Below, piece by piece: positions 1 through 64,000 of a DNA stretch of 64,000 nt. Position numbers and translations under genes: made by a program. The notes beneath the pieces were generated by a model that saw only the letters and a list, made by a program, of their open reading frames with translations, was not told the origin of the DNA and searched no databases. The DNA is from Atrina japonica (Eukaryota; Mollusca; Bivalvia; Pterioida; Pinnidae). The number at the start of each line of letters is the position of its first letter. Positions within the stretch are counted from its first letter, which is position 1. The DNA lies in NCBI GenBank assembly GCA_030159075.1, contig BROG01000449.1, forward strand, positions 124,001 to 188,000. Reading direction: 5' to 3'.

Positions 1-95
1 AAAATGACCGAAAGTAAGCCTATAAATGTATATGTCACGTAGATCAAGATATTTCCAACAATATCTTGTAATTAAGTGTTTTGGATGAATTTTAC

Positions 96-135
96 CAGCG
101 ATATAGAAAGCTAATATTAGCTTTCTATATCGCTG
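96..135. repeat. 40-bp perfect palindrome
   Basis: The left arm CAGCGATATAGAAAGCTAAT is followed without a spacer by its exact reverse complement, so both 20-base arms pair completely. The symmetry stops at once on both sides (C at 95 does not pair with A at 136). It could extrude as a cruciform or be the centre of a foldback element. No longer TIR was seen around it. Confidence 0.95.
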
Positions 136-1068
136 ATTTTACATTAAAAATAAAAATTTATCGACAAATAGGCTATTAGTTTGCGACTCTAGTTTAACAA
201 GAATCCTTAAGTCCTTCGACATGTAGGGTATAGATCTATTCTATACCTATTTTTCTGCTTTAAAATATGTCTGTATTTAAAGAGTTTATAAAATCGTTTA
301 AAATAGATATAAATGTAGCTATTCTAATCAGTTTATATCAATAATTTATAGGTCAATATAGTGAAAAATATATCATTGCGTGTCAAAAAATTTATTTCCC
401 CGCTATTTCGTCATTGCAATTTTTGCAGGGCCATTTTTGCATATTCTAATCAGAATTATCTTTCTTTGGTTCACACGCTCTTTTTTCCCCAGCAGCAAAC
501 GGAACTGTGGCCAGATAAAAATAACTCTTTCGCAATCCTCACTCTAGTACAGTGTAACTTCACAGCGCCATGGACTCAAAGTGCAGTAGATCTAGTCGAG
601 TTTAGAATATTTAAAAAAAAACCGCACAAGATACAAAGGGTTGTGCACGATGCAGCGAGAAAAATGGATTTGAAATAATTGCGGAGGTGGGTAAGAGAGA
701 AAGGGGCTAATGAAGATGAACAAATCTTGCAAAATTGACACTCACATCGTTGCGACCGAGTGGGCTGGTTGACAATGGTAGGCTGTTACTTGATGGAGTA
801 CCTATTGAATTCATTGGTACATTGCTGCATGGTTTTAGTGGGTGTTTGAGTTGAGGGGGTGGTGGCAAAATCGATGTTTAGATATGCAGTATATTTAATT
901 CGTCAAAATTACTTCAGGCAAAAGTGGATTTTATTGTTGTTTGATGAACCCATGTATAACATTCGATTTTATACATCAGTGGGGGATCCATGTTTTTATA
1001 TTTGGGGATACATGCATTTCCAATGAAATGTGTATGGTGCTAGACTTTGTTAATACATGCTATGTTGA
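136..1068. other. AT-rich stretch, no gene recognised
   Basis: The longest open frame (361-678, plus) starts at a GTG, has no recognisable domain and no splice or promoter context. I see no repeat structure here. Confidence 0.5.
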
Positions 1069-1136
1069 GGGGGGGGGGGGGGGGGGGGGTGGGGGGGGGG
1101 GGGGGGGGGGTGGGGGGGGGTGGGGGAGGGGGGGGG
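1069..1136 (+). repeat. Long G-rich homopolymer tract
   Basis: About 68 bases are nearly all G, broken only by a few T and one A. The tract could form G-quadruplexes. Such tracts are also prone to sequencing error, so the length is uncertain. Confidence 0.9.
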
Positions 1137-1139
1137 CTA

Positions 1140-1365
1140 TTGCGGCCTGACATATAGTTAGAGCATCACACTTGAACCATATGGTCTCTCTCACCTCTAG
1201 TCAGCATGGGTTTTGAGGCAGGAACCTCAGCTGATTTGGTGATAAAGTTTACCAGCTACATGTGCCATGGTATGATCGAAGGCTGTTGGTCTTTCCCAAT
1301 TACTTTTTAATTGGGTTTTCTCCCCAGCCATTAAGAACTGGCAGCCACCATATAACTGTTTGGAG
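1140..1365 (+). mobile_element. Decayed tRNA-derived (Meta-type) SINE
   Basis: The order of blocks matches the intact SINEs at 28.8 and 29.2 kb: a tRNA-like part with GTTAGAGCATCACAC and TCTCTCACCTC, then AAGTTTACCAGCTACATG, the GAAGGCTGTTGGTCTTTCCC block, TTTTCTCCCCAGCCATTAAG and AACTGGCAGCCACCATATAA. The tRNA 5' part and the tail are lost. Family assignment is from pattern memory of molluscan SINEs. Confidence 0.6.
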
Positions 1366-1465
1366 AGAGTAGGCCTACTTGTCTGTGTTTCACAAAACTT
1401 CTCAGAATGGGTATTTACCTCCAGTGTGTTTGCAGCTGTGTACAGTCGGCTACACCTTGTAAGAG

Positions 1466-1557
1466 TTAACTCATCAACTCCTGAAAAACAATGGACTGTT
1501 CTGTAAATAATGACTAACCGACCAATCCAAATGTGTCTCTAGGGGTCATTGAGTTAA
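1466..1557. mobile_element. Short TTAA-flanked MITE
   Basis: A 92-bp unit begins and ends with TTAA. Its ends are imperfect inverted repeats: CTCATCAACTCCT at the left and, reversed, CTCAATGACCCCT at the right. A second, more decayed copy lies at 40,896-40,984 and shares the interior (CCTGAAAAA, TTCTGTAAAT, CCAAATGT, AGGGGT). TTAA target duplication is typical of piggyBac-type insertion, so this is probably a non-autonomous piggyBac-like MITE. Confidence 0.6.
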
Positions 1558-3852
1558 TATGGCATGAAAACATGGTTATACAAAAGAGTCAACATGTTTG
1601 TAAATAAGAATCCAAAAGCATTGGACTTGTCCAGAAGAACAGGTGTCAAACTGTGGAATTTCCTAGTTATAATTACTCCCTACAGCTTGGAAAGACAATT
1701 TTTCTCTTGGAGACCTGACCTGACTCTGCTTTTTATTATCAGGGATTTTCCTACAACACTTTTTGGTCTGGTCACAGGACCTATTCCCAAATAAAAAATG
1801 GCTTGTAATTTCCCCAAAAGTATGCAAAAATATTCCCAATTTGGAATTTTACACTGAAGAAGTTAAGTATTCTCAGTCAAACATCTTAAATTAAGTTTTT
1901 CTGATGTAGTTAAAATGTTGTATTTTTTCCCAGTTTTTCAGACCTTGGACCCAAAACTTTGGAGGTAGGAAAACCCCTATTTTATATATTACGTGATCCC
2001 TCATTGCTCTGGGAATACTTATAGTATGGTAGTCCATCACTGCAGTCAGATTTAATGTATAGAGCATCAAAGGTTGCAATATCATTAGATTTTGTATTTA
2101 GGCAATGCAACAACCCATGAAAAAATACATATTTTGAATTTTTTCTTCAAATTGTGTTAAATTGAAACATGCTGAACGCACTTCAATTTTTGTTCATATT
2201 ACATGTACATCAAATTTGGGACAGGCTCAGTTTGATATTAATTTTATTTCAAATTGCATTACATAAACCCATTCTAGTAAATTTTGAAAAAAAAAATGAT
2301 GAGTAAATTAGATATAAAAAGACACAGAAAGTTAATAAAGTACTGAAATTTATAAAATGGAGATAGTTCCAAGCCTTCACTAAACCTGTAGTGATTCTGA
2401 TCAATCCAGACCTTCGGTACATATATTTCTTAACACATACTTACATATAGAAAAAGCATCAAATCCTGACATGGTTTTACCAAGCAGAGGTGATGGCACC
2501 AAAAGATTAACAATGTGTTCTTTTCAATTTATGGGAACCCAGATACAATCATATAAGTGAGGCCAGAGTTGGGTTGCTCTGGATTCCTCAGGATTCCTCA
2601 CTGTAGGCTTACAGTCAATGCCCTATACATCAAGGCCTAAATTTTGACAGTGTTTATCTGAAAAAAGACCTGTACTAACAACAACTTGTTCTGTCCCTAG
2701 TAATTATAATTACAAGTATTTCCATAATAATTATGATTACCAGTTTTTCCCTACTCTCATGTGCCAAATAAATGTACATTTGTACATGTACTTTTACTTT
2801 TTTCTGAAAAAAAATCCACCCTGTATGATGCTTATTTGGGTCTGTACATTCATGAAAAACCTTGCTGCTGGACTGTAGGCCTATGGCACGACAAAACAGG
2901 AAAATGCCAGTTTTTAGCCAACATGAAAATAGCTCAACGAAACTTTGAAACTGGTGTTAACTTGGTGTTTCAAAGCCTTTGGTACCTGCTTGAACTCAGG
3001 ATGTCTTTTTTCTATTGCAGCATTATTTAGTTGACCCCCAAGATACTAGTTGACCTGATTGAAAAGTTCAAGAGCACTAGATCATCGGAAAACAAGGCAA
3101 TTTCATCAAAAGCTATCTGTTTTAATAAAATGCAATGTATCAAGAAATGTTTAGCTTTAATTTGTATACAATTGGTCATTAAGTTCACCCCCCCCCCCCA
3201 AAAAAAAATAAGAAATAAAACGATACTGCTAATAAACATTCAGACCAGCAATGCCAGTGAACATCGCCATGCACAACAATTTTTCTTTCATAGGCACTCT
3301 GCGAGTGGCTCACAGTGTGTTTTCATTATGCAAAAGATTAAGTGAATTTTTCGCAACAAAAACAAGCAACATACATAAAAATAAATGGTTTCAACTGTTA
3401 TTTTTGTTTTGTAAACATTAGAAATAAATGAAATATATTTTTGTTGTAGACAAAATGAACAATCCATGGTTTTTATGTTTTTCTGCAGTTTATATTAACA
3501 ATGAGGTGCCAGACGGGTCCTTTTCAATTTTACATCCAAAGATACAGTAAAATAAAAAAAATCTTTTTTAAGACAGCAAGGAATTTACAGACTGTACTTT
3601 TATTCTGTGCCTGCACTTTTACTAATTTTGTTCAAAATTTTTTACCCTGTACTTTTATTTGGTACAAGGTGCTTATAATTATCAGTATTTCCCTAGTAAT
3701 TCTAAATTTTCCCTTTTTTGTTAGTTCATGATGAAATGACAATATGTTTATTAACAATAACATAAACAATCAAACAAATTATGCGAGAACTAAATATAAT
3801 TTCTTAATCACCATAGCTAGAAATTATACCACTAAACAGACACTTTTACTTA
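1558..3852. other. AT-rich stretch, no gene recognised
   Basis: Several short open frames occur on both strands but none shows a domain, codon bias or splice context. C8 and A8 runs lie near 3,190. Weakly similar segments at about 2,690-2,770 and 3,600-3,720 (GTACTTTTA, TATTTCCCTA motifs) may be old duplicates. Confidence 0.45.
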
Positions 3853-4034
3853 TACAGTGAAACTTGTATATAATGACCTCCTTGGGGACACAAGAAAACT
3901 GGTCTTTGTAGGGAGGTGGTCTTTATATAGAGGTTGATTTGTTCACAAATGGCACTGTTGGGGACACCAAAAAGTGGTCTTTGTGACCAGGTGGTCTTTA
4001 TACATAGGTGGTTTTTAAAGCAAGTTTTACTGTA
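3853..4034. mobile_element. MITE with TACAGTRAAACTTG inverted ends
   Basis: The left end reads TACAGTGAAACTTG and the right end, reverse-complemented, TACAGTAAAACTTG. The interior has the direct pair GGTCTTTGTAGGGAGGTGGT / GGTCTTTGTGACCAGGTGGT. TA at each edge could be the target duplication. Related sequence occurs at 36,041-36,107 and 57,645-57,830, so this is a family. It resembles a dispersed repeat common in bivalves. Confidence 0.65.
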
Positions 4035-4069
4035 GTAAAATTTCCCTCTAAGATGCAGTAATTATGATG

Positions 4070-4292
4070 AAGAAATAAAAAATATGTTGGACAATCAATA
4101 GCCAGTGTGGCCATATTTGTCCCCATTCTTGATCCCAGAAATAGAATCTTGGTAGAGGACATCCAGTTCTTGCTTTCTGTCAAGTTTCATTGAAATCAGT
4201 AACAAAGTTCCTGACAAGAAGTCAAAAGTATAAAAAAGATAGCAGTGCCATCGCAATAGTTCAGTCGAGTCTTCAGCTCAGGTGAGCTAAAT
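4070..4292 (-). repeat. Dispersed TAGCTCACCTG-type repeat (reverse copy)
   Basis: On the minus strand it starts TTTAGCTCACCTGAGCTGAAG, trimmed here to its first bases, and continues with a block around TTGACAGAAAGCAAG and TACCAAGATT that recurs at 53,830-53,880. It is the same family as 35,375-36,040 and 53,692-54,300. No coding capacity was seen. The class of transposon is not known to me. Confidence 0.6.
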
Positions 4293-4783
4293 ATAACCAA
4301 ACTTTTTGTCAAAAGGGAGAACCATTGAATTGGCCAACAAAACAACTCCTGAAGCAATGACCAGTCAAAATATTATCCCTATCATAACTATTGTATAATA
4401 ATGTGAAAGGAAAAGAAATTGAATGTACAATGTACTAACACGTTTAAAAAAAAAAAAATATTGAACTGGACCTGATTAGATAAACGAATATATATATATT
4501 TTTTTCAGATCACATTGAGACTGTCCAAAATTCAAAATAGTCTGAAGAAAAAATTCAAATTGTTTTGAATATGTCCTGAATTGAACACAATTTGAGTTTT
4601 TATTTTCAGAATGTGTAATTTTTTTCAAAATTGGTTGTTACAAAGCAATATCAGCATTTCACTGAAATTCTTTTTGTCTGCATTTTTTATGAAACTAAAA
4701 GATTATTTCAGTATATATTCAGGAATATCCTCACAGCCTTTTTGGGAATATATAAGTAACATCTGAAGAATGAAATCTCAACC
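4293..4783. other. AT-rich stretch, nothing recognised
   Basis: It contains A-runs and a short TA run near 4,490 only. Confidence 0.5.
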
Positions 4784-6512
4784 CGAAGGGCCAAGTGAGC
4801 TATTGCTATAAGCCAAAGGTCCGGTGTCTGTTGTCTTTTGCATTTTAACATCTTCTTCTCAAGAACCAGTGATTCAATTTTAACCAAACTTGGCATATAG
4901 CATCCCCATGTGAAGCCACATAAAGTTTGCGAATGAAAAAAGGATAGGACCAATAGGGGCCTTGAAAGGGGCCAGAAAGGACCAAAATATCTTTAAAAAT
5001 CTTCTTCTTATGAACCTATGATCAGATTAGTTTCAAATTTTGTATGCATCATTATTAAGTCAATATCTACAAAGTTTGCGAATGAAAATGAAATCTGTCC
5101 ATAAATGAGCCACTGGAGGGACGTTTCAGTAACACAGGATATTTGTATTACAAATTGTTCAATAACTCAAAACTGATCAACTTTTTGTATACATGTACAA
5201 AGGTATATAAGAAAATTGTTAGGAATTAACTGAGGATCATTTGGACAAAATTTCAAGGTCATTGGTCAAAGGTCAAGGTCACAGGCACTTAAGTAAATGG
5301 AAAATATAAGTTTTTTTGTGAACTTTTCAACATTTTTGACTACTTCTCCAAAGCCATTGGACTAATTTGAACCAAACTTAAGAGGAATTATAACATTGTA
5401 AAGCTGCATAAAGTTTGCGGATAAAAAGGGGCTAGGACCAAACATGGCTGCCATGGCTAAATATAGAATGAATGAGTCAGCAGATATTTTTGATTTTTTA
5501 ATACATGTATCTCCAAAATTATTAAAGCCAGAACAAAATATGTTACCTTAAAATGAGTGGCTTGCAAAATTCTACAAATATTTCGTTTTGGTGGAGATTG
5601 TTGGGTCGACCTTTAGGCTTTATGTGTGTTATTTCCCCTTTTAAGTAGATTTTTCATGTTTTTGGATGTTTTTTAACATTATCTTGAAAAGTATAATAGG
5701 TAGAGTAAAAGTGAAAGAAGCAAAAATGTTCAGCATGCAAAGTTCTACAAAAAAGTCAAAGGGCCGATATTGTCAGATTGCCTCTTATGGGAGTTATTTT
5801 CCCTTTTAAGGGATTTTTCATGTTTTTAGATGTTTTTTGACATTATCTTGAAAAGTATAATAAAAGAAAAAATGATCAGCATGCATAGATCTGCAAAAAT
5901 GTCAACAGGGCCAAAATTGTCAGGTAGATCGTTATGAGAGTTTTTTCCCTTTTAAGTGGATTTTTCATGTTTTTGGATGTTTTTGAACATTATCTCGAAA
6001 AGTGTAATGGGTAGAGTAAAAGTGAGAGAAGAGAAAATGTTCAGCATGCAAAGATCTTCAAAAAAGTCAATAGGGTCGATATTGTCAAGTTGCCCCTTTT
6101 GGGAGTTATTTCCCCTTATAGTGGATTTCTCATGTTTTTGACAGTTTTGTCCTATTATCTTGAAAAGAATAATAGATAGAAAGAGAAAGAAGCAAAAATG
6201 TTCAGTACGCAAAGATCTAGGAAAAAGTCATCAGGAATTAAATTGTCAGGTTGATCCTTATGGGAGTTATTTCCTCTTTTAAGTGGATATTTTCGTATTC
6301 TGTGCTGTTTTTCCCTATTGCTTAGTGATCACCACCATGCTTTTGGTTGCTTTTCAATTTACATTTCACTCAGGTGATTTTTGAGGTCCAATGAGCTTAC
6401 TGTTTTTCATGTTTATTAGCAATTTTATCTTTTACACATTTTTGATGCTTTCTGCAATGTTGACAAATTTTGCCAGGTCAGCGACTTTAGGCCCCTTGGG
6501 CCTCTTGTTTAT
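4784..6512 (+). repeat. 1.7-kb dispersed bivalve-type repeat with internal tandem units
   Basis: It opens with GGGCCAAGTGAGCTATTGCT and closes with CCCCTTGGGCCTCTTGTTT. I recognise these ends, and the ACCAAACTTGGCATA and AAGTTTGCGAATGAA blocks, from repeats widespread in bivalve genomes. Between about 5,630 and 6,290 a unit of roughly 145-165 bp (TTTTTCATGTTTTTGGATG ... AATGTTCAGCATGCAAAG) is repeated four to five times. Both strands give short open frames across the units; none is credible as a gene. Confidence 0.6.
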
Positions 6513-7193
6513 AATTAAAGTCTTCTAAATTGCCATGACTGTGTAGTGGGTCATCTGCCTGTTGTGTGTTAAAATCACACTTTAGATGGTAAATTTTGTT
6601 TTGTAAATAGAATAGCCTTAATTTTGTTGTATTACATTTAGATACTGTCTGATAATTATGTGTAGGTTCTTGTTTCTGCCTTCAAATTTTGTAAGACTAC
6701 TCAATGGAGGAAAGTAGATATGAAGATAGGAACTTTTAGACATGTAATTGACTGAATGTACATTTCATATTATCCTTTGTTTCCTGTAGGTATGTATTCT
6801 AGTTGATTATTCTCATACTGATTTTTCTCATGCTGTAATGTTGGTTTAGTAACTTGCTTTTATGATTTGTGTAATTGTCAGATTGTCATTTTTTTTAGAA
6901 AGAAGAAACATCTTCCTCCAGAGAAATGTCATTTTACACTGAAAAACAATTAAGTAATATAAACAGAATTTTAAGAGTAAAGATTTCAGCAACAGAGGAA
7001 CTGCTGTAATAGGTAAGTGAATTATCTTCCATTGAACTCTCCCAATTTTCCTATAGCAAGAAAATAATGGTTGTGGTAAGCGTAATGGTCATTATCTCTA
7101 ATGGCTGTTATATAGTTCTCAATCTAGACCAAACTCAATTGAAATAAGTGCACAAAGTGGCCACAACAGCAAACAGTTTACATTTGTTTTTTA
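6513..7193. other. Unique stretch with one exon-like island
   Basis: No repeat family was recognised. The only notable item is the splice-flanked segment at 6,899-7,012, listed separately. Confidence 0.4.
6899..7012 (+). other. Exon-like segment (speculative)
   Basis: The segment follows a pyrimidine-rich TCATTTTTTTTAG acceptor and is followed by a strong donor, AG then GTAAGTGA. One frame is open from the acceptor to tandem stops TAA TAG just before the donor and contains an ATG (MSFYTEKQLSNINRILRVK). A stop directly upstream of a donor fits a non-coding, 5'UTR or decay-inducing exon better than a protein-coding one. Chance is a real alternative in AT-rich DNA. Confidence 0.2.
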
Positions 7194-7419
7194 TAGTGTT
7201 TTATACCACACTCAACAATTTTTCAGTTATATAATGGTAGAAAAGAGAACCCAGTTAAAATGTAGCTGGGATAAGATCACTGGCCTTCCGCAAGTAAACT
7301 GTCAAACTTTCTCACAAAAATCAGCTTAGGTTCCAGCAGGCCTCGAACCTGCGCTGACCAGAAGTGAGAGACTTCATGGTTCAAAGTGCAGTGCTTTATC
7401 CACTCTGCCATGGTGGCCC
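7194..7419 (-). mobile_element. tRNA-derived Meta-type SINE
   Basis: Read on the minus strand: a tRNA-like head GGGCCACCATGGCAGAGTGG (A-box region), then B-box-like GGTTCGAGGCC, then the conserved SINE body (AAGTTTGACAG, GAAGGCCAGTG, ACTGAAAAATTGTTGAG, GTGGTATAAAACA). It is the same family as the copies at 28.8, 29.2, 41.3 and 61.6 kb. It gives no tRNA product; the head is only an internal polymerase III promoter remnant. Confidence 0.8.
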
Positions 7420-7439
7420 TTTTTGATGTTGTTATACAT

Positions 7440-8475
7440 TCTGCTGAGAACTGCTCACCTGTATGAAGATATCTCCAGTTATATGTGAATTTCTCACTTG
7501 TATGAAGATATCTCAAGGTATACAAGAATTTCTCACCTGTATGAAGATATCTCCAGGTGTACAAGAATTTCTCACCTGTATAAAAATATCTTCAGGTATA
7601 TGTGAATTTCTCACTTGTATGAAGATATCTCAAGGTATACAATAATTTCTCACCTGTATGAAGCTATCTCCAGGTGTACAAGAATTTCTCACCTGTATAA
7701 AAATATCTTCAGGTATATGTGAATTTCTCACTTGTATGAAGATATCTCCAGGTATACAAGAATTTCTCACCTGTATGAAGATATCTCCAGGTGTACAAGA
7801 ATTTCTAACCTGTATAAAAATATCTTCAGGTATATGTGAATTTTTCACTTGTATGAAGATATCTCCAGGTATACAAGAATTTCTAATCTGTATGAAGATA
7901 TATCCAGGTATACAAGAATTTCTAACCTGTATGAAGATATATCCAGGTATACAAGAATTTCTCACCTGTATGAAGATATCTCCATGTATACAATAATTTC
8001 TCACCTGTATGGAGATATCTCCAGGTGTACAAGAATTTCTCACCTGTATAAAAATATCTTCAGGTATATGTGAATTTCTCACTTGTATGAAGATATCTCC
8101 AGGTATACAAGAATTTCTCACCTGTATGAAGATATCTCCAGATAAATGTTAATTTCTCACCTGTATGAGGATATCTCCAGGTATACAAGAATTTCTCACC
8201 TGTATGAGGATATCTCCAGGTATACAAGAATTTCTCACCTGTTTGAAGATATCTCCAGGTATACAAGAATTTCTCACCTGTATGAAGATATCTCCAGGTA
8301 TACAAGAATTTCTCACCTGTTTGAAGATATCTCCAGGTATACAAGAATTTCTCACCTGTATGAAGATATCTCCAGGTATACAAGAATTTCTTACCTGTTT
8401 GATGATATCTCCAGGCATACAAGAATTTCTCACTTGTATAAATATATCTACGAAGATAGGTATATGTGAATTTCC
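7440..8475. repeat. 39-bp minisatellite
   Basis: About 26 units contain TCACCTGTATGAAGATATCT then CCAGGTATACAAGAATT, with subtypes (TGTATAAAAATATCTTCAGG, CTGTTTGAAG). Because 39 is divisible by three, several frames on both strands stay open and give 13-residue peptide repeats. These are not taken as genes. In one minus frame the peptide mimics a zinc-finger linker (HTGEKF) but has no Cys/His pattern. Confidence 0.95.
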
Positions 8476-9006
8476 ATAATCCCTGACATCTGCTACAGAC
8501 TCGTGCCAGTGAGTAGAGGACTTCTCAGAAGATGTTACTCATAACTTGACGGTGGAACTCTATGATAAAAACATCCTTTAAAGTACTTTCTTCTAATTAT
8601 TAAACTGTTATGTTATCGGTTTTCAGGCAATAGTCATAATCTCCAGACTACAATCCCTTCAGAGCAAGTGAAAATTCTGATGATTGTTGGCCCCTAGGAG
8701 GAGATTAGGATAAGGTACATTTGGGGGTTGAAGTGGGATGGGGAAATAGTAATGTCATGCTTTTGCTGTAGTCAATTTTACACAATGAATTAAAGATGTT
8801 CAAGGCTTTTAGAAACTATAATTGGAAGATCATAGGACCTGTCAGAGTTCAGACCTTACCCTGGTAAATGATGACTTGCATGATATTGTAGTTTATTTGA
8901 AAACTATGTGTTATAGAGCTTTGGTATATTTTTATGCCTGCTCAAAAAACAGGGACCTATAGTAATACATTAAAACCTGCTTTAACAACCACAGCTTATA
9001 TCTTAT
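8476..9006. other. Unique AT-rich stretch
   Basis: No gene was recognised. A short fragment TTAAAACCTGCTTTAA at 8,971 resembles the end of the TACAGTRAAACYTG MITE family. Confidence 0.4.
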
Positions 9007-9290
9007 ATTATGTGTACCCAGAACATCAGTCACTCACCCAAATCATATCATGATATAATATGTACCCAGAACAGCAGTTACCCACCCAGCTCATATCATA
9101 ATGTAATGTATACCCAGAACAGACAGTTACCCACCCAAAACATATCATGATATAATGTGTACCCAGAACAGCAGTTACCCACCCAGCTCATATCAAAATG
9201 TAATGTATACCCAGAACAGCAGTTACCCACCCAACTCCTATCATGATGTAATGTGTACCCAGAACAGCAGACACTCACCTGGCCAGCTCA
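9007..9290. repeat. 48-50-bp minisatellite, six units
   Basis: Units contain TGTACCCAGAACAGCAGTTA then CCCACCCAGCTCATATCA. Alternate units differ (TGTGTACCC versus TGTATACCC; ATGATATAATG versus AAAATGTAATG), so the array is partly a two-unit higher-order repeat of about 97 bp. Confidence 0.9.
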
Positions 9291-10140
9291 CATTATATTG
9301 TGTAAGAAATAATTTGTATTCTTATAATTGGCTTTACATCTTGATGACACAAAATATCAGTGGAGTAGTTCTGCAGTTGAGTTTTAAACATTCCAATGAC
9401 TCAGATTTTACAGAAATATATTGTTTAAAATAGTTTTTTGCACTGATTATATTTCTTCATAAAAATTTGTATAAGGTAGTCGTCAATAATCTTGGATTTG
9501 AATGTCTAATATTTAGGACTCGTGAAGATTCCATGTCAAACAAGACGTGACATAATCATTGACGTGTTTCCATAGCATCAGTCTATATTGATGACACTTC
9601 ACATAAAGACACTCAAGGTCAGAGATATATATGTGAATTTATCAGATTGAACAACTAATAATTCATGCAGACAACAATTTTTTCTTGTTGTTGATTTATT
9701 TTCTAGCTGTTATGCTTTTAAAACTATCTTCCTTTAAATGATTTTTGAATCAACCCCACAATTAGTCAAGGAAAATCATTTGTATTCTCACAACACACAG
9801 ATAAACTAATGGACCATAGAAATGGATTTATAACAAAATTTGTCATATGAATTATTTATTTTCAAAATCAATCACCAAATCACCGTTATCTTGTTTCAAT
9901 GATTTCTACAGTAAATGATGTGTGTAGGTTTGATAAATAATTAATTATAATAAATATCAAACAAGTTGTTAATTAGCCATTAATCTTTGACAAATGTCCA
10001 TGTTTTATATTTACCTAGGACATTTCATAAAGAATGAATTATGTTATTTTAATGATGATAATTTCCTAGATCTTGCTTATCGGATAATAATGGATACAAT
10101 AATGTTGACAGAGGAGTTAAAATAATGATATATTAATACC
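9291..10140. other. Unique AT-rich stretch
   Basis: I see no gene, repeat or TIR structure that I can support here. Confidence 0.45.
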
Positions 10141-10795
10141 TAGATTTATGTGGAAGTCATAATCACATTTAATATATAGCTGTAAAAAAGAAAAAAAACA
10201 TCAGAAATTTATAATTGTAATATTTGAGGCTGAATCGCTGTGATCCGGACTCCAAGAGATTTATGTGGAAGTCATAATCACATTTAATATATAGCTGTAA
10301 AAAAGAAAAAAAAACATCAGAATTTATAATTGTAATATTTGAGGCTGGAATCGCTGTGATCCGGGACTCCAAGAATGATTTAAGAAGTCAATCACATTAA
10401 TATATAGTGTAAGAAAAAGATAAAAAAAAACATCAGAAATTTATAATTTGTGACTGAGTTGAGGACCTCGCAGAGCCGATTTATGTGGATCATTCAGGGT
10501 CGTGCCCGTGGGGGTCATGGGGAGGCGGGGGATTAAAATATAGCTGGAAAAAAACATCATAACGTGGGAGGGGGGGGAGAGTGGAGGGGGAGGGGGGTTT
10601 GGGAATTATAATTGGCTGGGGTAAATGGGGGGTGGGTAATTTGAGGCTATTGTGAAGGGGGGGCCGATCACAGTGAGGTATGTGGAAGTCATATCATTTA
10701 ATATAAAGCTGTAAAAAAATGGAGGAGGGGAAAAATGAGAACATCAGAAAAATAAATGTAATATTTGAGGCTGAAAATCGCATCTGGACTCCAAA
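10141..10795. repeat. 116-bp tandem array, copy A, disrupted by G-rich patches
   Basis: The unit includes GATTTATGTGGAAGTCATAA, TTTAATATATAGCTGTAAAA, ACATCAGAAATTTATAATTG and GAGGCTGAATCGCTGTGATC. The first two units are clean. From about 10,440 to 10,740 the units are broken by G-rich insertions absent from the sister array at 11,550-12,123. Confidence 0.85.
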
Positions 10796-11166
10796 GAAAT
10801 CATTGTAGTGAAAGACTCAGGGGGGTATTGATTTCTTGGGAACATTTATTGAAATGGTACCAAGTATCAAAGCGTCATAATGAAAACATTCCAACAAAGA
10901 CCGAAAGGCAGTGGTACGTAGTAGGCGAGGGAGACAGTTTATGCAACAGGAGTTGTAATTACAAGGAATTTGTTGACTTGGCTGTACATCTTTCACAATG
11001 TTATCACAAGGATGAGTGGTTTGGATCCATTATAAAATGTGTCATTTTCCAGGAAACGTGTTAATAAAAACCGGAAAATCACTGATTGTGTAAGTTATAT
11101 ACTGTTATTTTGATGATTGTGTTTAGAGCAGTGTTATAGCGTGTGTGTATTTACGAGTGTGTATCT

Positions 11167-11210
<44 letters not shown>

Positions 11211-11537
11211 GTATTTGGGGGAGATCGGGAAGTATGTGTGCGTGTGTCTTGTATTCGGAAAGGTCGGGGCGGGGCGGGGGGGTATATGTAGTAGCTACAC
11301 GAGACCTAACATTCATGTGTAATCTTAACATTCCATAATAAAGTGCAGAAATCTTGTTAATTATTTAAGTACAAGTTAATTTCCGTGGTTATACATTTGA
11401 CCTTTTTCCGTGAATATTCTAAATGGCCTATTTTTTTACTCAACTGTTGATGCTTCGTTCCATATTTTGTTTGGAGAATATTGTCTGTAGAATAGCTTCA
11501 AAATAATTACTCATCCATTCCTGTTGTAGTAGCTTTC
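10796..11537. repeat. Flank duplicated with the 116-bp array, copy A
   Basis: It runs from AAATCATTGTAGTG to TTGTAGTAGCTTTC and is repeated almost completely at 12,124-12,847. A short plus-strand frame here (to 11,064) is destroyed by indels in the other copy, so it is not a gene. It includes a (TA)n tract and a G-rich patch at 11,262-11,282. Confidence 0.85.
11169..11204. repeat. (TA)n microsatellite
   Basis: A run of alternating TA lies inside duplicated copy A; the matching tract in copy B is longer. Confidence 0.95.
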
Positions 11538-11549
11538 AGGGGGGGGGGG

Positions 11550-12123
11550 ATTTGGGAGCAAGTCATAATCACATTTAATATATAGCTGTAAAAAAGAAAA
11601 AAACATCAGAAATTTATAATTGTAATATTTGAGGCTGAATCGCTGTGATCCGGACTCCAAGAGATTTATGTGGAAGTCATAATCACATTTAATATATAGC
11701 TGTAAAAAGAAAAAAACATCAGAAATTTATAATTGTAATATTTGAGGCTGAATCGCTGTGATCCGGACTCCAAGAGATTTATGTGGAAGTCCATAAATCA
11801 CATTTAATATATAGCTGTAAAAAAGAAAAAAAAACATCAGAAATTTATAATTTGTAATATTTGAGGCTGAATCGCTGTGATCCGGACTCCAAGAGATTTA
11901 TGTGGAAGTCATAATCACATTTAATATATAGCTGTAAAAAGAAAAAAACATCAGAAATTTATAATTGTAATATTTGAGGCTGAATCGCTGTGATCCGGAC
12001 TCCAAGAGATTTATGTGGAAGTCATAATCACATTTAATATATAGCTGTAAAAAAGAAAAAAAACATCAGAAATTTATAATTGTAATATTTGAGGCTGAAT
12101 CGCTGTGATCTGGACTCCAAGAG
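11550..12123. repeat. 116-bp tandem array, copy B
   Basis: Five units of the same repeat as 10,141-10,795 lie here with high similarity and without the G-rich patches. Each ends in CGGACTCCAAGAGA or a close variant. Confidence 0.92.
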
Positions 12124-12477
12124 AAATCATTGTAGTGTAATAGTTGTGACTCAGAGCCGTATTGATTTCTTGGGAACATTTATTGAAATGGTACCAAGTA
12201 TCAAAGCGTCAAATGAAAACATTCCAACAAAGACCGAAAGCATGGTACGTAGCAGTTTATGAATCACAATTTGTAATTACAAGGAATTTGTTGACTTGGC
12301 TGTACATCTTCACAATGTTATCACAAGGATGAGTGGTTGGATCCATTAAAAATGTGTCATTTTCCAGGAAACGTGTTAATAAAACCGGAAATCACTGATT
12401 GTAAGTTATATACTGTTATTTTGATGATTGTGTTTAGAGCAGTGTTATAGCGTGTGTGTATTTATGAGTGTGTATCT

Positions 12478-12531
<54 letters not shown>

Positions 12532-12847
12532 TGCGTGGGCGGGGGGGGGTGTGAGGGGGGAAGTTATGTTTACGTGCGTGTGTCTTTGTATCTATATGTA
12601 GTAGCTACACGAGACCTAACATTCATGTGTAATCTTAACATTCCATAATAAAGTGCAGAAATCTTGTTAATTATTTAAGTACAAGTTAATTTCCGTGGTT
12701 ATACATTTGACCTTTTTCCGTGAATATTCTAAATGGCCTATTTTTTTACTCAACTGTTGATGCTTTGTTCCATATTTTGTTTGGAGAATATTGTCTGTAG
12801 AATAGCTTCAAAATAATTACTCATCCATTCCTGTTGTAGTAGCTTTC
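12124..12847. repeat. Flank duplicated with the 116-bp array, copy B
   Basis: It matches 10,796-11,537 from AAATCATTGTAGTG to TTGTAGTAGCTTTC. Differences are mostly one- to few-base deletions in this copy (for example CATCTTCACAATG against CATCTTTCACAATG). Unlike copy A it runs on into unique sequence (TCCGGAAACAATTT). Confidence 0.85.
12479..12529. repeat. (TA)n microsatellite
   Basis: A run of alternating TA, followed by a G-rich patch. Confidence 0.95.
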
Positions 12848-14375
12848 TCCGGAAACAATTTTTATGTTAAATGTATTGGGTTTTTGTGTAATTGAACATT
12901 ATAGGAAGTCAGTTATTTTACATCAATAAAATGGAAAGAATAATAATTAAATGATGTTCTACAGTAAAATACTGTGTTGTTAAACTGTGGGCAAAAATAG
13001 TACTGAAAGATTTGGATGATAAGAGTTGTTTTTAGATGAATTGTAATTGTAAATATATTCACGCAAACAATATGCTTGAGTATCTCATTTAAAAATTTTT
13101 AATCTGTTGTTTTGTCAATTTTCAAGGCATTTCTCATTTACATATGGACATTTCATCAGCTTCAGGTGAAGGACGGGCTCGTATGAGGTCTGTGCTAATG
13201 ATAATGCAGTAAGGGAGCTGTGAAGTGTATTTTGTGTTTTCTGTCAAACAGAATCTCATTTCATTGCTAGCATTAAATGTGGACCTCAAATTTTCTGCAT
13301 AGAACATAGATGCTTCTCTTATCGTTTTTCCGATTTTGTATGTCTAGGACACTCATAATATGTAAATTACATCTTTAAGGGTCAATCGAAAATGTTGAAA
13401 AAAATTAGTAATGGAGTTTGCGTGGATTTGTAATCTTGGGTCAGATTTTGCTAGTTTTCTTTTCTTCTTAAAAACCCTAGCTTTAATTACATAAATTTAC
13501 ATAAATTTAAATAAAATAGCTTTAATTATATGTGATAAATTTCAAAGTGATGAGGGTTTTTTTCCCCTCATACATTTACCTCGTTCTATAAAAATGAAAC
13601 ATACAGCCAAACCAAATCGTAGAGGGAACAAAAGATTACATATCGCATTACAAATAATGGCTGCTTGATAGATGTTTAGTTAGGATTCTTTTTAAACTTC
13701 ATACAGGTATATCTGTTAAATGTTGCTTTACTTTTACAACTGTCTGGGCGTGTGTAATGCAGACCTTTACTGCACCCGTGGTTTCTCAGATGATTCTTAA
13801 GCTAAATCCAATACATGTACTTAAATTTTCTTTACCTTTAAGAATTTTTTTTCAAAATGAAAGATAAATCTGTTAGATGAATAATTTTTACCGTAATCAC
13901 CTAAAAGATGATTTTTACTTTAAACCCATCCTGAAAGAGAAGATTTTTATAAAACCTAGCCTGAAGTACTTTAGCAAAATTTGTTCATAGACATCCTTGT
14001 CTGGGGTACCAGAAAAGAAGTAGAAAATGACAGCTTAGTTCAAGAATAATTTAGTTATTTATGGAAAATATTAAATATGTTAAGGAATTTTAATGAAACA
14101 GAATTTAAAAACTTAATTCTTAACTTAAGGAGAACATAAGATAAGATATGATGTAAGTGAAGAATTGTTCATAAAACTGAAATATGTTGCCTGTATTGTG
14201 TTCTGTTTTTGATTAGTTGTGTGATGGACGGTAAAGAATTCAAATTATAATTGAAAATTTTGTACATTCCCTAAAGTCCAAACTTCAGAACTTTGTCAAT
14301 TATCTATCATACACCGGACACTGCAATGATAATTAACCAATCATATTGAAGATTAGTTATTTATGCTGGATAGTA
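12848..14375. other. Unique AT-rich stretch
   Basis: No gene recognised. A local duplication of TACATAAATTTA lies near 13,490. Confidence 0.4.
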
Positions 14376-15063
14376 CAGGGGTCAAATTTAGCATTTCTGT
14401 CTCACTAGTCAGTTGAACTTTTGGTAGTTGAAACAAATTTTATTAGTCCAATGACAAATTCACTAGTCATGAAGACTAGTACAGCGAATTACCAAAATGG
14501 CATGTATTTACCAAATTGGTACCAAAATTACCGAATTGGCAATTTTGATAAGCTATCTTTTTGTGTTTTTATATTCTTGTGAGTCAAAACAACTAGATTA
14601 TCTTAGTTTGAGTTGAGAAAAAAAAAAAAATTAGGGGCTAATTAGGTAATTTTGGTGTCAAATAATATACAGTATCATCCAACCATCTATTTTCACACAC
14701 ATCAATAATCTCCATTCCGGCATCCCTTTCCAGATATTCTTCAGTATTTTTGCTATTTCCAGATGATTTTTAAACTAACCAAATTTAACAATCAATAATG
14801 GATAAAAGTATGCTGATAATCGTAAGTTTTGGTGCGTTTTGCTTACATATAATCTCATCATGCAAGAACTCTAAGTGCATGAAAAATGGTGTCTCGAGGA
14901 TACATAATTTGAGCACTTTCATTGTTCATTGTTCATGTTTATACTGTAATGTTTGTACAGAGTTTCTACTAGTCAACTGGACTAGATGAAGCACAACCTT
15001 GACTAGTTCTCTACAAAAGTTACAAGTCTCGGGCTTGCTGACTATCGCTTATTTTGAACCCTG
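14376..15063. mobile_element. Non-autonomous TIR element, hAT-like ends
   Basis: The left end is CAGGGGTCAAATTTAGC and the right end reverse-complements to CAGGGTTCAAAATAAGC (14 of 17 match). CACTAGTCA/ACTAGTC motifs recur inside both ends. The 688-bp interior has no transposase. CAGGG termini are typical of hAT elements, but I could not find a clean 8-bp target duplication, so the superfamily is tentative. Confidence 0.55.
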
Positions 15064-15520
15064 TTAAGTATTACTTTTTGTCAGGTCTATCTGTGTTTTC
15101 TGTACATAGCTGACTCTTTGACAGTCTTCCAGAATTATCAATAAATATTTATATTTTAACTGCCAGCAGGACAGACATGTACATATCAAAATCATGAATG
15201 TAAAAGGTTCAGCTGGCATTTCCTTACTTTGTATTAAAAAATTAATCACTTCGTGGATATTACAAATATGATAATAGCCTTTGAGGAACAACTACTTGTA
15301 CAAATGACTATAGCTTGAGACTTCATTGTTTGCTTGTGATGAATTGCTTCCTTGCATACTCACATTGATTACGGTATATGCTTCAGTTGTGCGTCACTTG
15401 GGTGTAGAATATTATATTAGTTAGCCCTTCAGTTTTCTCCTAAATGGATGGAAATGGAGAAATAATTCAACCCATGTAATAATTCTGTGGATCTGTGCCG
15501 GTTTGTTTTATGACAGTACA
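15064..15520. other. Unique AT-rich stretch
   Basis: No feature supported. Confidence 0.4.
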
Positions 15521-16397
15521 TGTGTATATATATGTATATATATATATGTACTTAATTTTATGGATGTATATATACAGCTTGAGTATTATGTCAGTTCTAT
15601 GTAATGTATTAAAACAAATTGGGACATTTAGTTTTTGCTTAATTTCTGGGTTTTTTTCCTGTGTTTTTCCTCCTTAAGGATTTGGGACTAAAATTCAGCT
15701 CCATTAATTCCCAATGCAGAACTTGACTTTTTATTTTCAAAATGAAATGTGAAAATGTGTTGTTTTACTGGAACTAAATGTAATACTAGAGTGACATATC
15801 ATCCAATAGCCATAGAAAAACAAATTTTGACAATAATATCTTTTATATATACTGGATGTAGGATAACAGCTTGAGTAAATAATGTCAGTTCTATGAATGC
15901 AAATGAATTTAGAGCTTAATTTCTGGGTTTTTTTTTTCTGTGTTTTTTCCTCCTTAAGGATTTGGGACTAAAATTCAGCTCCAAAATTCCCAATGCAAAA
16001 CTATTTTCAAAATGAAATGTGATAATGGTTGTTTCACCAGACATTCATACTGCTAGAGTGACATATCATCCAATAGCCATAGAAAAACAAATTTTGACAA
16101 TAATATCTTATATAATATATATGTACTTAATTTTATGGATGTATATATACAGCTTGAGTATTATGTCAGTTCTATGTAATGTATTAAAAAGTTTGTGACA
16201 TTTAGTGTAAATATAGGGTTTTTTTCCTGTGTTTTTCCTCCTGTTTGGGACTAAAATTCAGCTCCATTGCAGAACTTGACTTTTTATTTTCAAAATGAAA
16301 TGTGAAAATGTGTTGTTTTACTGGAACATTAATACTAGTACCATCATCCAATAGCCATAGAAAAACAAATTTTGACAATAATATCTTTTATAATACC
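15521..16397. repeat. Tandem triplication of a segment of about 240-330 bp
   Basis: Three successive blocks (about 15,521-15,850, 15,865-16,110 and 16,111-16,397) share ACAGCTTGAGTA, TTATGTCAGTTCTATG, TGTTTTTCCTCC, GGGACTAAAATTCAGCTCCA, TTTTCAAAATGAAATGTG and CATCATCCAATAGCCATAGA. Blocks two and three lack many short pieces present in block one. A short TATATA-rich tract opens the first block. Confidence 0.85.
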
Positions 16398-16634
16398 TGG
16401 CTAGGAAAGTTGTTAAAATAATGAAGATGCTTGAAGTGAGAAACTACAAATTAAAACAAATACAAGTATAAGGTATTTCACCAGACATTCATACTGCAGT
16501 TGACATTATAGAATAAATCAAAGCACTCTAAAACTATCCAAAACACTTGAATTAAAGTACGTTACTGTAAAGAAGTTGTGATTAAACTGTAAATAAAGCA
16601 ATTCATGTCATGTGACTCAGTCATTGCTGAAATG

Positions 16635-17530
16635 AAAGCAATAAACTAGTCACATTAAAGTAGCCGCTAAACTAACAACATTAACTGGCCACATTAAAGT
16701 AGCCACATTTAAGTAGCCACTAAACTATCCACATTAAAGTAGTTACTGTAAACTAGTTAATTTAAGTAGCCACTTAAACTTTAGTAGTTACACATTAAAC
16801 TATCCAAATTACTATATCCATATTAAATTAGCAACATATAAGTAGCATCTGAACTAGTCACATTAAACTAGCCACATTAAACTAGCCTTATTAAAGTGTT
16901 TTAAAAAAACTTGCCGTATTTAAGTAGCTATTTAAATAGCCATTAAACTAGCCACATTAATGTATCCACATTTATGTAGCCACATTAAACTAACCACATT
17001 GAAGTAGTCTCATTTAAGTAGCCACTAGACTAGCCATATTGAAGTATCCTCATTAAATTAGGCACATTTAAATAGCCACAAAACTAGTCACATTAAACTA
17101 GTCACATTTAAATATCCAGATTAGCCACATTTAAGTAGCCACTAAATTAGCCACATTAAAGTATCACATTAAATTAACCACATTAAAGTAAGAACTGTAG
17201 CCACTTAACTAGCTGCATTAAACTAGCCACATTAAAGTATCCATATATAATTAGCCACATATAAGTAGCCACTTAACTAGCCACATTTAAGAAGATACTT
17301 AAGTAGCCACTAAACTAGCCACATTAAACTAGCCACACTAAAATAACCACATTCAACTCTCCACATTAATATATCCACATTTAATTAGCCACATTTAAGT
17401 AACCATTAAACTAGTATTTTTTAACTAGCAACATTAAAGTATCACATTAAATTAGCACATTAAAGTAGCAACTGTAGCCACTTAACTAGCCTCATTAAAC
17501 TAGCTACATTAAAGTACCCACATTTTATTT
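16635..17530. repeat. Short-period satellite, 12-16 bp units
   Basis: Variants of ACTAGCCACATTAAAGT and GTAGCCACATTTAAGTAG are repeated with irregular spacing over about 0.9 kb. No long frame is open across it. Confidence 0.9.
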
Positions 17531-17574
17531 CTGCATATGTATTTTTTGTTGTTGTGTCATGTTTTGTGTTGAAG

Positions 17575-20140
17575 CACTATCCAAATTCCAGTGTTACATT
17601 GTTACCTGACGACAGTGTTACAGTGTTACCTGACAACAGTGTTACAGTGTTACCTGATTACTTACATGATAACAGTGTTACAGAGTTACCTGATGACTTA
17701 CCTAATGACAGTGTTACAGTGTTACCTGATGACTTACCTAATGACAGTGTTATATTTACCTGTACTATGATAACAGTGTTACAGAGTTGTGATGACTTAC
17801 CTAATGACATGTTATAGTGTTACCTGAAGCACTTACCTAATGACAGTGTAATAGTGTTACCTGATGACTTACCTAATGACAGTGTTATAGTGTTACAGTG
17901 TTACTTACTGACAGTGTTATAGTGTTACCTGATTACTCACATGATAACAGTGTTATAGTGTTACCTGATGACTTACCTAATGACAGTGTTACAGTGTTAC
18001 CTGATGACTTACCTAATGACAGTGTTATAGTGTTACCTGATTACTCACATGATAACAGTGTTACAGAGTTACCTGATGACTTACCTAATGACAGTGTTAT
18101 AGTGTTACCTGATGACTTACATGATAACAGTGTTACAGTTTCACCTGATGACTTACCTAATGACAGTGTTATAGTGTTACCTGATGACTTAATGACAATG
18201 TTATAGTGTTACCTGATGACTTACCTAATGACAGTGTTACAGTGTTACCTGATGACTTACCTAATGACAATGTTATAGTGTTACCTGATGACTTACCTAA
18301 TGACAGTGTTATAGTGTTACCTGATGACTTACCCAATGACAGTGTTACAGTGTTACCTGATGACTTACCTAATGACAGTGTTACAGAGTTACATGATGAT
18401 GACCTAATGACAGTGTTATAGTGTTACAGTGATGACTTACCCAAGACAGACTTTACCTGATGACTTACCTAATGACAGTGTTACAGTGTTACCTGATGAC
18501 TTACCTAATGACAGTGTTACAGTGTTACCTGATGACTTACCTAATGACAGTGTTATAGTGTTACCTGATGACTTACCTAATGACAGTGTTACAGAGTTAC
18601 CTGTGTTACCTAGACAATGTTACCTGTGTTACCTGATGACTTACCTAATGACAGTGTTATAGTGTTACCTGATTACTTACATGATAACAGTGTTACAGTT
18701 TCACCTGATGACTTACCTAATGACAGTGTTACAGTGTTACCTGATGACTTACATAATGACAGTGGTATAGTGTTACCTGATGACTTACCTAATGACAGTA
18801 TTATAGTGTTACCTGATGACTTACCTAATGACAGTGTTACAGAGTTACAGTGACTTACCTAATGATAGTGTTTATAGTGTTGGCTGATACTCACATGTTA
18901 ACAGTGTTACAGTGTTACCTGATGACTTACCTAATGACAATGGCAGTGTTACCTGATGTTACCTGATCAGTGTTTTACCTGATAACAGTACTAGTGTTAC
19001 CTGATGATAGCTAAATGCCAGTGTTACCTGATGACTTAATTGTTGACAGCATTATAGTGTTACCAGATGACAAGGTACAGTATTACCTGATCACAGCATT
19101 TCAATGTTACCTGATGATAATGTTAGTGTTACCTGATGACTTACCTGATAATTATGTTACAGTGTTGCCTGATTACTTACCTGATGACAGTGTTATAGTG
19201 TTACCTGATGACTTACATGATGGCAGTATTAATGTTACCTGATCTTTTACTTAATGCCAGTGTTACCTGATGACTTACCTGTTGACAGCATTTCAGTTTT
19301 ACCTGATGACTTACCTGATGACAGCATTACAGTATTACCTGATGATAATGTTAGTGTTACCTGATGACTCACCTGATAACAGTGTTACAGTGTTGCCTGA
19401 TGACTTAGCTGATGACAGTGTTATAGTGTTACCTGATGACTTACATGATGGCAGTATTAATGTTAACTGATCTTTTACTTAATGCCAGTGTTACCTGGTG
19501 ACTTCCCTGTTAACAGCATTTCAATGTTACCTGATGACTTACCTGATGACAGCATTACAGTATTACCTGATGATAATGTTAGTGTTACCTGATGACTTAC
19601 CTGATAACAGTGTTACAGTGTTGCCTGATGACTTACCCGATGACAGTATTATAGTGTTACCTGATGACTTACATGATTACAGTATTAATGTTACCTGATC
19701 ATTTACTTAATGCGAGTGTTACCTGATGACTTACCTGTTGACAGCATTTCAGTGTTACCTGATGACAATGTTAGTGTTACTGATGACTTACCTGATGACA
19801 GTGTTACCTGATGACATACCTGACAGTGTTGCAGTGTTACCTGATGACTTACCTGATGTCAGTGGTACAGTCTTACCTGATGGCTTACCCGATGACAGTC
19901 TTACCTGATGACTTACCTGGTGAAAGTGTTACATGATGACTTATCTGATGACAGTGTTGCAGTGTTACCTGAGTGCTTACATGATGACATTGTTACCTGA
20001 TGACTTACCTGATGACAATGTTACAGTGTTACCTGATGACTTATCTGATGACAGTGTTATAGTCTCACCTGATGACATACCTGATGACAGTGTTACAGTG
20101 TTACCTGATGACTTACCTGTGTTACCTGATGACACGACAC
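17575..20140. repeat. 36-bp minisatellite with a 228-bp higher-order zone
   Basis: The core unit is GTGTTACCTGATGACTTACC plus TAATGACAGTGTTACA or a close variant; about 65-70 units. Read in one plus frame it gives a 12-residue acidic repeat (VLPDDLPNDSVT), but frames break repeatedly and there is no start or exon context. From about 19,000 to 19,910 the units form a higher-order repeat: equivalent positions recur at 19,270, 19,498 and 19,726, a 228-bp step. Confidence 0.95.
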
Positions 20141-20639
20141 CTTCTTCACTCATTATTACTATAGTTAAATGTGTTTAAATACTCAAAGGTGATGATGCAG
20201 GAATTGTCTCTGTAATATCTGTTTTCTAGGATTACAAATGTATTAACATGGTTGACTACTTTGTGATGATAATATGTTGCTTCTGAAGAGATTGGATGTA
20301 GATATCAGGTATTTAACTGCTTCTATAGACAGGAAATAGGAATATACTGGAGAGGATAGTTTGAACTGTGGTGACACGGCTGTTAATGGGACGGATGAGA
20401 CTATGTAAGTGATGTTACCAGTTTCTCTGTGTTAAATTTTTGTGACTTGATAACATGATGTGAATATCCAGAATTTATAGATTTGGTTACGGTAAATTAG
20501 ATATTCTTGGTTTTGTTGAATCTTAAAATGATATTGAAGACTCATCATATTTACCTGGTTATATTTTAAATTGAACAAAAAAAAATAATAATATAATTTT
20601 GGTAACAGAAAATCTGTTGTAACCTTTCATACATATTAT
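20141..20639. other. Unique AT-rich stretch
   Basis: No feature supported upstream of the LINE remnant. Confidence 0.4.
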
Positions 20640-22300
20640 AGAAAGTGAAAGTCATTATGTATTTGAATGTAGTGTTGATAAATGTTTGATAGAAAATAGA
20701 AAATATATGGTACTTGGTGTTTATATTCCAACCCAAGGATCAATATTTTGTAAGGATGGACCATTATGTGACGTTAAACAAGATCTTTCAAATTTGACAA
20801 TAGTAGTAATTATATGTGTTTAATGGGCGTTTTTAATGCACATGTTGTGAGTGAAAATGATTACCGATACATTTGTTCAGCACACTTTTTGACAACCATT
20901 TTAGTATTTAAATTGATGATATACATTGATGTATTTAAGACAATCTTACTGATTGTTAGACAAATACCCAACTCTGAAAAAAAATAAAGACTTAGTAACA
21001 TGCTTTTAAATTTTGTAAGGGTGATAACCTATAAATGTGTAAAAGAAGATTTGGTAAGAATTAATTTACCTGTAAAAATGTAGGTGTTTGGATAACTGTA
21101 AGTGCTCATGTATAAGCTAATATGGATGGTCGTTTGAAGAATCAAATTTGTAGTTTTTTCTTTGTCTGTTCATCCCAGTTGTTGATATTGAAGTTTAATT
21201 TGTTAAAAAATAGTGAAATCAGTGAACCATGTAATGAAAATAATAAGCCAAAGGTAAGAAAGTGGGAAAATAGCAGGGTAGATTTATTTTTACCAAATAT
21301 CATGATTAAGCATGAATGAATGATTTAGTTATAGTGATATAAATGATGCGTGTGCTACTGATTTAGTAAGTAAGGTAAACATTGATATTTGTATACAGAT
21401 TGTTATATGAACATTTTCATATCATATCCAGTATCAACTAGAGATCTCCTATCAATCCAAGGGTCCAGAGGAACCACCAGCTGGTATGAGATCGAACGTT
21501 TATACAATATGAAAATGTTCAAGTTCTAATTTTTTTAACATATCCTTAAAAACAAAGGTAATTTCAGCATTCCGATGTACTGGATAATTAGTTTTGAAAA
21601 AAATGTTTGTGTGGTTTTATCATGTCATCTACAAACCTTTCTGTGTCATTTTGTTTTCTTTCTCTACGAGATCCATTTCTGTAACTCTGTTTGTGAGAGA
21701 ATTCAGTTCGTTCTTGCAACCAGATGACATTTTAAGAAATTGAATCAATGTACAATTGGATGATGATTAAGCAAACATAAATTTATCAAATTGTAGTAAT
21801 ATTGGTGTAAATGAAATGTTAAATGAACCAATATAAGACTCTGACTGATAATGAGGCAAGTATTGTAAATGAATACTTGAATTTTAAACCACTAGATACT
21901 GCTTACATGGAGCAGGTGGTTTTAATTTGTGACAATAAAGCAGGATTTAGATTAAGCTATCATACTCCACAATATATTATATTTTTGTACTTAAAATGTT
22001 CATTGACTTTATAAGTTGAAAAGTAATTGTGCTTTCATTGATTTTGAGATAGGTTTTGATAAGGTGTGGAGGGATGGCTTGTGATACAAATTGTTAATTA
22101 ATAATGTTTCAGGTAGAATGTATTAAGTAATTTTGATATATGTCAAGGAATTAAGTCGAGGATTGTTTACAATGTTAATTCATGAGTAATAACTTTTGTC
22201 AGAGTAAAAATTTGTCGCTTTTTGTTTTCATTACATTTGATTGATGTTGAACATGATTTCTCAGCAGAAGTACCACTGGTTTAAAAATGTTAAGTACTGA
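20640..22300 (+). pseudogene. Broken non-LTR retrotransposon (LINE): endonuclease and reverse transcriptase remnants
   Basis: Conceptual translation with frame changes gives the hallmarks of an APE-endonuclease LINE. At 20,650-20,860 a frame reads YMVLGVYIPTQGSIF and then, after a frame change, CLMGVFNAH, the decayed endonuclease GDFNA motif. At 21,150-21,300 KPKVRKWENSRVDLF fits the linker after the endonuclease. At 21,823-22,014 NKAGFRLSYHTPQYIIFLYL fits the reverse transcriptase QAGFR..YST..HI block. At 22,035-22,110 CAFIDFEIGFDKVWRDGL matches the FIDFEKAFDxVWRxGLW block, followed by INNVSGRMY. Near 22,200-22,290 a fragment resembles GVRQGENLSPFLFSL. Stops and frame changes are many, and the catalytic FxDD block and poly-A tail are not seen, so it is a dead, 3'-truncated copy. 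Clade (CR1, Jockey or similar) is not decided. Confidence 0.78.
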
Positions 22301-22339
22301 TGTTTGGGAAAAACTAGGTATTTAATTCAAACTTATAAG

Positions 22340-23065
22340 GTTACTGCTGGGTCAGTGGTACTGTAGATAGGACAGGAACTCAGTTTACTGCTTGGTCAGG
22401 TGTATTGTAGAGAGAACAGGAACTCAGTTTACTGCTGGGTAAGCTGTAAGGCAGGAACTCAGTTTACTGCTGGGTAAGCTGTAAGGCAGGAACTCGGCTT
22501 ACTGCTGGGTCAGGTGTAAGGCAGGAACTCAGTTTACTGCTGGGTCAGATGTATTTTAAAGGGACAGGAACAGAGTTTATTGCTAGGTCAGCAGGAACTG
22601 AGTTTTCTGCTGGGTCAGTGTAAGGCAGGAACTGAGTGTACTGCTGGGTCAGTGTAAGGCAGGAACTGAGTTTTCTGCTGGGTCAGTGTAAGGCAGGAAC
22701 TGAGTTTTCTGCTGGGTCAGTGTAAGGCAGGAACTGAGTGTACTGCTGGGTCAGTGTAAGGCAGGAACTGAGTGTACTGCTGGGTCAGTGTAAGGCAGGA
22801 ACTGAGTTTACTGCTGGGTCAGTGTAAGGCAGGAACTGAGTTTTCTGCTGGGTCAGTGTAAGGCAGGAACTGAGTTTTCTGCTGGGTCAGTGTAAGGCAG
22901 GAACTGAGTGTACTGCTCTGTCAGTGTAAGGCAGGAACTGAGTGTACTGCTGGGTCAGTGTAAGGCAGGAACTGATATACTGCTCTGTCAGTGTAAGGCA
23001 GGAACTGAGTGTACTGCTGGGTCAGTGTAAGGCAGGAATTGAGTGTACTGCTGGGTCAAGGGTAT
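22340..23065. repeat. 34-bp minisatellite
   Basis: Units contain TACTGCTGGGTCAGTGTAAG then GCAGGAACTGAGTG, about 20 copies, with longer, more diverged units at both edges (GGACAGGAAC versions). No credible frame. Confidence 0.95.
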
Positions 23066-23160
23066 TTTTAAACAGAGAAGGAAGTTGGTTTACTTCTTGG
23101 TTACAGGTGTTTGTGAAAAAGGAAAGGAAGTGAGCTAACTGTCCTCCAGATACATAGGAA

Positions 23161-23162
<2 letters not shown>

Positions 23163-23229
<67 letters not shown>
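23163..23229. repeat. (TA)n microsatellite
   Basis: About 33 uninterrupted TA dinucleotides directly follow the 34-bp array region. Confidence 0.97.
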
Positions 23230-23231
<2 letters not shown>

Positions 23232-24112
23232 TAAGTAAGCACTGTCTGATGGTCTATATTCATGAAATAATTAATTATTTTGAGAAACCACCTGTTTTGG
23301 CTCTTGGTTTTACCTGTTGGTATGCTGATGCTGTAGACCTACTTTATTACCTGTGTCCAGTTACCTAGGTGTTCCTTTCATCCTGATGGTATATAGATGT
23401 TGTAGACCTACTTTATTACCTGTAACCTAGACACCTAGGCCTTCATTTCATCAGTGGTATGTAGGTGCTCCACAGTCACTTGGTCTACTGTATCAGTTGC
23501 CATATTTTGTGGTGTCTAAAAATTGGTCTGTACTTAATTCTAAATCATTTGATTATGTATATCCATTTATAAATCAGTGATTGACATTGAAAACAACCTA
23601 CTCATTTTGTTACAAGCTATACCATGAGTGATATAGCAGTTGTTAATTATTGATGCACATAATATGAATTATGTATGAACTTCATGTCAGTGAAAATATG
23701 AATTCAAATGAAAATTGTTTCATGGTAAATGTGATATATATCATATTATGAAATCATACTCATACTGGTTGAATTCTAATATATCATGTTTTTTTGGAAG
23801 TCTAATACCTGTTAATTAAACCTGATTATTGGTTTTCTCTGGAAATCATGATGTATTTCCAATGCATTAAGGTTGGATTAATGTGTTATGCTTGAATAAA
23901 CAAATGAATATGCATTGATTTTAGACATTATCACTGAACTGATTTTTAGGTAAAGTGCAAGTAATTATGAGTAAGAGTTGACACATGTTAAGTGCACTAC
24001 TATCGGTAGTGAGTTGAACCTGATTGTGAAACTTAATATATAAGTAACACATGATACTGATTATGGTTTTAATGATAGATATATACAAAGAAAGGTGATT
24101 GAGTCAACAAGA
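23230..24112. other. Unique AT-rich stretch with one short duplication
   Basis: At about 23,312-23,470 a segment of roughly 80 bp is present twice (GTAGACCTACTTTATTACCT ... CCTAGG ... TTTCATC). The rest shows nothing recognisable. Confidence 0.5.
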
Positions 24113-25495
24113 TTATAAAGTGCTGTATAGAGAGTTAGATTGTAAAGTGGTGTATAGAGAGTTAGATTGTAAAGTGGTGTATAGAGAGTTAGATTGTAAA
24201 GTGCTGTATAGAGAGTTAGATTGTAGTGCTTGTTAGATTGTAAAGTGCTGTATAGAGAGTTAGATTGTAAAGTGCTGTATAAGAGTGCTTGTAAAGTGCT
24301 ATAGAGAGTTAGATTGTAAAGTGCTGTATAGAGAGTTAGATTGTAAAGTGCTGTATAGAGAGTTAGATTGTAAAGTGCTGTATAGAGAGTTAGATTGTAA
24401 AGTGCTGTATAGAGAGTTAGATTGTAAAGTGGTGTATAGAGAGTTAGATTGTAAAGTGCTGTATAGAGAGTTAGATTGTAAAGTGCTGTATAGAGAGTTA
24501 GATTGTAAAGTGCTGTATAGATTTTTGTAAAGTGCTGTATAGAGAGTTAGATTGTAAAGTGCTGTATAGAGAATTAGATTGTAAAGTGCTGTATAGAGAA
24601 TTAGATTGTAAAGTGCTGTATAGAGAGTGGGAAATTGTAAAGTGCTGTATAGAGAGTGAAATTGTAAAGTGCTGTATAGAGAGTAGGATATTGTAAAGTG
24701 GTGTATAGAGAGTAAATTGTAGTGGTGTATTGAAATTAAAAGTGCTGTATAGAGAGTGAAATTGTAAAGTGCTGTATAGAGAGTAGGTAAATGCTGTATA
24801 GAGAGTTAGATGTAAAGTAGAGAGTGAATTGTATGGTGTATGGAAGTTAGATTGTGTGGTGTATGGAGAGAGTTGTAAAGTGGTATAGAGAGTTAGATTG
24901 TAAAGTGAATAGAAAGTTGATTGTAAAGTGCTGTATAGAGAGTTAGATTGTAAAGTGGCTGTATAGAGAGTTAGATTGTAAAGTGGTGTAGAGAGTTGAT
25001 TGTAAAGTGCTGTAGAGAGTTAGATTGTAGTGGTATAGAGATTAGATAAAGTGCTGTATAGTATAGATAAAGTGCTGGAGATTGATAAAGTGCTGTATAG
25101 AGAGTGGGAGATTGTAAAGTGCTGTATAGAGAGTGAAATTGTAAAGTGCTGTATAGAGAGTAGGATATTGTAAAGTACTGTATAGAGAGTGAAATTGTAA
25201 AGTGGTGTATAGAGAGTGAAATTATAAAGTGCTGTATAGAGAGTGAAATTGTAAAGTGCTGTATAGAGAGTGAGATTGTAAAGGGCTGTATAGAGAGTGG
25301 GAGATTGTAAAGGGCTGTATAGAGAGTGGGAGATTGTAAAGGGCTGTATAGAGAGTGGGAGATTGTAAAGGGCTGTATAGAGAGTGTTGTAAAGGGGGGG
25401 GGGGGCTGTAAGAGAGTGGGCTTTTGTAAACTGTACTGGGACCTTGTAAGGGCATAGAGAATGATTGTAAAGGGCTTTTCATTGTAAAGGCTGTA
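24113..25495. repeat. 27-bp minisatellite with variant and truncated units
   Basis: The main unit is GTTAGATTGTAAAGTGCTGT plus ATAGAGA. After 24,600 the units change to GTGAAATTG, GTAGGATATTG and GTGGGAGATTG versions (25-29 bp), and between about 24,700 and 25,090 many units have short internal deletions. A minus-strand frame over the 3' half is open for 177 codons but is repeat read-through. Confidence 0.95.
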
Positions 25496-25734
25496 TTCAA
25501 GCAAAACTGTACTACCTAAGCAAGTATGATTTAAATTTTCATGATATATTCAGCAGTTGATGAAAAAATGATAATTTAGGAAAGGAACGTAATTCTTGCA
25601 TATATGAATATCCTGAAATATATTCAGAAATGTGCAAGATTATTTAGTCTAGGTATTTTTACATTCATAATGAATTATTTTGCTTAAGATAAAAAAAAAA
25701 ATCACTTGTTTTTGTATATTCCAAGGTATCCTTC
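25496..25734. other. Unique AT-rich stretch
   Basis: No feature supported. Confidence 0.4.
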
Positions 25735-26517
25735 TTACCGTTAAGTTGGTAATAATATTTGTAATAGATCATTGAGTCAAAACCTTCTTACCAATAGTGT
25801 TTATAAGATTGAGTGTAATAAATATTTGTAATAATGATAGTAGATCATTGAGTCAAAACACAATTGTTTAAGTTGGTAAAAGTTTTAATAGATCATTGAA
25901 TCAAGGAGACAATTGTTTATTGGTAATTGAGTAGATCAGGAGAAGGAGACAATGTTTAAGTTGGTAATAATGTTTATGTAGATATTGAGTCAAGATCAAT
26001 TGAAGTTGGTAATAATGTCAAGTAGACATTGAATCAAGTTGTTTAAGTTGGTAATAATGTTTATAGTAGATCATTGAGTCAAGGAGACAATTGTTTAAGT
26101 TGGTAATAATAGCAGATCATTGAATTTAAGTTGGTAATAATGTAGTAGATCATTGAGTCAAGGAGACAATTGTTTAAGTTGGTAATAATGTTTATAGTAG
26201 ATCATTGAGTCAAGGAGACAATTGTTTAAGTTGGTAATAATGTTTATAGTAGATCATTGAGTCAAGGAGACAATTGTTTAAGTTGGTAATAATGTTTATA
26301 GTAGATCATTGAATCAAGGAGACAATTGTTTAAGTTGGTAATAATGTTTATAGCAGATCATTGAGTAAGGAGATAAATAGTCAAGTTATAGAGATCATTG
26401 AGTCAAGGAGACAATTGTTAATTGGTAATAATGTTTATAGTAGATCATTGAGAAGGAACCGGATTTAAGTTGTTTAATAATGTTTATAGTAGATCATTGA
26501 GATAACCGGATAAATGT
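25735..26517. repeat. 52-bp minisatellite, left part
   Basis: The unit contains AAGTTGGTAATAATGTTTAT, AGTAGATCATTGAGTCAAGG and AGACAATTGTTT. Several units are shortened. The array is interrupted by a TTAA-flanked insertion and resumes at 27,455. Confidence 0.93.
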
Positions 26518-27454
26518 TTAACCGTTTCATTAAGATAGTGTCGAAAAATGCCCATTATGTTCATTGTTCACTACTCATGATAACATCCACAATGGACTGG
26601 TAGAAGTAGAACCACTGATTACGAAACGGGGGAAACCATTGTGTTTTTCTTTCATTTTCATTGGGGTGTTTCACAGTTTCAGTTTATGACCAGAAATCAC
26701 AATTATAACGAGAGTTAGATGAGACATCAGTCTATATGATCATGTGTACATCTAATGGATGCAGGCAAAAATAATCAAGTTACAACGAATATAATAGTGC
26801 TATTATTTTGAAATCGGTGAATGAAAGTTGTTAAAAAATGGCTACCGTTTATGCATCTGAGATTCCCCCAAGATGTTTAAGATATTTTCAACTTTTATTT
26901 CAACTCTAAAAATGACTTTTTAATATCTGATTTAAATGATGATTCTTCATGTGAACATGTAAACCCTATTTCAGAAACAGAATTGAAGATAGATATCAAT
27001 TCTGAATCAGATGTTAGTGGTGACAATGATTTTACGGACAATTTCTATGCAGTAATCTCCTTCACGGAACCTGTGTTGACAAATAATTTAAATCAAAGCA
27101 TTAAAGCTGAAAACTTACAATTAGGATTTTTTATCAAGCAAGTTACCATATTTTCATCACCTTTTTACGATGAATATACATATAATTTGTCCAAGAACAA
27201 ATGAATATGCAATTTTTTATATGAAATGCAAAGGAAAGATGGTGTTTACAATAAACTCTCTTTACATTATTAAATAAGATCATATTCTTAAAATTTCTCT
27301 CACAAATTTATTCCACACACATAAAAATCAGACTGCACAGCAAAACAACATCACAATGAATTTATGCTACAGTGAGCAGACTGCAGAAAATGTAAATAGC
27401 TACAGTGTATAACGTCACTATGCAGTTGTGATGTTGAGGTATTGAAAGGGTTAA
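26518..27454 (+). mobile_element. piggyBac-like element inserted in the 52-bp array
   Basis: The insertion is bounded by TTAA on both sides (26,518-26,521 and 27,451-27,454). Inside, the left end is CCGTTTCATTAAG and the right end reverse-complements to CCCTTTCAATACC, a short imperfect inverted repeat. Minisatellite units lie directly outside both TTAA sites. TTAA duplication and CC-starting ends are the signature of piggyBac transposons. The element is 937 bp, too short for a full transposase, so it is non-autonomous. Confidence 0.75.
26899..27204 (+). pseudogene. Residual N-terminal piece of a piggyBac-like transposase
   Basis: A frame open for about 100 codons is rich in acidic residues (NDDSSCEHVNPISETELK, SESDVSGDNDFTDN), followed by FTEPVLTNNLNQSI and a QLGFF segment. 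This resembles the acidic N-terminus and the FTxEPGL...FF region of piggyBac-family transposases. There is no ATG at its start, the catalytic aspartates lie in the part that is missing, and it ends in a stop. An upstream ATG frame (26,838) runs in another phase and closes at 26,909. It is probably the relic of an internally deleted element. Confidence 0.45.
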
Positions 27455-27605
27455 GTTTGTAATAATGTTTATAATAGATCATATAGTCAAGGAAACAAGT
27501 GTTAAAGTTGGTAATATTGTCTATAGTTGATCATAGAGGCAAAGAGATAAGTATTTAGTTGGTAATAATGTTTATGGTCAATTATTCAGTCAAGGAGCTA
27601 AGTTT
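27455..27605. repeat. 52-bp minisatellite, right part
   Basis: Three diverged units (GTTTGTAATAATGTTTATAA, TAGATCATATAGTCAAGG and variants) continue the array split by the piggyBac-like insertion. Confidence 0.8.
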
Positions 27606-28419
27606 GTAAATAATAGTTTGTTTTAGCACTAATTTGTTTGATCAATGTAGCTTTATTTTTCATCTGCTTGAATCATTAGATTTGACTGAACTTTTTGGAT
27701 TGTTATATATTTGGCTTTGATCTGCTTGGATTGTTACAGTTTAGCCGTTAATTATTTTGTGTGTTTAGTATTGGTTTGATAAGATAATGTAAAAGTTTGT
27801 TTTGGACTGCAACAAATTGAGAATGATGCATTCATATTTGTCAGTGTGTATTACATTTTTGGTATTATTAAATGTACAAACAAGTTAAAATGGAAAAAAA
27901 AGTTGGTAAAAAGTAAAATGGAAGAAAACCAGTCAACAGATTGCACAGTGTTTGTAAATTGTGATAAAATACAATATTGACCTTATAATAAAGAATAACA
28001 GTATAACTTAATGTCTTGGGACCTATATTAGGAATATTGGTTTTTGTTCTGTGTACGGTAAAGTTCCACAATTTTCTCCATGGCGATATCTTTTGAAATA
28101 TGGAAGACAAATCTTATATCAGGCGTGTATAGTTTGCTAATCAAATTGTATTAGCTGGCATCAAGATTATACATGTACTGATATGGTTTCCACTTGAGAT
28201 GAAGTATTGTACTAGAACGTTTGTAAAGTTAGCATTGCCACAATAATAATGAACTGGTTTTGTTTCAGATATTTATTCATATATTGATTTTTGCTTCATA
28301 CTCATGTCAGTTGATCACTCCTTTGTTTGTTACTGATTCTGTGGCTGTAGAGCTTTGTACAATGTGCAGAAGGTTTCTGTCGGAATCTTACTTTAATACA
28401 TGTGTATCACAAGTTTTTT
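27606..28419. other. Unique AT-rich stretch
   Basis: No gene supported; a minus frame (27,868-28,110) is short and without domain signs. Confidence 0.4.
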
Positions 28420-28801
28420 TTTTTTTAATCTCACTTTAATATATTGGAAGGTTTTAGTTGGAATCTCACTTTAATATATTGGAAGGTTTTAGTTGGAATC
28501 TCACTTTAATATATTGGAAGGTTTTAGTTGGAATCTCACTTTAATATATTGGAAGGTTTTAGTTGGAATCTCACTTTAATATATCAGAAGGTTTTAGTTG
28601 GAATCTCACTTTAATATATCAGAAGGTTTTAGTTGGAATCTCACTTTAATATATCAGAAGGTTTTAGTTGGAATCTCACTTTAATATATTGGAAGGTTTT
28701 AGTTGGAATCTCACTTTAATATATCAGAAGGTTTTAGTTGGAATCTCACTTTAATATATCAGAAGGTTTTAGTTGGAATCTCACTTTAATATATCAGAAG
28801 G

Positions 28802-29040
28802 GGGCCTCCGTGGCCGAGTGGTTAGAGCATTGCGCTTTAAATCACACGGCTTCTCACCTCTGGTTCGAATCCTGCTAGGGTCATTTCGAATTAAGTGGGA
28901 AAGTTTGCCAGTTTTCTTGCGGAAGGTCTGTGGTCTTTACCTGGGTAACCGGGGTTTCTCCTCCACCAATAAAAACTGGATGCCATCATATGACAGAAAA
29001 ATTGTTGAGTATGCGTAAAACAAAAAATCAAAAAAATCAA
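28802..29040 (+). mobile_element. tRNA-derived Meta-type SINE, best-preserved copy
   Basis: The tRNA-like head starts GGCCTCCGTGGCCGAGTGGT (A box) and has B box GGTTCGAATCC. The body contains AAGTTTGCCAGTTTTCTTGC, GGAAGGTCTGTGGTC, CTCCTCCACCAATAAAAACT and ATTGTTGAGTATG. The 3' tail is built of AATC/TCAAA-type short repeats. Such a central block is shared by molluscan Meta-type SINEs (from memory). It sits inside the 35-bp minisatellite after ATATATCAGAAG. Confidence 0.85.
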
Positions 29041-29236
29041 AATCTCACTTTAATATATCAAAGGTTTAGTTGGAATCTCACTTTAATATATCAGAAGGTT
29101 TTAGCTGGAACCTCACTTTAATATATCAGAAGGTTTTAGTTGGAATCTCTATTTAATATATCATAGGTTTTAGTTGGAATTTCACTTTAATATATCAGAA
29201 GGTTTTAGTTGGAATCTCACTTTAATATATCAGAAG

Positions 29237-29466
29237 GGGGCCTCCGTGGCCGAGTGGTTAGAGCATTGCGCTTTTAGGCTTCTCACCTCTGGTTCGAATC
29301 CTGCTAGGGTCATTTCGAATTAAGTGGGAAAGTTTGCCAGTTTTCTTGCGGAAGGTCTTGGTCTTTAGGGTAACCGGGGTTTCTCCTTTAATAAAAACTG
29401 GATGCCATCATATGACAGAAAAATTGTTGAGTATGGCGTAAAACAAAAAATCAAATCAAATCAAAT
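29237..29466 (+). mobile_element. tRNA-derived SINE, duplicated copy with internal deletions
   Basis: It is nearly identical to the copy at 28,802 and has the same junction to the 35-bp unit. It lacks short pieces: part of the anticodon-arm region, bases in the GGTCTTGGTCTTTAGGG block, and part of CTCCTCCACCA. The tail TCAAATCAAATCAAAT is better kept here. Confidence 0.85.
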
Positions 29467-30129
29467 TAATATATTAGAAGGTTTTAGTTGGAATCTCACT
29501 TTAATATATCAGAAGGTTTTAGTTGGAATCTCACTTTAATATATCAGAAGGTTTTAGCTGGAACCTCACTTTAATATATCAGAAGGTTTTAGTTGGAATC
29601 TCTATTTAATATATCATAGGTTTTAGTTGGAATTTCACTTTAATATATCAGAAGGTTTTAGTTGGAATCTCATTTCAATATATCAGAAGGTTTTAGTTGG
29701 ATATTCACTTTAATATATCAGAAAGTTAATATATTAGAAGGTTTTAGCTGGATTCTCAATTTAATATATCATGTTTTAGTTGTAATCTCACTTTAATATA
29801 TCAGAAGGTTTTTGTTGGAATCTCACTTTAATATATCAGAAGGTTTCTGTTGGAATCTCACTTTAATATATCAGAAGGTTTTTGTTGGAATCTCTCATTA
29901 ATATATCAGAAGGTTTCTGTTGGAATCTCACTTTAATATATCAGGATGTTTCTGTTGGAATTTCACTTTATTTTAGGCTGTGGTGAGTTCTATATCAGAG
30001 CGTTTTTGTTGAAATCTCACTCTAATATATGTTGTGGCGTATTCTATAGCAGAAGAGGGGAGTCATATGCCGCTATAAGATTTGTCACTGATGTACAGGT
30101 TGCATTGTTGGTAAATTGGTTCACTAAAC

Positions 30130-31955
30130 ATTAAAGTGTTTTGTCCATATACATGTTGTAAAGTACAGTTGGTGTATTGTATGGTAAATTGTTGGGAAAT
30201 TGTTCCTCTCCATATACATTGTTGGTAAAGTGTTCCTCACCATATACATTGTTGGTAAATTGTTTCTCACCATAAACATTGTTGGTAAACTGTTCTACAC
30301 CATATACATTGTTGGTAAAGTGTTCTACACCATATACATTGTTGGTAAATTGTAAACACCATGTTCTAAATAGTTCCTCACCATATACATTGTTGGCAAA
30401 TTGTTCCTCACCATATACATTGTTGGTAAATTGTTCCTCAACATATACATTGTTGGTAAATTGTTCTACACAATATACATTGTTGGTAAAGTGTTCCTTA
30501 CCATATAGATTGTTAGTAAAGTGTTCTACACCATATACATAGTTGGTAAATTGTTCCTCATCATATACATTGATGGTGAATAGTTCCTCACCATATACAT
30601 TGTTGCTAAAGTGTTCTACGCCGTATACATTGTTGGTAAAGTGTTCTACACAATATACATTGTTGGTAATATACATTGTTCTACACCTCACCATATACAT
30701 ACAAATTGTTCGGCAAATTGTTGGCAAATTGTTCTACACCATATACATTGTTGGCAAATTGTTCTACACCATATACATTGTTGGCAAATTGTTCCTCACC
30801 ATATACATTGTTGGCAAATTGTTCCTCACCATATACATTGTTGGTAAAGTGTTCCTTACCATATACATTGTTGGTAAAGTGTTCCTTACCATATACATTG
30901 TTGGTAAAGTGTTCCTTACCATATACATTGTTTGTAAAGTGTTCTACACCATATACATTGTTGGTAAAGTGTTCCTTACCATATACATTGTTTGTAAAGT
31001 GTTCCTCACCATATACATTGTTGGTAAAGTATTATCCACCATATACATTGTTGGTAAAGTGTTCCTCACCATATACATTGTTGGTAAAGTATTCTACATC
31101 ATATACATTGTTGGTGAATAGTTCCTCACCATATACATTATTGCTAAAGTGTTCTACGCCGTAAGTGGTTGTTCTAACCATATGTTCCTCACCATATACA
31201 TTGTTGGTAAAGTGTTCCTCACCATATACATTGTTGGTAAATTGTTCTACACCATATACATTGTTGGCAAATTGTTCTACACCATATACATTGTTGGTTC
31301 TACACCATATACATTGTTGGCAAATTGTTCCTCACCATATACATTGTTGGCAAATTGTTCCTCACCATATACATTGTTGGTAAAGTGTTCCTTACCATAT
31401 ACATTGTTGGTAAAGTGTTCCTCACCATATACATTGTTGGTAAAGTGTTCCTTACCATATACATTGTTAGTAAAGTGTTCTACACCATATACATTGTTGG
31501 TAAAGTGTTCCTTACCATATACATTGTTGGTAAAGTGTTCCTCACCATTCTTGTTGGTAAAGTATTATCCACCATATACATTGTTGGTAAAGTGTTCCTC
31601 ACCATATACATTGTTGGTAAAGTATTATCCACCATATACATTGTTTGTAAAGTGTTCCTCACCATATACATTGTTGGTAAATAGTTCCTCACCATATACA
31701 TTGTTGCTAAAGTGTTCTATGCTGTATACATTGTTGGTAAAGTATTCTACACCATATACATTGTTGGTAAAGTGTTCCTCACCATATACATTGTTGGTAA
31801 AGTGTTCCTCACCATATACATTGTTGGTAAAGTGTTCCTCACCATATACATTGTTGGTAAAGTGTTCCTCACCATATACATTGTTGGTAAATTGTTCCTC
31901 ACCATATACAGTGTTGGTAAAGTGTTCTACACCATATACAGTGATGATAAGATGT
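30130..31955. repeat. 30-bp minisatellite
   Basis: About 60 units contain ACCATATACATTGTTGGTAA then AGTGTTCCTC, with variants GTTCTACACC, TTGTTCCTC and TATTATCC. The 30-bp period keeps many frames open on both strands for up to 312 codons (10-residue repeats such as SPYTLLVKCS). These frames have no start, signal or exon context and shift at irregular units, so they are rejected as genes. Confidence 0.96.
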
Positions 31956-32479
31956 CTACCTGTTATAATAACAATTAGAAATTTATCAATCTCTCCTGTT
32001 ACACAGATTACAACTGTGTCAAGTTTTAACATTCAGTTAGTTTCACATTTGACAAGTGACAACACACATCTGTCCTTGATGTTGTAGTATTCTGACAGTC
32101 TTGAAGTCTATAGTGGATTAAAGTTCTACATAAAATATGTTACAACTCGGGGAATTTCTGTGAAGCATAAAGGAACAGATGATGTAATTGTTTCACGGAA
32201 GTTTGATGTAATAGACAATTTGACATTGAATAAAAATGTCCAATGCATTTAGATAATGATACATTTATATAACATTAATCCAATATAAAATTGGCGTATT
32301 TGTTTCTTGTATCGAACATATTCCTTGTCTGAACTAATGTTGAATCTTTCACATATTTAAGTCGTGAATATTCATACAGAAATATTGATAATCATATTCA
32401 TCGTAATTTTATAATTCTAAAGCATTCATTATTTAATCAGCTTCTTGCTGTTTTTAATTTGTTCATAGTAGGACATTTT
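31956..32479. other. Unique AT-rich stretch
   Basis: No feature supported. Confidence 0.4.
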
Positions 32480-32770
32480 ATTCACTTATACTCAATAACT
32501 TGACCTATGCTCATTACAACTAACCTACATTCACTACAACTGACCTATATTCATTACAGCAACTGACCTACATTTATTACAACTGACGAATATTCATTAC
32601 AACTTACCTGCATTCATTACAGCAACTGAAGTACATTCATTACAACTGATCTACATTTATAACAACTGACTTACATTTATTACAACTGACCTACACTCAT
32701 AAGAATGGACCTATACTCATTGCATTTGACCTATACTCATTGCATTTGACCTATACTCATTGAAGTTGAA
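32480..32770. repeat. Short degenerate tandem repeat, about 20-24 bp units
   Basis: ACTGACCTACATTCATTACA and variants (TTTATTACAACTGAC, CTATACTCATTGCATTTGAC) repeat about twelve times. Confidence 0.85.
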
Positions 32771-33379
32771 GTTCGCTCATATGTTATATTGGATTCAGTT
32801 GTTTAAGAGACTTAAGCCTTTTATGTAACACTTTGAGTGAGGAAAAATTTTCGTCAAAAGCATTTTCATGGCATATGGTATGATCTCTCTTAGGTCCACT
32901 CATCCTTTACAATCGGCTTATATTCTCAGAAATCACTTGTGACATTTCCAGTAAGTTATTCTCTAGATACTTCATTGATGTCTGGTAAACAAGTCAAAAT
33001 TTAAAAAAATCAGCTATATCATTTGTACTTGTAATGGATTTTACACTTCTTGGGAGCTCTGATGAATTAGCATGTGCAATTAAAATGAAACCAAAAGAGA
33101 AGCATGTCACAAACATAGATAACATGATACCAAAATCATAAACTTGTATGTTACATAGACATTTTCCCGGTATAAGTTTACATCTTGTTGAGATTTTTTG
33201 TTTTATAATCTTGTTTGAAGTAGACTTGTTTTGGAAGTTATTGATCGATTTTCATGTGCTGTTGATGTTAAAGTATTAGTGCTATGATCCGTTCTACAAA
33301 TATTCTCGTCTTGTACAATAGACTCTTATGTCTGAGGAATGATACAAGCATGAGCCATTACATGTTATGGCAAGCTGGA
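32771..33379. other. Unique AT-rich stretch
   Basis: No feature supported. Confidence 0.4.
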
Positions 33380-33525
33380 GACTGATGACTCATAGGTATC
33401 TGCCACAAATGGCTGACACATAGACCAATTGATGTCCCATAGATATCTGCCACAAATGGCTGACACGTAGACCAGTTGATGTCCCATAGATATCTGCCAC
33501 AAATGGCTGACACATAGACCAATAC
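33380..33525. repeat. Three tandem units of about 58 bp
   Basis: Units share ATCTGCCACAAATGGCTGAC, ACATAGACCA and TTGATGTCCCATAGAT. Confidence 0.9.
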
Positions 33526-33765
33526 TTTAGACTTGAGTCAATATAGTTGGGATTCTTGATTAGGTTATAATGTCCACCATTACAAGGTTATTATATTATC
33601 GAGGAAAAAACTTATCTACGATTCAGCTATTCACACCAGTGTCGGCATTCATTGGTACTTGGCCTCTCTAGACTGACAAGTTAAAGATATTATTTTGTAA
33701 CCATGTTTGAATGAAGAAGGATGTCCCTCCCACACACTCCCTCCTCCCCTCCCCCTCACACAGTT

Positions 33766-33905
33766 TGCCAATTTACTTGTGGAAGGCTGATGGTCTCTCC
33801 CCAGGTACATTGTTACCAGGTTCTCTCCTCCACCATAAAAAACACTATATAACTTAAAAATTGTTTGATTGTGGCATAAAACATCATCAAAAAACAAAAA
33901 ACAAA
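33766..33905 (+). mobile_element. 5'-truncated Meta-type SINE
   Basis: It keeps only the body and tail: CAGTTTGCCAATTTACTTGT, GGAAGGCTGATGGTCTCTCC, TCTCCTCCACCATAAAAAAC, AATTGTTTGATTGTGGCATA and an AAACATCATCAAAAAAC tail. The tRNA head is absent; the sequence just upstream is C/T-rich. Confidence 0.7.
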
Positions 33906-35374
33906 AATTTTGTCTATTGACAGCTTTAACGTACCCTATAACATAGTGACTAAGCCATTCAGATTCTCTGGATTTGACACAGGTAATTTCTTGTTTCCCT
34001 GATATTCCTAAACAGACTTTTTCCTACATGGAATGACACATCTGTGGACCCAGAGATATATAACATTGTTGTAAACAGAAGAGGGTAAAGCATGTACTTG
34101 CTCATACAATGGTCATCATATTGGGATAGGATATTACCTGCCTGATTGCCATGGCACCCCTTTGAAATAGATCTTGTAATAGCACCCATTTGAAATGGAT
34201 TTATTGATTGGTCTTAATCAAAAGCAGGCAAATTAATTCAACTGTCATGTTGTAGTGTGATGAAGTCTACCATAGATTTATGTATTTAACACGTAGCTCA
34301 AGTTGTAGATCTTGGGTTTCCAATAGTACAAACAGGATATAATGTGGCTGTGGTGAGTAGTTCACCTTCAATTTGATCTGTAAATTACAATTCATTACAA
34401 AACTAGGAAACCTAATTAGAACTCTTTTCTGCATGTGTTTATCTCCATTCATTGATTTTTTTTTTTTTTTACTGTCATGACTTAATAGATTTACGTTTAA
34501 TCAAACCAGAATACATATGCTTATTGGTTTCTGAGAATTCTTTCATTTTTTTCTCTTGGTCATGGTTCACCGGGGATTTTGTTTTCTCAGATGATTGGTG
34601 TGTTCTAAAATTAATCAGTATTGCAGGCTTTTAATTTTTAAAACCAAAATTCCATCAAAGTATCTAAATATTTTCCCCACTGCCACTGGAAATTATCCCA
34701 CTTTTAAAAAAAGAACATTTTTCTTCATCAATGACTTTAAAATATTTCCAAATTGTAGTATATACTAAGTGACATTTAAAAGTGATACTGAAAATTTGTT
34801 AGAATTTTAATGAATCGGTGGTAAGCAATTTATCTACTTGACAATTCAATAAAATGCTTTTTGACACTTTAGTATGATATTGATTGAGAATCCATTTTGA
34901 AATATGATATGTTTTACATTGTTATATAATTGATATGAGATATACATTTATCTATACAGCCAATTATTATTACACTTGTGTAAACTCCATGTTGAACATT
35001 ACCGATTTTACTTCACTTATTTCATTGGCCTTTGTGAAAATGTGGATACAGTATTGTGCTTTAGATTAATATGTCTCTCTACTTTTGTTTATGTATGTTT
35101 ATGCATGTTAGAACCTAGTGTAAAGAAAACCTTGCTTAAGGAACCACCTCATAATTTGAACTGTTAATATTCAGACTCTTGACAATTTGTTTTATAAATA
35201 TTGCTAGATGAAATCACTAAGACAATCACCTCATCTTCATGGTATTATGGCAACCAATTTTAAGTCTAAAATTGACTTTTCATTCAATTATCAACCTACC
35301 TTTTATGCAAGTGTTATCAGAACAGTTTAAGTGATCAATATCACTAACTTGAAATCACTATATTTTTACAACAT
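33906..35374. other. Unique AT-rich stretch
   Basis: No gene supported. A poly-T run lies at about 34,459-34,470. Confidence 0.4.
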
Positions 35375-36040
35375 TTTTAGCTCACCTGCATCAGAGGTTC
35401 AAGTTAGCTTTTCTGATTACCTTTTGTCTGTTATCTGGCAGTCTGCGCATCTTTCCATAAACTTTTCACATTTTTGATTTCTCCAAAATGGCTAAAGGGA
35501 TTTTGATGAAACTTCATGGGAATTAAGAAGTCAAGGTCCTCTACTGAGTATGTTCATTTGGACTGGATCAGCCTTGGGGTGGGGTGCAAAATAGGTCTCA
35601 GTAGGTATCCCTCTTTAGTAGGTACCCCTCTTTAAAATTAACATTGATGTATGATTCCAGTTAGTTAGTTTCGTAGAAATCGCAAAATAAATTTTTTGAT
35701 GCGTCTTTTTAGACTTTGTAATTTTCAATTATTTTTGTATGATTTATTTTATCTTCTCACCTTTTATTCAATATGATACATTCATTTTATGTTCTTTACC
35801 TGTATTTAGGTAGAGAAATGCTCTCTTGATAGAATTTTGCTGGATCGGCTGAGGGATGGATCCAGGGTGGGACCAAATAGGCCTAAGGGGTTACCTCTTT
35901 TTAAAAATGTTCTTCTCCAGAACTTCTGCATGGATTGAAAAACTAATTGCATTTGAGTAATCTACATAGATCTTTGATTCAAATTTGTTAATTTCGTTGA
36001 AAGAGAAATGCTCTCTTGAAAGAATTTGGCTGAAATTTAA
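35375..36040 (+). repeat. Dispersed TAGCTCACCTG-type repeat
   Basis: It begins TTTTTAGCTCACCTGCATCA and includes AACTTTTCACATTTTTGATT, GGGATTTTGATGAAACTTCA, GGGATGGATCCAGGGTGGGA and CTTCTCCAGAACTTCTGCAT. The last blocks recur in the same order at 53,692-54,050. Non-coding; I do not know the transposon class. Confidence 0.7.
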
Positions 36041-36107
36041 TTTGATTAAGTCTTTGTGACCAAGTGATCTTTATACAGAGTGGTCACTAAAGCAGGTTTT
36101 ACTGTAG
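36041..36107. mobile_element. Half copy of the TACAGTRAAACYTG MITE
   Basis: GTCTTTGTGACCAAGTGATC, TTTATACAGAGTGGTCAC and the end GCAGGTTTTACTGTA match the right half of the element at 3,853-4,034. As at 3.9-4.3 kb, it lies next to a TAGCTCACCTG-type repeat. Confidence 0.6.
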
Positions 36108-36379
36108 ATATGTAGGAAGTATGTATATTACTATTATTTAATGTAATATCGTCTTTAGATAAAGAATGCTGCTGTAATGTGCTTATCAAACATTTTGTAT
36201 TAAAACTTTGATAGACAAACAGTGTTGTAATATATGGGGACAAAAGATTTTAAAAACAAATAATTGTATAACTATTTGCTATGTATTCAAATTCTAGAAC
36301 AGCTCCCTCTATTTATTTTCATAAAGGTAATCTAAAATCAAAGTACTGAAAGTACTGATACTAGTTGATGGCAATCGTA

Positions 36380-36822
36380 AGGTTTAATGAGGTATAATAC
36401 ACTCAGTATACTGAATTCTTTTTAATTCCAAAAATTTCGGTGTTTAAACAAAAAAGTAACTAAACAATCGGGTCAGACATTTGGCAACGTGAGTAACGAT
36501 GGCTTATTTATTATGCAACTAACTACATAGATCACAATATATTATAAAATCTGTGCTTATAAACATTGTTTCCATCAATACTAAATTTCTATGCAACAGG
36601 GGTTTAATGAGGTATAATACACTCAGTATACTGAATTCTTTTTAATTCAGTAAAATTCGGTTTTACAAAAAAGTAACTAAAAATCGGGTCAGACATTTGG
36701 CCTAACGTGAGTACTGATGGCTTATTTATTATGCAACAAACTACATAGATCAGCAATATGATTATAAAATCTTGTGCTTATAAACATTGTTTCATCAATA
36801 CTAAATTTCTATGCAACAGGGC
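36380..36822. repeat. Tandem duplication, two copies of about 221 bp
   Basis: Copy one runs from 36,380 to about 36,600 and copy two from 36,601 to 36,822; both start GGTTTAATGAGGTATAATAC and end CTAAATTTCTATGCAACAGG. They differ mostly by small indels. Confidence 0.92.
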
Positions 36823-36892
36823 AGTATTATACCCTTATGCTATACTTCCTATCAATAGCCTTAAATCTCTAGGTCAATATGTGTACATGTAA

Positions 36893-37053
36893 AACATTTT
36901 CCTAACTTCAAAGACTGCCACTAGTTTCTCATCAGTTTTCCCAACTTTAAAGACTGCCACAAGTTTCTCATATGTTTTCCCAACTTCAAAGACTGCCAAA
37001 AGTTTCTCATCAGTTTTCCCAACTTCAAAGACTGCCAAAAGTTTCTCATCAAT
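36893..37053. repeat. 39-bp minisatellite, four units
   Basis: Units contain TTTTCCCAACTTCAAAGACT then GCCAAAAGTTTCTCATCAG. The minus strand reads a 13-residue repeat (DEKLLAVFEVGKT) within a 77-codon frame, not regarded as a gene. Confidence 0.92.
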
Positions 37054-40000
37054 TAAGATCAGGTGAATGAGGAATGACACAACTTCTATGTCCAACTTCA
37101 CAGACAAATCTTGTCAATACACAGTAAGGGAAACTTGACCAAAACTCATTTGAATATTAATTGTGCACAAGAATTGTTAAGAGTCCAGTCTATCGCTTTT
37201 AATGTCAATTCTATCGCAAGAGTATAATGGTAAAAAATAATTGAAAAGTAACAGTCAAAAGCAAATGTATAATATCTTATAATTCATAAAGGACACCAAA
37301 CTGACCTTTAATAGCATATATTTCAACAAGTCTTGTAGACATTACATGTACATCAATACGGAAAGCATGTCAAACATGACTGTACGTCAAATTTGGGGAA
37401 GTATTTCACTGAAAATTGGAATTATTCATTTTTCTAAATAAAAATATTGTATTTCTATACATACACTTTTATCACTTTTTCAAGTTAAATAGATAAAATA
37501 AAAGAAAGTATTGGTGTTCTCCAACCAGTTTGAGACCCTAGGATTGAACAGAAATGTTATATAAATAAATAATCATGACAGCTTGAGGTTTCTTCAGGGG
37601 AAATTCAAAGAAGGGTAGCAAATTATTAATTTGTTTTCAGATTCATTTCCATCCTCAAAGCATTTCAATGCTCTTGTTTTTGTTCCTTAACACACAGCAC
37701 AATTTCTTTATCGATTCTATCTCCCTTCTTTTTCTGTCCTTTGTGTTTTGTTTATTTGCTACCTGTATGGCAACCTGTTTACTTTTTTGTGGATTGTTGG
37801 TAAACTCAGACCCATCTCAATTCGTATCCATCTCAATTCATATCTTCTTTGGCTGAGACATGCCTACGGTTGACTGACTCGTAACAAAAATATTTGGAAG
37901 AATCGTACCCATCGTTTTACTGATTTGTACACAATAATATAGAAATTATGGTTACACTGATGACTTTGTCTTCAAGAACATAGAAAAACTAGCCGGGCTC
38001 GATCATTATTCTATGTAGGAATCATGAATACCAGTTACGCTTTTTTGGTTTGTTCCATTCCGTTTAGTTTTGTTGTAATAGTTAGTGTTCATATCGTGTG
38101 ACCCAACTGAATGTCGGGCAAGATCGTTTCTGGTTTCGTAATATTTACATGGACAACATTCAATGATATCTTGCTTCAGTTCTTCACCTAGGATTTAATT
38201 GTTGATGGAGGTTGGAATTCTTTCTTGTAATGACTACAAGTGCCATCACTTTCTTGTTGGCTGCTTTCACATCTGACATCTAGCACTGCATGGTATCTAG
38301 ATTCCAGGTCATATATACATGTATCAGATAAAATGTTTAACTGGAAGTTCTCTGAAGTTGCATACTATTATGACTAACAGAAAGAATCAACTACGAAATG
38401 GTCTATTGACTCATACCAGTAGGAAAAATTACCAGTTTCCAGATAACTTTTTTACGGATATAGAAAAGGCACGGAAATAATTTTCACCATATAAAAATTA
38501 CCCAGGTACATTTTCTACCATAGAAAAATAACCCAAGTATATTTTCACAATAGAAAAAAAATATATACTCATCATTTAATAATGACCATGTCATACATGT
38601 TACACATGTTTTAGTAGGTTGAAATTATACCTATATACATGGCAATTGTGTGGTGTTTGCAAGCAGTGCAATTTCGTTTGAAAATTACATTTGCAATGGC
38701 ATTTGAAGCTGTTTCTGTCTGTTTTTGCTCTACGAAATTTATGCGAATATGTCAAGATAGACAGGGTATATGTCATAGGCATATGGCATAGCAGTGTAAT
38801 TATTTAAATAATTATAATTCAAAGACTAATTTCAATATCCCTATAAGATGGTTTACCACATGCAATGATGATCCTACTAATAGTATGTTCCTTAAAGGTT
38901 CCTCTAAAACAACTACTAATTGACAATTTTCTGTCCTGTCATATAAACAACTGAAAAATCAGACATATTGATTCCTAAACCGTAAAACCATGGTCCAGAA
39001 TCACTATGCTGTTTTCTACCCATGGTTTCATATGCCCAAAATCACTTGTGCATATTTTTTATTATCCATGAAGCCTAGGCCAATTCGAGTAAATGGTGCT
39101 CGCTCATTTGTTCAGATCGAGGCTATTAAACAATTTCAGAATTGTATTAGATCAAAGGACTTTGTGATAATTCCATTGCTGATCACATCTACAGATATTG
39201 GATAAATTGAACACACTTACTCCTTTATAAATATTCATTAGCTATGAGTGATTTCGGGTACATGAAATTACGGGTAGGCAAGTGCATAGCGATTCCAGAC
39301 CGTGGTTTTAGGATGATGAAGGGCCCATCTATATAAACATCTGTAAGGGGTTCTAAATTTCTTTGTTTTCGAAATGAAAATCAAATCGCCAATAGCTTGT
39401 AAAATTGTCAAAATTGACTCCTTTACCTTATATACATATAACCTGGCGAGATGTAGTCTCGTGAACCCTTTATTGACCTGGACACGTTCAAATTTTAAGA
39501 ATAATGACATTCAATTTACACTGATACGAATAGTCGTTCTTACTTGTTATCCTACCTACGAGTATCCAATGGGGAATAAAAAAAAATTCCCATAGAGGTT
39601 GTCATAACCGAAAATTGAGTAGAATTATCTGCAAGATAGTCCAAAGGTTAATCCACCTGTCATGATTTGTGAAGTGGACAACACCTCTGTCAGCGAAGTA
39701 ATTCTGAAGCCAGTTCATTTCCACAGATAGTTGTAGGTCCTTTCAACACCAAACGGCATTATGGTAATAACCTTGTTGGTAAGTATATGTATACCTTCAT
39801 AAATAATTCTACAGTCAAACAGGTGATGGGCACGAATGAGTTACTAATATCGATGGGCACGAGTCAGCTAAAGCATAAGTACGAGTCAACCAATTCACTT
39901 AGGTACGAGTTGTGATGGGTACGAGATGACCATAACCCATATGTTGAACTTATTCATCTGAGATTGCCTTGAATATTATGCAACTCCATTTGTATTTATT

Positions 40001-40895
40001 GTCGTTATGAGTAAAAATTATTTTTTGATCTTCAAACTCAGATAACTAGAAAATGATGAATCACTTAGCAGCTTAATTAATGGGAAGATAATAACTTTAT
40101 ATAACCATTTTGCAAAGCATATTATCATTTAAAACAAAATTAACAACCTTGTTGAGAGTAAACCGTCAGTCATGGGTCTTTAATAGTGCATCACTTTTGT
40201 AATATGTTTAGGTAATTAGCTGTAGATGTAGACAATTTTAGACAGAGAATATTCCCTGGTGTAAGTAAAAAAAATACAATATGATCTCTAGTTAATGACC
40301 TGCCATTGCATATCAGTATTTTTAATCAAAATATATGCACGAAAATAATAACAAAACTGGTTTCTTGGTCTTACAATTTGTACATATATTTTTATACATG
40401 TCAGTTGATTGATGTGCTAAATGAATGCCTATCCAGATTGAGATAGTGAGTTTACGATTTTATCATTTTTGTTTCACGTTTGAACAACCTTGGATGATAG
40501 ATGCAGTTGTTGTAGTTCTTACTGTTTTTGTTTGTTGAATTTCAATTGTCATGGGGAATTTGTTGAAAGGAAACTTATATAAAAGTTAAAACCATGCTTC
40601 ATGAATAATTGATTCAGTCACTGCTTAGAAATTGAATGTGATTATTCTGGCATCTGTAGATTTCTCTGAAACACGGAAAAAACAACAACTTATCAAGGAG
40701 ATAGTCTAGAAGTTGAAGGTGGAACAGACAAATGTAGTTAACAAAATACTACACTGTGCCATTTAAGCAACATACAGAGCAATTATTCAAGTCTTTTGTT
40801 ACAGATATTTCTTGCTGTATCAGACCATGTACTGGACAGGGAGCATTTATTATTTACTGTCTAATTCCACTTTTTTAGCATCTGAAGATAGGAAG
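37054..40895. other. Long mostly unique stretch
   Basis: No gene recognised. Minor items: three approximate 30-bp units at 38,475-38,565 (ACCATAGAAAAATAACCCA type) and a cluster of GGGCACGAGT / GGTACGAG motifs at 39,825-39,930 whose reverse complement (CGTACCCATC) appears at about 37,903. Plus frame 38,990-39,205 and minus frame 39,268-39,510 lack support. Confidence 0.4.
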
Positions 40896-40984
40896 TTAAC
40901 TAATTAACCCCTGAAAAAATGGAACCTTCTGTAAATCATTGACTTAGACCAGTCCAAATGTTTCTTTAGGGGTAGAGATGTAAC
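40896..40984. mobile_element. Second, decayed copy of the TTAA MITE
   Basis: It matches 1,466-1,557 through CCTGAAAAA, TTCTGTAAAT, AGTCCAAATGT and CTTTAGGGGT. The left TTAA is kept; the right one is degraded to GTAA. Confidence 0.55.
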
Positions 40985-41256
40985 ATAGCTACATCACCAT
41001 TTTTGTGGTTGGCTAAGTGATGTAGGATAAATAATGAAAGCGCTGATGAGCGATACAGCTAAGATTATGTAAAATTTTATGTATAACAATCATCTGAGTA
41101 TACACAGAGAACCACATCTATGTCAAGTTATTTCTAACCAACAATGACCAGGGCAGTGATTACATTAGAACATGCACCTGTGGGTTAGAATTACTGACTT
41201 TAGCTGATAATGTTACAGACTCTGCTTGCAAATAGCAAGGTATGTATTTGAGTATG

Positions 41257-41491
41257 ACTGGTGTTTTACGCCACACTCAGTTTGATTCTGGCTGCCAGTT
41301 TTTATGGTGGAGGAGAGAACCCTGATTACAATGTACCCCGGAAGAAACCTCTGGCCTTCAGCAGTAAACTGGCAAATTGTCTCACAAAAATCAGCTTAGG
41401 TTCCAACGGGGCTCGAAGATGTGCAGATCAGAAGTGAGAGAATTCATGGTTCAAAGCGTGATACCCTAATCACTTGGCCACAGAGACCCCC
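41257..41491 (-). mobile_element. tRNA-derived Meta-type SINE
   Basis: On the minus strand: head with GTGGCCAAGTGATTAGGGTA, body with TTTGCCAGTTTACTGCTGAA, GGCCAGAGGTTTCTTCCGGG and CTCCTCCACCATAAAAACTG, then GTGTGGCGTAAAACACCA. It is the same family as at 7.2 and 61.5 kb. Confidence 0.8.
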
Positions 41492-41708
41492 AGCATGGTT
41501 CATATAAATAAAAAGGAAAACTATTTATACATGTATTTCAATAATTCCAGAAAAATTTGTCTCATGAAATGTTTTATTTCAAATTTCTTTTACGATATTA
41601 TCTGTCAAAATTTTGTTGTTTACACAACCATAAAGTTTTAAACCGTGTATGGATCATATAATAGCCATGATATAAGATTTTGACAGATATCATATTTCTG
41701 GCTCTGAC

Positions 41709-41872
41709 TGACCTATCGCCAAATGCCCGACATGACACCTTTTGGCAAACTTTTCCATTGTGACGACACTATTAAATGGCCTATCAAACACTTTTATGAT
41801 TATGACATCACAATCAAATGACATCAAAAAAGCACATGGACAGCTATGTGTCGGATACTTAGCGATAGGTCA
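41709..41872. mobile_element. 164-bp MITE with about 28-bp inverted ends
   Basis: The left end TGACCTATCGCCAAATGCCC and the reverse-complemented right end TGACCTATCGCTAAGTATCC match well, and both continue GACA. There is no coding capacity. The target duplication is not clear. Confidence 0.65.
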
Positions 41873-43075
41873 ATACTCTAGGTCCCAGAATTGAGTTTAT
41901 GTGTATATGAAATATGAAACTATAGACTTATATACACCATCAGCTGTTTAACTGGGAAATAAAATAGCATCTAACCATTTATTATATCTACCAGTACACG
42001 ACTGTATGACACTTTTAGCTTTTAAAATTTCACTCAGTATATTATCAGTAGCAGCTGTGATTTGATTGGACCATATTTAAAACAGATGTGCAGGAACCAT
42101 GTTTCTCTTTGAGATGAACAATAACAAAGATACGCATATGTGACATTAGTGGCTATTGTAGGAACAACTTCATTGTCCAGTATAATGTAATTGATTTTTC
42201 TTTTCAGTACAATAATACATAAACATCATTGATAAATTAAGCATCTGTTTTCTTTAATAAACATCTATTTCAAAAGAAAATTGTTACATACAGCTATAAA
42301 GTAACAAACAAGTAACAAAAATCAGAGATCAAGCCAATTTTGCAGACTTATAGGAGCAAATCTTGTATCAGATCTCAGTTGAATGAAGTTGTATCTTTCA
42401 TGATCCAATGAGAGATGGTTTGTAGGATTGATTATATTAAAGAAAATTGAGAAAATGAAAATGGCATTTATCAGGCATGCAGATATTTGAATTGGATTTT
42501 GACAAAAGGAGGTTGATTTGAGAGAATTAAGATTAAAAATCATTTTTGATTTAAGGAGGCTATAAATGGAAATTTCCAAAAGGGACATTTATTGTCAGAT
42601 GAATAATCCATACTGTTTTTATGAGTTGGGAATCCCCATGAGGTGATATTAATGCATGGCTCTACTGTACATCAATAAATGTTCCTCTAGCTTATATATA
42701 GACTGGTACACTTTCTGACATAAGATCAACTCATCAGGGAATCAGTCATGAATGCTCAGTTGATAGGAGAGGAAACTTGCTTTGGTTTAGAGGTTATTTT
42801 TGTGATATCCCTGTCATAACTTACAGATTCTGTCAGTTATTAATCTTGAGCTTCAGACTGAAGTTACATAAAATAGTTGAGTGGATTTCACAAGTCTTTA
42901 TGTGACACTAGGTACAGAAAGGGCTTTACAGTGCAGTTGAGTGGGATGCTTGATAAGCTTTTCATTGTTTATAAAATATTCAGCTCACAGTTTGCTGCTT
43001 CTTTAGGGTTCTGTTTGTCCATATACCACATTAGTAAATTAGATTTCAGATATGAAGAATATGATTGATGGTATT
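41873..43075. other. Unique AT-rich stretch
   Basis: No gene supported. Confidence 0.4.
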
Positions 43076-43110
43076 TTTAGCTCACTTGAACCGAAGGATC
43101 AGAGACTGTA
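43076..43110 (+). repeat. Short fragment of the TAGCTCACCTG-type repeat
   Basis: TTTTTAGCTCACTTGAACCG followed by AAGGATCAGAGAC matches the start of this family, then the sequence passes straight into the 58-bp array. Confidence 0.5.
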
Positions 43111-44380
43111 CTATGCTATTCTATAGATAATACCGAGAATGTACTGTGCTGTTGTATATAGAATATTAAGACTGTACTATGCTGTTCTATAAATAGTACT
43201 GAGATTGTCTTTTATTGTACAGAATTGAATTGTATCACTTTTGCGATACTGAGATAATACTATACTGTGCATTAGATAAAAGTGAGATTATACTATGCTC
43301 TGCAGGTAATGATACTGATATTGTACTCTGCTGACCATAATATTGAGTGTATTGTGCTGTGTATACTGAGAGTGTGCTAGGCTGTGTATAAGATGATACT
43401 GAGATTATACTATGCTGTGTATACTGAGAGTGTGCTATGCTGTGTGGAAGATGATACTGAGATTATACTATGCTGTGTATACTGAGAGTGTGCTATGCTG
43501 TGTGTAAGATGATACTGAGATTATATTATGCTGTGTATACTGAGAGTGTGCTATGCTATGTGTAAGATGATACTGAGATTATACTATGCTGTGTATACTG
43601 AGAGTGTGCTATGCTGTGTGTAAGATGATACTGAGATTATACAATGCTGTGTATACTGAGAGTGTGCTATGCTATGTGTAAGATGATACTGAGATTATAC
43701 AATGCTGTGTATACTGAGAGTGTGCTATGCTGTGTGTAAGATGATACTGAGATTATACTATGCTGTGTATACTGAGAGTGTACTATGCTGTAAATAAGAT
43801 TATACTGAGAATGTACTATGCTGTGTATAAGATGTTACTGAGATTGTACTATGCTGTGTAAACTGAGATTGTTCTATGCTGTGCATCAGATGGTACTGAG
43901 ATTATACTATGCTGTGTATACTGAGAGTGTACTATGCTATGTATAAGATGATACTGAGATTATACTATGCTGTGTATACTGAGAGTGTGCTATGCTGTGT
44001 GTAAGATGATACTGAGATTATACTATGCTGTGTATACTGAGAGTGTGCTATGCTGTGTGTAAGATGATACTGAGATTATACTATGCTGTGTATACTGAGA
44101 GTGTACTATGCTGTAAATAAGATTATACTGAGATTATACTATGCTGTGTATACTGAGAGTGTACTATGCTGTAAATAAGATTATAGTGAGAATGTACTAT
44201 GCTGTGTATAAGATGTTACTGAGATTGTACTATGCTGTGTAAACTGAGATTGTTCTATGCTCTGCATCAGATGGTACTGAGATTGTACTGTGCTGTGTAT
44301 ACTGAGATTGTACTGTGCTGTGTATACTGAGATTGTAATATGCTGTGTATAAGATAATACTGAGATTGTACCATGCAAAG
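43100..44380. repeat. 58-bp minisatellite with a higher-order period of about 380 bp
   Basis: Units contain ACTGAGATTATACTATGCTG, TGTATACTGAGAGTGTGCTA and TGCTGTGTGTAAGATGAT. A distinctive run of variant units (GCTGTAAATAAGATTATA ... GTTCTATGCT ... GCATCAGATGGTACTG) occurs at about 43,791-43,905 and again at 44,172-44,285, so a block of about 380 bp was duplicated. Confidence 0.95.
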
Positions 44381-45239
44381 CAGAAAATATTTAGATTAAA
44401 ATTTGACATGTATACAGAAAATGATATTGAGATTATACCAAATCTAGTTAAAAACCAATCTGTCATCGCTTTTGTTTCCTGATATTTCACATAAAAGATA
44501 AACTTTCAAGACCATGTAAGTCACATTTTCTGTGATTGAACATGACACAGAGCAACAAAAGGTTAGTCACATGTAACCCCAGAGTGTTTTTTGTTAAATC
44601 CTCTATGTGACATATCAGAAAATGGCAGTGTTGAGAGACTGGTTTTTAATCATATTGGATTATGCTTTGATGCATATGGGATATTATTATTGATTTTAAC
44701 AATGCACATAATGTAACAGATATGTGGAAAGTAATTATTTATTTACATGAATGTTTTCTTTGACACTATTGTGGATCAACTTGCCATTTCTTCAGACAAT
44801 GTGACATGGATATGCCATGTATATAAGTAGGTTATTACAACAGGAATGCTATTGATCAATGTGGCATTTCTGTCAGAGAGTGATACCACTAGATGTTATA
44901 TCTATGTATATGTAGGTCATCATCATGACAGAAAGTTTAGATGCTGTACAAGATATGTGTTCATTTTATATCGTTTGTGGTTTGTGTGGGAGGCAGATTT
45001 TCCAATGATCATGTTAAATGATAGAATGGTTTTGTTTGACTGTTGATTTATTCCCAACCAATGAATTGTTTGGGTAGTTGAAACTTCAAAAGCTGTGGGA
45101 GAGATGCTATAAAATTTGATCTGTACTTTGGATTTAACATGCATCACTTACACAACACAGAAATGTTTTAGATCTTGTCTGACATACCAATAACTTTCAT
45201 CTCTTTTGTTGAGCATTTTGTGAAGATAGTAACTACATG
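44381..45239. other. Unique AT-rich stretch
   Basis: No gene supported. Short frames at 44,846 (plus) and 44,923 (minus) overlap and have no domain signs. Confidence 0.4.
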
Positions 45240-47140
45240 TTATAAAGTCTCAATTATGACTCAGACTTGTGACTCAGACTTACAACCTGTTATACAAAGT
45301 CTCAATTATGATGATTCATTGTCTGATTCTGTTATGTCTGACCTACATAAGTCATTGTCTGATTCTGTGATGCCTGACCCACACATCAATGTCTGATTCT
45401 GTGTTGTCTGACCTACACAAGTCATTGTCTGATTCTGTTATGTCAGACCTACATAAGTCATTGTCTGATTCTGTGATGCCTGACCCACACATCAATGTCT
45501 GATTCTGTGGTGTCTGACCTACACAAGTCATTGTCTGATTCTGTAGTGTCTGACCTACACAAGTCATTGTCTGATTCTGTGATGTCTGACCTACACAAGT
45601 CATTGTCTGATTCTGAGATGTCTGACCTACACATATAAATGTCTGATTCTGTGATGTCTGATCTACACAAGTCATTTTCTGATTCTAAGATGTCTGACCC
45701 ACACACATCAAAGTCTGATTCTGTGATGTTTGACCTACACAAGTCATTGTCTGATTCTGTGATGTCTGACCCACACATGTCATTGTCCGATTCTGAGATG
45801 TCTGACCTACACAAGTTATTGTCTGATTCTGTCTGACCTTCACACATCAATGTCTCATTCTCTGATGTCTGACCTACACAAGTCAATGTCTGATTCTGTG
45901 ATGTCTGACCCACACTAGTCTTTTTCTGATTCTGTAATGTCTGACCTACACAAGTCATTGTCTGATTCTGTGATGGCTGACCCACACATCAATGTCTGAT
46001 TCTGTGATGTTTGACCTACACAAGTCATTGTCTGATTCTGTGATGTCTGACCCACACATCAATGTCTGATTCTGTGATGTTTGACCTACACAAGTCATTT
46101 TCTGATTCTGTGATGTCTGACCTACACAAGTCATTGTCTGATTCTGTGATGTTTGACCTACATAAGTCATCGTCTGATTCTGTGTTGTCTGATCAACACA
46201 AGTCATTGTCTGATTCTGTGATGTCTGACCTACACTAGTCATTGTCTGATTCTGTGATGTCTGACATACAGTAGTCATTGTCTGATTCTGTGTGTCTGAC
46301 CCACACATCAATGTCTAATTCTTTGATATCTGACCTACACAAGTCATTGTCTGATTCTGTGATGTTTGACCTACACTAGTCATTGTCTGATTATGTGATG
46401 TCTGACCTACACAAGTCATTGTCTGATTCTGAGATGTCTGACCTATGCTAGTCATTGTCTGATTCTGTGATGTCTGACCTACACAAGTCATTGTCTGATT
46501 CTGAGATGTCTGACCTACATAAGTTATTGTCTGATTCTGTCTGACCTTCACACATCAATGTCTCATTCTGTGATGTCTGACCTACACAAGTCATTTTCTG
46601 ATTCTGAGATGTCTGACCCACACACATCAATGTCTGATTCTGTGATGTTTGACCTACAGAAGTCATTGTCTGATTCTGTGATGTCTGACCCACACAAGTC
46701 ATTGTCTGATTCTGAGATGTCTGACCTACACAAGTTATTGTCTGATTCTGTCTGACCTTCACACATCAATGTCTCATTCTCTGATGTCTGACCTACACAA
46801 GTCATTGTCTGATTCTGTGATGTCTGACCTACACAAGTTAATGTCTGATTCTTTAATGTCTGACCTACACTAGTCATTGTCTGATTCTGTAATGTCTGAC
46901 CTACACAAGTCAGTGTCTGATTCTGTGATGTCTGACCCATACATCAAAGTCTGATTCTGAGATGTCTGACCCATACATCAAAGTCTCAATCTGTGATGTC
47001 TGACCCATACATCAAAGTCTGATTCTGAGATGTCTGACCTACACTAGTCAATGTCTGATTCTGTGATGTCTGACCTACACAAGTCATTGTCTGATTCTGT
47101 GTTGTCTGACCTACACTAGTCATTGTTTGATTTTGTAATG
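45240..47140. repeat. 36-bp minisatellite
   Basis: About 50 units contain GTCTGATTCTGTGATGTCTG then ACCTACACAAGTCATT. Because the period is divisible by three, frames on both strands stay open (12-residue repeats such as TCVGQTSQNQTM on the minus strand); they are not genes. A marker variant (CTGTCTGACCTTCACACA) recurs at about 45,823, 46,528 and 46,738, showing block duplications within the array. Confidence 0.95.
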
Positions 47141-48056
47141 TCTGAACTACATAATTTCTTTTGTAATTATGTAATATCTACTAGCAATACCAATGTTATT
47201 TCAAATGTTGTGTAGGTCATGTGACTACTTGACACAATTATCCCTCAGAATCAACTGTTGTAACTGGGGATTCTTCATTGTAACCACAATGGAACTATTT
47301 CCTAGTTTTAAACAGATTGGCAATCATATACAAATAATTCATTTAATACATTTGACCTCTGTCTGACCCACAACAAAGGTATACTATAATTTTTCCTCAG
47401 AATCACTGTATGTTATACAGACTATGCGATTATCATAGATTTGTTAAATGACTTGGGTATACACAATATTAATGTCATTAAATTTGCTTAACCCGATACT
47501 TCCTGTATTGATAAACACCGATATTTCCTGCATTGATAATCACCGCTCTGTGCTGAACCACCTTTTGTTCCTTAAAGTATAATCGTTAATTTATATACAT
47601 TCACACAGTTTTCCATCTAGGGAAAGACTCTGGCATTTAAATTATTATCATAGAGAATGAAAATATTGAATGAAGTGCTTGTAGGTATTTCAGAATATAC
47701 AGTAAAAGTATTATTCAGAGTGAAAAAATATACAGTTAGAAACTTTTAAATAGTAAGTATTATGATTTTCATATAAAAAAAAAATGTGTATGACTTCAGA
47801 TGCCCAGTAATTAATACATTCTAAAAATATGACAAATGCAACAGTTGTAAACTATGCACAAGTGTCTGTTTCACTTTTGTAAACAATTGGATTCGTCCAG
47901 TTTTGGAAATCAATTGTGTTTGTCGAGTGTTCTAATGTTGATATGATTACATGGTTTTAAAGTTACTCCGTGAATTAAATCAAGTTTCACATGTTCCTAC
48001 ATTGTTCTGAATTGAACCGAATTTTATTTCAATGTCTGGTTCTACATTGTGTACAA
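47141..48056. other. Unique AT-rich stretch left of the DIRS element
   Basis: No gene supported. Confidence 0.4.
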
Positions 48057-48235
48057 AATGCCCCCATCATCCAAGGATCTTGGATGTGATGGATGATGGG
48101 CATTCTTGGAATAAAGCCGGAGGCTGAAAGGGTATCATATAGCATTATCGTTGTGTTACGATCGGGTTCGCCCTTCAAAGAGTTTTTTATATCACTAGTA
48201 TAAATACTCTGTTGTGCACGAGAATCCTCATCTTT
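48057..48235 (-). repeat. DIRS 3' inverted terminal repeat
   Basis: The inner part, 48,129-48,235, is the reverse complement of 52,840-52,946 with one mismatch in 107 bases. The outer 72 bases (48,057-48,128) are specific to this end and can fold (CATCATCC / GGATGATG; ATCCAAG GAT CTTGGAT). The outer part is copied inverted in the internal complementary region. Confidence 0.92.
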
Positions 48236-48310
48236 AAAAGTAGATTTGTTGTCAATCAATAATCAATGGGTGGGAAAAAAACCAACAGAATACCATTCTG
48301 GGTGGGAAGT

Positions 48311-48434
48311 ATGATACCCTTTTCAGCCTCTGGCTGTATTCCAAGAATGCCCATCATCGATCACATCCAAGATCCTTGGATGATGGGGGCATTCTTTTCA
48401 CACAGCCTTCGGCATTCAGGGTATCATATAGCAT
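48311..48434 (-). repeat. DIRS internal complementary region
   Basis: Bases 48,311-48,393 are an inverted copy of the outer 3' end (48,057 to about 48,138) with about four differences. Bases 48,390-48,434 are an exact 45-base inverted copy of the outer 5' end (52,930-52,974). The two pieces share the CATT at 48,390-48,393. In the DIRS-1 replication model this region templates completion of the cDNA ends and formation of a single-stranded circle. Confidence 0.93.
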
Positions 48435-48628
48435 CTTGAAAGTATTGACAACAAAGTCAAAAAATAAACCATGTGATTTTATTTTCATGTCGACAAATGT
48501 CAAACCAAATAAAATTAAAGTAATATCAATTATATCACTTACTCATTCCAACACAGAATGAATATATAGTAAATTATATATTCTGTATCATATTATGATA
48601 CATATATGTATATTAATACCGTCAATTC

Positions 48629-49534
48629 TCAAACATTTTGCAAAACTGTCCTGGAAAATGTATTTTCTTGTACATTTAAGTCTTTATTATAAAATGTCTG
48701 AAAAGTCTTCTCTGATTGCCAGTCACAACTTTTAAGTATTGTATTTACAGATAAACCACCTCTAGCTGCTGCAGACGCTGCTGCACCTCTAAACGAATGA
48801 GCTTTGAACTTGTCGGTATCGATACCGGCAGTATTTAGAACAATTTTTAACCACCTTGCTATTGTAGAAGTTGAAACACCTTCAAAAGTCTTAAAAGAAA
48901 TGAGCAGTCTTGAAGTCTTACGAATATTTTTCGTTACAATAATGTAATACTTCAAAATTCTACATACACAAATCTCCTTCCTTTCATATTTTTGAAACTT
49001 TATGACTGGGTTAGACCTACCGGGTCTGGAGGATTTTAACAAAACATCAAAATGAAAAGTAATAACACCAGAAGAAATACTCATATTATCTATATCCAAA
49101 GAAACCAGAGTCTGAGCTCTTCCTGCTGAAGTAAGTGCTAGCAATGCACACAGTTTTAATGTCAAAGTTTTCAGTGTTAAATAGGAAAGTGGATAAAGTT
49201 TAACTAGATAATTCAACACTTTACTTACATCCCAAGTAAAAGAATACCTTGGTAATGATGGCCTAAGGTTAAACAAACCTTTCATGAACTTATTTAACAT
49301 AACAGAATTTGAAGACCATTTTTCATTATAAAAAGCTAATGTTTGTGTGATTGTGGATTTATGTGTGTTGATCACAGAATATGATTTATTTTCCTTAAAG
49401 AGTCTAAATAGATATGCCATTAAATCTATTTCGGGGATTTTAGAGGGATCTTTCTTCCGTTGATTACACCACACAATGAACTTTCTCCAAGCAATATCAT
49501 ACTGTCTCCCAGTTGACGGTCTCCATGATGACAA
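48629..49534 (-). CDS. DIRS tyrosine recombinase (integrase)
   Basis: This enzyme should integrate the circular cDNA by site-specific strand exchange in the nucleus. The stated start is a TTG codon; the same frame stays open upstream to at least about 49,690, overlapping the end of the RNase H frame, as is normal in DIRS elements, so the true N-terminus is longer and starts inside the upstream ORF. The 301 residues shown hold an N-terminal helical DNA-binding part (STGRQYDIAWRKFIVWC) and a catalytic domain. The first catalytic Arg is in LALTSAGRAQTL (R139), the HxxR box is AHSFRG (H246, R249) and the nucleophile Tyr is in TFYNKDL (Y282), preceded by CDW. All expected residues are present and no stop interrupts the frame. 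It is the only intact gene of the element. Confidence 0.9.
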   Translation of the reverse strand: MSSWRPSTGRQYDIAWRKFIVWCNQRKKDPSKIPEIDLMAYLFRLFKENKSYSVINTHKSTITQTLAFYNEKWSSNSVMLNKFMKGLFNLRPSLPRYSFTWDVSKVLNYLVKLYPLSYLTLKTLTLKLCALLALTSAGRAQTLVSLDIDNMSISSGVITFHFDVLLKSSRPGRSNPVIKFQKYERKEICVCRILKYYIIVTKNIRKTSRLLISFKTFEGVSTSTIARWLKIVLNTAGIDTDKFKAHSFRGAAASAAARGGLSVNTILKSCDWQSEKTFQTFYNKDLNVQENTFSRTVLQNV

Positions 49535-51438
49535 GGTAACAAGTCTAGCTGACTTTGAAACTCCTTGACATTGGAGTCTATCCCAGATAAAACAGCGGAG
49601 GCTAATAACATCTTTTTTCCCAAAGGATGATTCATTCCCTCTGGGGATGTTAATAGATATTTGTGTTGTGGAAGTCTAGCTGGAAAAGACATCATTCTAG
49701 ACAATAAAAGAGGAAACCACACCTGAGTTTTCCATAAAGGAAAGACAACTAATGCTTTTGATACCTGATCAACTTTTATCTTATTTATAACACGTGACAG
49801 AAAACTAAAAGGAGGGAAAATATATGGTTCAGTATTTGACCACGAGAAGGAAAAAGCATCTACTGCCCATGCTTTACTGTCATACATCCATGAAACAAAT
49901 TTTTCTATTCTAAAGTTATAATGAGAAGCAAACAAATCTACGTCAGGTTGAAAAAACTGATCACATATTCTGTTAAATATTTCTAATTTCAATGTCCATT
50001 CCGATGAATTCAAAAAATTTCTAGAACACATGTCAGCTATAATATTTTTATCTCCAGGCAAATGTTGAGCAGTAAGATAAATACTCCTTTCTAAACACCA
50101 TTCCCATATAGATTTTGCCAAATTATCCATATCCTTTGAGGTCATGCCTCCCATATTGTTAATATATGAAATAGCTGCTGTATTATCTGATTTAACTCCT
50201 ACATGCATATTACTAAAATTTAGAAAAAAGTATTTTAAGGCCTCTCTAATTGCTAAAAGTTCAAGAAAATTTATATGGAACTGTTTTTCAGATATTGTCC
50301 ATCTCCTACTTAGTATCCCCATTGAAATTTGCACCTAGCCTCTCTAATGAGGCATCGGTCTCTATCCAAAAATCAAAATGACCATTTCTAATAACTTTGC
50401 CATTTTGAGACTCAATATTAGATAACCACCACTGAATTTCAGTTTTCGCAGCATCACTTATTGACACTTTAACATCAAAATCATTTTTGTTGGCTTTCAG
50501 AGCCCTTATTTTATCGTGTTCCATAGCTCTATAATGTAATGGGGCTGACATAATGGCAGGAAAAGTGTGCACTATTCTTCCATTAAAAGATTTGTACAAA
50601 ATCTAGACCCAGCATTTTAAATGCTAATTTTTGTATTTTGGATTTTTTTGTCGTATGGCAAATAAATCATAAATCTTTTAGTATCTATAATAAAACCAAA
50701 AAATTCTATAACATGGGAAGGTTGAAACTGTGACTTCTCTAGATTAACTAAGAAACCAAGTCTTTGGAGTTTTTCACTAATGAATTTTGTATTAACACTG
50801 CACTCCTCATAATCTTGGTGCATAATCAATGAATCGTCTATATAATATGTAGACCTGATTCCAAGGGCTCGAAAAAATGCAAAAACTGGTTTCATAATCT
50901 TGGTAAATATTCTTGGTGCTGAAGACAATCCAAAGGGAAGTACTGCAAATTCATATAAAATATTTCTCCACGTGAAACGTAAATATTTTCTGAAAATTTC
51001 ATGAATAGGTATGCTGAAATAAGCCTCTTTTAAATCTATAGAAGTTAAAAAATCATCTTTCTGGATAAGGTCCAATATCTGATTAAAACTTTCCTGCTTG
51101 AATTTTTCATATGCAACATATAAATTTAAATACCATAAATTAATAACTGGTCTACACTTTCCATTTTTCTTTGGAACAATAAATATGTTAGAAATAAACT
51201 GATTTTCAGTTGGTGTGGTAATTTGAATAGCTCCTTTCTCCAGCATACATTCAATTTCTTTATCAATTAATTCAGTATCATGAGAATTGAATGATATCTC
51301 ATTGGGTATCATATTCTGATATGGTTTGGAAATAAAATCAATTTGATAACCTTGGATTGTAGAAAGCACCCAAGAATCAGATGTCACAGTTTCCCATTCT
51401 GTTAAATGATGTCTTAAAATACCAGCATATTTAGGCAC
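49426..51438 (-). pseudogene. DIRS reverse transcriptase/RNase H polyprotein, frame-broken
   Basis: The reverse transcriptase part (50,617-51,438) shows FIVPKKNGKCRPVIN, SIDLKEAYFSIPI (D135 of this piece), LPFGLSSAP and the catalytic YIDD box (199-202). The frame then changes at least twice between about 50,590 and 50,640, where the thumb/connection region begins, continues in 50,306-50,599 (GRIVHTFPAIMSAPLHYRAME, WIETDAS with the first RNase H Asp), and changes again near 50,310-50,320. The last piece (49,426-50,334) has RRWTISEKQFHINFLELLAI (RNase H Glu), VKSDNTAAISYINNMGG (Asp), QHLPGDKNIIADMCSR and then the DLFASHYNFRIEKFVSWMYD and DAFSFSW region found after RNase H in DIRS polyproteins, described in the literature as methyltransferase-like. 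The breaks are single-base scale, several in A/T-rich runs. Confidence 0.88.
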
Positions 51439-51446
51439 CTGTAAAC

Positions 51447-52723
51447 TTACCCTAAACGATTCCTGTTGAATCGGCCTCGTCTCTGTGTGCCTTGCTGGCC
51501 TCGAGATCTGTATAAAAAATTTGCTCTACCTCTATTAGTATTATAGTTAAATCTATTTGGAGTGTATTTAAAATTTGATTTTTCAGATCCCTTGTTTGTT
51601 TGTTTTTTGTACTTGTCCATTTCAGACAGGGTCTTGAGTTTTTTCTGCAGTTCATCTCCAAAAAGGAGGGAAGTAATAGGCTGCGATGAGTTACACAGTT
51701 CTGAGTATTTATTCGGTAGATTTTTTCTTAGTAAATATCTTCTCTTTTGAGAAAGAGTAAACAGAGAACTACCCAACAATATGAGAGAAGTTTTTTAATT
51801 TCTGAAACAGAATTAGAACCCTCTGCTGATTTTTTGGTATTTAAAACTTCAGCAGCCTTAATAATGGGAACCATTCCCGCAGTGATCAATTTTTGGACTG
51901 CTTGGAGTCCAGAATCTCTTGTTTGGGCCTGTTTATTAACAATACTCCAAATCTCTGAGTTTACCTTTGGAGACACAAGAAAATTACAATTCGAGGGCCT
52001 TGGATAATTATCCAGTAATTTAGAAGTGTTGCCCTCATTCACGCAAACAAAATCAACCATTTTAGCCAGAGAGGAATCAATAGCTGTGCCAACCTTATCT
52101 TGGTTAAACCACTCAGGGACACCCCAGTCTTCCTCGTCCGGGTTAGTACTTGAGTCACAATTTTCGTTTTCCGACTCAAAATAGTCAAAAACATTAGAAT
52201 CTTCTAATGGAAAACAAGTATCTACAGACTCTCCAGGTTGAATGGTTTTATTACTATCAGAACAAAAAACAGACTGTAAATTATTTATTAAGTCATTAAT
52301 ACCCAATCTATCTTTAAATGTAGCCATTTGGCTATCTGACATATTAATAATAGCATCAGATAAATCAGGGACAGCGCCTCTACCTAAAGGTCCATGCTCA
52401 TTTTCTACTGAAGTATGCCTACTGGTATTACTACTATTTTTGGTAGGTACTTCTACTTGTTTAGTAACTGTACATGTACGTTTACCCTTTACACTTTTAG
52501 TAGTAGTGTTTGACTTATCATAAGTCTTAGTGCGTAGGTCTTCGACCTTACACCTTTTACTAGTATTAGACTGAGAAGACTGGCTTTCTTTTACTTTTAT
52601 TTTTTAATAACTTGTTTTCTGCTTTACGAACCCAGAAAAACTATCAGAGTCCGTTTCAGCAAAAATTGAGAGGACGTCGTCACTCTCATTGGCCTTTCTG
52701 TTATTTAGGTCGGTATCCGACAT
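51447..52723 (-). pseudogene. DIRS gag-like ORF1, broken by one stop and one frameshift
   Basis: The best start is the ATG at 52,723 (MSDTDLNNRKANESDDVLS). An in-frame TAA lies at 52,604-52,606, after which the same frame continues (VKESQSSQSN ...) through 52,342-51,800 (GVPEWFNQDKVGTAIDSSLA, KLLDNYPRPSN). At the A6 run of the coding strand (51,791-51,796) the frame changes by one; the other frame then carries the expected C-terminus: LGSSLFTLSQKRRYLLRKN, FGDELQKKL and a basic Arg/Gly-rich tail (NRGRANFLYRSRG, RRGRFNRNR) likely to bind RNA. There is no zinc knuckle, as usual for DIRS gag. A one-base slip at the A run, by mutation, sequencing error or ribosomal slippage, would explain the frame change; the phase of the run is not that of a canonical slippery heptamer. 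Confidence 0.82.
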
Positions 52724-52839
52724 GAGTTTAGACAGCGTCTACAACCAGCCAATAAAAATAATAAAACTATAACCTGAAAATAAAATTTATTCTCACCTTG
52801 TTAAACTTACCGAGCGAACCGTATGACAACGCCCGACAA

Positions 52840-52974
52840 AAAGATGAGGATTCTCGTGCACAACAGAGTATTTATACTAGTGATATAAAAAACTCTTTGA
52901 AGGGCGAACCCGATCGTAACACGACGATAATGCTATATGATACCCTGAATGCCGAAGGCTGTGTGAAAAGAATG
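52840..52974 (-). repeat. DIRS 5' inverted terminal repeat
   Basis: Bases 52,840-52,946 match the 3' repeat (106 of 107, inverted). The outer 28 bases (52,947-52,974) differ from the other end but carry a comparable GCCGAAGGC motif (the other end has GCCGGAGGC). As the upstream end for all three ORFs it should carry the promoter, but I could not identify a specific core element. Confidence 0.9.
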
Positions 52975-53691
52975 ATTAATTGTATCAGTTTACCTGTAAC
53001 AATGAAGATCTGGCTGTCTTTAGGTAAATTAAATTTTTACATTTTTTTTTTAAAATCTTGGTAACTATTTTACCTATCACACAACAAAATTTCTAAAATA
53101 TTGTAAAAATGAATTGCATTTGAAACCATAGATACAAATTTACAAAAAATTAAAATTACAAATAAAACTAGAATTGACAAACTAATCTAGAATTTCCATT
53201 TCTTTATCAGCAACCAATTTATTGTCACATTATGGTATCAATTCTGTATATTTTGTTTTGATTTGAAACCTTGGATATGATATACCCTGGAAAAAGACCA
53301 CGGTTGGATTACTGTGTGATTGTTATTGAGGACATGATCAGTATATGCTTAGTAAAAAGTCACTTTGTTGTGGTTCTCTAAATATTGGGAAACATTTGTC
53401 ACTTTGTGTTAATTATAAAACAGGCATTGCATATACATGTTATTCTTGTTTTTTTTTTTCTTTTTAAAAAGACAACAACAACCACAACGAAAAAACAACA
53501 ACAGCAGCAACAACAACAAAAGCAACAACAAACAAACAAATCATAAGAAAAATGAAACAGCAAAATGAAAAGAAACCCACCCTTCTTCTCTTCCTCCACA
53601 AGTATTGTTTATACAGTAGCAAGACAAAATGAAATTCCCAAAATTGATTTTCTTTGTATGACAATAGAAATTTTTTATTAAATACAGTATG
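52975..53691. other. AT-rich stretch right of the DIRS element
   Basis: No gene recognised. The CAA-rich tract within it is listed separately. Confidence 0.4.
53467..53548. repeat. CAA-rich simple repeat
   Basis: Imperfect (CAA)n with CAG and A-rich interruptions. The minus strand frames over it give hydrophobic low-complexity peptides that are not genes. Confidence 0.9.
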
Positions 53692-54300
53692 TAGCTCATC
53701 TGATCCAAAGGCTCAACTAAGCTATTGTGATCACTCCCCGCCTGTCATCTGGCGTCCAGTCATCTGTCCATCCTTAAACTTTTCATATTTTCAACTTCTT
53801 CTCTGAAACAACTAAAGGGATTTTGACAAAAAAATTGACAGAAAGCAAGTGTTCAAGATCCTTTACCAAGATTGTAGTTTTCAGCTAGATTGGCCCAGGG
53901 ATGGATCCAGGGTGGGACAGAAGAGATTGCAGAAGGTACTGCTCTAAAAAAAATCTTCTCCAGAACTGCTGCATGAATTGAAAAACAGATTGTTTCTGAG
54001 TTACCAGTATCTATCTACATGGATGTATGATTCAAGTTTTTATTTTTCATAGAAATCCGACTATAAAGTTTCCAGTGAGCATTAGAGTTGTAAAATTTGA
54101 TATACTCGTATATAACTATAGAAAATCACTGAAAATTTGACATTTAAAAGTCAAATTCAAATTTAAACCATTTTTTTCTTTAAAACTATGAACTAAAAAA
54201 GTATATGTAAAATTATCACATTGAAAGCTCTTCATTTAGTGATGTAAATTTCATGAAAATCTGACAATAAGAATGAGAATGTTAAGGGAAAATAGTTTCA
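53692..54300 (+). repeat. Dispersed TAGCTCACCTG-type repeat
   Basis: It starts TAGCTCATCTGATCCAAAGG and shares with 35,375-36,040 the blocks AACTTTTCATATTTTCAACT, AAAGGGATTTTGAC, GGGATGGATCCAGGGTGGGA and CTTCTCCAGAACTGCTGCAT. Non-coding. Confidence 0.7.
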
Positions 54301-54328
54301 TATAAAATATATTTGAAAATATATCTTG

Positions 54329-54599
54329 GTTAGTTGTATTGTTGTTAAACATCCCACTCAAGAATCTTTCACTCCTATGGAGACGTCACCAAATTCCAGT
54401 GAAGGGCTTCAAATTTTGGCCTATGCTTGTCACTTATGGCCATTGAGTAGTGAGAGTTCTTTAACGTGCTGACACCTACTGTGACACCGAACCTAGGTTT
54501 TAACTGTCTCATCTGAAGGACAGGAATCTGACCTGCCATTGGCTGGACTCAACCTCACAATCAAGAGTCAAGTGTACTACTGACTGAGCAAGGCCAGCT
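54329..54599 (-). mobile_element. Second tRNA-derived SINE family, full copy with target duplication
   Basis: On the minus strand the head has an A-box-like GGCCTTGCTCAGTCAGTAGT and B-box GGTTGAGTCCAG. The body holds ACCTAGGTTCGGTGTCACAG, CATAGGCCAAAATTTGAAGC, CTTCACTGGAATTTGGTGAC and AAGATTCTTGAGTGGGATGT. The insertion is flanked by TGAAAATATATCTTG (54,314-54,328) and TGAAAAATATATCTTG (54,600-54,615), a target-site duplication of about 15 bp typical of LINE-driven retroposition. I recognise the body from bivalve genomes; it differs from the Meta-type SINEs here. Confidence 0.85.
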
Positions 54600-54615
54600 T
54601 GAAAAATATATCTTG

Positions 54616-55054
54616 AAAATTTAGTTATGGCACAATACTGTAGATTGCTGTTTATCTGGTACATACCCTACCTACTTATGAAGTGAAGTGTTCTGAAGAT
54701 TCTCGCAATTGCATGCTTCAGTAAATGATATTGACTGATCAACTGGTGTTTGCACTGACAACATCAAAGAAATAAATAATATGAGATAATATCACTAGGT
54801 CTCATTGATTTTGGTTTTGATAAATCTTTCCTGGTCTAGAACAAATCACTACTCCAGTGAATGATTTGATCAGTACCGGATAAGTGAATGACCTTTTTTT
54901 GTATGGTGTGGTTTTCTTGAAACATCATTGTGAAAACTCTCCCGATCATACTAAAATATTACCAGCTTCTGGGGATGTTGCAAAATTAATGGCCCTACTG
55001 ACTCAAACCAGTGTAAATTTTCCATTGTTCTCATTTAACTTAATATTGAACCCA
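54616..55054. other. Unique AT-rich stretch
   Basis: No gene supported. Confidence 0.4.
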
Positions 55055-56575
55055 ACTTTAGTATAGAGATCCTCATGAACCTGACTTTAGTATAGAGATC
55101 CTCATAAACCTGACTTTAGTATAGAGATCCTCACGAACCTGACTTTAGTATAGAGATCCTCATAAACCTGACTTTAGTATAGAGATCCTCATAAACCTGA
55201 CTTTAGTATAGAGATCCTACGAACCTGATAGAGATCCTCACGAACCTGACTTTAGTATAGAGATCCTCACGAACCTGACTTTAGTATAGAGATCCTCATG
55301 AACCTGACTTTAGTATAGAGATCCTCATAAACCTGACTTTAGTATAGAGATCCTCATGAACCTGACTTTAGTATAGAGAGATCCTGACTTTAGTATAGAG
55401 ACCACTGACCTGACTTTAGTATAGAGATCCTCATGAACCTGACTTTAGTAAAGAGATCCTCACGAACCTGACATAGAGACCCTGACTTTAGTATAGAGAT
55501 CCTCATGAACCTGACTTTAATTAGAGTATATGAAGATCCTCATGAACCTGACTTTAGTATAGAGATCCTAATGAACCTGACTTTAGTATAGAGATCCTCA
55601 TGAACCTGACTTTAGTATAGAGATCCAAATGAACCTGACTTTAGTATAGAGATCCTCATGAACCTGACTTTAGTATAGAGATCCTCATGAACCTGACTTT
55701 AGTATAGAGATCCTCATGAACCTGACTTTAGTGTTGAGATATTCATGAACCTGACTTTAGTATAGAGATCCTCATGAACCTGACTTTAGTGTTGAGATAT
55801 TCATGAACCTGACTTTAGTATAGAGATCCTCATGAACCTGACTTTAGTGTTGAGATATTCATGAACCTGACTTTAGTATAGAGATCCTCATGACCCTGAC
55901 TTTAGTGTTGAGATATTCATGAACCTGACTTTAGTATAGAGATCCTCATGAACCTGACTTTAGTATAGAGATCCTCATGAACCTGACTTTAGTATAGAGA
56001 TCCTCATGAACCTGACTTTAGTATAGAGATCCTCATGAACCTGACTTTAGTATAGAGATCCTCATGAACCTGACTTTAGTATAGAGATCCTCATGAGCCT
56101 GACTTTAGTGTTGAGATATTCATGAACCTGACTTTAGTATAGAGATCCTCATGAACCTGACTTTAGTATAGAGATCCTCATGAACCTGACTTTAGTATAG
56201 AGATCCTCATGAGCCTGACTTTAATATAGAGATCCTCATGAACCTGACTTTAGTATAGAGATCCTCACGAACCTGACTTTAGTATAGAGATCCTCATGAG
56301 CCTGACTTTAATATAGAGATCCTCATGAACCTGACTTTAGTATAGAGATCCTCATGAGCCTGACTTTAGTATAGAGATCCTCATGAGCCTGACTTTAATA
56401 TGAGCCTGACTTTAGTATAGAGATCCTCATGAGCCTGACTTTAGTATAGAGATCCTCATGAGCCTGACTTTAATATAGAGATCCTCATGAACCTGACTTA
56501 AGTATAGAGATCCTCATGAGCCTGACTTTAATATAGAGATCCTCATGACCTGACTTTAGTATAGAGATCCTGATG
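55055..56575. repeat. 29-bp minisatellite
   Basis: About 50 units contain CATGAACCTGACTTTAGTAT then AGAGATCCT. Between about 55,725 and 55,925 a variant unit (GTGTTGAGATATT) alternates with the normal one, a 58-bp higher-order repeat. Later units carry GAGCC in place of GAACC. Confidence 0.96.
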
Positions 56576-57057
56576 TACCTGACCTAAGTACTGGTATTCC
56601 CATTAATCTGACTTTAGTACCAAAGAAACCTTTAACATGACTCACAATTTTATATCCTTATTCACCTGACATAAGTACCTGGATCCTAATTAATCTGCCT
56701 TGAGTACTGAGATATTTCTTACTGATGTGTTGATATCCTTATTAACCTGGAATACTGAAGTCCTTGTCAAACTTGAGGATATTTATAGACAATCAATGTT
56801 ACTTTGTAGTAAAGGTATGTTATTGCAATATGTCACTAGCATTCTTAGAAAGAAACACAAATGTTTCATACATGTTTGACGTGATTACAATGGATGGCTG
56901 CTTCTAATAATATGATGAGTCAATTTACCAGACAGGATGATGCTCATATATGATTTAATAATATTTAAATGAGACCAAGGATGCCAGGTAAAAGACCTGA
57001 AATTCATCATTTTCTCAGTAATATGTTGGATAAACATGATATCTCCATATTTGATAT
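56576..57057. other. Decaying edge of the 29-bp array, then unique sequence
   Basis: Up to about 56,760 degenerate CTGACTTTAGTAC/CTGACATAAGTAC-type units continue. Beyond that nothing was recognised. Confidence 0.5.
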
Positions 57058-57215
57058 CAATTGTTTGTTGTTTGACATTCCACTGAAGAATCTTTCACTC
57101 ATATGGAGATGTCATATTATGCTGGTGAAGGGCTTCAAATGTTGGCCTATGGTCGACACTTATTGACACCTACTGTGACATGGGACCTTGTCTCATATGA
57201 AAAACAGGAAAAACC
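57058..57215 (-). mobile_element. Truncated copy of the second SINE family
   Basis: GTTTGACATTCCACTGAAGA, ATCTTTCACTCATATGGAGA, GGTGAAGGGCTTCAAATGTT, GGCCTATGGTCGACACTTAT and CACCTACTGTGACATGGGAC match the body at 54,340-54,500. The tRNA head is missing. Confidence 0.75.
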
Positions 57216-57644
57216 TGTATTGATGTATTAAGGAACTTTCATAAGGTCACAGTCAGCCACTGGTTGAAAAAGTGTTATTTTTTGGGAGTACACTAGGTTT
57301 AAGTTTTCAAAACCAAAAATAATATTTTTAAAAGAAAATGTCTTGTTTTGGAGCTGATAAAGATAAGAACTTTTGAAAAAGTATTCTAGTATTGCTGGAA
57401 TTATGAAGTGCTTAGTGCAGGTCAGTAGAGTAGAACCTGTCCAAACTGAATACAAGTGGACTTTACAATTTGATAGTTTGGAAAGATGTATGGTTTTCAG
57501 AAAAAAACAGAAACTAAAAGATTTTTGTTCATTTACAAATGTAACAAATAGATTTTACTCTCCATCTTGGATATATAGTGGTGATAAAATACATATACTG
57601 CTTGTTTATTCACATTGAATCTAAAACTTGAGTTACAGTGATGA
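57216..57644. other. Unique stretch
   Basis: A short TAGAACCTGTCCAAACTG motif at 57,431 resembles the ends of the neighbouring MITE. The overlapping short frames on both strands are unsupported. Confidence 0.4.
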
Positions 57645-57830
57645 TACAATGGAACCTATCTTGAGAGACCCCCCACATCTGCCACTGAAATGTGATCTAG
57701 ACAGGTGGTCTCTCCAGACAGGTGGTCTCTCAAAACAGGTTTTATTAAAAAGATTAATTAACCAAGTGGTTTTCAGAGTGTGGTCTGTCCAAACTGGTAC
57801 CACTATACATCAAAACATTGTAATTATTCA
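57645..57830. mobile_element. MITE-like repeat with GGTGGTCTCTC motifs
   Basis: TACAATGGAACCTATCTTGA at the left and CAGGTGGTCTCTCCAGACAG / CAGGTGGTCTCTCAAAACAG tandem motifs resemble the TACAGTRAAACYTG family at 3,853 (same sequence logic: ends with RAACCT, interior GGTGGTCT). Its right end is not sharply defined. Confidence 0.45.
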
Positions 57831-59624
57831 CTCTCGTTAATACATGATAATTATACATGATTGATCCTGTCTCTGGCCTGACATGATGAATGTCAAAACA
57901 GAGATCGTAAACAGCCACAACACAGGAGGCTGATTTTGGTAATGTATCTCATTTATAATGTTAGAAATAATGTCATATAGACCTAGATTATAAACAAAAA
58001 CAATAATTTGGTTGTCACAATGGCAAAGTCAGTAAACTGTCAATTTGATGATTAAGCACGAATTGGGGATTATTTGGGGTATTCCTGAAATAAGATAGCC
58101 ATTAAAGACGAGGTTATAAATTGCTGTAAACATGGATATTTCTGTGTGTTGTTAATTATGCAATTTTCCTATGCAAACCATATGTGTGGATTATATTACA
58201 TAACTCACAATCTATTATGAGCAGTCCTGTACAAAAGGATAAATCTTAGGACAACTGTGGGATTGGTACGGTTCTGGTTATTTACAGAAAAGCTCTTCAC
58301 CGCCTATTTAGTGTAAATTTCCACATTTTACAATAATCCTACATTCAAAAAGTGAATTGAGACAGTTCCCCAAGTAATATGTTTAAGGGAAAGTTCAAGG
58401 TCTCACAGAATTAATGAAAAAATATTACGGCCAGGTAAAATAAAATTGTGTTATATATATTATTGTGTAAATTTTATTATGTAAAAGTCATATTTCTCTC
58501 CGTTTTATTCCCTCTGCTTTATTTATCAGAGTAATATTTATAATTATGTCATTTGGCAATGATTCTGTGTGGTATACAGATCACGTTAAAGATATTAGCT
58601 AATGGTGTACAGTAATACCTATAGTTAGTTTAATTATCGTCACATGTAACACTCACACTGCATCAAATGTCATTTTGACATGAGAAATCTATAATTGTAA
58701 GAAATAGGCATTAATTTTGCTTCCTTACTAAGTCATTTTTACTGATAAACGGCCATTATGATGTCTGAAGAATCAATCATACTAAGGACGACCAATTGTT
58801 TGACTTCATTGGTTAGATCAGGTCACATGTTAGAGATATTATGTAGTGATACATTCTGTATTATCTTAATTATATGTTTCTTGTATTCATTTGTGTTTCA
58901 AGTATCAAAGATTAAGACTTTACATGGTTGGAAATATCCAGTTGCCTGCTCGCATTGGCAAGTAAGAAATCGTTTCTGGCAAGTCAATTTATATAACGAA
59001 CTCACCCGTATTGTGAGTGCTGACGCCGTACTGAAAATCCGGATTCCCTTTTAATAAAGTTTCGAAAGTGATCCATTTCCTTTTATTTTTAGTTCAAAAC
59101 ACATTACAAAAACAAATAGAAACTTAAATAATTGTTTTATTGACAATTAAACATGTGTCTTTACCTCATGGCCGAAAATGTCAAAGAACACATCATGTGT
59201 TGACTGCTGATACTTGAAGTTTGTAGAGGAAATTGGAAGTCAGATGTGTAAAAAAAAAAACAGTTGGATGTGTAATAAAAGAACCAATATCGGACAGACC
59301 TGAATTTCAGGATTTGGTAAAATAATAGTAACACTATACATTGTATAAAAGTTGTAAATTCTGAATTAAATGTGAATGATAAAAGTAAGTTACTGTAAAT
59401 AAAAGTTTTAATGAAATACACAGAAATGGACAGCTATTGTTTTCATCTGATGATAGTGAAAATTTACTTTTGTAATTTATATTGATTTAAACACATAGTA
59501 GTAACATCATAAAACAGTAATGATAAAAATAGATTATAGTTATAATAATGATGCATTTACAGTTAATTTACACAGCTTACACAGGAACATTATTCACAAT
59601 ACATGTTGTTGTTTTTTATTGTTA
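57831..59624. other. Mostly unique stretch
   Basis: No gene defended. The plus frame 58,758-59,054 (98 codons) has a hydrophobic segment (TFCIILIICFLYSFVF), a possible acceptor TTTGTGTTTCAAG inside it, and an AATAAA overlapping its stop; it could be a terminal exon but lacks any domain. Confidence 0.35.
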
Positions 59625-60690
59625 AATGTGAAAAGATAGGACTATCAATGTTGCTGGTTGATCTTGATTATAAAGTATGAGCAGATTGGACTATCGATGT
59701 TGCTGGTTGATCTTGATTATAAAGTATGAGCAGATTGGACTATCAATGTTGCTGGTTGATCTTGATTATAAAGTATGAGCAGATTGGACTATCAATTTTC
59801 TTGGTTGATCTTGATTATAAAGTATGAGCAGATTGGACTATCAATGTTGCTGGTTGATCTTGATTATAAAGTATGAGCAGATTGGACTATCAATGTTGCT
59901 GATTGTTCTTTATGGTAATGTGTGAGCAGATTGGACTATCACTGTTGCTGATTGTTCTTGATTGTAATGTGTGAACAGATTGGACTATCAATGTTCTTGG
60001 TTGTTCTTGATTGTAATGTGTGAGCAGATTGGACTATCAATGTTCTTGGTTGTTCTTGATTGTAATGTGTGAGCAGATTGGACTGTCAATTTTCTTGGTT
60101 GTTCCTGATTGTAATGTGTGAGCAGATTGGACTATCAATGTTGCTGATTGTTCTTGATTGTAATGTGTGAGCAGATTGGACTATCAATTTTCTTGGTTGT
60201 TCCTGATTGTAATGTGTGAGCAGATTGGACTATCAATGTAGCTGATTGTTCTTGATTGTAATATGTGAGCAGATTGGACTGTCAATTTTCTTGGTTGTTC
60301 CTGATTGTAATGTGTGAGCAGATTGGACTATCAATGTTGCTGATTGTTCTTGATTGTAATGTGTGAGCAGATTGGACTGTCAATTTTCTTGGTTGTTCCT
60401 GATTGTAATGTGCGAGCAGATTGGACTATCAATGTTGCTGATTTTTTTTATTGTAATGTGTGAGTAGATTGGACTATCAATGTTCCTGATTGTTCTTGAT
60501 TGTAATGTGTGAGCAGATTGGACTGTCAATTTTCTTGGTTGTTCCTGATTGTAATGTGTGAGCAGATTGGACTATCAATGTTCCTGATTGTTCTTGATTG
60601 TAATGTGTGAGCAGATTGGAGTATCAATGTAGCTGATTGTTCTTGATTGTTTAGTGTGAGCAGATTGGACTATTAATGATTCTATATCCA
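59625..60690. repeat. 49-bp minisatellite
   Basis: About 21 units contain GTGAGCAGATTGGACTATCA, ATGTTGCTGATTGTTCTTG and ATTGTAATGT. The first five units are a distinct subtype (GGTTGATCTTGATTATAAAG). Between about 60,060 and 60,600 two subtypes alternate (TTTTCTTGGTTGTTCC and TGTTGCTGATTGTTC), a dimeric higher-order period of about 98 bp. Confidence 0.95.
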
Positions 60691-61536
60691 TTGGATGACT
60701 TATGTGAGCAGTACTGGACTCTCAGTGTGTTTTATGTCTGCTGGATGACTTACATGATATCAGTTTCAACTGAAAAGCTGACAACAAAACAAAGATAGAA
60801 AATGAAGTTAGCAGGAAAGCGGAGGTGTTTTATTAATGTAGATTGTCACAATGTATCAGATGCATTTCTGCTGCACTTTTATCATGTTTTTACCAGTGCA
60901 TCAAATAGAAACTGTGTTAAGCTAAACAGACTTTTTATTATTTGATATATGACACTTTTGAGAGAATTAATCTTACACAAGTCGAGCATTGCTTGTAAAA
61001 AGTGAATTAGTGTGCACAGGAGGATACAATCATTGTCAATATATCTTTTTGCCATCAAAGAAAATAAAAAATATAATAAGATAAATCAGCATTGTGGTGT
61101 CATCTTAAATTTAATGGTAAATTGAATTATCTTCCCTCTTTAAGATCAACTTTTGTTCGGCACAGTTTCTGGCAAAAAATTCTCATTATTCTTTTTAATT
61201 TAAGTTTTATGAGGTATTTGTTGTGTTTGTATTATCGCTGTATTATGCCACACACCCTACTGCATGTAATTCTGCAAACTTCCTTTCATGCTGAAAATAA
61301 GAAAAATTCATTGGTTTTTAATTTTTTTTTTTTTTCAGTTATCACTGATATTCAAACCTCAACCGAATTTCCATAAAATACACTTAGTAACAGCTTCAAG
61401 GTCCAGCATTTGTGTAGTGTGTGTTGTTATATCACTGTGTTTCCTGTACTTAAAGATGTCCCTGTTTTTCATATTGAATGGAAACGAAAACGACACAAAT
61501 TGGGTTAAAATAAGATATAACACAGTGTCAAGAGTA
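60691..61536. other. Unique AT-rich stretch
   Basis: No gene supported. Confidence 0.4.
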
Positions 61537-61763
61537 TTTGAATTTTGAATAGTGTTTTATGCCACACTCAACAAGTTTTCAGTTATATGGTGGCAGCCAG
61601 TTTTAAATGGTGGAGGAGAGAACTAGGTTTCTGAGGAAAAGACCACTGAAACTGGCAAACTTTCTTACAAAAATCGGCTGAGGTTGCAGTGGGAATCAAA
61701 CCTGGGCTGCCAGGAAGTGAGAGACTTCATGCAATACTCTAACCACTCAGCCAAGGAGGCCCG
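61537..61763 (-). mobile_element. tRNA-derived Meta-type SINE with target duplication
   Basis: On the minus strand: GGGCCTCCTTGGCTGAGTGG head, GGTTTGATTCCCACTGCAAC B-box region, AAGTTTGCCAGTTTCAGTGG, CTCCTCCACCATTTAAAACT, ACTTGTTGAGTGTGGCATAA and an ATTCAAAATTCAAA tail. Flanks CAGTGTCAAGAGTA (61,523-61,536) and CAGTGACAAGAGTA (61,764-61,777) are a 14-bp target duplication with one mismatch. Confidence 0.87.
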
Positions 61764-61777
61764 CAGTGACAAGAGTA

Positions 61778-62982
61778 CCTTATCATTTAAGTAAAAAATG
61801 TTAGTGGCTCAGGTACCTCAAGAATATATGTGATTATTCTTATTTATAATGTACATGTAGTTTACTTCTGTGAAAACAATTTGTAGCTGGTGATAAGTTT
61901 ATGACAAAGAACAGTTTTATTGCAGAAAGACTTTGTTTTATTTTTAAAGAAACAAAATTTTAGTAAAAAATAATTGAATCATGGACATTTGTGATATCAT
62001 TAGAATATTGTGATTAAGGGCCAATTTAAGACGGGGTGAATATGTTTTCTGTCGTAAAAAGGCAAAAATTTCCAGGTATGCAATATTTTGGTTTTTATCA
62101 AATAACTTGATTTTTTTCACCTCAGATTTATACAAAATTTGGTATGTAACTTTATAACAACGAGATATCAGATGATTTTAATTATTGCAAACATTTGGGG
62201 ATAAGTTTAAGGGGTTTAAGATTGTTCATTGACTTATATCACAGGGGCTTGGTGTTTCCCAAATATCTTATACTGTATTTGTGTAGATGAGAAAAACAGG
62301 AAAAAAAATTAGAAAATATTTATCTTTTCTGGCTTTGAGATGGAGGTGCTTAGACAAATCGTAAATTACCTTTGCTAAATAATCTACATTGGTCTTCCAG
62401 TTTCTCTGCTATGAGGTGTTAATTTCCTCACCATGAAAAACAGTTAAGAGTACAATATAGATTGATAAATGGTTCTTCTGGGTGGAAAATGTGAGAAAGG
62501 TCATTTGGTATATGAATAATAGATAGAGGTTCCCAGAATGTTGAAATTAGTGGCTTTACATTGTTATCCTTTATTTTATAATATTTCAAGTTTTTCACAT
62601 TTAACCCTGACATGATTCTAGTGATTCTGTTGGTACATGTAGGCTGGGGAAAATGGAAATATTAAAATTTGAATCAGGAAATGTCTCCAAAACTGGATTG
62701 AAATTTTAAACCTCGAAAATGTCTCATGAAAATGATTTGTTTAAATTTTTGGAAAGGTTGACATGTCAACTGTCACATCAAAAAGGTCACATAAATTGTA
62801 AATGGGCCACTGGTCATTTCAAGCTACACTCTTTTATCAATGATATCGTGTTTGTCATTAGTTTCAGACAAATGATAGGAATACTGTCTTTGACAGAGCT
62901 TTACTTTCGGAGGGTGGGTAGTTATTTCCAAGATGTACAATAGCTAGCTTTTGTATATAACATTGTTGACACTTGTGTATAT
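61778..62982. other. Unique AT-rich stretch
   Basis: No gene supported. Confidence 0.4.
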
Positions 62983-63141
62983 ATACAAAATTACACATAT
63001 GTTTCTATACATATCATCAGACTGCACCTGATTGTTGTAGCAAATGGATTTAACAAGAGCGTAGCTCGAGTTGAATCCATCTGATACAATGATCAAGTGC
63101 AGTCTGATGATACAGATAGAAACATTTGTGTGGTTTTGTAT
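62983..63141. mobile_element. Foldback (hairpin) element of about 160 bp
   Basis: The two halves pair along nearly their whole length: ATCATCAGACTGCACCTGAT on the left faces ATCAAGTGCAGTCTGATGAT on the right, and the match extends out to ATACAAAA / TTTTGTAT and inward to AAATGGATTTAAC / GTTGAATCCATC-type arms around AAGAGCGTAGCTCGAG. Non-coding. It is probably a foldback MITE. Confidence 0.8.
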
Positions 63142-63358
63142 TTATTACATGTCCCTTATTTATCTATGTGTACACAAATTTTAAATTCATTCCGCTTTTA
63201 ACGACACCATCAGATATTTTGGATGACATGAATGCTATTTAGAAAAGTAGCTCCGATGAAATTTCCGTCATCCAACTATGTGCAATACGACATTATGTAT
63301 TGCACGGGCATGTTGAACTCTGTATTGTAACTGTATGATTACACATGCATGTAATAAA
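63141..63358. mobile_element. Possible second TIR element next to the foldback
   Basis: TTTATTACATG (63,141-63,151) is exactly inverted at 63,348-63,358. Inside are two further hairpins: TTGGATGAC / GTCATCCAA, and GTGCAATAC / GTATTGCAC (63,280-63,305). It may be a separate MITE or the other part of one composite element with 62,983-63,141. Confidence 0.45.
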
Positions 63359-63629
63359 CAACAATACTTTCAAATTCTGATCAACATAATTATCATGATA
63401 CATTATAGTTAGTATTTGATAGAAATGTTTGAGCTTTACAGTTTCACCAAATTTGGTATGCAGTTAAATATAAGATAAATGTATTAATTAAAGTACCTGG
63501 CCTGACACCATAAGACAAAATAATTTTTTAGGCTAAACATTTTACTCAACCTTGTCTTATCCCGAAATCTGATTTGCTGAGCAGACCGAATTGAGAATAT
63601 TTTGAGACTTAAATAAATTCTTCAGTTTT
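63359..63629. other. Short unique stretch
   Basis: Nothing recognised. Confidence 0.4.
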
Positions 63630-64000
63630 ATGGTGTTATAGTTGTATAGCAATGATATATTGACTTTGTTATAACCAAGTAATATAATTATATTTTATAT
63701 AATTTATAGTTGTGTAGCAATGATATATTGACTTTGTTATAACCAAGTTGTATAGTTGTACAGCAATGATATATTGGGTTTGTTATAACCAAGTAATATA
63801 ATTATATTTTATTTTTTATATGACAGCAATGATATATTGGGTTTGTTATAACCAAGTATATAATTATATTTTGTATGATTTATAGTTGAGCAATGATTAT
63901 TGGGTTTGTTATAACCAAGTAATATAATTATATTTTATATGATTTAAGTTGTATAGCAATGATAGGGTTTGTTATAACCAAGTTATATAATTATATTTTA
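63630..64000. repeat. Tandem array of about 70-80 bp units, running off the window
   Basis: Five units share GTATAGCAATGATATATTG, TTTGTTATAACCAAGT and AATATAATTATATTTTAT, with indels between units. The array is cut by the window end. Confidence 0.92.

Follow-up and report, generated by a model that had tools for sequence, protein, structure and literature searches.

We find that positions 48057-52974 of the window (the whole stretch of 64,000 nucleotides that was analysed) are almost certainly occupied by a DIRS1-like tyrosine-recombinase retrotransposon of a mollusc, probably a bivalve, which as a whole fits the model of a circle templated by an internal complementary region (ICR). The ICR matches the joined ends that it is expected to template, the termini are common to unlinked copies, and at three insertions a target with one AATG was used without loss or gain of bases. 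Seven near-full copies, with predicted termini that can be set against observed ones and with readable uninvaded sites for three insertions, thus form a natural test of the DIRS integration model, in which duplication-free integration at AAT and the match between ends and ICR can be checked base by base in one genome. The parts of the element are as follows.

48057..52974, minus strand (coding): whole DIRS1-like element, 4918 bp, with ICR-predicted boundaries common to six other near-full copies
48057..48060, no strand: AATG of the left edge, present in all near-full copies
48057..48104, minus strand: right extension, 44 nt beyond the inverted terminal repeat (48 with the inner CATT), a near-palindrome from AATG to CATT
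48101..48235, minus strand: right (3') inverted terminal repeat (ITR), with a divergent part at 48101-48128 (16/28 against the other ITR) and a conserved core at 48129-48235 (106/107)
48311..48393, minus strand: right ICR, an inverted copy of the 3' outer end with 3 substitutions and 1 indel
48390-48393, minus strand: CATT common to both ICRs, the circle junction, from the ICR overlap
48390..48434, minus strand: left ICR, which repeats the outermost 45 nt of the 5' end exactly in inverted orientation, from the repeat search
48632..49675, minus strand: tyrosine recombinase (YR), 348 aa open from stop to stop, Phage_integrase E 5.2e-8 (scanned on 48629-49534)
49429..50334, minus strand: RNase H (RH) and Dam-like methyltransferase (MT) part of pol, from Pfam and relatives
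50309..50602, minus strand: linker piece between reverse transcriptase and RNase H, in a different frame, uninterrupted in relatives P0002, P0004 and P0012
50620..51525, minus strand: reverse transcriptase (RT), Pfam RVT_1 E 1.4e-23 (scanned on 50617-51438), with YIDD
51731..52738, minus strand: gag-like reading frames, broken (52607-52738 and 51731-52603), from open reading frames
52840..52974, minus strand: left (5') ITR, beginning CATTCTTTTC on the sense strand, with an outer divergent part at 52947-52974 and a conserved core at 52840-52946
52971..52974, no strand: AATG of the right edge; the other six near-full copies have AAT followed by G (4), C (1) or T (1)

The terminal and internal repeats were recovered by a repeat search as three pairs: I1 (48101-48235 versus 52840-52974, 135 nt, 90%), I2 (48048-48132 versus 48318-48402, 85 nt, 92%), and I3 (48390-48434 versus 52930-52974, 45 nt, 100%). 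As in DIRS1-like elements, the ITRs have a conserved part (106/107 identical between 48129-48235 and 52840-52946, confirming the value given in an earlier sequence-only reading) and a divergent part (16/28). That reading had also claimed an exact 45-base inverted copy of the 5' end within the ICR, and pair I3 bears this out. The 45 nt are the longest exact match between an outer end and the ICR; the maximum in 300 first-order Markov controls was 11, and the match is far beyond chance. A stronger claim, that the ICR equals the joined ends base for base, holds for the 5' half (45/45) but not for the other half, which has 3 substitutions and 1 indel. Aligned in reverse against both ends joined at a single AATG, 48311-48434 is identical at 121 positions, with 3 mismatches and a single 1-base gap. 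The two ICRs are complementary to the two ends and overlap at the circular junction, again as in DIRS1-like elements, and together they predict both element termini and the junction itself.

On the minus strand, gag-like frames are followed by RT, by RNase H with a weak Dam-like methyltransferase, and by the tyrosine recombinase. With inverted termini, ICR, and RT/RNase H/YR order all present, the DIRS-1 arrangement recognized in the earlier reading is upheld. The RT frame (50620-51525) contains YYIDD, in keeping with the Y(L/I)DD of DIRS1-like elements, and stops short of joining the next pol piece. An RNase H is placed after the RT, as in DIRS1-like elements, mainly by homology: RT_RNaseH reaches E 0.0051 in the window copy, under the curated cut-off, and an RNase H Pfam match at E up to 0.01 is found in 6 of 17 aligned proteins, the window's included (best 4.4e-9). 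The Dam-like domain is weak in the window by Pfam (Dam E 0.057); Dam was matched at E up to 0.01 in four of the 17 aligned proteins (best 4.4e-7) and PCIF1_WW in eight. A Pfam scan of the gag-like frame 51731-52603 gave no match at E up to 0.1. Across an alignment of 20 recombinases (the window's and 19 relatives), R186, R296, and Y329 are invariant and H293 nearly so; we take these four to be the catalytic residues, and the window element has the R-H-R-Y set of a DIRS1-like tyrosine recombinase. Named proteins among the matches listed are mostly bivalve (Mytilus, Dreissena, Ruditapes, Mercenaria, and Mya), with corals and echinoderms lower; the best identities among them are 55-60%, some over part of the query only.

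Split direct repeats mark the Ngaro/PAT/VIPER group. The window element has none in place of its ITRs and ICR: its direct repeats of at least 18 nt fall into two families, ITR versus ICR and short matches, with no split-direct-repeat layout, and inverted termini and an ICR are present. A passage on Ngaro in PMC9210276 partly supports split direct repeats as the mark of this group. We thus give almost no credence to the reading of the element as a Ngaro, PAT, or VIPER type retroelement, even though PMC3266345 places these, too, among the YR-encoding elements of the DIRS order.

The DIRS1-like assignment is supported by published anatomy. PMC3266345 (Piednoel et al. 2011) describes 28 elements with ITRs of divergent and conserved parts, extensions, and two ICRs overlapping at a short junction. 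The window element has the same layout, which places it among the DIRS1-like retrotransposons of molluscan type; it is a clean example and not a new kind of element. It resembles AcaDIRS1, AcaDIRS2, and LgDIRS1-3, as presented there, in gag, RT/RH/MT, YR, split ITR, single right extension, and double ICR, a likeness set by published anatomy and sizes, not by sequence identity. Against the molluscan values in the same source, its length is 4918 bp (4680-5808 bp), its ICRs are 45 + 83 nt (39-46 + 67-88), its right extension is 44 nt, or 48 counting the inner CATT (46-49), and its divergent ITR is 28 nt (30-36). The conserved ITR, at 107 nt, differs from the 31-36 nt of molluscan elements and the 141 nt of LgDIRS2. 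Four of the five molluscan rows in Table 3 of that paper have ATT termini and an AAT junction; LgDIRS2 has AAT/AAT and an ATT junction. DIRS-1 of Dictyostelium discoideum, as described in PMC5633606, is alike in its inverted terminal repeats, its ICR complementary to both ends, and its use of a YR rather than a DDE integrase. The DIRS1-2 row for the same species in Table 3 of PMC3266345 lists a TAA junction and a conserved ITR of 304 nt, in contrast to the AAT and 107 nt found here.

Sister copies were sought in the host assembly (832 Mb, 2347 contigs), where the window lies at G000:C449:124001-188000, using the right terminus and the ICR. This search returned 104 matches, and 40 of 51 candidates were scored, so that copy counts are lower bounds. 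We find at least six further near-full copies (L035-L040), 4841-4966 bp long and 92.4-96.5% identical over the element (BLAST). They share their termini with the window element. The check for equal termini in other genomic copies thus came out as anticipated, and the earlier claim that the sequence alone fixes both termini and the circle junction is well founded. The 1-kb flanks of the seven near-full copies show no cross hits among themselves; a longer left-flank stretch of L040 matches the repeat hosting L037 over 91 nt at 79%. DIRS-1, by contrast, inserts preferentially into its own copies, as cited in PMC5633606, whereas three copies here lie in other repeats. A further copy, L041, breaks off near element position 519 and resumes ~5.4 kb away, so that other DNA seems to have inserted into it.

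The window-left edge is AATG in all ten cases: the seven near-full copies, L041, L043, and the 60-nt remnant L044. This lone remnant (L044:997-1056; G000:C855:128296-128355) consists of the right extension and the first ITR bases and starts exactly at AATG. The window-right edge is more variable, reading GAAAAGAAT and then G in five of the seven near-full copies, C in L039, and T in L040; an eighth right end, that of truncated copy L042, reads GATTG. The remaining 44 bases of the window-right terminus are unaltered in L039 as well as in L040; one substitution each is present elsewhere in the same 45-nt terminus of L035 and L038. As the fourth base varies while the rest of the terminus is intact, the overlap fixed by the element is most likely AAT, with a target-derived fourth base at which G is a preference. 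The proposed junction of AATG shared by both edges is thus sound for AAT and gives way at its last base.

The presence of AATG at both edges in five of seven near-full copies might also be read as a 4-bp target-site duplication by staggered cutting, with the element proper running from CCCCC to GAAAAG. We reject this as highly improbable. The ICR itself holds AATG between the ends, so one copy is element-borne, and in L039 and L040 the fourth base differs between left and right edges, which a duplication would not give.

Empty sites were obtained as joined flanks of insertions matched to uninvaded repeat copies in the host assembly. For L037, at least 40 repeat copies match the joined flanks across all 224 bases; the joined flanks of L035 and L036 are likewise repeat sequence (at least 41 matches). 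All 32 uninvaded sites inspected (18 for L035, 2 for L036, and 12 for L037), which are paralogous repeat copies at 82-97% identity and not alleles, are ungapped and have a single tetramer: AATG in 30, AACG in one, and TATG in one. There was therefore neither duplication nor deletion at these three insertions. Their targets already held one AATG, and the lack of a target-site duplication expected of a DIRS1-like element is thus seen at three family insertions other than the window's. For the window copy, the search of the host assembly returned only its own two flanks; the model predicts that its uninvaded site would read TGTACAAAATGATTAATT. Among the matches listed for L038, L039, and L040, which were filled by other repeats, no empty site was present.

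A second alternative is that the overlap is really 4 bp and that the C of L039 and the T of L040 are post-insertion mutations of a fixed AATG. These are the copies with the most indels, the other five near-full copies have G, the single substitutions of L035 and L038 show that the 45-nt terminus does mutate, and the targets were AATG at all three insertions with readable empty sites. Yet with the other 44 terminal bases intact, it would be a considerable coincidence for L039 and L040 each to have been hit exactly at the boundary, and published molluscan junctions are 3 bp (PMC3266345). We regard this alternative as unlikely and retain an AAT core with a target-derived last base.

Bases outside the core also appear to be preferred. 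All ten left flanks have A at position -2; at -1, eight have A, one T, and one G; G follows AAT in five of seven near-full copies. Relative to the composition around 4004 AAT sites of the window outside the element, the binomial probabilities are ~1e-4 for A at -2, 0.006 for the preference at -1, and 0.011 for G (unadjusted, with positions chosen after looking). A second DIRS family in the same genome has A at the matching -2 in 14 of 15 cases and T at -1 in 12 of 15. Its right termini have AAT at the edge in 11 of the 15 counted (L047, L051, L056, and L062 differ); this count comes from 18 loci after one ICR-like L059 row was dropped; the pattern picked up no right terminus in L053, L057, or L060. 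The wider target preference, A-W-AAT-G, is possibly new and rests on few sequences. No paper on a wider DIRS target site or a palindromic right extension was recognized in the literature searched. At least two further DIRS families in the same genome (L045-L059, L061, and L062; L060) have the junction tetramer AATG and a similar right-extension dyad.

Following the published DIRS-1 model (PMC3266345, PMC5633606), the RNA of the element would be missing the outermost sequence at each end. As cDNA is made, both ends would be templated by the ICR and brought together, giving a circle with a single AAT(G) at their joint, and the element's own tyrosine recombinase would then exchange this circle with a chromosomal A-W-AAT-(G) site. 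According to PMC5633606, circular DIRS-1 intermediates have been experimentally verified and the replication mechanism is incompletely proven.

One scan of genome contigs yielded a single relative, L001 (NZ_MPRK01000170.1, 1-3831). This contig is filed under a Solemya elarraichensis gill symbiont genome and is evidently contaminating DNA of the animal host. It is 3831 bp long, starts inside gag, and stops at the element terminus: its last bases are the CATT that its own ICR predicts for the right terminus (74/74 complementary). L001 is like the window element in domain order, ICR, right-extension dyad, and AATG junction, with 50% amino acid identity in RH/MT. Unlike in the window copy, its pol and YR frames (RT-RH-MT and YR) are open. 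Scans of viral contigs with YR, RH/MT, and RT queries and the terminal pattern found no relatives.

The right extension has a plan of its own. The DNA fold of 48057-48104 has an energy of -14.4 kcal/mol, and 1 of 500 Markov controls was as low. The right extension of L001 (42 nt counting the inner CATT) has the same plan, folded with one extra base, and 13 of 500 controls were as low; the same dyad plan appears in family 2 (L046) and in the L060 ICR, these two compared unfolded. An RNAalifold structure over the four sequences pairs 93.9% of cells, against 26.6-48.3% when slid; 7 of 500 shuffles reach 93.9%. Only two pairs are changed on both sides, and the covariation score is reached by 33 of 500 shuffles; sliding the dyad by +3 columns gives a covariation of 0.131, versus 0.098 unslid, but far fewer cells are paired. 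Conservation of the dyad is suggested on evidence that is weak in part, and is not proved. A right extension that forms a dyad bounded by AATG and CATT in four families is possibly new, and rests on few sequences.

A short asymmetric motif pair is kept in the divergent ITR parts of four elements (48101-48128 and 52947-52974 in the window, and L001, L046, and L060): the right part has GCC(G/T)GAGGC, the left part GCCTTC(A/G/T), and these are possibly recombinase-binding sites. We tentatively speculate that the right extension of molluscan DIRS elements, with its outer AATG and inner CATT, could be a recognition structure that either docks the recombinase or folds within single-stranded cDNA into a double-stranded crossover site, and that the recombinase may read A at -2, A or T at -1, AAT, and preferably G. 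We found no study of DNA recognition by a DIRS recombinase in the literature searched, which misses most subscription journals. The wider target preference and the right-extension dyad provide concrete sites for tests with purified recombinase.

The gag and pol frames of the window copy are broken; in relatives a single frame spans the positions of the pol breaks. None of the seven near-full copies has all frames open (frames of at least 90 aa, stop to stop). Because its coding frames are broken, the window copy cannot move by its own proteins. The element had been called complete, which is true of its repeats and not of its coding frames. That the breaks arose mainly from sequencing errors at homopolymers is not supported: only one of the window copy's six short (1-2 nt) indels lies beside a homopolymer of at least 5.

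The 106/107 identity of the terminal repeats had been taken to suggest a recent insertion. We reject ITR identity as proof of recency, since all seven copies have 105-107 identities in the ITR core (with extra indel columns in L039 and L040). Counting differences over 187 positions of ITR core and right terminus/ICR gives 5 for the window copy, 3 for L035, 1 for L036, 0 for L037, and 3 for L038. The window's right-terminus/ICR value in this tally is 4, from pairwise alignment, and L039 and L040 were left out for larger indels in ICR or ITR. Judged this way, none of the other four copies tallied is as old as the window copy. The published model implies that ITR identity would be a poor clock for DIRS elements, because their ITRs, unlike LTRs, are not regenerated from a single template.

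The window is also rich in long minisatellite arrays with units of about 14-58 bp, which lie at 7447-8449, 16642-20135, 22373-23058, 24110-25386, 30188-31940, 43283-44376, 45316-47151, 55047-56619, and 59608-60678.
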